From Trachythela sp. YZ-2020 (Eukaryota > Cnidaria > Anthozoa > Malacalcyonacea > Clavulariidae), in the NCBI GenBank assembly GCA_016169945.1, contig JADLSH010000147.1, positions 1 through 64,000 of the forward strand: a DNA stretch of 64,000 nucleotides, given 5' to 3'. Position 1 is the stretch's first letter. The number at the start of each line of letters is the position of its first letter. The position numbers were made by a program, and so were the translations under genes. The notes beneath the pieces were generated by a model that did not search any database, was not told the DNA's origin, and was given only the letters and a program-made list of their open reading frames with translations. Below are positions 1 to 64,000 of this stretch, one piece after another.

Positions 1-3000
1 TAAAGGCAATGACTTTCAGGAGGAAAGAACATGTTTTCATGCATTTGAAATTTTTGATCAGATGCAAAGGGGGGACCAAAGGATTTGAAATCAGGCCCTT
101 TGGTCCCCTATGGTTTTTGATTTTTTCAAACTTGGTTCAAATAACCCCAAACGATTGTAAAAAAGCCCCAACCTGTTTCTTTCATAAAAACAATGACTTT
201 CAGGAGGAAAGAACATGTTTTCATGCATTTGAAATTTTGATCAGATGCAAAGGGGGGACCAAAGGATTTGAAATCAGGCCCTTTGGTCCCCCCTATGGTT
301 TTTGATTTTTTTTCAAACTTGGTTCAAATAACCCCAAACGATTGTAAAAAGCCCAACCTGTTTCTTTCATAAAAACAATGACTTTCAGGAGGAAAGAACA
401 TGTTTTCATGCATTTGAAATTTTTGATCAGATGCAAAGGGGGGACCAAAGGATTTGAAATCAGGCCCTTTGGTCCCCCCTATGGTTTTTGATTTTTTCAA
501 ACTTGGTTCAAATAACCCCAAACGATTGTAAAAAAGCCCCAACCTGTTTCTTTCATAAAAACAATGACTTTCAGGAGGAAAGAACATGTTTTCATGCATT
601 TGAAATTTTGATCAGATGCAAAGGGGGGACCAAAGGATTTGAAATCAGGCCCTTTGGTCCCCCCTATGGTTTTTGATTTTTTTTCAAACTTGGTTCAAAT
701 AACCCCAAACGATTGTAAAAAAGCCCCAACCTGTTTCTTTCATAAAAACAATGACTTTCAGGAGGAAAGAACATGTTTTCATGCATTTGAAATTTTTGAT
801 CAGATGCAAAGGGGGGACCAAAGGATTTGAAATCAGGCCCTTTGGTCCCCTATGGTTTTTGATTTTTTCAAACATGGTTCAAATAACCCCAAACGATTGT
901 AAAAAAGCCCCAACCTGTTTCTTTCATAAAAACAATGACTTTCAGGAGGAAAGAACATGTTTTCATGCATTTGAAATTTTTGATCAGATGCAAAGGGGGG
1001 ACCAAAGGATTTGAAATCAGGCCCTTTGGTCGCCCCTATGGTTTTTGATTTTTTCAAACTTGGTTCAAATAACCCCCAAACGATTGTAAAAAAGCCCCAA
1101 CCTGTTTCTTTCATAAAAACAATGACTTTCAGGAGGAAAGAACATGTTTTCATGCATTTGAAATTTTTGATCAGATGCAAAGGGGGGACCAAAGGATTTG
1201 AAATCAGGCCCTTTGGTCCCCCCTATGGTTTTTGATTTTTTTTCAAACTTGGTTCAAATAACCCCAAACGATTGTAAAAAAGCCCCAACCTGTTTCTTTC
1301 ATAAAAACAATGACTTTCAGGAGGAAAGAACATGTTTTCATGCATTTGAAATTTTTGATCAGATGCAAAGGGGGGACCAAAGGATTTGAAATCAGGCCCT
1401 TTGGTCCCCCCTATGGTTTTTGATTTTTTCAAACTTGGTTCAAATAACCCCAAACGATTGTAAAAAAGCCCCAACCTGTTTCTTTCATAAAAACAATGAC
1501 TTTCAGGAGGAAAGAACATGTTTTCATGCATTTGAAATTTTTGATCAGATGCAAAGGGGGGACCAAAGGATTTGAAATCAGGCCCTTTGGTCCCCCCTAT
1601 GGTTTTTGATTTTTTTTCAAACTTGGTTCAAATAACCCCCAAACGATTGTAAAAAAGCCCCAACCTGTTTCTTTCATAAAAACAATGACTTTCAGGAGGA
1701 AAGAACATGTTTTCATGCATTTGAAATTTTTGATCAGATGCAAAGGGGGGACCAAAGGATTTGAAATCAGGCCCTTTGGTCCCCCCTATGGTTTTTGATT
1801 TTTTTTCAAACTTGGTTCAAATAACCCCAAACGATTGTAAAAAAGCCCCAACCTGTTTCTTTCATAAAAACAATGACTTTCAGGAGGAAAGAACATGTTT
1901 TCATGCATTTGAAATTTTTGATCAGATGCAAAGGGGGGACCAAAGGATTTGAAATCAGGCCCTTTGGTCCCCCCTATGGTTTTTGATTTTTTCAAACTTG
2001 GTTCAAATAATCCCCAAACGATTGTAAAAAAGCCCCAACCTGTTTCTTTCATAAAAACAATGACTTTCAGGAGGAAAGAACATGTTTTCATGCATTTGAA
2101 ATTTTGATCAGATGCAAAGGGGGGACCAAAGGATTTGAAATCAGGCCCTTTGGTCCCCCCTATGGTTTTTGATTTTTTTTCAAACTTGGTTCAAATAACC
2201 CCAAACGATTGTAAAAAAGCCCCAACCTGTTTCTTTCATAAAAACAATGACTTTCAGGAGGAAAGAACATGTTTTCATGCATTTGAAATTTTTGATCAGA
2301 TGCAAAGGGGGGACCAAAGGATTTGAAATCAGGCCCTTTGGTCCCCCCTATGGTTTTTGATTTTTTTCAAACTTGGTTCAAATAACCCCAAACGATTGTA
2401 AAAAAGCCCCAACCTGTTTCTTTCATAAAAACAATGACTTTCAGGAGGAAAGAACATGTTTTCATGCATTTGAAATTTTTGATCAGATGCAAAGGGGGGA
2501 CCAAAGGATTTGAAATCAGGCCTTTGGTCCCCCCTATGGTTTTTGATTTTTTTTCAAACTTGGTTCAAATAAGCCCCAAACGATTGTAAAAAAGCCCCAA
2601 CCTGTTTCTTTCATAAAAACAATGACTTTCAGGAGGAAAGAACATGTTTTCATGCATTTGAAATTTTTGATCAGATGCAAAGGGGGGACCAAAGGATTTG
2701 AAATCAGGCCCTTTGGTCCCCCCTATGGTTTTTGATTTTTTCAAAATTGGTTCAAATAACTCCCAAACGATTGTAAAAAAGCCCCAACCTGTTTCTTTCA
2801 TAAAAACAATGACTTTCAGGAGGAAAGAACATGTTTTCATGCATTTGAAATTTTTGATCAGATGCAAAGGGGGGACCAAAGGATTTGAAATCAGGCCCTT
2901 TGGTCCCCCCTATGGTTTTTGATTTTTTCTCAAACTTGGTTCAAATAACCCCAAACGATTGTAAAAAAGCCCCAACCTGTTTCTTTCATAAAAACAATGA

Positions 3001-3824
3001 CTTTCAGGAGGAAAGAACATGTTTTCATGCATTTGAAATTTTTGATCAGATGCAAAGGGGGGACCAAAGGATTTGAAATCAGGCCCTTTGGTCCCCCCTA
3101 TGGTTTTTGATTTTTTCAAATTTGGTACAATTATCTCCAAACGATTGTAAAAAAGCCCCAACCTGTTTCTTTCATAAAAACAATGACTTTCAGGAGGAAA
3201 GAACATGTTTTCATGCATTTGAAATTTTTGATCAGATGCAAAGGGGGGACCAAAGGATTTGAAATCAGGCCCTTTGGTCCCCCCTATGGTTTTTGATTTT
3301 TTCTCAAACTTGGTTCAAATAACCACCAAACGATTGTAAAAAAGCCCCAACCTGTTTCTTTCATAAAAACAATGACTTTCAGGAGGAAAGAACATGTTTT
3401 CATGCATTTGAAATTTTTGATCAGATGCAAAGGGGGGACCAAAGGATTTGAAATCAGGCCCTTTGGTCCCCTATGGTTTTTGATTTTTTCAAACTTGGTT
3501 CAAATAACCCCAAACGATTGTAAAAAAGCCCCAACCTGTTTCTTTCATAAAAACAATGACTTTCAGGAGGAAAGAACATGTTTTCATGCATTTGAATTTT
3601 TGATCAGATGCAAAGGGGGGACCAAAGGATTTGAAATCAGGCCCTTTGGCCCTATGGTTTTTGATTTTTTCAAACTTGGTTCAAATAACCCCAAACGATT
3701 GTAAAAAAGCCCCAACCTGTTTCTTTCATAAAAACAATGACTTTCAGGAGGAAAGAACATGTTTTCATGCATTTGAAATTTTTGATCAGATGCAAAGGGG
3801 GGACCAAAGGATTTGAAATCAGGC

Positions 3825-4390
3825 CCTTTGGTCCCCTATGGTTTTTGATTTTTTCAAACTTGGTTCAAATAACCCGAAACGATTGTAAAAAAGCCCCAAC
3901 CTGTTTCTTTCATAAAAACAATGACTTTCAGGAGGAAAGAACATGTTTTCATGCATTTGAAATTTTTGATCAGATGCAAAGGGGGGACCAAAGGATTTGA
4001 AATCAGGCCCTTTGGTCCCCTATGGTTTTTGATTTTTTCAAACTTGGTTCAAATAACCCCAAACGATTGTAAAAAAGCCCCAACCTGTTTCTTTCATAAA
4101 AACAATGACTTTCAGGAGGAAAGAACATGTTTTCATGCATTTGAAATTTTTGATCAGATGCAAAGGGGGGACCAAAGGATTTGAAATCAGGCCCTTTGGT
4201 CCCCTATGGTTTTTGATTTTTTCAAACTTGGTTCAAATAACCCGAAACGATTGTAAAAAAGCCCCAACCTGTTTCTTTCATAAAAACAATGACTTTCAGG
4301 AGGAAAGAACATGTTTTCATGCATTTGAAATTTTTGATCAGATGCAAAGGGGGGACCAAAGGATTTGAAATCAGGCCCTTTGGTCCCCTA
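3825..4390. repeat. Dimeric higher-order patch within the satellite
   Basis: Successive 184-bp monomers alternate between AACCCGAAACG and AACCCCAAACG (3,874; 4,057; 4,242; 4,425), giving a repeating unit of two monomers (368 bp). A similar alternation occurs at 13,150-13,740 (CCGCCC versus CCCC after GGT) and at 14,090-14,490 (a CCCCGTATGGTTTATG variant every second unit). Confidence 0.7.
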
Positions 4391-7300
4391 TGGTTTTTGA
4401 TTTTTTCAAACTTGGTTCAAATAACCCCAAACGATTGTAAAAAGCCCCAACCTGTTTGTTTCTTTCATAAAAACAATGACTTTCAGGAGGAAAGAACATG
4501 TTTTCATGCATTTGAAATTTTTGATCAGATGCAAAGGGGGGACCAAAGGATTTGAAATCAGGCCCTTTGGTCCCCTATGGTTTTTGATTTTTTTCAAACT
4601 TGGTTCAAATAACCCCAAACGATTGTAAAAAAGCCCCAACCTGTTTCTTTCATAAAAACAATGACTTTCAGGAGGAAAGAACATGTTTTCATGCATTTGA
4701 AATTTTTGATCAGATGCAAAGGGGGGACCAAAGGATTTGAAATCAGGCCCTTTGGTCCTCCCTATGGTTTTTGATTTTTTCAAACTTGGTTCAAATAACC
4801 CCAAACGATTGTAAAAAAGCCCCAACCTGTTTCTTTCATAAAAACAATGACTTTCAGGAGGAAAGAACATGTTTTCATGCATTTGAAATTTTTGATCAGA
4901 TGCAAAGGGGGGACCAAAGGATTTGAAATCAGGCCCTTTGGTCCGCCCTATGGTTTTTGATTTTTTCAAACTTGGTTCAAATAACCGCAAACGATTGTAA
5001 AAAAGCCCCAACCTGTTTCTTTCATAAAAACAATGACTTTCAGGAGGAAAGAACATGTTTTCATGCATTTGAAATTTTTGATCAGATGCAAAGGGGGGAC
5101 CAAAGGATTTGAAATCAGGCCCTTTGGTCCCCCCTATGGTTTTTGATTTTTTTTCAAACTTGGTTCAAATAACCCCCAAACGATTGTAAAAAAGCCCCAA
5201 CCTGTTTCTTTCATAAAAACAATGACTTTCAGGAGGAAAGAACATGTTTTCATGCATTTGAAATTTTTGATCAGATGCAAAGGGGGGACCAAAGGATTTG
5301 AAATCAGGCCCTTTGGTCCCCCCTATGGTTTTTGATTTTTTTTCAAACTTGGTTCAAATAACCCCCAAACGATTGTAAAAAAGCCCCAACCTGTTTCTTT
5401 CATAAAAACAATGACTTTCAGGAGGAAAGAACATGTTTTCATGCATTTGAAATTTTTGATCAGATGCAAAGGGGGGACCAAAGGATTTGAAATCAGGCCC
5501 TTTGGTCCCCCCTATGGTTTTTGATTTTTTCAAACTTGGTTCAAATAACCCCCAAACGATTGTAAAAAAGCCCCAACCTGTTTCTTTCATAAAAACAATG
5601 ACTTTCAGGAGGAAAGAACATGTTTTCATGCATTTGAAATTTTTGATCAGATGCAAAGGGGACCAAAGGATTTGAAATCAGGCCCTTTGGTCCCCCCTAT
5701 GGTTTTTGATTTTATTTCAAACTTGGTTCAAATAACCGCAAACGATTGTAAAAAAGCCCCAACCTGTTTCTTTCATAAAAACAATGACTTTCAGGAGGAA
5801 AGAACATGTTTTCATGCATTTGAAATTTTTGATCAGATGCAAAGGGGGGACCAAAGGATTTGAAATCAGGCCCTTTGGTCCCCCCTATGGTTTTTGATTT
5901 TTTTCAAACTTGGTTCAAATAACCCCAAACGATTGTAAAAAAGCCCCAACCTGTTTCTTTCATAAAAACAATGACTTTCAGGAGGAAAGAACATGTTTTC
6001 ATGCATTTGAAATTTTTGATCAGATGCAAAGGGGGGACCAAAGGATTTGAAATCAGGCCCTTTGGTCCCCCCTATGGTTTTTGATTTTTTCAAACTTGGT
6101 TCAAATAACCCCCAAACGATTGTAAAAAAGCCCCAACCTGTTTCTTTCATAAAAACAATGACTTTCAGGAGGAAAGAACATGTTTTCATGCATTTGAAAT
6201 TTTTGATCAGATGCAAAGGGGGGACCAAAGGATTTGAAATCAGGCCCTTTGGTCATCCCTATGGTTTTTGATTTTTTTTCCCAAACTTAGTTGAAATAAC
6301 CCCAAACGATTGTAAAAAAGCCCCAACCTGTTTCTTTCATAAAAACAATGACTTTCAGGAGGAAAGAACATGTTTTCATGCATTTGAAATTTTTGATCAG
6401 ATGCAAAGGGGGGACCAAAGGATTTGAAATCAGGCCCTTTGGTCCCCCCTATGGTTTTTGATTTTTTTTCAAACTTGGTTCAAATAACCCACAAACGATT
6501 GTAAAAAAGCCCCAACCTGTTTCTTTCATAAAAACAATGACTTTCAGGAGGAAAGAACATGTTTTCATGCATTTGAAATTTTTGATCAGATGCAAAGGGG
6601 GGACCAAAGGATTTGAAATCAGGCCCTTTGGTCCCCCTATGGTTTTTGATTTTTTTTCAAACTTGGTTCAAATAACACCCAAACGATTGTAAAAAAGCCC
6701 CAACCTGTTTCTTTCATAAAAACAATGACTTTCAGGAGGAAAGAACATGTTTTCATGCATTTGAAATTTTTGATCAGATGCAAAGGGGGGACCAAAGGAT
6801 TTGAAATCAGGCCCTTTGGTCCCCATGGTTTTTGATTTTTTTTCAAACTTGGTTCAAATAACCACCAAACGATTGTAAAAAAGCCCCAACCTGTTTCTTT
6901 CATAAAAACAATGACTTTCAGGAGGAAAGAACATGTTTTCATGCATTTGAAATTTTTGATCAGATGCAAAGGGGGGACCAAAGGATTTGAAATCAGGCCC
7001 TTTGGTCCCCTATGGTTTTTGATTTTTTCAAACTTGGTTCAAATAACACCCAAACGATTGTAAAAAAGCCCCAACCTGTTTCTTTCATAAAAACAATGAC
7101 TTTCAGGAGGAAAGAACATGTTTTCATGCATTTGAAATTTTTGATCAGATGCAAAGGGGGGACCAAAGGATTTGAAATCAGGCCCTTTGGTCCCCTATGG
7201 TTTTTGATTTTTTCAAACTTGGTTCAAATAACCCCAAACGATTGTAAAAAAGCCCCAACCTGTTTCTTTCATAAAAACAATGACTTTCAGGAGGAAAGAA

Positions 7301-10300
7301 CATGTTTTCATGCATTTGAAATTTTTGATCAGATGCAAAGGGGGGACCAAAGGATTTGAAATCAGGCCCTTTGGTCCCCCCTATGGTTTTTGATTTTTTC
7401 AAAGTTGGTTCAAATAACCCCAAACGATTGTAAAAAAGCCCCAACCTGTTTCTTTCATAAAAACAATGACTTTCAGGAGGAAAGAACATGTTTTCATGCA
7501 TTTGAAATTTTTGATCAGATGCAAAGGGGGGACCAAAGGATTTGAAATCAGGCCCTTTGGTCCCCCCTATGGTTTTTGATTTTTTCAAACTTGGTTCAAA
7601 TAACCCCCAAACGATTGTAAAAAAGCCCCAACCTGTTTCTTTCATAAAAACAATGACTTTCAGGAGGAAAGAACATGTTTTCATGCATTTGAAATTTTTG
7701 ATCAGATGCAAAGGGGGGACCAAAGGATTTGAAATCAGGCCCTTTGGTCCCTCCTATGGTTTTTGATTTTTTCAAACTTGGTTCAAATAACCCCAAACGA
7801 TTGTAAAAAAGCCCCAACCTGTTTCTTTCATAAAAACAATGACTTTCAGGAGGAAAGAACATGTTTTCATGCATTTGAAATTTTTGATCAGATGCAAAGG
7901 GGGGACCAAAGGATTTGAAATCAGGCCCTTTGGTCCCCCCTATGGTTTTTGATTTTTTTTCAAACTTGGTTCAAATAACCCCAAACGATTGTAAAAAAGC
8001 CCCAACCTGTTTCTTTCATAAAAACAATGACTTTCAGGAGGAAAGAACATGTTTTCATGCATTTGAAATTTTTGATCAGATGCAAAGGGGGGACCAAAGG
8101 ATTTGAAATCAGGCCCTTTGGTCCCCCCTATGGTTTTTGATTTTTTCAAACTTGGTTCAAATAACCCCAAACGATTGTAAAAAAGCCCCAACCTGTTTCT
8201 TTCATAAAAACAATGACTTTCAGGAGGAAAGAACATGTTTTCATGCATTTGAAATTTTTGATCAGATGCAAAGGGGGGACCAAAGGATTTGAAATCAGGC
8301 CCTTTGGTCCCCCCTATGGTTTTTGATTTTTTTTCAAACTTGGTTCAAATAACCCCCAAACGATTGTAAAAAAGCCCCAACCTGTTTCTTTCATAAAAAC
8401 AATGACTTTCAGGAGGAAAGAACATGTTTTCATGCATTTGAAATTTTTGATCAGATGCAAAGGGGGGACCAAAGGATTTGAAATCAGGCCCTTTGGTCCC
8501 CCCTATGGTTTTTGATTTTTTTTCAAACTTGGTTCAAATAACCCCCAAACGATTGTAAAAAAGCCCCAACCTGTTTCTTTCATAAAAACAATGACTTTCA
8601 GGAGGAAAGAACATGTTTTCATGCATTTGAAATTTTTGATCAGATGCAAAGCGAAGACCAAAGGATTTGAAATCAGGCCCTTTGGTCCCCCCTATGGTTT
8701 TTGATTTTTTTTCAAACTTGGTTCAAATAACCCCAAACGATTGTAAAAAAGCCCCAACCTGTTTCTTTCATAAAAACAATGACTTTCAGGAGGAAAGAAC
8801 ATGTTTTCATGCATTTGAAATTTTTGATCAGATGCAAAGGGGGGACCAAAGGATTTGAAATCAGGCCCTTTGGTCCCCCCTATGGTTTTTGATTTTTTTT
8901 CAAACTTGGTTCAAATAACCCCAAACGATTGTAAAAAAGCCCCAACCTGTTTCTTTCATAAAAACAATGACTTTCAGGAGGAAAGAACATGTTTTCATGC
9001 ATTTGAAATTTTTGATCAGATGCAAAGGGGGGACCAAAGGATTTGAAATCAGGCCCTTTGGTCCCCCCTATGGTTTTTGATTTTTTCAAACTTGGTTCAA
9101 ATAACCCCAAACGATTGTAAAAAAGCCCCAACCTGTTTCTTTCATAAAAACAATGACTTTCAGGAGGAAAGAACATGTTTTCATGCATTTGAAATTTTTG
9201 ATCAGATGCAAAGGGGGGACCAAAGGATTTGAAATCAGGCCCTTTGGTCCCCCCTATGGTTTTTGATTTTTTCAAACTTGGTTCAAATAACCCACAAACG
9301 ATTGTAAAAAAGCCCCAACCTGTTTCTTTCATAAAAACAATGACTTTCAGGAGGAAAGAACATGTTTTCATGCATTTGAAATTTTTGATCAGATGCAAAG
9401 GGGGGACCAAAGGATTTGAAATCAGGCCCTTTGGTCCCCCCTATGGTTTTTGATTTTTTTTCAAACTTGGTTCAAATAACCCCAAACGATTGTAAAAAAG
9501 CCCCAACCTGTTTCTTTCATAAAAACAATGACTTTCAGGAGGAAAGAACATGTTTTCATGCATTTGAAATTTTTGATCAGATGCAAAGGGGGGACCAAAG
9601 GATTTGAAATCAGGCCCTTTGGTCCCCCCTATGGTTTTTGATTTTTTCAAACTTGGTTCAAATAACCGCAAACGATTGTAAAAAAGCCCCAACCTGTTTC
9701 TTTCATAAAAACAATGACTTTCAGGAGGAAAGAACATGTTTTCATGCATTTGAAATTTTTGATCAGATGCAAAGGGGGGACCAAAGGATTTGAAATCAGG
9801 CCCTTTGGTCCCCCCTATGGTTTTTGATTTTTTTCAAACTTGGTTCAAATAACCCCAAACGATTGTAAAAAAGCCCCAACCTGTTTCTTTCATAAAAACA
9901 ATGACTTTCAGGAGGAAAGAACATGTTTTCATGCATTTGAAATTTTTGATCAGATGCAAAGGGGGGACCAAAGGATTTGAAATCAGGCCCTTTGGTCCCC
10001 CCTATGGTTTTTGATTTTTTTTCAAACTTGGTTCAAATAACCCCCAAACGATTGTAAAAAAGCCCCAACCTGTTTCTTTCATAAAAACAATGACTTTCAG
10101 GAGGAAAGAACATGTTTTCATGCATTTGAAATTTTTGATCAGATGCAAAGGGGGGACCAAAGGATTTGAAATCAGGCCCTTTGGTCCCCCCTATGGTTTT
10201 TGACTTTTTTCAAACTTGGTTCAAATAACCCCCAAACGATTGTAAAAAAGCCCCAACCTGTTTCTTTCATAAAAACAATGACTTTCAGGAGGAAAGAACA

Positions 10301-11474
10301 TGTTTTCATGCATTTGAAATTTTTGATCAGATGCAAAGGGGGGACCAAAGGATTTGAAATCAGGCCCTTTGGTCCCCCCTATGGTTTTTGATTTTTTCAA
10401 ACTTGGTTCAAATAACCCCAAACGATTGTAAAAAAGCCCCAACCTGTTTCTTTCATAAAAACAATGACTTTCAGGAGGAAAGAACATGTTTTCATGCATT
10501 TGAAATTTTTGATCAGATGCAAAGGGGGGACCAAAGGATTTGAAATCAGGCCCTTTGGTCCCCCCTATGGTTTTTGATTTTTTCAAACTTGGTTCAAATA
10601 ACCCAAAACGATTGTAAAAAAGCCCCAACCTGTTTCTTTCATAAAAACAATGACTTTCAGGAGGAAAGAACATGTTTTCATGCATTTGAAATTTTTGATC
10701 AGATGCAAAGGGGGGACCAAAGGATTTGAAATCAGGCCCTTTGGTCCCCCCTATGGTTTTTGATTTTTTTCAAACTTGGTTCAAATAATCCCCAAACGAT
10801 TGTAAAAAAGCCCCAACCTGTTTCTTTCATAAAAACAATGACTTTCAGGAGGAAAGAACATGTTTTCATGCATTTGAAATTTTTGATCAGATGCAAAGGG
10901 GGGACCAAAGGATTTGAAATCAGGCCCTTTGGTCCCCCCTATGGTTTTTGATTTTTTTTCAAACTTGGTTCAAATAACCCCCAAACGATTGTAAAAAAGC
11001 CCAACCTGTTTCTTTCATAAAAACAATGACTTTCAGGAGGAAAGAACATGTTTTCATGCATTTGAAATTTTTGATCAGATGCAAAGGGGGGACCAAAGGA
11101 TTTGAAATCAGGCCCTTTGGTCCCCCCTATGGTTTTTGATTTTTTCAAAATTGGTTCAAATAACCCCAAACGATTGTAAAAAAGCCCCAACCTGTTTCTT
11201 TCATAAAAACAATGACTTTCAGGAGGAAAGAACATGTTTTCATGCATTTGAAATTTTTGATCAGATGCAAAGGGGGGACCAAAGGATTTGAAATCAGGCC
11301 CTTTGGTCCCCCCTATGGTTTTTGACTTTTTTCAAACTTGGTTCAAATAACCCCAAACGATTGTAAAAAAGCCCCAACCTGTTTCTTTCATAAAAACAAT
11401 GACTTTCAGGAGGAAAGAACATGTTTTCATGCATTTGAAATTTTTGATCAGATGCAAAGGGGGGACCAAAGGAT

Positions 11475-12230
11475 TTGAAATCAGGCCCTTTGGTCCCCCC
11501 TATGGTTTTTGATTTTTTTTCAAACTTGGTTCAAATAACCCCAAACGATTGTAAAAAAGCCCCAACCTGTTTCTTTCATAAAAACAATGACTTTCAGGAG
11601 GAAAGAACATGTTTTCATGCATTTGAAATTTTTGATCAGATGCAAAGGGGGGACCAAAGGATTTGAAATCAGGCCCTTTGGTCCCCCCTATGGTTTTTGA
11701 TTTTTTTTCAAACTTGGTTCAAATAACCCCAAACGATTGTAAAAAAGCCCCAACCTGTTTCTTTCATAAAAACAATGACTTTCAGGAGGAAAGAACATGT
11801 TTTCATGCATTTGAAATTTTTGATCAGATGCAAAGGGGGGACCAAAGGATTTGAAATCAGGCCCTTTGGTCCCCCCTATGGTTTTTGATTTTTTTTCAAA
11901 CTTGGTTCAAATAACCCCAAACGATTGTAAAAAAGCCCCAACCTGTTTCTTTCATAAAAACAATGACTTTCAGGAGGAAAGAACATGTTTTCATGCATTT
12001 GAAATTTTTGATCAGATGCAAAGGGGGGACCAAAGGATTTGAAATCAGGCCCTTTGGTCCCCCCTATGGTTTTTGATTTTTTTTCAAACTTGGTTCAAAT
12101 AACCCCAAACGATTGTAAAAAAGCCCCAACCTGTTTCTTTCATAAAAACAATGACTTTCAGGAGGAAAGAACATGTTTTCATGCATTTGAAATTTTTGAT
12201 CAGATGCAAAGGGGGGACCAAAGGATTTGA
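11475..12230. repeat. Homogenised 188-bp monomer block within the satellite
   Basis: Four consecutive monomers spaced exactly 188 bp apart share the same variant state (six C after GGT, eight T, four C before AAACG). They are followed directly by a block of a different, 184-bp type. This points to local duplication or gene conversion of neighbouring units. Confidence 0.85.
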
Positions 12231-12800
12231 AATCAGGCCCTTTGGTCCCCTATGGTTTTTGATTTTTTCAAACTTGGTTCAAATAACCCCAAACGATTGT
12301 AAAAAAGCCCCAACCTGTTTCTTTCATAAAAACAATGACTTTCAGGAGGAAAGAACATGTTTTCATGCATTTGAAATTTTTGATCAGATGCAAAGGGGGG
12401 ACCAAAGGATTTGAAATCAGGCCCTTTGGTCCCCTATGGTTTTTGATTTTTTCAAACTTGGTTCAAATAACCCCAAACGATTGTAAAAAAGCCCCAACCT
12501 GTTTCTTTCATAAAAACAATGACTTTCAGGAGGAAAGAACATGTTTTCATGCATTTGAAATTTTTGATCAGATGCAAAGGGGGGACCAAAGGATTTGAAA
12601 TCAGGCCCTTTGGTCCCCTATGGTTTTTGATTTTTTCAAACTTGGTTCAAATAACCCCAAACGATTGTAAAAAAGCCCCAACCTGTTTCTTTCATAAAAA
12701 CAATGACTTTCAGGAGGAAAGAACATGTTTTCATGCATTTGAAATTTTTGATCAGATGCAAAGGGGGGACCAAAGGATTTGAAATCAGGCCCTTTGGTCC
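12231..12800. repeat. Homogenised 184-bp monomer block within the satellite
   Basis: Consecutive monomers spaced exactly 184 bp apart share the short variant state (four C after GGT, six T, four C before AAACG). The switch from the 188-bp type is abrupt. Confidence 0.85.
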
Positions 12801-15800
12801 CCTATGGTTTTTGATTTTTTCAAACTTGGTTCAAATAACCCTCAAACGATTGTAAAAAAGCCCCAACCTGTTTCTTTCATAAAAACAATGACTTTCAGGA
12901 GGAAAGAACATGTTTTCATGCATTTGAAATTTTTGATCAGATGCAAAGGGGGGACCAAAGGATTTGAAATCAGGCCCTTTGGTCCCCCCTATGGTTTTTG
13001 ATTTTTTTTCAAACTTGGTTCAAATAACCCCAAACGATTGTAAAAAAGCCCCAACCTGTTTCTTTCATAAAAACAATGACTTTCAGGAGGAAAGAACATG
13101 TTTTCATGCATTTGAAATTTTTGATCAGATGCAAAGGGGGGACCAAAGGATTTGAAATCAGGCCCTTTGGTCCGCCCTATGGTTTTTGATTTTTTCAAAC
13201 TTGGTTCAAATAACCCCAAACGATTGTAAAAAAGCCCCAACCTGTTTCTTTCATAAAAACAATGACTTTCAGGAGGAAAGAACATGTTTTCATGCATTTG
13301 AAATTTTTGATCAGATGCAAAGGGGGGACCAAAGGATTTGAAATCAGGCCCTTTGGTCCCCTATGGTTTTTGATTTTTTCAAACTTGGTTCAAATAACCC
13401 CAAACGATTGTAAAAAAGCCCCAACCTGTTTCTTTCATAAAAACAATGACTTTCAGGAGGAAAGAACATGTTTTCATGCATTTGAAATTTTTGATCAGAT
13501 GCAAAGGGGGGACCAAAGGATTTGAAATCAGGCCCTTTGGTCCGCCCTATGGTTTTTGATTTTTTCAAACTTGGTTCAAATAACCCCAAACGATTGTAAA
13601 AAAGCCCCAACCTGTTTCTTTCATAAAAACAATGACTTTCAGGAGGAAAGAACATGTTTTCATGCATTTGAAATTTTTGATCAGATGCAAAGGGGGGACC
13701 AAAGGATTTGAAATCAGGCCCTTTGGTCCCCTATGGTTTTTGATTTTTTCAAACTTGGTTCAAATAACCCCAAACGATTGTAAAAAAGCCCCAACCTGTT
13801 TCTTTCATAAAAACAATGACTTTCAGGAGGAAAGAACATGTTTTCATGCATTTGAAATTTTTGATCAGATGCAAAGGGGGGACCAAAGGATTTGAAATCA
13901 GGCCCTTTGGTCCCCTATGGTTTTTGATTTTTTCAAACTTGGTTCAAATAACCCCAAACGATTGTAAAAAAGCCCCAACCTGTTTCTTTCATAAAAACAA
14001 TGACTTTCAGGAGGAAAGAACATGTTTTCATGCATTTGAAATTTTTGATCAGATGCAAAGGGGGGACCAAAGGATTTGAAATCAGGCCCTTTGGTCCCCG
14101 TATGGTTTATGATTTTTTCAAACTTGGTTCAAATAACCCCAAACGATTGTAAAAAAGCCCCAACCTGTTTCTTTCATAAAAACAATGACTTTCAGGAGGA
14201 AAGAACATGTTTTCATGCATTTGAAATTTTTGATCAGATGCAAAGGGGGGACCAAAGGATTTGAAATCAGGCCCTTTGGTCCCCTATGGTTTTTGATTTT
14301 TTCAAACTTGGTTCAAATAACCCCAAACGATTGTAAAAAAGCCCCAACCTGTTTCTTTCATAAAAACAATGACTTTCAGGAGGAAAGAACATGTTTTCAT
14401 GCATTTGAAATTTTTGATCAGATGCAAAGGGGGGACCAAAGGATTTGAAATCAGGCCCTTTGGTCCCCGTATGGTTTATGATTTTTTCAAAACTTGTTTA
14501 AAATAACCCCAAACGATTGTAAAAAAGCCCCAACCTGTTTCTTTCATAAAAACAATGACTTTCAGGAGGAAAGAACATGTTTTCATGCATTTGAAATTTT
14601 TGATCAGATGCAAAGGGGGGACCAAAGGATTTGAAATCAGGCCCTTTGGTCCGCCCTATGGTTTTTGATTTTTTCAAACTTGGTTCAAATAACCCCAAAC
14701 GATTGTAAAAAAGCCCCAACCTGTTTCTTTCATAAAAACAATGACTTTCAGGAGGAAAGAACATGTTTTCATGCATTTGAAATTTTTGATCAGATGCAAA
14801 GGGGGGACCAAAGGATTTGAAATCAGGCCCTTTGGTCCGCCCTATGGTTTTTGATTTTTTTTCAAACTTGGTTCAAATAACCCCAAACGATTGTAAAAAA
14901 GCCCCAACCTGTTTCTTTCATAAAAACAATGACTTTCAGGAGGAAAGAACATGTTTTCATGCATTTGAAATTTTTGATCAGATGCAAAGGGGGGACCAAA
15001 GGATTTGAAATCAGGCCCTTTGGTCCCCTATGGTTTTTGATTTTTTTTCATACTTGGTTCAAATAACCCCAAACGATTGTAAAAAAGCCCCAACCTGTTT
15101 CTTTCATAAAAACAATGACTTTCAGGAGGAAAGAACATGTTTTCATGCATTTGAAATTTTTGATCAGATGCAAAGGGGGGACCAAAGGATTTGAAATCAG
15201 GCCCTTTGGTCCTCCCCCCTATGGTTTTTGATTTTTTTTCAAACTTGGTTCAAATAACCCCCAAACGATTGTAAAAAAGCCCCAACCTGTTTCTTTCATA
15301 AAAACAATGACTTTCAGGAGGAAAGAACATGTTTTCATGCATTTGAAATTTTTGATCAGATGCAAAGGGGGGACCAAAGGATTTGAAATCAGGCCCTTTG
15401 GTCCTCCCCCCTATGGTTTTTGATTTTTTTTCAAACTTGGTTCAAATAACCCCCAAACGATTGTAAAAAAGCCCCAACCTGTTTCTTTCATAAAAACAAT
15501 GACTTTCAGGAGGAAAGAACATGTTTTCATGCATTTGAAATTTTTGATCAGATGCAAAGGGGGGACCAAAGGATTTGAAATCAGGCCCTTTGGTCCCCTA
15601 TGGTTTTTGATTTTTTCAAACTTGGTTCAAATAACCCCAAACGATTGTAAAAAAGCCCCAACCTGTTTCTTTCATAAAAACAATGACTTTCAGGAGGAAA
15701 GAACATGTTTTCATGCATTTGAAATTTTTGATCAGATGCAAAGGGGGGACCAAAGGATTTGAAATCAGGCCCTTTGGTCCGCCCTATGGTTTTTGATTTT

Positions 15801-18800
15801 GTTTCAAACTTGGTTCAAATAACCCCAAACGATTGTAAAAAAGCCCCAACCTGTTTCTTTCATAAAAACAATGACTTTCAGGAGGAAAGAACATGTTTTC
15901 ATGCATTTGAAATTTTTGATCAGATGCAAAGGGGGGACCAAAGGATTTGAAATCAGGCCCTTTGGTCCGCCCTATGGTTTTTGATTTTTTCAAACTTGGT
16001 TCAAATAACCCCAAACGATTGTAAAAAAGCCCCAACCTGTTTCTTTCATAAAAACAATGACTTTCAGGAGGAAAGAACATGTTTTCATGCATTTGAAATT
16101 TTTGATCAGATGCAAAGGGGGGACCAAAGGATTTGAAATCAGGCCCTTTGGTCCCCCCTATGGTTTTTGATTTTTTTTCAAACTTGGTTCAAATAACCCC
16201 AAACGATTGTAAAAAAGCCCCAACCTGTTTCTTTCATAAAAACAATGACTTTCAGGAGGAAAGAACATGTTTTCATGCATTTGAAATTTTTGATCAGATG
16301 CAAAGGGGGGACCAAAGGATTTGAAATCAGGCCCTTTGGTCCCCCCTATGGTTTTTGATTTTTTTCAAACTTGGTTCAAATAACCCCAAACGATTGTAAA
16401 AAAGCCCCAACCTGTTTCTTTCATAAAAACAATGACTTTCAGGAGGAAAGAACATGTTTTCATGCATTTGAAATTTTTGATCAGATGCAAAGGGGGGACC
16501 AAAGGATTTGAAATCAGGCCCTTTGGTCCCCCCTATGGTTTTTGATTTTTTTTCAAACTTGGTTCAAATAACCCCCAAACGATTGTAAAAAAGCCCCAAC
16601 CTGTTTCTTTCATAAAAACAATGACTTTCAGGAGGAAAGAACATGTTTTCATGCATTTGAAATTTTTGATCAGATGCAAAGGGGGGACCAAAGGATTTGA
16701 AATCAGGCCCTTTGGTCCCCCCTATGGTTTTTGATTTTTTTTTAAAACTTGGTTCAAATAACCCCAAACGATTGTAAAAAAGCCCCAACCTGTTTCTTTC
16801 ATAAAAACAATGACTTTCAGGAGGAAAGAACATGTTTTCATGCATTTGAAATTTTTGATCAGATGCAAAGGGGGGACCAAAGGATTTGAAATCAGGCCCT
16901 TTGGTCCCCCCTATGGTTTTTGATTTTTTGAAACTTGGTTCAAATAACCCCAAACGATTGTAAAAAAGCCCCAACCTGTTTCTTTCATAAAAACAATGAC
17001 TTTCAGGAGGAAAGAACATGTTTTCATGCATTTGAAATTTTTGATCAGATGCAAAGGGGGGACCAAAGGATTTGAAATCAGGCCCTTTGGTCCCCCCTAT
17101 GGTTTTTTTTTTTCAAACTTGGTTCAAATAACCCCCAAACGATTGTAAAAAAGCCCCAACCTGTTTCTTTCATAAAAACAATGACTTTCAGGAGGAAAGA
17201 ACATGTTTTCATGCATTTGAAATTTTTGATCAGATGCAAAGGGGGGACCAAAGGATTTGAAATCAGGCCCTTTGGTCTATCCCTATGGTTTTTGATTTTT
17301 TCAAAATTGGTTCAAATAACCCCAAACGATTGTAAAAAAGCCCCAACCTGTTTCTTTCATAAAAACAATGACTTTCAGGAGGAAAGAACATGTTTTCATG
17401 CATTTGAAATTTTTGATCAGATGCAAAGGGGGGACCAAAGGATTTGAAATCAGGCCCTTTGGTCCCCCCTATGGTTTTTGATTTTTTCAAACTTGGTTCA
17501 AATACCCCCAAACGATTGTAAAAAAGCCCCAACCTGTTTCTTTCATAAAAACAATGACTTTCAGGAGGAAAGAACATGTTTTCATGCATTTGAAATTTTT
17601 GATCAGATGCAAAGGGGGGACCAAAGGATTTGAAATCAGGCCCTTTGGTCCCCTATGGTTTTTGATTTTTTCAAACTTGGTTCAAATAACCCCAAACGAT
17701 TGTAAAAAAGCCCCAACCTGTTTCTTTCATAAAAACAATGACTTTCAGGAGGAAAGAACATGTTTTCATGCATTTGAAATTTTTGATCAGATGCAAAGGG
17801 GGGACCAAAGGATTTGAAATCAGGCCCTTTGGTCCCCCCTATGGTTTTTGATTTTTTCAAACTTGGTTCAAATAACCCCAAACGATTGTAAAAAAGCCCC
17901 AACCTGTTTCTTTCATAAAAACAATGACTTTCAGGAGGAAAGAACATGTTTTCATGCATTTGAAATTTTTGATCAGATGCAAAGGGGGGACCAAAGGATT
18001 TGAAATCAGGCCCTTTGGTCCCACTATGATTTTTGATTTTTTTCAAACTTGGTTCAAATAACCCCAAACGATTGTAAAAAAGCCCCAACCTGTTTCTTTC
18101 ATAAAAACAATGACTTTCAGGAGGAAAGAACATGTTTTCATGCATTTGAAATTTTTGATCAGATGCAAAGGGGGGACCAAAGGATTTGAAATCAGGCCCT
18201 TTGGTCCCCTATTGTTTTTGATTTTTTCAAACTTGGTTCAAATAACCCCCAAACGATTGTAAAAAAGCCCCAACCTGTTTCTTTCATAAAAACAATGACT
18301 TTCAGGAGGAAAGAACATGTTTTCATGCATTTGAAATTTTTGATCAGATGCAAAGGGGGGACCAAAGGATTTGAAATCAGGCCCTTTGGTCCCCCCTATG
18401 GTTTTTGATTTTTTTCAAACTTGGTTCAAATAACCACAAACGATTGTAAAAAAGCCCCAACCTGTTTCTTTCATAAAAACAATGACTTTCAGGAGGAAAG
18501 AACATGTTTTCATGCATTTGAAATTTTGATCAGATGCAAAGGGGGGACCAAAGGATTTGAAATCAGGCCCTTTGGTCCCCCCTATGGTTTTTGATTTTTT
18601 TTCAAACTTGGTTCAAATAACCCCCAAACGATTGTAAAAGCCCCAACCTGTTTCTTTCATAAAAACAATGACTTTCAGGAGGAAAGAACATGTTTTCATG
18701 CATTTGAAATTTTTGATCAGATGCAAAGGGGGGACCAAAGGATTTGAAATCAGGCCCTTTGGTCCCCCCTATGGTTTTTGATTTTTTCAAACTTGGTTCA

Positions 18801-20059
18801 AATAACCCGAAACGATTGTAAAAAAGCCCCAACCTGTTTCTTTCATAAAAACAATGACTTTCAGGAGGAAAGAACATGTTTTCATGCATTTGAAATTTTT
18901 GATCAGATGCAAAGCGGGGACCAAAGGATTTGAAATCAGGCCCTTTGGTCCCCTATGGTTTTTGATTTTTTCAAACTTGGTTCAAATAAACCCCAAACGA
19001 TTGTAAAAAAGCCCCAACCTGTTTCTTTCATAAAAACAATGACTTTCAGGAGGAAAGAACATGTTTTCATGCATTTGAAATTTTTGATCAGATGCAAAGG
19101 GGGGACCAAAGGATTTGAAATCAGGCCCTTTGGTCCCCCCTATGGTTTTTGATTTGTTTTCAAACTTGGTTCAAATAACCCCAAACGATTGTAAAAAAGC
19201 CCCAACCTGTTTCTTTCATAAAAACAATGACTTTCAGGAGGAAAGAACATGTTTTCATGCATTTGAAATTTTTGATCAGATGCAAAGGGGGGACCAAAGG
19301 ATTTGAAATCAGGCCCTTTGGTCCCCTATGGTTTTTGATTTTTTCAAACTTGGTTCAAATAACCCCAAACGATTGTAAAAAAGCCCCAACCTGTTTCTTT
19401 CATAAAAACAATGACTTTCAGGAGGAAAGAACATGTTTTCATGCATTTGAAATTTTTGATCAGATGCAAAGGGGGGACCAAAGGATTTGAAATCAGGCCC
19501 TTTGGTCCCCCCTATGGTTTTTGATTTTTTCAAACTTGGTTCAAATAACCGCAAACGATTGTAAAAAAGCCCCAACCTGTTTCTTTCATAAAAACAATGA
19601 CTTTCAGGAGGAAAGAACATGTTTTCATGCATTTGAAATTTTTGATCAGATGCAAAGGGGGGACCAAAGGATTTGAAATCAGGCCCTTTGGTCCCCCCTA
19701 TGGTTTTTGATTTTTTTTCAAACTTGGTTCAAATAACCCCCAAACGATTGTAAAAAAGCCCCAACCTGTTTCTTTCATAAAAACAATGACTTTCAGGAGG
19801 AAAGAACATGTTTTCATGCATTTGAAATTTTTGATCAGATGCAAAGGGGGGACCAAAGGATTTGAAATCAGGCCCTTTGGTCCCCCCTATGGTTTTTGAT
19901 TTTTTTTCAAACTTGGTTCAAATAACCCCCAAACGATTGGAAAATTGCTCCAACCTGTTGCTTTTCTAATTTCCTACGCGATATAGCATGGTCCGAAACC
20001 CATAACTTGGATTCATACACGGATCCTAACCGAATGTGGTATTCCATGTGTTAATTTAT

Positions 20060-20420
20060 GCATGCAGTCAACCAACGCGGTAGCTCTGGCAATAATATTG
20101 TAATAATTTCTATCGTAAGAGCTTCAATAGCATGCATCATGACCCAAGTCAGGTCTTATCAGAAAGTTAATTGTATTTCGTATGTAGAAACCTACACCCC
20201 CACCAGATATATTCCTATTCTTACAGACCCAGGTGCATCCCTCCAGGGAAAGTAAATCCAGCGGTACATCAGAATCCGTTTTAGTTTCATTAATTGCTAA
20301 AATATCTAGTTGTCGTTTAGTCATGCATACTCGTAATTCGTCTATATATTTGAACAGGCTATTTATATTAAGATTAGCAATTTTGAAGCCACGCTTGGGA
20401 GTAAATTATCAAACAAACAA
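20060..20420 (-). pseudogene. LINE endonuclease (APE-type) fragment
   Basis: Minus-strand translation begins with a typical endonuclease start (KIANLNINSLFKYIDELR), followed by DILAINETKTDSD, which carries the conserved N-E-T catalytic stretch, and SGGGVGFYIRN. This is the N-terminal part of the APE-like endonuclease of a non-LTR retrotransposon. The frame breaks after about 90 residues (HDACY then stop), continues weakly in another frame and then meets the satellite edge, so no reverse transcriptase follows. It lies just downstream of ORF1 on the same strand and probably belongs to the same element. Confidence 0.75.
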
Positions 20421-20663
20421 AATCATATTCAAAGTTTGACTGTATATGAGGCGAATTTAACGACTTATCTAAATTAGGAATGGGGTTCTCAATCAGTAAA
20501 TTTAGCTCGTAGGTCCTGATAGAGTGTTTAAAGTTTTGGGCAAGTACTGCGGTACCTCTCCTATTTAGGTGTAACCCTCCTTGATTTAAGTGACTCTTGT
20601 TAATATTCGAGTGTTTAACAAATTCCCATGATTGTAAATAGCATGTCGATTCGACTAACCTAT

Positions 20664-21999
20664 TTACTTGTTGTATCTTCTGATCGTTGTCTTCAAGGTC
20701 GATCTTGTAATGATTTCAGATATACTGAGCTTGAGACCACGGACTTGCCCGATCGCGGCTTTTCCCAATTCTGAAATATTGTGAGTAATCTCTTCAGGCG
20801 ATTTCCCGTAGAGGTCGTTAGTTCCCACATGAACAATAAGGTGGTTAGGCTTAGCTTTTAGTGTAGGTTGAAGATAGTGCTTCATATCTTCTGTTTTGGC
20901 TCCTGCAAAAGTTCTGAAGGTTACTCCACTCTTAAGCCCTTGTCGTAGCTTCGCCGGCTCTAGAAGTTTGATCATGGAATCTCCCATTATGACTACGTTG
21001 GGACGATTTCGGTGGTCAGTCCGTTTTTTTTTTGATTATCGCGATGGTCGGTTGGATTTTTCCTTTGTGATTGGTTTTGCTTACGATTTGGCTGTCTGCG
21101 TTCATTGGTGGATAGTTGAATATGTACGTTCCACTTCGTTTCTTACAGCATCCCGGGCATTCCGATCGCTTACGTCGTTTTCGTCAACAATAAGAGTGGA
21201 ACACCTATTGCTTAAATTAATACTCGGATTAATCACTTCGTTTGACACTTCGTTTGTCTGCTGTATACAATTCGCATTTATCACACTTCCTTTGTGATTC
21301 AAATCTTCGACCATTAATCGCATTGCAGTAATTAGGGTATCCTTTTCTTCCTCAGCGATTTTAGCCTTACCCTGCAAGTCAGCCAAGATATAGCTTAGAT
21401 TATTCACTCTCTCTTTCAAGTTGTCGTTCTCACTTTTGAGGTCAATGTTTTCGTTAATAAGCTTGAGATTTTCCATATTTAGATTATCCGTTTCCGTATT
21501 CTGTGCATTTGCATGTTCAGTAAACAACTTAACGGCTGTCGTATTTGCATTGACGTCTTTGGATATGCCTTCTAATTGACTGTTGAGAGTCTCTAGGGAA
21601 AGAGTGCCATTGTCTTGTTGGGAAGAGTGGATTATGACCTCATCAACATGGTCGTTCTGGTCTAAATCTTCATTAATTTACAGTGTTCGCCAACTGCGCT
21701 TGTATAGCAGCTACAGAGAGCAACTTTTCTTTGATCTCGTCCTTAGCCTTTCCATTTAACGTGATTGATTTAGTTTCCGGGTACAATCTTATGTCCATAT
21801 CTTCAGCTTTATACTGTTTCGCGTCCCCACCTGGGCAAGACCAAACGCCATTCGACAAATTCAATACTTCTTCGACAAATGTCTGTAATAATTGAAAAGA
21901 TTCGGTCCATAACAGTTTTCCTTTATTATTTGTTGATATACCCTGCAAGACCCTAGCTCCATTGCCTTGATCAACACTCATTTCACCAATTTTGTACAA
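20664..21999 (-). pseudogene. LINE ORF1 relic: N-terminal domain, coiled coil, basic linker, SGNH esterase
   Basis: Three open pieces on the minus strand read as one gene with two frameshifts. The first (21,999-21,673) carries a conserved W...CPGGDAKQY...LYPE pattern shared with a second copy near 61-63.5 kb. The second (about 21,670-21,102) is rich in L, E, K and N heptads (KLINENIDLKSENDNLKERV), a likely coiled coil. A basic linker with a poly-A-run frameshift near 21,030 leads to the third piece (20,987-20,664), with GDSMIKLL and HVGTNDL, the block I and block III motifs of SGNH/GDSL hydrolases. ORF1 proteins with coiled coil plus esterase are known in CR1-like LINEs. The breaks make it inactive. 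Confidence 0.7.
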
Positions 22000-22054
22000 A
22001 TGATTTCACAATTTCGGGAGCAAATTTAGGCACGTCTAGCTTGCGAGATTATAC

Positions 22055-22106
22055 TTGTGATAACTGCTCACTCTGTGAGGATTCACAGAGTGAGCAGTTA
22101 TCACAA
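22055..22106. repeat. Perfect palindrome, 24-bp arms with 4-nt loop
   Basis: Bases 22,055-22,078 are the exact reverse complement of 22,083-22,106, separated only by GGAT. The arms start TTGTGATAACTGCTCAC. It lies about 55 bp upstream of the minus-strand LINE ORF1 start. A perfect inverted repeat of this size suggests a cruciform or hairpin-forming site, a fold-back element relic or a recent rearrangement. Confidence 0.9.
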
Positions 22107-22565
22107 CTTTACAACACGGTCTTTTTTAAATATTGACAGAAATTTGAAGAAAATATCCAAAATTGTAGAAATATTTAGTAACTTGACACAATCTTTCGAA
22201 ACAACAGGAAACAGTCGTTTCAATATTAGCTTATTCAGTTCATATCATATTTTTGGTATATACTGTATGAAACAATCGAAGAAAGTCCGTAATACACTGT
22301 TTTGATATTTTTCTTTCAAATGGTTTTAAAAAAGCTTTATATCTCTTCTGAGTTCTGGCAATTTAAATATGAATTTTGTATCCATTCACTTGTTCAAAAA
22401 ACGGAACGTTCCTGACTGGTTTTAGACTTCAGTTTTTCCTTTGGAAAAATTTCATTTGGACGTAGTCTGAGAGGTCATACTTCCGTTTCTTTTCTAGCAT
22501 TTCAAGTTCACTTTTTGTCAAATTGTTGCAAATAAAGTTCACAGCCGGAAAGTGCCGTTGGAATT
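22107..22565. other. AT-rich spacer
   Basis: No coding similarity, repeat or RNA gene was recognised between the palindrome and the LINE relic that follows. Open frames here are short and lack family motifs. Confidence 0.5.
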
Positions 22566-22706
22566 CCGACTGAGCGCCTGATGTTAGCAGCCCAGATGGG
22601 ATTTAAGCCATTACATAGCACTCTCCACCCGATTATTATCAAGTGGTATATAAGTTTTCTTCAATATAGAAAACATCGTGTTTTGTCGAATGGGATTGCT
22701 TGCGAT
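22566..22706 (+). pseudogene. LINE reverse transcriptase relic, part 1
   Basis: Plus-strand translation gives MGFKPLH..., IIIKWYISFLQYRKHRV and LSNGIACD, matching the palm-region stretch that precedes the R-G-x-x-Q-G-S block in LINE reverse transcriptases. The reading continues at 23,549 after a DNA transposon, with GCTTGCGAT present on both sides of the insertion. The frame resumes as [16 protein letters not shown]. Confidence 0.75.
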
Positions 22707-23548
22707 CCAACCAGGGGGTTGCCAGAGGTTCTTGTATTCCGCCCTATTATGCTCGCTCGTATTTTGTTTCACGCGGGGCGGAACAGAACCTCTGGTAGCA
22801 CGCGATATGAATCTCACTTCCATGTTCAGTTATAGTTACAGAACTTGTAAAACCGGTTTTCTATTTTGTGACTTATTTCGAACAGTTAACTTCCGGTCAG
22901 ACTGTTTCTTGTCAGATTGTCAGAGAAATTTTGAAATGGCCCCAGAAATCTTCAGGAATATACGTATAAATCCATTAATATTTGAACAATATATGATATT
23001 AGCGTATCCAAATCATGTCTGGCGAATTATCACTTTAAAATCGGTGATGTAAGAACTAAGCACGAACATTGTTGACGCCATTTTGCCACGGAAAGAAACA
23101 CTAATTAAATATGCCTATTAGTATTTAATACTAATAAGCATACCGACTTCTCCCCCATTTTGACGCATTTTAACCAAAATATATCGATTTTATGATTTAT
23201 CAATGTTTCTTCTACAAAATATACGAAATTTCAAGACAAAAACTTTAGCTATAATTTAAGCCCAATATCGTATCTTTCCGTGGCTGAAAGACGACAAAAA
23301 TGTTCGTTGAATAAACTATAAAATACATACATTTAACATTTTGTTATTTTTGTATAGCAAACCGGTTTTTTGTTTAACCAATCACTTCGATTCTATAACT
23401 GCTCATTATAACTGACCAATCATGTGCTTGGTACAAGTTTTGTACCAAGGGAAGTGAGATTCATATCGCGTGCCACCAGAGGTTCTGGTGAACCAAAATA
23501 CGAGCGAGCATAATAGGGCGAATACAAGAACCTCTGGCAACCAGGGTA
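22707..23548. mobile_element. Non-autonomous DNA transposon with long terminal inverted repeats
   Basis: The ends are about 100-bp imperfect inverted repeats: GTTGCCAGAGGTTCTTGT at the left and its complement ACAAGAACCTCTGGCAAC at the right, continuing inward through GCTCGCTCGTATTTTG. The 9-bp sequence GCTTGCGAT (22,698-22,706 and 23,549-23,557) flanks it as a target duplication, and removing the insert restores the LINE reading frame. Each end also contains a smaller fold-back (AGAGGTTCT / AGAACCTCT). No transposase is visible. An 8-9 bp duplication fits hAT- or P-like families; the superfamily is not settled. Confidence 0.8.
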
Positions 23549-24024
23549 GCTTGCGATTGGAAATTTGTCAACAGGGGAGCAACACAGGGAAGCGTTAGTG
23601 GTCCATATTTGTTTAATATATTCATTAACGATCTCATCTTAGAAGATGACTTTTTAGCGAAGTATGCAGATGACTCCATGATCGAAGTTCCAGTAATTAA
23701 ATGCAAAGAAGATAATTCAAGTGAAGTGGTCTCGCAATTTTTTTACTGGACTGACAATAACAAAATGACCTGCAATCCAGAGAAATGTCGTGAACTTATA
23801 TTTCGAAAAAAGAGGAAATGTGCAGCAATATGAAACTATCAATAATATTCGACAATGCATCGAGTATTAACTGCAGATTTGATACTCATACTAAAAACAA
23901 GCTACAGTAATCAAAGATAATAAATCCTTGTTCGTGTTACGATCTCTACGAAAAGAAAGTTACAGTCAAGATGAAATAGATTATCTATTTCAAGGTTTAG
24001 TTATACCCAATATTACATTGGATT
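23549..24024 (+). pseudogene. LINE reverse transcriptase relic, part 2
   Basis: The frame continues through [17 protein letters not shown] and INDL to [11 protein letters not shown], which holds the YADD active-site motif, then [18 protein letters not shown] stop occurs at 23,831. Further on, in another frame, FVLRSLRKESYSQDEIDYLF and GLVIPNITLD are recognisable as the C-terminal thumb region. It is degenerate. Confidence 0.85.
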
Positions 24025-24471
24025 CAGAGACGTAGCTAGAGGGGGGGCCCGGGGGCCGGGCCCCCCCTGACGAAATTCTCGGCCCCCCTTGATAAAATTT
24101 TGAGTAGCAAAATATTATTATTATTTTGTCACGCTATACGACATGGAAATATTATATTTTACTTATACTACACGATGTTTTGAGAATTTGGGCGTATTCC
24201 AGCCAGGAATTGTATTTGGAGATTTAATGAACAGAAGCGAGATGTGAATCGCTCCAAAAAATACGAGTCGGTCCAAAAAAAGTTGGGAAACAATACAAGG
24301 TGGGGGATATGAGCACGTAAGTTGTCCGGGAAATTTTTTTTTAACAAACCCCCCCCCCCCCCCCCGTCGACACATGCAAAATGAACATGGTGGTTATAAT
24401 TAACGTTTTTGAGTTGACCCCCCAAAAATGTTTTCGGCCCCCCTTGATTGGAAAACCTGGCTACGTCTCTG
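24025..24471. mobile_element. hAT-like MITE, 447 bp, with 8-bp target duplication
   Basis: The ends are CAGAGACGTAGCTAG and CTGGCTACGTCTCTG, inverted repeats matching at 14 of 15 positions. Perfect 8-bp duplications ATTGGATT flank it (24,017-24,024 and 24,472-24,479). The CAGAG terminus and 8-bp duplication are typical of hAT elements. It has no coding capacity and contains a run of about 16 C near 24,350-24,365. The interrupted LINE frame resumes directly after it. Confidence 0.9.
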
Positions 24472-24545
24472 ATTGGATTATCCATGTACGGAGCCTCTAA
24501 TGCGGAACTTAATAGTGTTCAAAAGTTTTTAGAAAGAATCGCTTA
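24472..24545 (+). pseudogene. LINE reverse transcriptase relic, part 3
   Basis: Downstream of the MITE the reading SMYGASNAELNSVQKFLERI, ending in TAA at 24,543-24,545, matches the C-terminal YGAS... block that follows LVIPNIT in this LINE family. The remainder up to about 24,690 looks like 3' untranslated sequence. Confidence 0.7.
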
Positions 24546-24689
24546 ATTTTAAAATATGATCTTGCAATTTAGGTATAAAAACAATGACACATTTTGACGA
24601 ATGAATGTCATACGATAAACAAGTATTTTAATGTAACATACGATATGTATTTTATGGATGCAATAAAGATTATTATTCTTATTATTTGG

Positions 24690-25031
24690 TCGAATACCAA
24701 TGCCTGCAAAGCTGAGTATTGTGGATTTTGCCTTTTTTCAGGCTTCTTCCGTCCGTTTGGTGCTGGAAAATTACCAGATAAATCTATACAAAAGTGCGTC
24801 CAACTTTTCTTCTCTGATACTTCTGTATTATATAATGTCCATTTTCTGTGTTGTTTTCCTGTGGTATGTGTTTGTGTCGATTCCCAAAGGTGACTTCTAC
24901 TGTTTTTATGGGGTTAAATTCGAAGCACGACTTTGAACTGTATGATTCAAATGCGTCTAGCATATCATTTAGGCCTTTTACGGCAGTGGACAAGAGCGTA
25001 TGTTATGTCGTCTATCACCATTATAGGGTTT
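24690..25031 (-). pseudogene. LINE reverse transcriptase relic, 3' part, interrupted by gypsy insertion
   Basis: Minus-strand translation gives GLNDMLDAFESYS, FNPIKTVEVTFG, the region just after the Y/F-x-DD motif in LINE reverse transcriptases. A degraded DDIT sequence precedes it in another frame. The upstream part of the same enzyme lies at 28,825-29,128, on the other side of the LTR element. Confidence 0.7.
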
Positions 25032-25036
25032 ATTTG

Positions 25037-25167
25037 TGTAATATAAAGACATTTACCCAAGATGGTTGACAATAACAAGACAAGAAGATATTAATTATTC
25101 AAACATAAATAGGCTACAAATCTGCTCCCCCGGGTGGGCAGAGTATGCTAATGCTAATTATGTCACA
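25037..25167. repeat. Left LTR of gypsy element
   Basis: A 131-bp sequence begins TGTAATATAAAG and ends TTATGTCACA, with TG...CA termini. It differs from the right LTR only at 25,114 (C versus T) and 25,124 (G versus A). It contains a TATA-like CATAAATAGG on the plus strand and a tandem ATGCTAATGCTAAT near the end. Confidence 0.95.
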
Positions 25168-25180
25168 CCTTCCCCTTTTT
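25168..25180 (-). promoter_or_regulatory. Polypurine tract (minus strand)
   Basis: The plus strand reads CCTTCCCCTTTTT directly after the left LTR. On the minus strand this is AAAAAGGGGAAGG directly before the LTR's TG, the expected form and place of a polypurine tract for an element transcribed on the minus strand. No purine tract precedes the right LTR on the plus strand. Confidence 0.85.
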
Positions 25181-25316
25181 AATAATATCCTAAATTCTAA
25201 ATAGATTAAAATTATCAAGTTGCTAAGACAAAATGTTAAATGTTCTAGATAAAGCAAAGTTTAGATATGAAACGTAGAAAATAAAGTTCATTAAACTTAG
25301 GAAATTAACTGAAATA

Positions 25317-25559
25317 ATGTCAAATAATGTTTCTAACTTTAATGAACATGAAACCAATTTAGCTAGCTTAAAGAAGCTCACGAAAGACGAAGACCCGAGC
25401 ATTAATGCCATTAACCAGGGACAGTATCGTCAGCGAGACTCTCGAAACCGTCGATACTCAAATAAATGGCACACAGAGCGAGATAAACCGAGTGGGGAAT
25501 TTGACAGCATGTCGAAGGACAGGTGTGGAAGATGTGGTTTCGATAAAAATCACCAGTAA
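25317..25559 (+). pseudogene. Gag C-terminal stub ending at TAA inside the zinc knuckle
   Basis: This 80-codon frame resembles the basic linker and first zinc knuckle of Ty3/gypsy Gag: INAINQGQYRQRDSRNRR and then CGRCGFDKNH. TAA at 25,557-25,559 interrupts the knuckle just before CPAMG. The frame is the same as pol, so one sense codon in place of TAA would fuse them. There is no capsid or matrix region upstream: only about 150 AT-rich bases lie between it and the left LTR. The stop could be a point mutation or a readthrough site, but its place within a metal-binding motif favours mutation. Confidence 0.8.
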
Positions 25560-25568
25560 TGCCCAGCA

Positions 25569-28500
25569 ATGGGTCAAGAGTGCAGACGATGCCAAAAGAT
25601 GAATCACTATGCAAAGGTTTGCCGAGCCAAACCAGTCAATAACGTACAGCTACAGAAAAAAGTGGACACTAGTTCCGAGGACAGTGATGATTACTCATCC
25701 TTCTTTGTCTATGCAATTGAGTCAACCATTCCATCTCAGGATGAACAATTTCATGAAACTGTTGATGTAGAGAATACCAAAGTTAAATTTCAGTTGGACA
25801 GTGGTGCAAAAGCAAATGTTATGTCCTTCAAGACCTACAACAACCTTAAGTGCACACCTCTCCGCCCACTGAAGAAAACAAATACCGTTTTGATTTCCTT
25901 TTCCAAGCACAAACTAAAACCATGCGGAGAAGTTGTGTTAAAAGTAAAGTACAAAGACCACTTAGAAGATGTCAAATTTTATGTTGTGGAATCTGAAGTT
26001 GAATCTGTCCTTAGTGGAAACACTTGTGTCAAGCTTGGTTTGCTGAAGAGAGTTTACCAAGTTGTAAGTCAAGAAGCATCATTAAAGAAAGTTGAATTGG
26101 ATGATTACCCTGAGTTGTTCAAAGGATTAGGATGTTTACCTGGTGATTATCATATCGAGTTAAACGAAGGTGCCACCCCTGTTGTCCATGCTCCAAGAAA
26201 AGTACCAATTCCGCAGAGAGAAAAGGTCATCCAAGAACTGAGAAGAATGGAAAGCCTTGGTGTGATCGTGCGACAGGAAGAAGCGACAGATTGGGTCAAT
26301 TCGATGGTTGTGGTTCAAAAGCCTAATGGTGCAGTGAGACTGTGTATTGATCCGAGGGATTTGAATACTGCCATGAAAAGGTCCCACCATCCGATGAAGA
26401 CTGTGGATGAAGTCGCCAGTCGTCTTGAAGGTGCTAATATATTTAGCATATTGGATGCGAAGAGTGGTTTTTGGCAACTGAAGCTGGATGAAGAGTCTTC
26501 ACTCCTTTGCACATTCAACACACCAATAGGACGGTATAGATTTACAAGGTTACCTTTTGGAGTAAAATGTGCCCCAGAGATCTTCCAAAGAACCATGGAT
26601 AGAATGGTTGAAGATTTAGACGGTGTAGAGGTTATTATGGATGATGTAGTTGTCGCCGGGAATGAAACAACGCATGATGAACGATTGACTAAATTCTTGG
26701 AGCGAGCATCGACACAAGGATTAAAGCTTAATCGAGAAAAGTGCAAGATTCGCCAAACAGAAGTGCCTTATGTAGGTCATCTCCTCACAGCAGGGGGTTT
26801 GAAGATAGATCCTCGGAAAGTTGAAGCAATTCGAGATATGCCAAAGCCAAATAACAAAGAAGACGTCAAACGATTTCTTGGATTTGTGCAATTCCTGAGT
26901 CGGTATCTTCCTGGATTATCCAATGTTGATGCACCTTTGAGAGAGCTTGAGAAATCCGACGTACTGTTTCACTGGGATCAACCACAGCAAACAAGCTTTG
27001 AGAAGATCAAGGAACTTGTTTCACAAGCACCAGTCCTACAGTATTATGATGTCACCAAACCGGTAACAATCCAGTGTGATGCAAGTGGCAAGGGATTAGG
27101 AGCAGTGTTACTACAAGAGGGAAAGCCTGTATGTTATGCTTCTCGAGCTCTTACGGACATCGAGAGCAGATATGCCGCCATCGAAGCCGAAATGCTTGCA
27201 GTAGTCTTCGCTTGTCGTAAGTTCCATCAGTACATATATGGCAGAAGTGTGGTTGTGGAATCAGATCATAAACCACTACAAGCAATCAGCAGCAAACCGT
27301 TGTCGCAGGTTCCGTTGCGACTTCAGAAGATGATTCTTAACGTGCGTGGATACGATGCGGAGATACGTTATGTTCCTGGCTGTAAACAAGTATTGGCTGA
27401 CACTCTGAGTCGAGCATCATTGCCAAATACCGAACAGAAAATATACGAAGAATTCCAGGAAGTTCATATGGTTCTTGCAGTCTCTGATGAGCGATATGAA
27501 GAGTTCCAAAAAGAGACCAAAACCGATCCAGAGTTACCAGCAGTTATTTCCTTAGTGACGAGTGGTTGGCCGGACACAAAGCAACAAGTTCCCGTCGAAG
27601 CCAGACCTTACTGGACATTCAGAGATGAAGTTGTGACAACAGATGGGTTGCTCTTCAAAGGAACACGCCTAATCGTTCCAAGAGTTATGAGACCTGATAA
27701 GCTTCGTCAAATCCATAAGAGTCATTTGGGGATAGTCAAATGCCGACAAAGAGCCAGAGATGTATTATTTTGGCCTGGCATGTCAGTACACATTGAAGAA
27801 ATGGTTGCCAATTGTAGCGTGTGTGCAGATTATGCGAAGAAGCAGCCTTCAGAGCCCTTGAAACCAACCGTTCCTCCAAAGCTTCCGTGGGAAAAGATAG
27901 GAACTGATCTTTTTGAATTTCGCCGAGAACATTTTTTGGTTTCCGTGTGTTACCGCAGTAAGTTTCCAGAAGTCACCAAGATGGAATCGACAAGAAGTAG
28001 CGCTGTCGTAGACGAGCTCAAACGCCAATTCGGTGTCCATGGAATACCAGCCGAGGTCATTTCTGACAATGGACCCCAATACAGTAGTCGTGAGTTCCAA
28101 GAATTTGCAAAAGAGTATGGTTTTAAACATACCACAAGCTCACCACATTTCCCAAGAGCAAATGGAGAAGCAGAAAGAGCCATCCAAACTATTAAGAATT
28201 TGTGGCGAAAGAACAATGATAAGTACTTGGCCCTACTTCACTACCGAACAACGCCGTTACCTAACGTCGAACTGTCTCCCGCCCAATTACTTATGGGACG
28301 TCGACTGCGAAACGACCTGCCTGTGATGGAAAGCTTACTTCAACCAACCAACAACAGCCCACAACGTATTTCCAAATATTTAATGAAGACTAAAGAAGAC
28401 CAGAAGAAGTACCACGACAAGCATGCAAATCAGGAGCTGAAAGAACTTCAGCCTGGAGCTAAAGTCCGATTAGAACCGTGGACGTATTCCAGAGAGTGGA

Positions 28501-28625
28501 AACCAGCGACGGTAGTGAGGCGTCACCATACGCCAAGATCATATGTAGTTCAAACCGATGATGGAAGAAAGTATCGTCGCAATAGACAGCATAATTATGC
28601 AAGTTTGCCCAGCTCTAGGATCTGA
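25569..28625 (+). CDS. Ty3/gypsy Pol polyprotein (protease, RT, RNase H, integrase)
   Basis: An uninterrupted frame of 1,018 codons. Order: second gag zinc knuckle CRRCQKMNHYAKVC (residues 5-18), protease LDSGA (D77), RT with D296 and IMDD (356-359), RNase H with D504, E541 and D566, integrase zinc domain H-H-C-C (about 714-753), integrase core D780, D833 and E869 (spacing DD35E), then a basic C-terminal domain ending near SRI. It resembles the K02A2.6-like gypsy group common in cnidarians. The ATG at 25,569 is the first in frame, but the frame is open from 25,560, so translation may normally continue from gag. The RT motif has I-M-D-D where Y-x-D-D is usual. All catalytic residues appear intact. 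It lies antisense to the element's own priming signals. Confidence 0.95.
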   Translation: MGQECRRCQKMNHYAKVCRAKPVNNVQLQKKVDTSSEDSDDYSSFFVYAIESTIPSQDEQFHETVDVENTKVKFQLDSGAKANVMSFKTYNNLKCTPLRPLKKTNTVLISFSKHKLKPCGEVVLKVKYKDHLEDVKFYVVESEVESVLSGNTCVKLGLLKRVYQVVSQEASLKKVELDDYPELFKGLGCLPGDYHIELNEGATPVVHAPRKVPIPQREKVIQELRRMESLGVIVRQEEATDWVNSMVVVQKPNGAVRLCIDPRDLNTAMKRSHHPMKTVDEVASRLEGANIFSILDAKSGFWQLKLDEESSLLCTFNTPIGRYRFTRLPFGVKCAPEIFQRTMDRMVEDLDGVEVIMDDVVVAGNETTHDERLTKFLERASTQGLKLNREKCKIRQTEVPYVGHLLTAGGLKIDPRKVEAIRDMPKPNNKEDVKRFLGFVQFLSRYLPGLSNVDAPLRELEKSDVLFHWDQPQQTSFEKIKELVSQAPVLQYYDVTKPVTIQCDASGKGLGAVLLQEGKPVCYASRALTDIESRYAAIEAEMLAVVFACRKFHQYIYGRSVVVESDHKPLQAISSKPLSQVPLRLQKMILNVRGYDAEIRYVPGCKQVLADTLSRASLPNTEQKIYEEFQEVHMVLAVSDERYEEFQKETKTDPELPAVISLVTSGWPDTKQQVPVEARPYWTFRDEVVTTDGLLFKGTRLIVPRVMRPDKLRQIHKSHLGIVKCRQRARDVLFWPGMSVHIEEMVANCSVCADYAKKQPSEPLKPTVPPKLPWEKIGTDLFEFRREHFLVSVCYRSKFPEVTKMESTRSSAVVDELKRQFGVHGIPAEVISDNGPQYSSREFQEFAKEYGFKHTTSSPHFPRANGEAERAIQTIKNLWRKNNDKYLALLHYRTTPLPNVELSPAQLLMGRRLRNDLPVMESLLQPTNNSPQRISKYLMKTKEDQKKYHDKHANQELKELQPGAKVRLEPWTYSREWKPATVVRRHHTPRSYVVQTDDGRKYRRNRQHNYASLPSSRI

Positions 28626-28670
28626 CAGCGACGACCAAACCGTAGCTCCATCAGTTGACAAACAAATGCC

Positions 28671-28688
28671 ATCCCACTCCTGACACCC
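28671..28688 (-). promoter_or_regulatory. Primer binding site complementary to tRNA-Leu (minus strand)
   Basis: The plus strand reads ATCCCACTCCTGACACCC directly before the right LTR. The first 17 bases equal the 3' end of metazoan tRNA-Leu as I recall it (TCCCACTCCTGACA plus the start of CCA); only the last base differs (C for A). On the minus strand it is a primer binding site directly downstream of an LTR. No tRNA 3'-end complement is seen after the left LTR on the plus strand. Confidence 0.85.
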
Positions 28689-28819
28689 TGTAATATAAAG
28701 ACATTTACCCAAGATGGTTGACAATAACAAGACAAGAAGATATTAATTATTCAAACATAAATAGGTTACAAATCTACTCCCCCGGGTGGGCAGAGTATGC
28801 TAATGCTAATTATGTCACA
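28689..28819. repeat. Right LTR of gypsy element
   Basis: This 131-bp copy matches the left LTR except for T at 28,766 and A at 28,776. It is followed directly by the second ATTTG target duplication. Confidence 0.95.
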
Positions 28820-28824
28820 ATTTG

Positions 28825-30300
28825 AATCTCGCACTGTGTGAGGCAATAGCGTTCGACATGTCGTGGGAGCTAAGGCACTGCCTTGTCGCACACCTTGCAG
28901 TACAGGAAATTCTTCCGATGCTTTACCGTCTGGGAGGACACGGCTGGTAAGTACACCATACCAATTTCGTAGAAGGCGCCAAGTCTTACCTTGAATACCC
29001 ATGTTGTATATCTTATACAGAAGGCCGGGAATCCAGACAGCATCGAAGGCTTTGGAGGAATCTAAAAAGCAAGAATAGACTTTGATGCCGCGTTCACCGT
29101 TCTGGTATACGGCTTCCTGTGGTGACATGCTTGTATCTATACTGCTTGTTCATTTTTTATATGCAAACTGTCGGCGAAGAAGGCATCGGTCGTTAAAAAT
29201 ATATCCAATTATGTTCAGGAGTGTACAATAGCTATCTTTATCATACTTGTTCTTCTTATTTGTTGTTAAAAGTGATGCTATATTTCCAACTGCGAAGGAT
29301 TTCGGAACAGTCTCCGTATTATTACAAATGGCATTTAATAATGTCGTTAAAGTCTCCAGAAGTACAACACCTCTAAATTTGACATGCTCAGATGTCATAT
29401 CAGGAAAAGCAGCTTTCTTATCCGGCAAATTTGTACAAATTTTTCCAACTTCATGTTTATAGTGAGGGGCTCATCCAACATATCTGCAATTGCTTCCTAA
29501 CTTGTTTTGTCGTATGTTCTTAAAAGCTGTTCAATATGAGCAGCAAATCGTCATCCAACTTTGGATTGTTTTGGTGGGTGGAAAGTTCGGAGTAATGTAT
29601 TTTCCGAATTTCACGTAGCTCATCTACATCGTCAATTAGCTTTCGGTCAATCTATAAGGAGTTAGAGTGTTTTCCTGCACCTTTTCCTTCCAGACGGAAC
29701 TAACTTCTACTTAATTCCGTCAAAGCGTTTCTCCAGTAGTTCATAATTGCGTTATTTTCCTTTGTAAACCCTACGCCTTAGTTCTCGTGGGAATGTTCAC
29801 TTTGTTGTTTATAGTTTCTAGAATATATGTTTTCAGGGTGACGTGGTCGTCTATGCAAAATCCAGATTTCGCTAAAGTGCCGATTATCTTGATGGAACGT
29901 TCCATGCCGGTCTTCCAAAATTATTTCAGTTAAATTTATGTTTCGTCTTGGGAATGGCTTGATCCGCAGATAACTTCAAAATGGATATCACGTCTTTCAG
30001 AATACTTTCTAAAGCATTCGTGCCCTGTGCCAATCTTTCTCCTGCATTGAGTCCATTGAGACCTGCTGAGACTTTATTTTAATAAATAACCTTAATTTCG
30101 GAGTTATGGATGCTTTTCCACATAGTATGTGGTTTTAAATTCAATTTTGTAAGAGATCTAACTTGTTTTGTTTCCAAGCGACAGAAGATTGGATGGTGAT
30201 AAGAGAGAATTATACAACGGTCATCTGCGACATAACATATTTGAATAGATCCAGATATTCCTCGCGAACAAGTACTGTATGTGGTCAACAGTTGACTTAG
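28825..30300 (-). pseudogene. LINE relic, endonuclease end and RT N-terminal half
   Basis: Reading on the minus strand from 30,300: SGSIQICYVADDRCIILS and HHPIFCRLE match the end of the APE endonuclease. After a decayed linker, 29,428-29,150 gives KAAFPDMTSEHVKF, TVPKSFAVGNIASL and LLNIIGYIF (RT start). Then 29,128-28,825 gives VYSCFLDSSKAFDAVW (RT block A with the catalytic D) and LQGVRQGSALAP. The RT continues at 25,031-24,690 beyond the gypsy insertion. Several frameshifts and stops show it is dead. Confidence 0.75.
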
Positions 30301-30485
30301 TCAGACGGCTGTTGCTGTAAAACCGCGAGACAAGCTATCCCTGAAAACCAATTATTGCCCGATGCCTCAAGTTAGTGCATACTTGTGACACAAATTCTGT
30401 GTCTGGGTGCACAGTGAGTGCTACTTCGAAATTATCTACAGAAATTATCTACTATATTATTATTAATGCTTTGATTTGCTGGATT

Positions 30486-30790
30486 TATGACGCATTTATA
30501 TCCGGGGAGTAGACATGTGCATCTGTTGCAGATGTGGCTGTATCGACATGGGTTACGTATGCATGTCCCATTTTTATTGAAGTCGCGGCAAGTGCTTATA
30601 CCATTTTTTGCGGCACATGAGGGATTGAAATTTTGGGGTCCATTGGGAAAAAGGGATGTTCTCGTCTTAGGTTTTCAAGCGATATGGTCAAAATCATTAG
30701 CTAAAGCTGTTGGTCAACTTCAGACCATTACAGAGATGGATCCAAGGCAGCTTTTCTGCTAAATTTGTGGTCGTAGACGCACCACCCAAG
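30486..30790 (-). pseudogene. CCCH zinc-finger retroelement Gag-like fragment
   Basis: Minus-strand translation reads VYDHKFSRKAALDPSL, stop, WSEVDQQL, stop, and after a frame change CRDFNKNGTCIRNPCRYSHI followed by C-x2-C and GYKC. The C-x8-C-x4-C-x3-H spacing is a CCCH finger, and the preceding YD-x-x-F-x-R...W-x-x-x-D motif occurs with it in Gag-like proteins of cnidarian retroelements. The two stops and the frameshift mark a relic. The exact element class is uncertain. Confidence 0.45.
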
Positions 30791-32549
30791 CCCTCGGTGT
30801 GTTTGTGCTGCGTGACGAATAAGGCTCAAGTATTGAAACAAGTCTTGTGACCTGCTGGGAAACTTGTGCGTAAGGACACTCATGTAAATGGTGAACGCAG
30901 TCGTCCATGTTTCAATGCTAGTTATTTTTTTGAGTTGCTGGTGACGACTTTTTTACTTTGAGTACAGAATTTGTTGATGTAAATACGACCGGTTCGTCCT
31001 CAGTGGCGGTGGAATCTGCTTCACGTAGGAAGCCCGGATATCGTGCGTGCCATGTGCGTACGGCATGATGGGTTCAGCTTGAGCAAACTGTGTCAAATCA
31101 GGCGAGCTCACGTCGGGAACTGTGTTGCGTTGGTCAGTTAAAACATCAGAGGAAACACTCGGGACGGCTGCTTGAGCTTGGCTGCTGAGTTTTGAACGGC
31201 CAACGAGGAGGTCGTGTCTTGGAGAACAGCATGTGCGGCGTTCGTTGCTATTTCGACAGTAGATCATTCCACAGGCTTTGCGACACGATTGATTCGATCT
31301 GTACGAGCTGTGCATCGGTCAACAAGGCAGGCGATTGTGTGGCTGGTGTTGGCGTAAAAGCTGATGGTTCTCCAGAAGCATTCGGCGTAGGAGAAGTAGC
31401 GTTTCTAGCGTGTGTTGTTGCAGACGCGCGATAAATGTTTGCCTTCGATCGCCGCTGGGTAGACAGACCTTCTTCCTCTCATCTTCGACGATGTTCCGCG
31501 ATGCTGTTCTGATTATTCGTTGCCGATGTAGTTTGCCGATGTTGATTTGTTCTGTTCCTTTGTATTCGAGGCAATGTAGAGAAAGATTTCTAAAAAGCCT
31601 TTTAGATTTTAAGTTAGAGCTCGAAGATATATCGTTAAAGAGCTCGGAGCAATATGACAATAAATTGTGCGTGATGCATAACTTATGCTCCCACTTGCCT
31701 TATGATTAGCTGTTGAGTTTTAATTGGAATACGTAAAAGAATTTCTTTGGCTAGGTGTGTTTCGGTTCATTGATATTCACGGTAACAGTGCTGCCTCGGA
31801 ACAAGTAGACTTTGACCCACAAGACAATAGCCGGAAATGTCGACTTGCACCTTTTCCTGCTAAAATTGGCTTATGGTTGTGTGTACTGCTTGCTTTCAAC
31901 ATGTTGTCTCATTTTAAATTGGCTTTTCACCAAACAACAGAAAGTCATTTCCAGCTCACTTTTGAATAATTGGGACACTTTTGAACATGAACTTTATCTT
32001 CAATATCAACATTTGATGCACAACAAACATAATTTCGTTGGATTTCAATCTCTGGAATGAAATATTGACATTCAAATTACATTAGCCAAATGTACAAATT
32101 ATTTGGCCACACACTTCCTCAAAACAGTTAATTAAAGAATATACAGTAATAGATATCCAAATTGCATGTTGTACTTTATTTTCAATTATACATCTATTCA
32201 AATATAGCATTGCATATATTAATCTCACCTTCCAAGTTCAAGACTCTAGACTCTAGTAGGTATTTTTGTTGCGTATGAGAATGACATTGTCAACACTTGC
32301 GAGTCATTGAGTTTTATCAATTCAGCCGGCCTAAGAGCCTAATGTTTCATGAAGATCAAATATTTTCTTTTTTTCTAAAAGTTTAATTATCTTTTGGCAT
32401 TTATTGTTGTTAAAACCGGTATAAAAAATATCTCCCAAGAAAGGAACAGACAGCCATCCGCCAATCTTGTTATAACTATCATAGCAATCCAGACTTCATG
32501 CAACCTGATTAGTTTTGGGCCACAATACGCAAGTTGGTAAAAACTCCTC
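30791..32549. other. Unassigned stretch with short open frames
   Basis: Minus-strand frames at 30,953-31,315 (120 codons) and 31,319-31,660 (113 codons) are somewhat more GC-rich than their surroundings and could be the 5' part of a retroelement, but no motif was recognised. From 31,700 to 32,549 the DNA is AT-rich and nothing else was recognised. Confidence 0.35.
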
Positions 32550-34747
32550 TTAAGGTGGCTCCCTATAGTTATTTTAGCTTTATAATAAATCGTTTTTAAA
32601 CGAGTATTATCGCAGATGACGAAGTTTTTTATACTCGAGGGTAATATTCATCATCTATGGAATATTTAAAACCCGGTTCAGGTGGTGTCATCGTTGCCAT
32701 GGTAACAAGACGTAAGCCTAAAATGTGGTTACTATGCGCATAAAATTGCCCGGATCTAAAAAAAAAAGTCGGTGACCCATCTTTTTTATTTCATTTAAGT
32801 TTTAAGCATAATGTTCTGAAACTATTATGAAAGTTTAATCAAAATCGCTAGTGTGCAATTTTTTTAAACTCCAAAATTTTATATAAAGCTTTCTACACCG
32901 GCGATTTTTTTTAAAATTGAAATATATAAAATTTACCAAAATTAAAATTTATGGTCAAAATTTGAAGATAGGTTACCGATAAAACTAAAGAGTAAAACGC
33001 ATATAAAGGTGAAAAATTGGGTCAACAGCTTCACAGCAGCTGGGAAATTTGTTGTCGCTGTGCAGAAAAATTGCTGGCACAGCCTGTTTTTTTCGTTGGA
33101 ATTCGAATTTTGAATCAGAACTACAAAGACAAAGTTTGTTGAGATCTGAACTTCTCTGACCGATGATCAAGATATTTAAAGAATGGGAAGTTTTTTATTA
33201 GCACACCAACTTTGCTTCAGATGTTAAATATGTCATTTTTAACGGTAAATTTTGTTCAAATAATGGCGACAAAGATACCTTGGTTTGGACTTGTAGTTGT
33301 GCCTTTCGAACTGTTGTATTTAGTTGTGAATTGTGCGGCAACTCGATTGCTTAAATGGCGTAAAACAAACTTGTACGTGAACTGATACCCATGGTTTGAT
33401 AGATGACGATTTTTCAAGTGGTTTGAGCCAAATCTGTGCGAGTGATGACCACATTTATACACGAAGAAGTAGACCGATGAAATGAACACAACTTTGCCAC
33501 GCGCGTGCTGAAAGAAGGACTGTCTGCTACACGTTGGTGTGATGAAACCAGAAAAAGGTACGCAAGATGTTCCTTACAACTTTAGGTGTCAGTTCTGGTT
33601 GTGTTTTCCCCAGATAATTTCACGTTTGTACAGGGTGTGGAAAAAGTTCACATGCCTTCGCAGCTGTTGACGTTCTAGGTCTGGGACAGGGGTATAGCAA
33701 GCAAGTTCCGACAGCTCAAAATCTTAACGAAATCTCCCAAATTTTTGTACTAAATTTTGTATTCCCATCGTTTGTTGCTTTCGATAAACAGTATTTTGTT
33801 GACATAAAAATCGCCCTTCCGATTGAAATCCTGGGTTGTATTTCAAACATTGCATATTGGTTCACTTTTGATGCCCGGTATATTGGATAAAAGGATCGCA
33901 AATCTATTTGAACTACTAGGTTCATCTTTTGTTATAGTTTCTGGTTCTAATTTGTTAATTCTTGTATAGAAAAATCAACCCGTTACTCCTTCTAGAACAA
34001 AAAATATTTTAAATTATATCTCGTCGTATTTTCTCGTCTCATTCAGTATTTAAACCGAGTCCCTACAGAGCCAAATTACAAAAAATCTAACCGAAATCTC
34101 CAAAATTATGCCCCTATTTTTTAATTCTCTAGAGGTGTGGAAAAAATAAATTCATAATCGTTTTGAGTGAAAAATTGCCCTTGAAGGCAAATTTCGCCTT
34201 TAAAACGCGCGCTAGTAAGCATGCAATGTAAGCAAGCTAGCTGTTGAAGTACGTTCCAATCAACTGGGAAATTACTATACCGTGCCCTTATTTGGCGCGA
34301 TTCACCACTACAGTTTTTCCCACTACAAATAGGCATTTTTAGCTTTCTTTTATTGCTAGAAGTAACTTTAGTACCATTTATATTTCGACTATGTTTTTTC
34401 AAAACCAAACTTGGTCATATGAATTTAATAATAGATAAATCTAAAATTCCAGAGACTTTTCAATGTCTGAATGTCATACAAAGCTTGAGCTCAACCTTTA
34501 TACAATTTTTCCCCTCAAAAATAGAGTCTCATTTGATATTTGTCTGATGAAATGCATTGGTTTGTTTCACATGTACAGTAATCACCTTGCTATGTTTATT
34601 TAAGTTTCAACTTAATCAACCAACTGAATGATTTTAGATGGTTTCATATGCCTGTGTTTATTCACTAATTGTACAATTCAACACAAATTTTTGCAATGAT
34701 TGAAAACGATATATTTACTGACTCCCTTATACATTGATTTGCAATAT

Positions 34748-34753
34748 TTTATT
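34748..34753 (-). terminator. Polyadenylation signal AATAAA
   Basis: The plus strand TTTATT at 34,748-34,753 is AATAAA on the minus strand, about 32 bases after the stop codon of the transposon gene. Confidence 0.55.
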
Positions 34754-34785
34754 TCAATTGAACATTTCCTAACAAATGATGTCAT

Positions 34786-37700
34786 GCACTATACATTCAT
34801 AGCAAGTTCGGCAAAGTTGCTGCCACACAAGTTATGTTTTTCTCCAAGATAATTGAAAAGTTCATCTATTTCTGCAAGCTTGCATACGAGAACTAGGCCA
34901 CCTTCATTGCCATGCTGATGACTGTCAAACACAGCTAGGTTTCCATTATCAATAAGTATGGCCACTGAATTAGCTGGTGGGATAATCCAAACGCCAGCAT
35001 GCCTTTTCTCTCCTTGAAGCATTTTAACAAATGTTTCTTTAATGTCATCCACATTGAAGAATCCCAAATCGTGCAAAATTTGTAAGTTCAGATCCTTAAT
35101 CTTGCCGACCACATCTCGAACTTCCAAATTTGGTTGGTTATGAGGTAGATTCAAACCTTGGTACAATAAATTCCCATTCAAAATTGTTTGTTTGTAGCTG
35201 CTTGTCATAGCTCGGATATCACTTTTATTAGATGGGATGGCCAATGTTTTTAACAGAAACTTTCGGCACCACATTGAAGCAATAATTGTGCAAGCATTAC
35301 TTGCCAGTGGTCTTCCACCTATTTGGGTTTGGCAGATACTTGTGGGGAACAGCCATTCCATGATTCCATTTGTGTTTTGCTGTGATTGTTGAGGTGGTTC
35401 CTGCTGCACTACATGGTTAACTAAATTTTGAACTTCCCGAAGAGGTTTCCGCTTTTTGTGTCTGTTATGCTGAGTGGAATCAGAATTAGCTGGTGGTGCT
35501 TGCTCTCGTTGCAGATGGTGATTAGAAGGCTTTGGTGGTGGGTGTAAATTTGCAATTTTGTCACTCAGTTTGTTTATTGTTTCATCTATACTTTGTAGAT
35601 CAACAGTTGGCAGAGTTTCCATATTGGCTGGTTCATCATCAGGATTATCATCAAGCTGGGCCTCCTTGGCTGGATTTGGATGTAAAATGGCATCTTTGGC
35701 AACTTTACCAAGCTCCTCCACTTTACTTTGAAGAAAGGCATGACAAATTGGGCAGAAAGTAGTGCCATTGAGACATTTAACATGGAATGAATGCCAACAC
35801 CCTTGAAAAATTCTCCATGGTTCATCGTCGTCGTTAATGGTGCACGAGTGGAGGTCACATATGCAATCTTGGTTTGGTTCCTGCTTTGCGCTGAAGCCAA
35901 GAGGAAGAGCTGTGTATTTAACTTCTGCTTGTCCAAAAATGTGTGGTAAGCGGACATATTTTGTTTTCCTTCTTATAAAACTAGAAGCACAGCCAATGTT
36001 ATCATTTATCACAATGAAAATGTTTGTCAAAAATTCTGCACATCGGACCTTTAGGTACTTAAGTTGCTGCTGTGAAAAACTGAAGTGTTTTGGAGGGGTG
36101 AAATTTAATCGAAAGTTAGCTTGTTTGGTCTTGGATTGAAATATACCCTTTGCCCTTTCCTGAAGTTTAGCGGCAGTGTCGGAAGGCTGAGTTTGGGCTC
36201 GGATGATGCTGTGTGTATTCTCCACTGGATATTCATCAAAAATTGTGGGCCACTTGGAAAATTGTTCATAAAGCTCATTGTACTTGCTTTTCCAGTGGGA
36301 AGTGTTTGATAACCACACAAGGGGAGCTTTATTGTAATGACGGCGCTTTAGGCACAGGAACATTACCCATATCCGGATCATTGAATTGTAGTATTCTTTA
36401 AAATTGTTTCTTTTGAAAGTGATTGTATAAATTGTCAAAACCAGTGGGATATAGTTTTCTAACAAATTGAGTAGTGTACCATATTGAGTGTCCTTGGAAT
36501 TTTGAAATTTGGTCATCACTTGATCTCGTATTAATGTCCAACTACCATACACTGTTTCTAGTATGAGATTTATTCTCCAGGGTTTGGGTGATTTTGTCAG
36601 CTTACTGTTTGGGAACAAATAACTATAAACTTGGTTGAAGAACGGTCTAAATGTATGAAAAATGTCTTCTCTACTATTTAGGGAAATGTGCAATGGACCC
36701 ATAGTGGGAATGAGAGATGTTATGGCAGGGATTTGACCGCTCCTGGAGTTGCAATTTTCCACAGTATTGGAGGATGACTGATGCTCCTGTTGAGATGCAC
36801 ATGATTGCTGATACTGGGTGAGAGATTCGTATATCAGTTGTCTACAATAAAATTGGCATGGCCAGTCACCAGGCTGAATTATGACAAACTTCTTCAAATA
36901 AGCTGCTAAACCTGATGCCACAATTGTATCATATGCTTTGGAAAAACCATCCTTTGATTTCAACTGTAACTCGACAAAGTCAATTAGATGCAAATCATCC
37001 ATTGTTCTCATCATTCGAACTCCAGACTCGTCACCATAGCCATGTTCTTCTAGAATGTGTCGTTCAAGATCCGGTGTAAAAAACAGCGTGGTCAACCAAT
37101 TTGGCATAGTTGAGGCGTAGCTATTGCTTAACAGTGCAGACTGTTCAGGGGAGGTTATAGCATCTACACAAGCTGGTATGTCAACACCATCTGGGCAATG
37201 GATTCTGGAAATATTTGATGGTACCTTTATTGCTCTCAATTGCTTGAATGCCTTTACTACAATTGTACACATGCTCATTGGATTGCAAGTTCTCAGAATG
37301 GCTGGTCTTCGATAGGTGTGAATTTTGGTGAAGTCATCGATTATAAGTACCAAAACCCATTCATTTTGGATTGCTTGGTTGAAAAAATTTTTCAGACTTT
37401 CCTCATGATTTCGCGACAGTTGGCTGCGGATTATGTCAGATGTTTTACGGCTGCATGTATGTCCCATCCGATATTGTGTATCTATGCCTTCTTGAGTCAT
37501 CCTATTGGAGTTCAGATAGAGTGCATTATCTACTTGCATAACATTACACATCTGGCTGCGGCAGTAGCACATAGTATAAATTATCGACACTGTTCTTACT
37601 CGGTTGAGATCCTGACGCCTGTGGGAATGACGGTCCTCTGAAACTGCTTGCAAGATGTGTGCAAATATATTTGGAGCACCTGCCTGACGACAAAAATCGA

Positions 37701-37798
37701 TGAATTCATTTGGTTGATATATTGCTGGTTGGTTTCAAGAACAAAGTTCTCATATATGCTCTGTTTTATTTTCTCCAGCTCCAATTTGAGATCACATC
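34786..37798 (-). pseudogene. Transposon gene, exon 3: 954-codon protein with RING-H2 domain, probably frameshifted
   Basis: After a good acceptor (TTTTCTTGCAG) a short frame (LKLELEKIKQSIYENF) gives way by a one-base shift near 37,715-37,740 to a 954-codon frame that runs to TAG at 34,786-34,788. That frame begins in the middle of the domain, with no ATG. Joining exon 2 in phase 0 would also hit a stop after ten codons. Visible parts: IIDDFTKIHTYRRP (about residue 104), a RING-H2-like cluster ending CWHSFHVKC...CPIC (about 595-638), a proline/glutamine-rich linker, and a C-terminal domain with NACTIIASMWC (about 787) and FDSHQHG (about 908), spaced like a cysteine peptidase Cys and Asp-His. 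The role as transposase is inferred from context; I do not recognise the family with certainty. Confidence 0.6.
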
Positions 37799-38096
37799 CT
37801 GCAAGAAAAGCATTGACTTTGTCATTTGTTGTTATTTACTTGTTAATTTGTAATGTTATGTTAACCAGGATAATGGCAAGATTTCGGGAGACCAGGGCAA
37901 ATGTTTCACTGGGGCCTCTATAACAACATCATAGTATCATTGGGGGGGGGCAATTTGACCACAATTTGTAAAGCCTCCTCTCAAAGAGCTCACAACATGC
38001 ATGTAGTCAGGGCAAGTACCCCACTCCTACTCATGGAGTATTGTTACAGTCTGTTTACATTTTGTGCATGTAATATACAGTACAGTATGTACATAC

Positions 38097-38306
38097 TTCC
38101 AGACAGGAGTTGAACTGCGTCTTAATATCATCATACATTTCTGCTGGCATAAGCACGTCTCCATTGGCCCCTCTCCGTAACACTCCAAAGCATGTGTCTT
38201 CTGCCACCCATCCCTCGTTATTGGTATCCGACGAAGTTCTAGCTGGGACAGTTCGTTGTGTTTTCTTTGGTCTTCCTGCTTTATCTTTTTTATTTGATTT
38301 AACCAA
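38097..38306 (-). CDS. Transposon gene, exon 2: basic AT-hook-like segment
   Basis: Bounded by an AG acceptor (ATGCTAG then TTGGTT) and a strong GTATGT donor, this 210-nt exon is open in phase 0 at both ends. It encodes VKSNKKDKAGRPKKTQR, which contains a GRPKK core like an AT-hook, followed by DTCFGVLRRGANGDVLMP. It joins exon 1 in frame. Confidence 0.6.
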
Positions 38307-38407
38307 CTAGCATATTAATAAAACCAAAACAAATTAGACACTGTGCTTTTTAGTATAATTTGAATTTTACTTGCCACTTGGCTTATTAAAAATTGTAAAA
38401 AAATTAC

Positions 38408-38672
38408 CCGAAAGGACGTTTTTCCTGTGGTTCTGTATATATACAAAGCTCTTCGACAAGTAGAACATAATATCCCTGTCCCTTCGTGCGAAACACCGAA
38501 GCAACTCTCCAGAAGAGCGCTTTGTGGAAGGCTATTTCTTGTAGAATTTAACTTTTGTTTGCAGCATTTGCCACACACGGCACAATAAAGGTTCTTTTTA
38601 TTTGGAACTGCAAAAACAGCGTTCAAAACAAGCCAAAGAAACAAGACACAGAAAAAAAATTGGCCGGACATG
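38408..38672 (-). CDS. Transposon gene, exon 1: cysteine-rich N-terminal domain
   Basis: The open frame reads through a hydrophobic start (MSGQFFFCVLFLWLVLNAVF) into NLYCAVCGKCCKQKL and then GILCSTCRRALYIYRTTGK, giving two C-x2-C pairs about 40 residues apart like a small zinc-binding domain (ZAD-like or similar). It ends at TTTCGG followed by GTAATT, a good splice donor in phase 0. The start is uncertain: the frame is open back to 38,737, and the hydrophobic stretch may be untranslated. Confidence 0.55.
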
Positions 38673-39509
38673 TTTTTGTTTACGAATTTAAAGGCCCCGC
38701 CACCGCGCGCGAAAATAATTGCGTGGTCTCCACGCAAGCCAGACTAGCGCATGCGTAACAAATTTCCCAGCTGCTCAGCTTCACGAAATTTGCCCTACAT
38801 AAAAACGTCGCTGACTAGTGAATGATAGTTTGCGGGCGCAAGATGTGCTTTCATCGTGCAAAAACGAGTGGCAAATGTTGTTTTTATCTTTTGATTTTGA
38901 CGTTTATTGAATATATTTGAGAGCCATGGACAACCAAGAAATACTGTGGAGGGTTAGATCGATTTAAGTGCAATTGAATCCTTCCATTTACTCAGTTCAC
39001 GAGCTTCAACAGCCGTACAGCTGGACATATCTTTGCCTAGTTTTGTAATTTTGCCGAAGATGAACAAGTCGGTATTTTGCTATAGAACTGTGATATTTTT
39101 ACTGTAAAAAACATGCAAGTATCACTAAGCGACTTTTATAACCTTTAACAGTTTTTATACAATAGTTAATAAATGTTTAATAAACTCTTATTAGTGAACA
39201 TTATATCTAAAATGTTTTTGAAAATTCACTTTTATATTCCTGTCAAGCTTTTTTTATCCAAGCGATATTTGTATCATAGTTAAAATCACTCATTCATGGT
39301 GTTACTGATGCTTTGTCACATAAAACTAAGGATTATTCAAAGTTTTTTCATTACAAATCTTTCAGAATGGTAAAAATTATTTTAAAAAACCGGGCGAAAT
39401 ATCTTTGTTTTGTTTTGATCGTCGAATTTGCGTGGGAAAGTCCACGTACTTGCCACGCGTTTTTGACTCTCGTCCCGCGATCATCTCATACTGTAGGGAG
39501 CCACCTTAA

Positions 39510-40457
39510 TATGCACTGAATTCTGCACCTCGTGTGCCATTGTATATTGTAGAACCTTCCCATTTTTACCAAATCATTTCGAAAGAGAATTTCGATAAAC
39601 TATCGCGGCAACACCCGGAAAAAAGCTATAATACATGCTACAATAGGAACTTACAACTAGAAATACATGCATGCAGCAACCCCTCGCCACAGCTAAACAA
39701 CGACAGTTTCCAACATTATACTAAGCTTTTTTGTTGCAAAATCTGCGATGCAAAACGCAGGAAACGGCCGTTACACCAGCAGTCTTTCTGCTGGAAATGG
39801 GATTTGGTAAATCAGTGGCCGCGTGTTTGGTATCTTCGATTCAGGCATAATTTTCGCTAAAAAACAGTATTGAATTATCTACCCCCCCTCCCCTCCATTT
39901 ATGACACACTCAAAGGACAGCGTCATATAAGTGAACTTCTTGACATAAGTGTTTTCGTTCATTTCAAATGTTTGAAGTTTGAAGGAAAACAATACTCTAA
40001 TAGCTTGAAAGGAAAACTGTAAGGAAACCGGGAAATATATATACATGGTTTCTTGAAAGATACGCAACGGAAATATTTCTTAAGTAGTGGAAGCACTGTA
40101 GTCATAGCAACACTGACACAAAATAATACAAATTTTTTAGCGTACAAAACAGGATACAAATCGGCCAAAAATAACTAAAAAATAGTTGTTTTAGCTATAG
40201 AATTCCCGAATTTATGATGTAGGTATGTTATTATTCGTTATATGAGCTTTAAACTAATGTAAAATTCAACATTCCGTTCAAATATAACGTTTCGAAATGT
40301 TCACAAAACTAAACTGCATTTTACCGATAAAAATTCCTTTTTGAATTGAAATCAGTTTAAGATATAAGCGTAAAAATGATTTCGTTCTCCTTTTAATTTA
40401 GACCTTTTTCATCATATAAAATATACGATACTTTAACCGTAAATAAATGAAAAACTA
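39510..40457. other. Unassigned AT-rich stretch
   Basis: A 108-codon plus-strand frame at 39,534-39,860 has no motif I recognise. Nothing else is supported here. Confidence 0.35.
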
Positions 40458-41292
40458 CCGGGTGTCCCAAAAAAAAGTATCGCTGTTTGAGTTAATATTT
40501 CGTAAAAACTACAACATGTATTTTACTTAAATAAATTTCATTATATTTAAAGAGGGCTAACTTAAATTTTGGTATATAACATTTGAATTTTGATGCAATA
40601 TTGACCGAGATACAGATGTTTGAAGTTGAGTAAGCATTTTTGAAATTGCTAAAATTAGCATAAAACGGCCCCATCAAATGTCTATTTGGTTAGACTTGAT
40701 AAATACTTCTATGTGGTCAAAAGAATGCGCATGTACAACGATATTGTTCCAAAGATCAAGATTTGATCATCTGGAAATTCTCATCTTTGCGCATGAATAC
40801 ACCGTCTTGCTCTGGAAACCATGCCAAAAGAATTTTGGATCAGTTCTTCATCCAAAGTTTCACATGCCAAAACAATTGCCTCATGCACAAAGCTGTCTTC
40901 AATGTTTTTAATTAAATTTTATTTCAATGTGTATTATTATTCCATTTTTATTCCCAAGGGTTACAAAAGACTAGCAAAATAGTAAATCTACTAGGAAATA
41001 ATGTGAAGTTAAAGTTAACTTTATTGAAAATGACAATACTCGTGATAAAATGACAACTGTTTTCAAATCAATTTAATAAGCCGTTTTTTCTCGATTTTTC
41101 ACTAATTTTAAAAACGTACCGCAACTTGCAACATCTGTATCTCGGTCAATATTGCATCAAAATTCAAGGGTTATATACCAAAATTTAAGTTAGCCCTTTT
41201 TAAATACAGTACAACTTGTCTGAGTGAAATATCTGTTGCAGGTTTTGCGCTACATTAAATCAAACACGGATACTTTTTTTTGGGACACCCGG
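40458..41292. mobile_element. Mariner-like MITE with long inverted repeats, 835 bp
   Basis: The element starts CCGGGTGTCCCAAAAAAAAG and ends with the complement CTTTTTTTTGGGACACCCGG-type sequence, flanked by TA on both sides. An inner pair of long imperfect inverted repeats is also present: CTAACTTAAATTTTGGTATA near 40,558 and its complement near 41,180, followed by the shared GATGCAATATTGACCGAGAT. TA duplication and GGGTGTCCC ends are typical of Tc1/mariner-type elements. The central 77-codon frame shows no transposase motif. Confidence 0.85.
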
Positions 41293-41759
41293 TATATATA
41301 TAAAGCAGGAGTTTTTAGAACAAAAATACATCAACACTTTTATTGTTTTAATAATATAACAAACCTGCCTCTATATATTTTACTTTTTTTCGTTCAGGTG
41401 TCGCTTGGACTCTTCTTATCTTTTTTGCTAAAGTTAAAGCGATAAGATCCGTCCCACAGGCACAGCTCTTCCAATAAAGTTCCAAAAGCGACATTTAATT
41501 CAGACTTTATCAAGTTTTTCTATAATCTCACTCACTCCACTCCTGACAATCTGCCATACTTTTGAGATCAGTGAGATGACCACCCACCAACCTTGAACCA
41601 CGCGCCCGCGATTATTGATGAACTTTAAGATCTCCCATGGATTTCCTTTTTTCCGGGTGTGATAAATAACCGAGCGGAATTAGTACCCTCGCCCGGGCTA
41701 TCGCCCGGCTCGGGGATTAAATCCAGTCGTTGCATTACTTGTTTGCCAGTTAAGGAACG

Positions 41760-41944
41760 TGTAATGATAATACAATGTCAGTTTTGGTTTCCTACTTTCC
41801 TGTGATACATACGTCACAACCTGGGGTGCACCAGAGTACGGATGGACGCTAAAACATGGCTAGCAACGTTTATATTTTATATTAGGTCTTGCATGTGTTT
41901 TCTTTAATGAACATTTCAATTTATTCATTTATAAAAACGCAACA
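41760..41944 (+). repeat. Possible LTR relic of an older gypsy element
   Basis: The stretch begins TGTAATGATAATACA, ends ACGCAACA and lies two bases before a primer-binding-site-like sequence and a gag relic on the same strand. No second copy was found, so the boundaries are guesses. Confidence 0.3.
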
Positions 41945-41946
41945 TA

Positions 41947-41963
41947 TGGTGTCTGGAGTAAAA
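41947..41963 (+). promoter_or_regulatory. Decayed tRNA-Leu-type primer binding site
   Basis: TGGTGTCTGGAGTAAAA matches the tRNA-Leu primer binding site form TGGTGTCAGGAGTGGGA at 13 of 17 positions. It lies about 100 bp upstream of a gag relic on the same strand, the normal sense arrangement. Confidence 0.45.
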
Positions 41964-42029
41964 ATATTGTATGTTTATGGACGTTGGCCTTTATGTGGAC
42001 GTGTTTGATTTAAACGATGGTTGAACGGC

Positions 42030-42415
42030 TTGGACAAAATGTTTCGAACATTTAGTTTCGAAGATTATTGTATTCCGAGGCAGAAAATCACTTATGAACG
42101 CTGTCGTGTTTTTACGCGTGATCAAGGGCCTACAGAAACGGTAGACCAATACATGATCGAGCTGTGTACGTAGAAATGCATCGAACTGTGACTTGGACAC
42201 AATTACACCACATAAAATATTGCGAGACCGGCTTGCTACTGCAATTAGAGATACATAGGTACATGAGCGATTACTTCGAGACAATAAACTCACACTAGAG
42301 AAAGCATTGTACATTGTACAAGCTGCTGAGAGTACAGCTTCTCAAATAAAAAGGAAGAATTTGGAAGCTGGAGTACATGCTATCCGGCTGTCGCAACCAA
42401 ATACTACTTCAAAAT
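42030..42415 (+). pseudogene. Ty3/gypsy Gag (capsid) relic
   Basis: In two frames the translation gives CIPRQKITYERCRVFTRDQ, TETVDQYMIEL, and then RNASNCDLDTITPHKILRDR and LLRDNKLTLEKAL with IVQAAESTASQIK. This is the conserved capsid C-terminal pattern of K02A2.6-like Gag (F-x-T-R-x-Q...E-x-V-D-x-Y...L-I-R-D-R...L-T-L-E-K-A). At least one frameshift and one stop are present. It breaks off into a LINE relic at about 42,416. Confidence 0.75.
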
Positions 42416-42762
42416 TTGTACACTAATAAAGCATCGGCGATTGACGGTATGTCTGCAAAAAAATTAAAAATGGCGGCAGCATGTATTTCGTCATCCCTCA
42501 CATTAATATTTAATCAGTCTATTTTAACAGGAGTTTTTCCAAATGATTTGAAAATTTCCAGAGTTATTCCCATTTATAAATCGGAGGCCAAGAATGAAAT
42601 GACAAATTACAGACCAATTTCTATAATATCTGTTGTCGCAAGAAATTTTGCAAGGTAATCTACAACCAGATCTATGACTATTTAAACAACTATAATTTAC
42701 TAACAAATTCCCAGCATGGGTTCCGCCCTCTTCAGTCAACAGTTACTGCGTTATTAGATATT
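42416..42762 (+). pseudogene. LINE reverse transcriptase relic, N-terminal part
   Basis: Translation gives NKASAIDGMSAKKLK, FNQSILTGVFPNDLKISRVI and KNEMTNYRPISIIS, which are the K-A-x-x-x-D-G and N-Y-R-P-I-S blocks of LINE RTs. After a frameshift, YNQIYDYLNNYNLLTNSQHG and FRPLQSTVTALL follow. The relic is interrupted here by a minus-strand LINE and continues near 47,020. Confidence 0.8.
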
Positions 42763-42796
42763 ATTTATTTTATTTATTTATTTATTTATTTATTAA
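42763..42796 (-). repeat. LINE 3' tail microsatellite (TAAA)n
   Basis: The plus strand TTTATTTATTTATTTATTTA run is a (TAAA)n tail on the minus strand, placed at the 3' end of the LINE whose RT stops at 42,999. LINEs of the CR1/jockey group commonly end in such short repeats. Confidence 0.7.
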
Positions 42797-42998
42797 CTTT
42801 ACAACCGTACATAAATGTGACAGAACTAAAACTATTACATTAGAGAAAAAACAACTTTTAATAAATAAATATATGGTTGAAGGTAAGGTCAACAGGACAC
42901 GAGTAGTCCCATGTGAAGACCGACCTTAATGAAAACAAACATAACATACATAAAAAAAAGATGAGAACAAATATACAATTTACAGAAGACATGACGAA

Positions 42999-44471
42999 TT
43001 AGGAACAATAGCTTAAGGTGAAAGAGCGACACTTAGAACAGAAGGGTTTCCAAGTGCGCATTCTGTTTACATCGAAAGTTGAGTGTAGTGGAGAAGAGTA
43101 ATAAACAGTTAGCCTGTGTTTGAAGGAGGAAACGGATGAACTATTACGAATGGTGGGAGAGAGATTGTTCCAGAGAAGGACAATTCGGTTGAAAAAAGAG
43201 TTTCTATAGAGAGACGTCCTGCAATGGTTAACTTGAAGCAAGTTGTCCTTGCTTGAACGGGTGCGAGACGTGCTGTGAGAAGAAAAAGTGACGAAAGAGG
43301 AGATGTCTAGGTCGAAGAGACCTTGTTTACATTTAAAAAAGAAGACGAGATCCTTTAGTTCAAGCCAGTAGGATATCGGAAGTAAATTAAGCTTCTTAAG
43401 ACGTTCAGGATATGACAACTCATAATCCTGAAGGATGAATTTGCTAGCACGTCTTTGAACACCCTCGAGGATCGCAAGATCGCGTGACGATCCTTGAGGT
43501 GCCCAGATCTCACTACCATAAGACAGATGAGATCGGACGAGAGCAAGATAAAGATTATCAGTCATTTGGGTACAATTCCTGTTAAGGAAACCAAGCATAC
43601 GATTGGCTTTTGCAGTGCAGCTGGCTATGTGTGGGGACCACTTTAGGTCGTTGCTAATAACCAAACCCAAGTCTACTTGGCTAGATATGCTCTTGACTGG
43701 TTCGTTGTTAAGAAAGTAGGAATGAGTTGGAGGGTTGCGTTTTCGGGATATCCTGAGCAAAAGCGTCTTTGAGATATTAAATTTCAATTGCCAGGACAGC
43801 GACCAGTTGGACATAGCGTCCAGGTCAAGCTGGAGGAGATCTCGATCATCTGGTGATTGTATAGCACGATAACATTTGCTGTCATCAGCAAAAAGTGCAA
43901 CAGTACTATTCTTGGTTACCTCTGGAAGGTCGTTCACATAAAGTATGAATAGGAGAGGACCTATTACACTACCTTGTGGCACACCAGAGGTAACACTAAG
44001 AAAGGAAAAGGAAACTCCTTCAATGACAACACACTGTTTACGATCACGAAGGTAATCGGCAAACCAGTTAAGAAGTGGACCAGAGATTCCAAACGATTTA
44101 AGTTTAAACAAGAGTTTGCTATGGGACAGAGAGTCAAACGCTTTAGCAAAGTCAAGATAAACCATGTCAATTTCCTTACCAGAGTCAAGAGTATGACCAA
44201 GGTCGTGAAGCACATTCAAAAGTTGAGTAACACATGACTTATGGCGACGAAAGCCGTGTTGAAGATCGTGCAAAGAGTTCATAACAAAAGAATAAACCTG
44301 ACTGAAAATTAGACGTTCAAGAACTGTGGAGACTTGAGAGAGTAATGAAATTGGTCTGTAGTTAGTGGCCTCATGAGCGTCGCCTTTCTTGGGTATGGGA
44401 ACAACATTAGCAGATTTCCATTCAGAAGGGAAAACACCCTGCTGAAGAGATAGCTCAAAGAGAGCAGTCAA
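42999..44471 (-). CDS. LINE reverse transcriptase (jockey/CR1 type)
   Basis: An open frame of 490 codons covers most of the RT: GDAHEATNYRPISLLS, MVYLDFAKAFDSLSHSKL (block A with the catalytic D), SGVPQGSVIGPLLF (block B), ALFADDSKCY (active-site FADD) and the thumb with LGLVISNDLKWSPH. It ends with FFNRIVLLWNNLSPTIR and a C-terminal FCSKCRSFTLSYC cysteine motif typical of this group. The frame itself is intact, but the upstream frame changes mean the full ORF2 is broken. Confidence 0.92.
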   Translation of the reverse strand: MTALFELSLQQGVFPSEWKSANVVPIPKKGDAHEATNYRPISLLSQVSTVLERLIFSQVYSFVMNSLHDLQHGFRRHKSCVTQLLNVLHDLGHTLDSGKEIDMVYLDFAKAFDSLSHSKLLFKLKSFGISGPLLNWFADYLRDRKQCVVIEGVSFSFLSVTSGVPQGSVIGPLLFILYVNDLPEVTKNSTVALFADDSKCYRAIQSPDDRDLLQLDLDAMSNWSLSWQLKFNISKTLLLRISRKRNPPTHSYFLNNEPVKSISSQVDLGLVISNDLKWSPHIASCTAKANRMLGFLNRNCTQMTDNLYLALVRSHLSYGSEIWAPQGSSRDLAILEGVQRRASKFILQDYELSYPERLKKLNLLPISYWLELKDLVFFFKCKQGLFDLDISSFVTFSSHSTSRTRSSKDNLLQVNHCRTSLYRNSFFNRIVLLWNNLSPTIRNSSSVSSFKHRLTVYYSSPLHSTFDVNRMRTWKPFCSKCRSFTLSYCS

Positions 44472-45155
44472 AGACGGGGGCGATTACTTCAGAACATCGC
44501 TTTAGAATATAAGCTGGTATACCGTCAGGACCAGTAGCCTTAGAGGGTGACAAATTGTCGGATTCAGATATAGTTAATGAGTCAAGAGAGTTAGATGTTG
44601 AGTTAGGAGAGATGAGAGGTGAAGAACTAGTGTCGGAATCGGAGATAAAGACTGACGCAAAATATTGGTTAAAGCCATCCGCTTTTTCCTCCGCAGAAAA
44701 AAGTTTCTGACCATTCAATTTAATCACGTCAGGGATAGAGGATTTTGAGGATTTACTCTTAAAGAATCTCCAAAATGATTTAGGATCATTGAAAACATTT
44801 TCGGACAGTCCAGAGAGATATTCTCTCTTCTTGGAATTAATCCAACACTTGACGTGTTGCCGAGTTCTGCGGAATTTCTCCCAAAGTTGAGGTGAGTTCT
44901 TAGCCTTAGCCTTTCTCCTTAGTGACTCTTTCATTTTGATGGCGTGGAGTAAGTCCTTGGTGATGTACGGAGGGGTGAATGAACGCTTGAGCTTTGTTTT
45001 AGGAATGAAATAGTCTACAGCGGCAAGGAAAGCGTTTTTCCACTTTGACCAGGCAAGATTAACGTCGTGACTTTCGTTGAGGACTATATCTACTAGTGGA
45101 GTGTTCCTAAGACAGTTAACGAGGCCAACGAAATCACCTTTAGAGTAATCATATA
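44455..45155 (-). pseudogene. LINE linker between endonuclease and RT
   Basis: Translation includes MKESLRRKAKAKNSPQLW, KKREYLSGLSENVFNDPKSF and ending SPSKATGPDGIPAYILKRCS, which is the K-A-x-G-P-D-G-I-P block that begins LINE RT. The upstream part (45,155-44,935) reads in another frame (SKWKNAFLAAVDYFIPK). A frameshift near 44,460 separates it from the main RT frame. Confidence 0.75.
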
Positions 45156-45824
45156 CTATACGTTCAGAGGATTGTTTAGGTTGATGATGAGTTTTAAGTT
45201 GAAAAATATTGCTTTGTGATTAGAGTGCAGAGAGATGGAGTCGTCATAAATAACTTCGAAGTTGTTGGTCAAATGTTCGTTTGTAGTTAAAACCAGGTCG
45301 ATAAGATTGTTACCGCGGGTAGGAGAGTTGATCAATTGTAGGTAACTAAACTCAGAGACAATGTCAATGAAACCAATTTCAGAACTTAAGGTAGAGAAAC
45401 CTGAACCATTAGACCATTGGATGTTAGGGTAGTTAAAATCACCAATTAGAACAACATCTCTGAATTGTGAATCTTGTACAAATTTTAGAAATCGAGATAG
45501 ATCATGGATAAAATCAATGGTGGAGTCAGGTGGACGGTAACAGACAGCAAATAGTACTTTACTGGACGAGGAGTTAATGACAACAGATGCAAGTTCTAAT
45601 GTGTCGGAAATGAAACCAGAAGGTTCAGTTTTGACTGAATCTCTCACGGCAAGTAGAACACCACCTCCCCGTTTACCAGTTTGACGATCTCTACGAATTA
45701 TGTTGTACGCAACCGGTAAGATTTCATCATCACGCACATGACTAGAGAGCCAAGTCTCCACCAAAGCAATCACATCTATACTGTTGCCATAGACAACGTC
45801 ATGTAGACGGGATAGCTTATTCAC
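45156..45824 (-). pseudogene. LINE APE-type endonuclease domain
   Basis: The 222-codon frame shows the endonuclease motifs in order: IDVIALVETWLSSHVRDDE (catalytic E), KRGGGVLLAVRDSV, VCYRPPDS, VVLIGDFNYPNIQW (catalytic D and N), NLIDLVLTT and LHSNHKAIFF. The last motif is usually S-D-H; here D is replaced by N, which may weaken catalysis. It lies directly upstream of the RT region of the same element. Confidence 0.88.
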
Positions 45825-45859
45825 GACGCAATTAGTTCCAGAGTTATGATAATTTGCCT

Positions 45860-46405
45860 TCAGACTTCTGACGTTCTGATATAAAACATTAAAATTAATG
45901 AAGAACGGGTTATAGGGTTGATTAGTCCTCGCACGTTAGGTGGTGATGTTAAAATGCTGTAGTCAGGACCAGGATTGGTTGCGATGTCATTAGATAGAGA
46001 TATTAGAATAATTGAAATGGAGAAGTTCATGGGAATATGAAGTCCACAAATTAATTTCCTATCTGAGGAGAGAGGCTTGGCGGAGGTTGAGCGAGGGGAG
46101 ATATGACAATGAGAATATTCGTTAATATTTGGATTAGACAACAATTGTGACACGTACAAAGTTTCACAGTTGAGATCAGCGGGTGTGGATTGGGACAAGT
46201 CTCGGGTAAAACTCAGGCGGGTAAAACTTGATAGGTATATGAATATAAGCAATATAAGCAATATAACCACTATGTTGCGCGGCGACAAAGATAGTGCAAC
46301 AAATGCCATAGTTGACTTGATAAGAATTAACAGGGGAAATCCCGCAGCTGGTGTTGAAACGTTATTACAAAAGATCAAAGTCTCAGGTTCCGTGACCAAG
46401 GGCAA
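45860..46405 (-). pseudogene. LINE ORF N-terminal segment with 2A-like motif
   Basis: This 181-codon frame contains a hydrophobic stretch (NIVVILLILLIFIYLS) and, near its end, ISLSNDIATNPGP (DIATNPGP at 45,965-45,988). The 2A consensus is D-V/I-E-x-N-P-G-P; here E is replaced by A. Virus-like 2A sequences at the N-terminus of APE-type LINE proteins are known from sea urchin and other animals. The following residues run toward the endonuclease, but the frame changes between 45,860 and 45,824. Activity of the A-variant 2A is uncertain. Confidence 0.65.
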
Positions 46406-47015
46406 AGTTCAGACAACGACGATCATGAAATATACAATCATGATTCATGAATAATTCAAAATAGCGATAAAAATGTTAAACACGAAATATGACGTGTCAC
46501 GAGTAAACAGACAAACACGATTCCAATGTTGAAACTTGACTTTAAACGAAATAAACACGAAGACAGGTACAAAAAGATGTTGCCATGACGAATGACGCAA
46601 ATAATTCAAAAAAAATCCCAACGGTCAAAATTTAAAAACGCGTATTATTTAAATTTTGTATAACACCAAGACACCAAAACTTGACACAATAACAGTAACA
46701 AAGTACGTAGTTCACGGAGAAAATTTGAAACAAATCCAATAAACAGAAGACAAGATACTGTCCAACAAGCCAAATTTCACGATATCAGTGTAATGTCAGA
46801 CACTGGAACACGACAGACGACTACGGTAATAAAAATCCAAAATATATACGTAAATTTATGAACAAACAGCATAAAAGATCCCCCAAAAGAGTCCCAAGAG
46901 CTTTATGTTTAATTTAATACTAAATTAGCATCACTCCAAAGAAAAAAAGAGGTAGAATTATTTAAAAATTTACAGACACCGCTACCTGACGGCTATTCTG
47001 TTTGCGATCCATGTA

Positions 47016-47268
47016 TCATAAAATTACTAGTAAATGTTATCAAAGTATTGATATCGGCAAACTTAATGGGATCGTATTTTTGGATCTCAAAAAGCATTTG
47101 ACACTGTTGATCATGATATTTTGTTAGATAAAATTCGATCTTATGGAATTAAGGGGTCTATGCATTCTTGACTTAAGTCTTATCTGTTAAACAGAACCCA
47201 GTATTGCTATGTGAATGGCATCCAATCCGGCCCGCTAATAATGAAAACTGGTATACCGCAAGGTCGAT
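47016..47268 (+). pseudogene. LINE reverse transcriptase relic, middle part
   Basis: The translation IDIGKLNGIVFLDLKKAFDT, VDHDILLDKIRSYGIKG, then after a stop LKSYLLNRTQYCYVNG and KTGIPQG covers RT blocks A and the start of B. It continues the plus-strand relic broken off at 42,762. It ends abruptly where gypsy sequence begins. Confidence 0.8.
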
Positions 47269-47745
47269 CGGGTTTAGTAATTATAATGGATTTTGCCAGG
47301 TAGAACTTGATCACACGTCTAGTCTACTCACTACTTTCAACACTCCATTCGGGCGGTATCGTCGGAAACGCATGTCATTTGGCATAAACAGTGCACCGGA
47401 ATTATTGCAGATAAAGATGCAGTAACATGTCGAAGGATTAGTTTAGTTTAATGAATTCGCCATACAACATAATGACATGACACAAAACACGAGTGAATTA
47501 TTTGGCAGGAGAAAGTAACAGGACTTTCGTCTCAATTGCCACCTAACCCCTAAAGGGGAACTGAAAGGGGTGGAGGCGATTGCAGATGATTTTGTTGTTG
47601 TTGGCTTTGGAAGTACACGAGACGAGTGGAATACTAATCACGACCGCAATTTCCATTATTTTCTAGAGCGTTGTCGGGGGAAGAACCTGACGCTCAACAA
47701 AGAAAAAGCCCAGTTAAAGAAGTTAGAGGTTGCATTTATCTATTG
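47269..47745 (+). pseudogene. Ty3/gypsy reverse transcriptase relic
   Basis: The translation gives GFCQVELDHTSSLLTTFNTP and FGRYRRKRMSFGINSAPEL, then an inserted or decayed stretch (about 47,430-47,567). It resumes as GVEAIADDFVVVGFGSTRDE, where the DD catalytic pair sits in ADDF, and HYFLERCRGKNLTLNKEKAQ. This is K02A2.6-like RT, probably the downstream part of the gypsy element whose gag is at 42,030, with protease and early RT missing. Confidence 0.8.
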
Positions 47746-49254
47746 ATGGGACTTCATTTTTATACCTATAGACGTATTAATATTGAATCAAGATATTAAA
47801 CTTGTGTGTGTAAGCCTATAGATATCATATTCCTTGCTATATCAAGCGATTGATTTAAAGAACTGTGCTCGTAAATATGCAAATATGATAAATGCTCACT
47901 TACTAATCCCACGAGGCGATTTATAATACATTTTTTAAGACCTGTCTTTACCTGATAAAATATCTCATTCCCATTATACTCTTCCTGCTTGGATTGTATA
48001 CTTGACTATTGCATGCATGACAACCTTAATTGAAATAGCTGTATACATAAACTTTGTATTAATTACAATAAAATCACGATCGATCAGACTATGCATAATA
48101 CAGTCGTTAAATTGCAGTAAACATGTATTTTATATTACATAATTAATTCCTAAATGCTTCCTTTACTGATTGCATGCAACATATGAAATTCAACCATCGT
48201 GTCACTTCTTCTTAGTTCGAGCGATTGGCCATGATTTACTCATGAACACAGATGGACGTAATCAGAATGATTTTTTACTGGATGAAAAAAACATTTTCAT
48301 TAGTTTTAGCCCCTAATGAGCAAATACGCGTTCAGCAGTCCACGTCCGTTTTTTATCTATACCCTGTCCTTTGAAACATGTTACAGCAAACAACATATGT
48401 TTCTTGTCAAAATGCTTTCGAAGCTATTGTCTGTAGTGATTATTGCAACCACTTAAAAATTGAAATGAGGATTAAAATATAAAGGCGATATAGGTTATTC
48501 ATGATCAGTCCTTCTTCAACAGTGCTAAATTTAAAATATACAGCATCACAAATGGCGTTCCTTCGAATAGCGATCACAATGCGTTGTAAGAATTGCAAGG
48601 AACGTACAGAAATTTCGCAACAGTTCTTAAACATTCTGGGTTCCCTCGATTTACACGGATTGTGAAAACTTAAGAACTCCGCTGGACATACTTCATTAAC
48701 GTAACAGGTTTGAGGTTGGTGTCTATGTGCAATGGCGAAAGATGTTCATGTTTGTTGGCAAAATACTTTCTAACCTCGTGTGATTAGACAAAACACTTAC
48801 AGAGAAAATAGTTAAACTGAGGTTTTTATAAATAATATGATAGATAGTATGTTTTTACAAACATAATGATCATACAGACTGCTATGTTACATCCTTGCTT
48901 GTATATCACATATAATACAGTAAGATTTCATGAATACTGATTTAATTGGACATTTCGACTAAATACATTTATTTGACATGTTATCCAGCTATAATGTAAA
49001 AGTTAAGGAACAGTTCCAAACATTTTAAGACCTTTTCGAACGTTCCTTGTTCATTTTTTGCAATACGCTGGATATCGCGAACTGGAGAAACGTGATTTGT
49101 AATGTTGTATATAATGGTCAATAATATAAATGTAAAAAAAATTCGACTGACGCATGTTATATGGCCTTCATATTTGGGACTTGATTTCAATTTAAATGCT
49201 GTAATCACACTTGCTTAGAACTTCTCTTGCCAAAAACAACAGGCATGGATTAAA
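47746..49254. other. AT-rich spacer
   Basis: No coding motif, repeat end or RNA gene was recognised. Minus-strand frames at 48,440-48,634 and 48,981-49,208 are short and without recognisable family features. Confidence 0.4.
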
Positions 49255-49300
49255 GTGCGCTGGAACAAGGTTGAAAGGGCAACCTATTGGACATCCTGTT
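49255..49300 (+). repeat. Dispersed 46-bp motif, copy 1
   Basis: Begins GTGCGCTGGAACAAGGTTGA and ends ACATCCTGTT. Related copies lie at 54,722 and 57,124, and the similarity extends weakly about 40 bp upstream in each case. The nature of the family is unknown. Confidence 0.6.
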
Positions 49301-50165
49301 TTCATGTTAAAAAATAACACATCGATCTGGAATTTACCCTTCCAAAGCTAGGTTTATACGAATACATTATCGATTTGTAACCAAACAATTGACCAGGGAC
49401 ACAGTGGTGTTGGTAGATAAAACAATATATTACATGCACTAATAGAACACCATTCTATAAAATTTTCAAGAATTTAAAAGACATATAACCAATTCTAATT
49501 GAATACGTTTTGCTACAGCAAGGTATTGCGAAAATTTGAGTAGTCCATTTCGTTTTATTTGACAGTATGCGATACTAGTTCAGCTGATGTGTTGCAATCA
49601 TATAGTAACATGACGTCCCATAGGTGGCCTTTTTTAACCTCGTTACAGCGCACCTTCATATATAGCTACGTCATCCAAAGCGAGAAAGCATTTAAAAGAA
49701 AGGCCCGAAGAACTGGGTGTAAATTATATTACAGCTGTACACAAAGCGACTTCTGTGTGGTACTGGACTAAACGCCTGCACTGGCATTTCTAAGAACAGA
49801 AACGCAATATGCAAAGCGCCCCCAAGATATTCTATCAACAGTTTTAAGTGTAGTTTCTAATTTACGTTGGCTAACTTACAATAGCAATCTTGCGCAAAAG
49901 TTCTGTAATGCTCTGTATGCAATAGGTCAATGTAGTTGTTATGATAGCTTTATCGTTCTCTATAGCGCTATCATTCATATTTTTATGTACACGTTAATGC
50001 TAAGCAAATATTATGGCAACAAACTGCAGAAATACTCCAGACTAGAGACTTTAAACTACCAGCTTAATTAAGGTACGTTGTTTAACCTATAGCATACAGT
50101 TGAATACAGTTGTGTATTTAATTGAGCAAGATTGTTGTTGTACAGTACTGCCTAGAAGTAAGTTA
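49301..50165. other. AT-rich spacer
   Basis: No feature recognised apart from short unsupported open frames. Confidence 0.4.
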
Positions 50166-50167
50166 AC

Positions 50168-50275
50168 ACTGCGGTTCGGTTGCGGTTAGCGTGTGCGGTG
50201 CGTGCGGTTAGCGGGTGCCGTGCGTGTGGTTAGCGGGTGCCGTGCGTGCGGTTTGCGGTTGCGGTTCGTGCGGTA
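50168..50275. repeat. GC-rich minisatellite of about 20-22 bp
   Basis: Four to five imperfect tandem units built on GCGTGCGGTTAGCGGGTGCC stand out as a GC-rich island in AT-rich DNA. One strand is markedly G/T-rich. Confidence 0.75.
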
Positions 50276-52360
50276 ATCACACATCAAGAAGAAAAACCAC
50301 TGCGTCGTGTTCCGACGGTTTCCGACACAACTGTTATTATGCGGCAAACAGACTTGTTCCTATATGGATTAATTTGTTTACTAAATTACTACTTTCTCTA
50401 ATAAACTGTATAACATATACAACTGATATGAATTTATGTTATGAACATAAAGAGAATGAGGTGTTAAGGCAAAGTATAAACTCAGATCAACAAACGTGTC
50501 ACCAATACAAACCCTACGGATTTGCCGCATGATATTTGCGTGTTAGTAAACAAGAAACCGTAATGTGATAAGCGACACTTTTATAAATCTATTCAATCGC
50601 TCTACTATATTAATTCTACTTTGCTATAAAATATGACGCAACGTTTGATAAAATGACAAGCTTGTTACACGTTGTCGACAGGCTTGCTACAGTACGAGCT
50701 TGTTAAGCCAACAACTTATGAACAAGATGTGAGATTTTTACATGCGTATATAAACCTAGCAACTTTTTGTCATACGCGTATCAGTTTAAAAGCCTATAGA
50801 AAAGGGTTTATATAGCATGCAGCAAATTCCGAAGTCAACAACGCATTAATTTATAAAAAAATATTTAACTATTATTGTAAGTGGATACCTTTACGTTTGC
50901 AAGTCACATTTTGTCGCATCTTTCCGTGTATATGTAACAGAGAGCTGGGCTTATACGGCACAAAACTCCCAAAGTTATAAACATACGATAATAAAGAATC
51001 GTAGGATGAGACAGCTCAAACATTACAGTCAAACAAGTCAGACCTAGTTTTCTTACTCTACTGTACGTATAACGGAGTTGTAAAAAAGCAATTAAACTTT
51101 TCATAATTTAAGTCAAGTTAAGCTTTAATAGTTAAATAATGGATTTAGCTAAGATTATTTGACCTCACACATTTGTCATGGTAGTCAAATATATAAATAT
51201 TTCTATTTACTTACTCTGGTGTGTCCAATGTGTATCAAATCCATCAATAATCTTTCCTGTATTAAGAAAAGTCTATAACAAACTCGGGTCTCAATCTCAG
51301 ATCTCTCACTTCGCTTATATAAAGCTTTCCCGCACAATGTTTGCTTTGATTTTGCTAGAAAATCCCGTTGAAAAATACACCGTGCATCTTCTTTCAAGTA
51401 TACTGACAAATTTTCGTTTCGTAATCTGCATACTGTTTACAAGTTCTCATCCCACGTCCCGGAAATACCAAAATACTCATTAGCGCCCCGGGCAACGCCG
51501 GTGAATAGATAGCTTTAAGTTTGTATTTATTCTGTATATCACTGAGAGATTTATGGATTGAATAGCTCTTCATTGGGGACTACAATTTCTTCAACGAGTT
51601 TTTCCCATTGGGGACTAGCCTCCGGAAAAGATATGTGTTATTGTATTACTATATGACATCCTCGCTTCAATAGTTAAAAGCAAGTCTAGAGGTATGAATA
51701 TTTGCCATATATATTATAGTTGATTACTCTGAATTGTAACCCGCAGTGATATATAGAACATATCATATGGGATAGACAATACTCACAATTATATATCCTT
51801 ACGCTACGTATACGCTAACCCGAAAAACAACTTCCGTATTTCTATTATATTACGTGCGGCAGCCATTCTTGGCAGTGTTTATTGAAGTACCATATGTCTT
51901 CGTCTGCAATACAAATACAAATTACAGTAAACGGCGGAGATACGTACTCAATCATATATATATACGCCGCTACTACGCTTGCTCACTCGAACAAACATAA
52001 TATTGTCTGAAGGTACTCAAAACTGCTTACCTTTAGACACTACGTTGTATTCGATGTATCAGTATAAAGTCTCAGATAAATCGGCTTCATATTTAGATCC
52101 AATTCTTTCAAGCTTTTTTTCATTCTTTTCCGCTTTCACGCATCCACGCATAAATTTCTGTCTCATACGGGCCCATACGCATCCGCGCAAAAACTCACCA
52201 TCTCGTTTTCGAATATAGAAACCAAACTTTTATTATTTTACTGCCTTCTTCGGTAATAAATACTAATAGAAGTCTCTACTTATATCCGATTTAGACTCAT
52301 TTCAAGGAGAATAGATAAAAAATGGTTGACTATACTTCCTATTATGTACAGGGTGTATTA
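50276..52360. other. AT-rich spacer
   Basis: Nothing identifiable: open frames are short, without domain motifs, and no repeat termini were found. The short frame continuing from the minisatellite (50,215-50,532) is a product of the tandem repeat. Confidence 0.4.
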
Positions 52361-52364
52361 ATAA

Positions 52365-52860
52365 TAATAAATACAACTATTGTTGTTCAAAATCATAATT
52401 ACCAATCCAACAGTTTTCACATTCTCTAAGATTGTCATGGCGCCGTGGGCAATCAACATAAATCTTGAGGTTGAACGATCAGCACCATAACAATCCAGAA
52501 AAAGTTTAACAATAATACAAGTTCTGTTTAATGTGGGACTTTTAATTTGCAGCAAGGCGCTTCTTAAAATTAATAGAAAAACCTAACCCCTGCAAATTAC
52601 AAGCTTCGCATTGCGCAGGATACCCCACATTAGCTGATGTACAGATAAGGCATTTATCAATCCTGAACACATTGTTAGTAACAGTGGAACGAAATTTGTT
52701 ACCCGTTACCAATAAATTCTTGCACTGAGCAATCACAACGTTTTGCGTCACCTATAAAGCAACCTGAACCTTCCATCTCAATATTAATTTTGTATGGGTT
52801 CGAGAGTGCTAAAAGTTCTTTCAATTTAGCATTACGTTTATATGAAACACGCGTATAGTT
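52365..52860 (-). pseudogene. GIY-YIG endonuclease fragment of a Penelope-like retroelement
   Basis: In several frames the minus strand gives KLKELLALSNPYK, CKNLLVTGNKFRSTVTNNVF, LICTSANVGYPAQCEACN, LQGLGFSINFKKRL, and at the end DNLRECENCWIGNYDFEQQ followed by a stop. This matches the C-terminal region of retroelements in which T-S-A-N-V-V-Y-x-x-x-C-x-x-C-x-L-Q-Y-V-G starts a GIY-YIG nuclease and R-E-x-x-W-I-x-x-L ends it. The usual Y of the second motif appears replaced (LQGLG). Frameshifts show decay, and the RT part is absent. Confidence 0.6.
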
Positions 52861-54721
52861 TTGGCAGGCAACATTTCCTTGGCAACTTCGTCGTTCTCAG
52901 TAATATATGTTTCTTAATAACCTTTAAATCTAAAAAGTACTTTACACTAAAGACACAAAACCCACTATCTCGTTTTCTTCTATTTCTACGAGATTAATCT
53001 CGTGTCAAATTAGAAACCTCCTTAAACGCACTCCGGACATGATTTCCATCATGTTCACATTGAATTAAATAATTAGTCTATTCCTCACTTTTAAGTTCAA
53101 AATCTTCTTCATTGGAGCATATCCTACGTAATCTCAACTCAACTCCCCTAGCAATACCAACTATTTGTGATTGGGATGGCAAGAATTGGCGTTAAGATAT
53201 AGACGGGCGTCGGTGGGCTTACTATACACAGACGTCTCTAAACGATTTCTAGAGATTGTAATTTAATTTAAAGATCTTAAAAGTGCAAAGAACTTCCACC
53301 GAAGTCTATGGTAAACTGCAAGTGCGCGGGTCAAACGAATTCAAACTGTCAAAAAATGCATGTAGTCGTTTCCCGTCGAAGTGCAATCGTATCATCCCGA
53401 CACGAAATCGAAACCACGACCTTAATAGATTTAGATTAAAAACTCCAAAACCTTTTTTCTATATGTTTCGCGTCAATATTACCATAAGGGTAGGAACTTT
53501 TAGGTCCCATAGCTGTTCCGTTCTTCTGTAGCTTTTGGTTATGTGAATTTCCAATGCTCAATTATGCATTCTAACTGGTATGTCAAAATTATCTGCAAAT
53601 TCCTCTCCTTTAAACCGTACTCAATCTATTCCGATTATATTACCAATAGAAGGGAACTGATGTTACTTATATCAATGCTAACCAACATATCCCCATCTAA
53701 CACACCCGTTTCATTAAGCTCATCAATAATATCAAGCATGTTGCAGGAGTTTCAAAGTGAAGCGACGGCAGAAACGAAATATAAATTATGCAAAAACTTG
53801 CTTTACCTCTAAAGTATTGACTTGTTACTGAACAATTCATGCAACTACTTATATTGCATAAATGTGCAAACCTCTCTTCAACTTCTTCTGCTGCTATTTT
53901 TCTATAGCAGGCCGGGGCGAGCGTGAACGCCCCAGAAGGCGTCACGTTTTAATAATGTTCTGCTGATCTAAAACACAGCCAGGCACTGATACAATATGGA
54001 GCCTATGCAACAAATTGCCTTGCAATAAACTTTGTTGCGACATGCGCGAAAACATATCACAACATATTTTGTAAAGTAACGTTAAGTTTGTTACGATTGG
54101 CAGGATTTTAAACAGAAACAAGCTTAAGCTATCCACTGTACTACCGCCTATCGTGTTATCAAAATATATTAACAGAGTAGCTGAATGACGCTTTGACCGA
54201 TATGAATTTTGTTTGAACAGATTCCCCATTTGTATTGTTTCGGTTGCTATTATCACACTAGCTTGGGAAGCATTTAATTTTCCGAGAAAAACATACTGGA
54301 TATCCTGTTACTATATCTCAAATTGATGAATATTTAATGAGGCTATTTTGTTTGTTAAGAACTCGGTATATTGTCACGCAAGCTCATGAGGCCTGCCATT
54401 CACAATCATCATTAACCAATACAAATTAAGCTCGTATCTTATAGATATTACAACGCTAATTTTCTGTTAAAAGTCGCTACTGTCCCCGTATAAATCTTTG
54501 GAATTGCTTGGAAGTTGGAAAGTACCATCTGTATTGCTTTAGGCTCATATAACCGTTTTTGCACTTATTCACACTTTGGTCATCGAAATCAAGAGTGACG
54601 TGTTTTTTAAACCTTTGTTTATGTAGATTTCAATCCTCATTTGAATATCTTAAGTGCTGATTAATATCATAGTACCGTAGCTTAGAAAATATTTTACCAA
54701 TAAAAACATGTTTATGTGAAA
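52861..54721. other. AT-rich spacer
   Basis: No coding region is supported. A partial ACTGGATATCCTGTTACT near 54,290 resembles the end of the dispersed motif. Confidence 0.35.
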
Positions 54722-54768
54722 GTGCGCTGAAACAAGGTTAAAAGGTGATCGCACTTGACATCCTGTTG
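54722..54768 (+). repeat. Dispersed motif, copy 2
   Basis: GTGCGCTGAAACAAGGTTAA through ACATCCTGTT, with a short divergent middle (AGGTGATCGC) where the other copies have AGGGCAACC. Confidence 0.55.
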
Positions 54769-54995
54769 CCAGTCAGTATTACTGTCAAGTAAACACGAAA
54801 TAGCGAATTAAATCTTCACACGATCTTACTGTATTAAATTTCCTGAAATAGATATCTTATAAATTCCTGACCGTGTACTGCATATCTCAATTGTCAATGA
54901 GCATTCCTTATCGTAGTACGGCAGATTCTGAATTTGAAGCTTTAGGAGGTCAGATTTGTTATAAAGTGTGTAAAACTCTGGTCCAAATTGCAGTC

Positions 54996-55092
54996 ATGGC
55001 GAGCGACTGGTTGTTATCAAGAATTATTCCTTTAGCTGTGGTTCTTACGTTCCTTAACTGGCAACCAAGTTATGCAGCGACTGGATTTAATC
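54996..55092 (+). CDS. Possible first coding exon of a secreted or membrane host protein
   Basis: ATG at 54,996 (context GTCATGG) starts 32 codons: MASDWLLSRIIPLAVVLTF then LNWQPSYAATGFN. This is a good signal peptide, with a hydrophobic core and a likely cleavage site after SYA. It is followed exactly by CGTAAGTTT, a near-ideal splice donor, in phase 1. The frame is also open upstream, but the ATG fits the signal peptide. No downstream exon was recognised within the window, so the product is unknown. A chance match cannot be excluded. Confidence 0.45.
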
Positions 55093-57123
55093 GTAAGTTT
55101 TATTTAACAATTAGACAACGAGGCCGAGTTGTCTAATTGTACTATAGTATAAACCTATTATAGTATATTTCAATTAAAGATGCATGTGTGAAATAGGAAA
55201 GTTTTTAGCAAAATTTAAAAGCATTCGTGGGGATTTAGGTGACTTCCTTCGACTTTCGCAGTGGCTTCTTGTTTACAAAACGGCAAACGCCCGAATGAAA
55301 ATTAACTAAAAATACACGACTTGTGAGTTTAAATATTTAAAAAAATCAGACCCAAAATAACAACCATTATATCGAAGCAATATGGCGGAAATATATAATT
55401 TAAATGGAAAAATGCCTTGAAATATTGTAGCTAAATGGATGAAAACATTCTTAGGTATAGATAATGCTTTAAAGGCCAAGAAAATATAGTTAAATAACTG
55501 CAAGCGATTGTGTTTTCAAAAAATGTTGCTCGTAAGGCGATACTTTCCCTAAATTTCCTTTGAAATTATTTGGTAACATTGACCTCTTCGCTATAATGTC
55601 CTATAATATAGGGTTGCGTATATGACTAAGGGAATGTTCTGCTAAAAAAGCGGGCACGCGAGGTGCGGTAGCAATGACCTTACAGCGTTCAGTTTTAAGG
55701 TTGGATGCTCAAATTAGGTCAATTGAGCATTTCCTGGGACTTTATTGTAGGAGCTGCTCGGATGTAAGATATTGTCCCGTTTTCATTCCGATATTTTAAA
55801 TCGGCTAATAATTATGATACTGTAAATAATGTTTGGCCTAAAAATTGCATGGCTTTTATATTATTTGAATACAGTAGGCTATAACAAACTTTTGTTAACC
55901 TTTCAAAAAAACGGACGCGCGTGTTAAATATCTTTCAAATATCCAAATTACTAAAGAAACGACTATATTAAAATGACTTTCCATATGAATAACTGGTCAG
56001 TTAATGCAGTAATCTAGGTATAGTGTTAATTCATATTAAAGTTCAAGATATTTTCCTATTAAGTTGTCGCACAAAACAGGGGTGAGTCGTTGTTGATGTA
56101 TCATATCACGCAAATAGACTAATTTTAACTTCGAAAATAGAAGTTGCTGTACTCCGGTCTATTAGTAATAGCAAAATATATCAGTTGTGAAATCTTGCAA
56201 AAGCTTAATTTTGCATGTTTAAGAATTATTATAATATTATATCCAGTTCTTCCTGAGGCTTTGGTTGTTTATTGCAATACTCTACAGTAAAAATAGAAGT
56301 GAAAACAATAAATTATTTCATTCTATTTGCGGAGGTAGGCAAAATATAATTGTCAAAACGGTAAACTGTGGTACATAAAAAATTGTAGGCATGGTTGATA
56401 ATATAAGGCGATACAGCGCGAAAGAACGACGATAGTTAATAGATATGGTTTCATATGCTGTAGATGTTCGAGACCTTATTGCGAAGTATATAACGAGCCA
56501 CGTCTAAGCGTGGTTATTTCAAATGACGTCTACCTTGCTTTGGGTAACACGTTTTCGAATGGTGGGATTGGGGAATATACCGCAGTTTATATAAATCATT
56601 TGCAGAATATCTGGGGGGTATCCAGTTACACACGCATCTCATCGACTCGATTCTTTGATTTCTTTTAAATTATATAGTCAATCTTACTGTCGGTATGCGT
56701 GTATATAAAAGTTGTACGCCCCATAACAATAGTTTTCCAAATGGTATATAGCTCCATGTCCATGCATGAGGAATAACTAAGAGACTGTGAAAATAGTTCT
56801 ATATGTAACCTATAGTGCTTCAAGCAAGTTTTGTAAGTCCTAAAATTATTTAGATCCGTCGTAACACGTAAGAATATCTTGAACTTCTGGCGACATACTG
56901 TGCTATAGTAATCGAAATTCATGGCTAAAATATGATTATTTTGTCACGAACTAATAAGCTATTTACGATATTCGCCAGTCGCCAAAAAATTAAAATAATG
57001 TAGCTGAGCGACTCTTCGACCGGTTTGAGTTTTTGATTGAACAGATTTCCAACCTAAATTCACACTACAGTAGCTTTGAAAGTGTATAGTGTAATTCTAA
57101 GAAAACATGTTGATATGCATTAA
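55093..57123. other. AT-rich spacer, possibly intron
   Basis: No exon, repeat end or RNA gene was recognised. If the exon at 54,996 is real, this would be intronic. Confidence 0.35.
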
Positions 57124-57173
57124 CGTCCGCTGTAACAAGGTTAAAAGGGCAACCTATACTGGACATCCTGTTT
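57124..57173 (+). repeat. Dispersed motif, copy 3
   Basis: GTCCGCTGTAACAAGGTTAA, then AAGGGCAACCTATACTGGAC and ATCCTGTT. It is closest to copy 1. It lies directly beside the 3' end of a LINE relic. Confidence 0.6.
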
Positions 57174-57199
57174 CTATGATTGCTATCAACATATGAGTG

Positions 57200-57580
57200 T
57201 AATTTAATTTATTTATTTTAATTTAATAAGCTTTAACTGCAAACAAAAAAAATAAATGAAGGAAGGAAGAGAAAGGAACCTAAGAACCATGCTGAGCTAT
57301 TCCACCAAAATGATCGAAAAGGGAAAACAACACTATATTACAAGGATGTGATAGTAAAACATGCTGTTTATGTATTCCTAAGTAACTCGAGGTCGGTCAG
57401 AATCATATACCATAGTTTTATAATTCTCTATAAAAAAAGCTTAAATTTGGCCACACTACCATGCATTGAAGGTTCGCATGCTTTCAGGTAGATTGTTCCA
57501 TAAGTACGTTATTCTATTAAAATAAGTTGCCCTAAAAAGTTCTGTTCTTCATTTAGGGGTTTTTAATTTCCCCTGGGTAG
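57200..57580 (-). pseudogene. LINE 3'-end relic
   Basis: Minus-strand translation RTELFRATYFNRITYLWNNL then PESMR matches the C-terminal block of LINE reverse transcriptases; the intact LINE at 42,999 has FFNRIVLLWNNL. Stops follow, and an AAATAAATAAATTAAAT-type tail lies near 57,200-57,240. Confidence 0.6.
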
Positions 57581-59195
57581 TTGATCGTAGTCTTGTGTCT
57601 GAGCATAACTCAACGTAGGAGTGTGTTAGTCTCAACGTAGTGTGTTAGTTTTGTGCTAATCATCCTAGCTTGTATATAGCTGAGATATGAGCTGAATTAC
57701 AAAGGACGCAGCGCGATTTGATCTGGTCGAGGGCTTATTGAATACCTGTATATAGCCAGGGCTTGTTGAAGGCTGCCGGTGTGTAGCTCATCTCTGATCG
57801 ACGAACTCAGGTAAGGTGGAAGGGTTATTTTGACGCTTACGTCCCAACCCACCCAGTCCACATTCCATGTATAAAGGAGGTATCCCAAGAACCCGGAAAA
57901 AATCCAGCACTTTCGGTAGAGCGTTGTCCGACTCACATAAGTGTCATAAATGCATGCGCAGCGAGAATCGAAATCACAAGCTCACAAGTGAAAGACGCTT
58001 GCTCTGGCTACTATGTCACGGAAGCAAGCCCCTATCTAGTATCCAAGGTTTCCGACAAGTGGTCATGGAAATAATTGATCAGTTACATATTCGCAAAATC
58101 TAACTGTAATAAATCAATGTTCATGCATTCAGTCCAAGTTACCAGCTGTTTTTAACAAAATGGCTAGGAAAACCATTATATGCTTGAAAATATACAGTAT
58201 ACTATCTATTAAATAATATATTAGGCCTACTGAATGTCCCGGATTAATTGTATGGTTACAAATCGGTTATGAACTCGTGTAAACTTTTGGAGTCGAGAAA
58301 GTATCATGGGAACGGTTCCGGATATTTTTATACCTTTCTGAACGATATTGCGATTTGAAGAAATGCTATTTGTAATGTTGTATATTGGAAGTATTTCCAT
58401 ATAGTCAGTTGATTTTTCCTTCTTTTTTCTTGAGAGTAAATTTAGAGTCACCTTTTTGTAGAAATGCAGGACTATTTTTGCTACCCTGCAGTTTTTGTAT
58501 AGTGAATTTTTAGGTTTTTAATATTAAAAAGTCACGAAATCTGCAGGTATAAATAGAATAAGATGAGAACTACTATTAATGCCAAAATTATGATTTGATT
58601 ATTGTAAAAAACGTTGACGCACACAGTTTAAATTGGCACGCGCGCTGACCAGAAACAGGCGATTTATTTTTTTGGCCCGATGTAAAATACTCTATATTCA
58701 AAGAAACGCGGAGTGACGTAGACATATGCCCTGTTGTATTTGTTGCGATGTTATATTGGGTTGTTTTATAAACCTTTGCTTATTGTAGTGTGTTTGTGTA
58801 TTATGTCATTTATGTCTGTATCATGTCCAAACAATAGCATACGTTGCACACATGCCATAGGTAATTAATATGTCGGAAATTGTTAATAGTTTTAGTAAAG
58901 TTGTGCTGCAGCCAAAAGTGCTGTAGCCAAGAATTGTAAATCACGTTATTGTAGTTGTATGTTATCGCAAATGTGTAAGATAAATGTGTCAGTGTCGTTT
59001 CCTGACCGTAACTATATATTTTTGGTAAAAACAGTCTTCGGGTCAGTGACTCAGTGTAAGTGTATGAATGTAGGATACGGATACCAACGCAAAGTTAGAG
59101 TTGAGAATAGAGAACTGAATATTTGAGCTTGTACTGAACTGATTGACCGAGACTGACCAGTATTCTAAATTGTAATGTGTCTTTTTGTATAAAAT
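57581..59195. other. Spacer with no supported gene
   Basis: A slightly GC-richer stretch at 57,700-58,050 has short open frames and weak tRNA-like boxes, but nothing strong enough to call. The remainder is AT-rich. Confidence 0.35.
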
Positions 59196-59199
59196 AAAA

Positions 59200-59600
59200 C
59201 AGAAATATTCATATAATTCATCCATTTCATTATTTGGAGTTGATTGGGTTAAATAAGCAGTAGGAATAGCTTTTCGTGATATACTTCTTGGGAGCCATTT
59301 TGGCCTTATATAGTAATCTGAAGGCATTCTATCGTTCTGTGGTAAAGAACTGTTCGTATTTTAAAGAGAATGTTTTCTCATTGGTTCTATCCTTTCTAAC
59401 ATTTATGTAGCCATTAATCTGAATGATTTCATCTGGTATACAGTTAGTAAGCCATGTTTCTTTAACACATATTATATCTGAATTTTATTAGTTAACACGT
59501 ATACTGAAAGTTCATCAACCTTGTTAGGTATTGAACTGGTCTCAGATTTTTTCAACGGGCGCAGGTTTATGGAATTGCGCATCGTATTGCGTTGCTTTAG
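59200..59600 (-). pseudogene. LINE endonuclease fragment (second copy)
   Basis: The minus strand gives NSINLRPLKKSETSSIPNKV, DELSVYVLTNKIQI, then in another frame VKETWLTNCIPDEIIQINGY (catalytic E-T), and then YIRPKWLPRSISR and TPNNEMDELYEYF. These are successive parts of an APE endonuclease with several frameshifts. It follows the ORF1 relic on the same strand, as in the element at 20-22 kb. Confidence 0.7.
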
Positions 59601-59696
59601 TTTATTATAATCTTTATTCGTAGATTGGGACATACTTACTTCTGTTTGAATATAAAAACATTTTAAATCCACACTGCTCCGGCGAGGAGGAGAAAT

Positions 59697-60170
59697 TCAG
59701 GAAGTCCGAAGGACTTTTGGAGGTTTTAAGGCATGATTGTCTTGGGGGAGTTCACAGATGCTCGGCGAGCGAGCTATAGATAGTCTAACCAATACTTTGT
59801 TGGTCGACGTAGACACGAAGGCGGTTCGTTTCGAAACTGATGTTTCCAAAAAGGATTTGTCTTTGATTTCGCTTAGAAGGACCTGTGCAGGTTGTTTGGC
59901 CTTACCGTGTTTCGCATGACTATTATTAGAATATTTGAAACCATTTCCGCTATTATTTTGGATGAATTTGCAGTGTATAATACCATTTGGTGACTCGACT
60001 AAGGACAAACCGCCCATCTGTTTGCCAGCCGATGTATCAGCATGTGTTTCATTATTAATCAATTTTGATAATTCACCAGTAAGCTGAATGTTTACATCGT
60101 GCTTTCCATTGTCATTGTCACGACACCGCTTTTGCATAAAGTATTGATTAGCTATAGGTTCAGATGGCAC
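59697..60170 (-). pseudogene. LINE ORF1 C-terminal region (second copy), no recognised domain
   Basis: This 157-codon frame is rich in N, S and K, with KRCRDNDNGKHDVNIQLTG near its start. No SGNH motif is present, unlike the element at 20.7 kb. Similar sequence (CGACGCCGCTTTCGC..., followed by a GATGGCACATTTT motif) recurs at 60,370-60,435, so about 240 bp may be an internal tandem duplication. Confidence 0.45.
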
Positions 60171-60407
60171 ATTTTGACTGGTTCATTTAGATGAATCATT
60201 GATTGAATTATAATTTTGTGACTTGCTATAGATATTGCACTGCTGCAAGATATTGTGGTTAATGAGACATATATTAGATTGTTGTAATAAGCTTGAGCTT
60301 GTTCAAGGTCACATAATCTCTCTTTATCTATTTTGCCAGTTCGCTGCATCTTTACGTTGCACTTTACATCTCCATTGTCTCGACGCCGCTTTCGCTGAAA
60401 GCATTCA

Positions 60408-61017
60408 TTAGCTCAGTGTAGATTGAGATGGCACATTTTCATTGATATTTTTAAATGCAGTTATTAATGAATCTCTTTCACTTTCAACTTTGATTAACTT
60501 TTCTTGAAGGGCCTTAATACTGTTGTCTTTCTCGTTCAAAATTGTAGAGAACTCCTCTAGTAACGTTTCCATTCCATAGTCGTAAGGTACACAACGGCTT
60601 TCGAGGTCGGAGGGGTTCAAAATGACTCTGATGGACTCAATAACTCCATTCATAGATTCAATTTGCTTTTGTAAAACTACAACGTCTGTCGTTTCGATTT
60701 TTAATATAAATTTTGCAAGCGCAGCTATGACAATTAGACGAAGATGAATTAAGATCCATGTTATTTTCGCTGATAGTTTCATATGATTCGGCAAATGATG
60801 ACTCGGTTTCAACCGATGTTTTAGTAACCGTGTGAGATAAACAGTCCGTGACCGTGTTTGTTTGCTTAACACAATTTGTATCTAGCACACTCAGCAGAAT
60901 TTTTCTAAATAAGTTGATGTTCTTTCCGCGGAACCTAAAGAGTTTTGCTTGTCCGGGTACCAAGTCATAACAAAGTCAGAATTTAAGCTTGTGAACTGTT
61001 TAGCTTTCCCAGCAGGA
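60408..61017 (-). pseudogene. LINE ORF1 middle part (second copy): N-terminal domain end and coiled coil
   Basis: Immediately after the hAT-like insertion the frame reads AGKAKQFTSLNSDFVMTWYP, matching PGGDAKQY...LYP of the 21.9-kb copy. After frameshifts it gives QKQIESMNGVIESIRVILN and LNEKDNSIKALQEKLIKVES, a coiled coil that ends ERDSLITAFKNINENV. This parallels EEEKDTLITAMRLMVEDL in the first copy. Confidence 0.6.
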
Positions 61018-63358
61018 CAGGGGCGGATCCAGGGGGTGGCAAATGTGGCTAAAGCCACGGTCAGATTTTTGCGATCGTGATTTTTTGAAACTTCGTCATC
61101 AGGATTAAGCGATTAATGATTAAGAAATGAATTTATCTCCAACATTTTAAAATACTTCTATTGCATTGTTATTGAAACAAAAATTCTTCACCTGAGTAAA
61201 AATTTCAAGAAATATTACTATAAAGTTGCTGTATACTTATTTACGAGTATGGGGGTAAACCCGCAATGAATATTTTGTTTTATTTTGCATATTAAATTTC
61301 TTGTTACGACGGCTCACCGATAACTCACCGAACTCAGCTCTTTAAGTTCGGAAAGAACTCGTAAAATGGGACTGCGATTTTGAGCCACGGTCAGCAGCCC
61401 TGGTGTTACTAAATATAGTAACATCTTGCCATTTTCAGCCACTCTGGAGGGTTGCAAACCAATCACAGCGCGAGTTTTCGTGACGTCGGCCACCCTGAGC
61501 CACGGTAGCCATGTTTTCGTTGCGCAATAATACACAAAGACTTGAATTCGGTAAATTCTCGGGCGAATCTCGGCAGCAGTTCATTTATATATGTATCTAC
61601 TTCGATATTGTTCAATATGAATGATATCCTTTGTCAAGAAAACAGCAAAGAAGCTGAAAGAGGTTTGTCGTTTGTTCCAAGCTGAATCACATTCGAAGAT
61701 AACTCGTGTTTATGTCTGTATAAACAGTCTGTAGCGTTGTCTGCGAATTTGTGAGATTCAACATCAACGTGCTAGTAATGTTTTAATACCAAATTGAGGT
61801 AAGGATTCCTTATTGTTTTTCTTGGATTATACTCCTAAACGTATATGCAAATCGATACGCGCAATATGTAAATTAAGAAAGAATATTTAACAATGAATCG
61901 GGGTGCATTATACAGCAATGTTTCCCGTCAGTTGTATTCTCGTGTGTGTCTATGTCAAATGTGACTTAATAATATTGCCGGATATAGTGGTATCAGTGTC
62001 ATTGTCTTGGCTGTTGTTGTGTCTATTTAATTTGTATATGAAATTTACAAGTTCTATATGTTGTGGTTGCCTAGAAATTGATATAATTTTGCTGTATAGA
62101 CTTTATATAAGCTGTTTACATGGATGCTGGAACTTAGGTGGTGGAAGTGAGGGGGAGGGGGGGGGGCAGAATGGGTTGTTGCACCTTGCCCTTTGTCAAG
62201 AAATGCCCTTTATACAATGTATTTTAGAGAAATATTCCAAAATTCATACTGTATCCAAAATCAATAGTGCATACTGTATAAGTTAATGGTGTAGAAATGC
62301 ATAATATGGGTTTTCTTGTATGATATGGGATATGGGTCCATAACCCATCTCGTCTATTTTGGAAAGTTCCTCTAGCTAATAGAGGATTTTTCACTGAGGA
62401 GCATGGCTGAACTCACTAAGCTAGTGTACTTTATAATCTACAAATATTTATCGATAAAGATACCAGATAAAGAGAATTTTCCCTTCCCCTTGCCCTTTTA
62501 TCCTTTCCTTTCTACTCCCCCATCTGTTAATTTAGTACTGCTAGCCAGCCTGGTCTTGTTTTGTACCTTATCACTGTTCTGCAGGCTAAAGGTAACAGAA
62601 TTTCCTACTGTATGATTTGATATTTAAAGGAAAAATCCCAGCAATGTTTGTTTTGCTAAATCCCCTGTTAGTAAAATATTGTTGAATATTTTAGCACTCA
62701 TGGATTCATTTTTTATATCTCCTTTATTTCATCAGTCTATATATTTTACACTGGCTTATGGCAGTGGTATATCAGAGCTCATGACACAGGTGACTAATGC
62801 ATTATGTTTCTCAAATCCCTAACTGGTTGAGATGTAGAAGTCTTTGTACATTGCAATAATAGCATTCAAGTTGATAAAGTTCTCAGTTTCTTTACAAAAA
62901 CTGGGTTTGCAAGAGATTTCTAAACAACCTTCTATTGTTCAAATACTTGTAAGGGATCTTTCTCAGTGAAAACTGGCCAAAATTCCAAGCATAATTCCAG
63001 ATTGACTTTAAAGTTCTGAACACCTCACTACTGTAAGTTGTACGACGATTTAGAACTCATTAAAGAACATTTTTCTCAGCTGCTGTTGTGGTGCTTTCAC
63101 AACATGAACCAAAATATATTTTTTTGCGTTGTAAGATAATAGAAATTTTTCTATTTTTGCATCTTTTTCATGTTCTTTTTTGTCTAAAATAGGCATGTTT
63201 AGGAGTAAATTTTGGAGTAAATCCACAGCTAAGAATGCAGGAAATGGCATTTCCGGGCGTCAAATTTCAAAATTTTCCCGGGGGAGCATGCCCCCGGACC
63301 CCCCTAGTTATACAAGGCCCTTTAGCCACGGTCAGAATTTCAGCTGGATCCGCCCCTG
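61018..63358. mobile_element. hAT-like non-autonomous transposon, 2.34 kb
   Basis: Perfect 15-bp terminal inverted repeats CAGGGGCGGATCCAG (61,018-61,032) and CTGGATCCGCCCCTG (63,344-63,358). Both ends carry GCCACGGTCAGA just inside, and the right end also has a GGGGGAGCATGCCCCCGGAC block often seen near ends of such elements. It splits one ORF1 codon region (KWKSP / AGKAKQF). Flanks share only CAGG, so an 8-bp target duplication is not intact. Internal open frames (127 codons at 61,903 and smaller) have no transposase motif. Confidence 0.8.
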
Positions 63359-63563
63359 CAGGTGACTTCCATTTATCGGTCAGCCCAACATCATTTTTGA
63401 TGAAATTCTGTAACGAACAAAGGTCTTGTGTCCATTTGATATGGATCCCATCGTAAACTTAGTTAGCTTGATTATTTAACAACTTGATAGAGTCCATATC
63501 AATATTCTCTGGCATAAAATTTTTATGTTTAGTTAAGCTCGACAATTCATGACCTTCCGCCAT
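63359..63563 (-). pseudogene. LINE ORF1 start (second copy)
   Basis: ATG at 63,563-63,561 begins MAEGHELSSLTKHKNFMPEN. After an in-frame stop, IHIKWTQDLCSLQNFIKNDV and KWKSP follow, matching WTESFQLLQTFVEEVL...VWSCP of the copy at 21.9 kb. The remainder of the domain lies beyond the hAT-like insertion. Confidence 0.6.
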
Positions 63564-64000
63564 GTTGTACTATTGTGCAAGATATATATATATATATTAT
63601 GGAATATATTTGACTAGTGTACACTGGTAAGTAGAATGATGGGTATAGGATATCTGGATGAAAGATTGCGAAGGAAGAGATATGACCCATAGTCGTCCAG
63701 ATAACAGTTTCGTAAAGAAGGTTCCATATTTTTTTAAGAAGGCATGCATACCTTATACCACCACTGTAAGTTTCATAAAAAAAATTGTGAAGAGGTCATA
63801 TGTTTTGTGGGGGTGCCCCCAAGAATTCTGCCTATGGATATAAATGAATAAATATTTTTGCCATTTCCCACCATCTGCCTTGATAATGCTGATTTAGCAT
63901 GCTGTACTACTTTCTTTTTAGTGAGACATGAAACATAATTTCTGTACATATATATCGTCAAAACGAAGCTCCTTTTTTTAGAAAATGTTGAATGAAACAT
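63564..64000. other. Window end, short (TA)n tract, no supported gene
   Basis: A (TA)n run lies near 63,582-63,599. Open frames near the edge are short and unrecognised. Confidence 0.4.

What the first reader, a model, noticed from the sequence alone, without database searches (positions are those of the whole stretch)
25037..28819. Young gypsy element whose gag-pol is antisense to its own PBS and PPT
Seen directly: LTRs 129/131 identical, a perfect 5-bp target duplication, and intact pol on the plus strand. The purine tract (AAAAAGGGGAAGG next to the left LTR) and the tRNA-Leu primer site (next to the right LTR) are on the minus strand. In conventional LTR elements both lie on the coding strand. 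The RNA that can be reverse transcribed would therefore be antisense to pol. Inference: either an internal inversion was mobilised in trans by a helper, or this is a true ambisense lineage in which one LTR transcript makes protein and the other serves as genome. The near-identical LTRs show it transposed recently in this form.
Basis: partly seen in the sequence, partly recalled or inferred. Interest (0 to 1): 0.88.

Follow-up and report, generated by a model that had tools for sequence, protein, structure and literature searches.

The report
Retrotransposon flipped by misprimed strong-stop DNA
One copy of a gypsy-type retrotransposon carries its pol gene backwards between two intact ends, and at the join 17 of 18 bases match the end of the host's leucine tRNA, so the flip likely happened by a priming error while this copy was being reverse-transcribed; it is not a new kind of two-way element.

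Summary
The anatomy is real. LTRs 25037-25167 and 28689-28819 match at 129/131, ATTTG flanks both, and PBS and PPT lie on the minus strand, opposite to a 1018-codon pol. Three of three empty paralogues show one ATTTG. No ambisense lineage: in 9 of 9 other loci found that keep LTR and pol, pol is sense to the LTR, and the PBS-side junction occurs exactly once in the 578-Mb assembly. Gag is truncated and stopped.

Five of five leader-bearing relatives match the tRNA at no more than 11 nt, then read ATCC. In the window the 11-nt PBS is joined to GTGGGAT, reverse complement of ATCCCAC at the pol 3' end. Together they spell the last 18 nt of host tRNA-Leu (17/18). Of 38,511 possible blunt joins one gives this: the one seen. 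I infer that plus-strand strong-stop DNA carrying an 18-nt tRNA copy mis-annealed by its last 7 nt to sense-strand pol, primed 3.3 kb of antisense synthesis, switched back upstream of the PPT and integrated normally. The main rival is inversion in situ. The class is known (Ty3/gypsy); the route is the new part.

The parts
25032..25036 (.). left target-site duplication ATTTG
   Evidence: three of three empty LINE paralogues carry a single ATTTG here
25037..25167 (-). LTR, 3' LTR in the sense direction of PBS/PPT
   Evidence: 129/131 to the right LTR; of 13 relative LTRs compared, 12 are closer to the right LTR and 1 is equally close, so both differences look like changes in this one
25168..25180 (-). 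polypurine tract AAAAAGGGGAAGG
   Evidence: AAAAAGGGGAAGA precedes the 3' LTR of relatives C30, C385, C360, C189, C374, and AAAAAGGGAAAGA that of C72
25168..25341 (-). 3' UTR segment that keeps the LTR orientation
   Evidence: blastn to relatives L010, L011, L012, L015, L016, L017 next to their 3' LTR
25338..25349 (+). second junction (J2): 3' UTR / 5-nt bridge ATGAA (25342-25346) / gag. The 12-mer TTTAATGAACAT matches the sense 3' UTR of relative C30
   Evidence: the 12-mer is in 2 of 2000 composition shuffles, its first 10 nt in 40 of 2000. Suggestive only
25347..28677 (+). inverted segment: end of gag plus pol, antisense to PBS and PPT
25557..25559 (+). in-frame TAA in the gag zinc-knuckle region
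25569..28625 (+). pol ORF, 1018 codons: RT, RNase H, H2C2, integrase core
   Evidence: the only full-length copy of this pol found in the assembly
28671..28677 (+). ATCCCAC of the pol 3' end, complementary to nt 12-18 of the tRNA copy; priming site in the model
   Evidence: in the five relatives where the site was found (C30, C385, C360, C189, C374) it is followed by GAGAATG; single occurrence in the window element and in the C30 element
28671..28688 (-). chimeric PBS (J1), GGGTGTCAGGA + GTGGGAT, 17 of 18 nt identical to the complement of the tRNA-Leu 3' end
28689..28819 (-). LTR, 5' LTR in the sense direction of PBS/PPT
28820..28824 (.). right target-site duplication ATTTG

Best explanation
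This is a single Ty3/gypsy-type LTR retrotransposon copy whose pol segment lies inverted between correctly oriented LTRs, PBS and PPT, likely because its plus-strand strong-stop DNA, carrying an 18-nt copy of the tRNA-Leu primer, mis-annealed by its last 7 nt to the pol 3' end during reverse transcription. Inferred steps: (1) minus-strand DNA was primed by tRNA-Leu on the family's roughly 11-nt PBS; (2) plus-strand strong-stop DNA was made from the PPT and copied 18 nt of the attached tRNA, up to the presumed m1A58; (3) its tail, ending GTGGGAT, did not match the PBS beyond nt 11 and paired with the one ATCCCAC, in the pol 3' end of a sense strand (perhaps the co-packaged RNA); (4) extension copied pol and part of gag backwards for 3.3 kb; (5) a further switch, perhaps via a short bridge, returned synthesis to minus-strand DNA in the 3' UTR, through PPT and second LTR; (6) integrase inserted the product with a 5-bp duplication. 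Shown directly: the anatomy, the chimeric 17/18-nt join, sense orientation in the other copies found, uniqueness of the PBS-side join and the clean empty site. The product looks like a dead end.
For: LTR/pol orientation is canonical in 9 of 9 other LTR+pol loci. Five of five leader-bearing copies (C30, C82, C89, C385, C360) read TGGTGTCAGGATCC or TGGAGTCAGCATCC, none GTGGGAT. The window reads GGGTGTCAGGA+GTGGGAT+GGCATTTG, where GTGGGATGGCATTTG is antisense pol 3' end. The host has 45 exact GTTCGAATCCCACTCCTGACA sites against 0 in the reversed-pattern control; the one examined is a tRNA gene (RF00005, 50.3 bits) with CAA and an intron in the anticodon region by my reading. ATCCCAC occurs once in the window element and once in the C30 element. 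Of 38,511 blunt joins one gives tRNA identity through nt 18, the observed one. The junction is exact only here in 578 Mb. Empty site 3 of 3 with one ATTTG. Retroviral plus-strand strong-stop DNA stops after 18 tRNA nt at m1A58 (PMC13191261, passages). In Ty3/Ty1 the first such product copies 12 tRNA nt, is not used for transfer, and the PBS is not inherited from tRNA (PMC5371799, section 6), which fits relatives lacking the tail.
Against: PBS position 1 is G, not T (17/18, not 18/18). A 7-nt partner for the tail is not rare in itself: 394 of 2000 composition shuffles hold one on a given strand; the weight lies on the join being exactly there. J2 needs at least one more switch, and its bridge is weak evidence (10-mer in 40 of 2000 shuffles). 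m1A58 in this host, the nature of the sense template and strand-switching by this enzyme were not tested. Ty3 copies only 12 tRNA nt, so 18 nt is retrovirus-like rather than Ty3-like. Only five leader-bearing copies were found and two look like one locus, so a parent with a full 18-nt PBS cannot be excluded; other families in this genome have one (L044, L055). Relatives also carry deletions and, in C189, a 60-nt inverted pol piece, so rearrangement by other routes does occur.
Confidence: 0.72

Rival explanations
1. In-situ inversion: a normally oriented copy inserted here and its interior was later inverted by DNA breakage and end joining or by replication template switching, with loss of about 0.6 kb of leader/gag and 0.19 kb of 3' sequence.
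For: TSD and LTR identity do not distinguish this from inversion before integration. J1 and J2 have short or no homology to family sequence. If the parent had a full 18-nt PBS, the 7-bp inverted repeat would be ready-made. Relatives are much rearranged.
Against: With the PBS seen in five of five leader-bearing relatives, a blunt join would have to recreate nt 12-18 of the tRNA by chance: 1 of 38,511 choices. Two losses at the two breakpoints are also needed.
Confidence: 0.2
2. An inverted, non-autonomous element that was itself transcribed and mobilised in trans by a helper.
For: PBS, PPT and both LTR ends are sense to each other, so an LTR transcript could in principle be reverse-transcribed; young LTRs.
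Against: Exact junction only once in the genome; no second copy of this arrangement among the 13 other loci.
Confidence: 0.04
3. A true ambisense lineage in which one LTR transcript makes protein and the other is the genome.
For: Pol is intact here and antisense to PBS/PPT; it is the only full-length pol of the family found in the assembly.
Against: 9 of 9 LTR+pol relatives are sense; gag is truncated and stopped; single copy.
Confidence: 0.02
4. Assembly artefact: the internal segment was placed in the wrong orientation.
For: No raw reads were available here.
Against: A misassembly would not be expected to create a 7-nt extension of the tRNA match, nor a 5-nt bridge; leader/gag and 3' pieces are missing, not just turned.
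Confidence: 0.03

Closest known systems
Ty3/gypsy (Metaviridae) LTR retrotransposons, RT-RNase H-integrase order
   Same: Domain order RT, RNase H, H2C2, rve; best PDB sequence match is Ty3 gag-pol 7q5b, E 7e-74; TG..CA LTRs, 5-bp TSD, tRNA PBS, PPT. The closest listed protein with an organism name is from the coral Oculina patagonica, 72%; two unnamed ones are closer, 85% and 77%.
   Different: Pol and the remnant of gag are inverted relative to PBS and PPT in this one copy; gag truncated.
Ty3/Ty1 plus-strand strong-stop DNA, tRNA-copied and unused (PMC5371799, section 6 read; other passages)
   Same: A tRNA-copied strong-stop DNA is made but the tRNA-copied bases are not inherited in normal progeny; here five of five leader-bearing relatives lack the tail.
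   Different: Ty3 copies 12 tRNA nt; the tail inferred here is 18 nt. Here the tailed product appears to have been used, on the wrong template.
Retroviral second strand transfer with m1A58 stop (PMC13191261, passages)
   Same: An 18-nt tRNA copy at the end of plus-strand strong-stop DNA.
   Different: In retroviruses the tail matches an 18-nt PBS; here the family PBS matches at most 11 nt and the tail landed in pol.
Inverted or template-switched defective proviruses and 5'-inverted LINE-1 copies (recalled; no paper on them was read)
   Same: Inversion attributed to strand switching during reverse transcription.
   Different: The tRNA-copied tail as the inferred primer is the specific feature here.

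Membership tests
Ty3/gypsy LTR retrotransposon | RT, RNase H and integrase in that order | tested here: met
   Pfam RVT_1 249-404, RT_RNaseH_2 469-563, RT_RNaseH 494-591, H2C2 703-754, rve 777-860
Ty3/gypsy LTR retrotransposon | LTRs TG..CA with short target duplication | tested here: met
Ty3/gypsy LTR retrotransposon | PBS and PPT on the coding strand | tested here: not met
   Not met in the window copy; pol is sense to the LTR in 9 of 9 other LTR+pol loci. The family is a member; this copy is a rearranged one
Ty3/gypsy LTR retrotransposon | gag with intact frame | tested here: not met
   N-terminal part missing, TAA in the zinc-knuckle region
Ty3/gypsy LTR retrotransposon | aspartic protease | tested here: inconclusive
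   QLDSGAKANVM is seen in the ORF but no Pfam protease hit; motif assignment recalled
ambisense LTR element lineage | several copies sharing the antisense arrangement | tested here: not met
trans-mobilised inverted element | at least two copies with the same junctions | tested here: not met
   J1: one exact hit (window); 20 further hits at 2-3 mismatches, the best of them (C346) not of this family, the other 19 not read. J2 was not searched genome-wide
tRNA-tailed plus-strand strong-stop product | 18 nt of host tRNA 3' end at the PBS join, absent from leader-bearing relatives | tested here: met
   17 of 18 nt; the five leader-bearing relatives at most 11 nt
tRNA-tailed plus-strand strong-stop product | stop at modified A58 of the primer tRNA | not testable with these tools
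   The match ends at the base before A58 of the tRNA gene (numbering recalled); the modification itself cannot be read from DNA

The most novel reading that the evidence does not exclude
tRNA-tailed plus-strand strong-stop DNA is a recurrent mutagen of LTR elements with short primer sites: it is made, normally unused, but when its tRNA-copied tail finds a chance complement it flips or deletes the interior and leaves a readable tRNA scar. The window copy is one case, and the older C22 copy (TGGAGCCAGGAGTGGGAT joined to the protease region) may be a second. This would make an otherwise invisible reverse-transcription intermediate countable in genomes.
Probability: 0.33. Interest if true: 0.65.

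Novelty: new variant of a known kind. Interest (0 to 1): 0.48.

Why it matters
In Ty1 and Ty3 the tRNA-copied strong-stop DNA is known from yeast experiments and is not inherited. This copy appears to preserve such a molecule's end in a natural genome. If right, the length of primer tRNA copied by a gypsy-type element can be read from rearranged copies, and the same scar can be searched for in any genome to measure how often second strand transfer fails. It also explains a baffling antisense element without a new life cycle.

Tried and rejected
Ambisense lineage and trans-mobilisation of an inverted parent: rejected on the orientation of relatives and the single exact J1. Genuine 18-nt family PBS: not seen in five of five leader-bearing copies. 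The PBS pattern search had 197 matches at up to 3 mismatches against 43 for the reversed control; 100 were listed and 30 cut out and read, among them all 22 with up to 2 mismatches. Six of those 30 are of this family by LTR and interior: window, C30, C82, C89 and two places of C22; the other 24 gave no match. C385 and C360 were missed by that pattern and read from their LTRs. Missing host tRNA: ARAGORN in bacterial mode did not call tRNA-Leu in 12 loci, but Rfam found a tRNA in the one examined. Selection for the intact pol: it is the only full-length pol found (the tool calls its counts lower bounds), but with 2 LTR differences this is not evidence of function. C22 as a second event: its PBS join carries GTGGGAT, but 2 of the first 11 nt differ from tRNA-Leu, 6 nt are unexplained and its LTRs differ at 13 sites plus a gap; whether another host tRNA ends in CTGGCTC could not be learned (10 attempts, none answered). 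Literature: searches listed, by titles and starts of abstracts, no paper on an inversion primed by tRNA-tailed strong-stop DNA. They cover only the held open-access library; one search showed 15 of 170 papers, 10 of 15, and papers on HIV internal inversions that one search lists were not opened.
Full report
Observation. The element spans 25037-28819. The two 131-bp LTRs differ at 2 sites, ATTTG flanks both ends, and a 1018-codon pol lies on the plus strand. PPT and PBS are on the minus strand. Pol relatives point to a coral-like animal (closest named protein listed: Oculina patagonica, 72%); this is an inference.

Insertion. Joining the flanks with one ATTTG gives a sequence that aligns right across the join with three other places (C2 and two on C351, 75-77%), each with a single ATTTG. 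The right flank encodes a LINE-type RT fragment. The element therefore most likely entered by ordinary integration.

Relatives. LTR search gave 19 hits at 14 loci including the window. I fetched all 13 others. Nine of them carry pol next to an LTR, and in all nine pol runs sense to the LTR; one, C189, also has a separate 60-nt pol piece turned round. C385 and C360 share flanks and are probably two haplotypes. The four without a pol hit are C274 (solo LTR with AACCG on both sides), C72 (3' end), C110 (LTR plus leader piece, PBS missing) and C271 (fragment). Only the window copy is inverted as a whole, and only from about 25347 to 28677; the 3' UTR and PPT (25168-25341) keep the LTR orientation. 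Pol search found no other full-length pol.

First junction. In the relatives the LTR is followed by TGGTGTCAGGATCC (C30, C82, C89) or TGGAGTCAGCATCC (C385, C360), five of five leader-bearing copies. In the window it is followed by GGGTGTCAGGA, then GTGGGAT, then GGCATTTG. The last two are the reverse complement of the pol 3' end, which in the five relatives where the site was found (C30, C385, C360, C189, C374) reads CCATCCCACGAGAATG. The whole still matches the complement of the last 18 nt of tRNA-Leu at 17 of 18. The host encodes that end: GTTCGAATCCCACTCCTGACA occurs 45 times against 0 for the reversed control, and the example examined is a tRNA gene with, by my reading, CAA and an intron at the anticodon. 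If the join were a random blunt one, 1 of 38,511 combinations of PBS cut and internal position would give it. ATCCCAC occurs once in the window element and once in the C30 element, and the join sits exactly there. Such a 7-mer on one strand is not rare in itself (394 of 2000 shuffles).

Second junction. From 25338 the sequence reads 3' UTR, then ATGAA, then gag. The 12-mer TTTAATGAACAT that covers the bridge occurs in the sense 3' UTR of C30, as a second template switch with short homologies would leave. This is suggestive only: the window's own 3' UTR and that of C189 match 10 nt, and 40 of 2000 shuffles hold that 10-mer.

Mechanism (inferred). In retroviruses plus-strand strong-stop DNA ends with a copy of 18 tRNA nt because m1A58 stops synthesis (PMC13191261, passages). 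In Ty3 and Ty1 a first product copies 12 tRNA nt but is not used, and the PBS is not inherited from tRNA (PMC5371799, section 6). Here a tail of 18 nt whose last 7 do not fit the family PBS would have had one perfect partner in the known parts of the element: ATCCCAC on the sense strand of the pol 3' end. Extension from it would give exactly the strand seen: LTR, 18-nt tRNA copy, antisense pol, antisense gag end. Switching back to minus-strand DNA in the 3' UTR then gives PPT and the second LTR. The loss of about 0.6 kb of leader and gag and of about 0.19 kb after pol follows from where the two switches fell. The same annealed intermediate could also be extended from the pol side; the join does not say which.

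Rivals. An inversion in place after insertion would leave the same TSD and LTRs. It needs either a parent with an 18-nt PBS, not seen in five of five leader-bearing copies, or a chance join. Ambisense biology and trans-mobilisation of an inverted parent are not supported: J1 has one exact hit in the genome; 20 more lie at 2-3 mismatches, of which the one read is not of this family. J2 was not searched genome-wide.

A possible second case. The older C22 copy reads TGGAGCCAGGAGTGGGAT after its LTR and then joins the protease region with gag missing. It too has GTGGGAT where leader-bearing copies have ATCC. But it has 2 mismatches in the first 11 nt and 6 unexplained nt, so I do not count it as shown.

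Verdict. Real, and best explained by a one-off accident of a known replication cycle, with an informative scar. The specific route is not among the papers that my searches listed (titles and abstract starts only).

Noticed in passing
window 7-19964: Satellite array, 186-bp unit, 107 copies, 98% match, about a third of the window.
   Followed up: no
L009 (C22:687000-695500): Older relative (LTR pair 118 matches, 13 mismatches, 1 gap) with a tRNA-like 18-nt PBS joined directly to the protease region and a tandem repeat of LTR end, PBS and part of pol.
   Followed up: partly
L015 2604-2663 (C189:3463103-3463162): A 60-nt pol piece lies inverted beside the rest of pol in this relative, another small rearrangement of a family member.
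   Followed up: no
L022-L033 (C39 about 562900-622600): tRNA-Leu sites lie in a tandem array, often about 1.34 kb apart, with tRNA-Val genes called between them; another array of the same motif is on C112.
   Followed up: no
window 28766-29128 (minus) and flanks: The element sits in a LINE-type element; the ORF encodes an RVT_1 fragment, and paralogues lie on C2 and C351.
   Followed up: partly
window 42999-46405 (minus): Second non-LTR retrotransposon in pieces by eye (endonuclease-like and RT-like ORFs); no family search run.
   Followed up: no
window 34789-37653 (minus): Uninterrupted 954-aa ORF with a cysteine-rich, RING-like stretch by eye, perhaps a transposon protein; no family search run.
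   Followed up: no
L011 / L012 (C385 and C360): Two contigs carry the same element copy with the same flanks, probably uncollapsed haplotypes.
   Followed up: partly
L043, L044, L049, L055: Other sequences of this genome, not of this family, have full or nearly full 18-nt tRNA-Leu primer sites after an LTR-like end.
   Followed up: no
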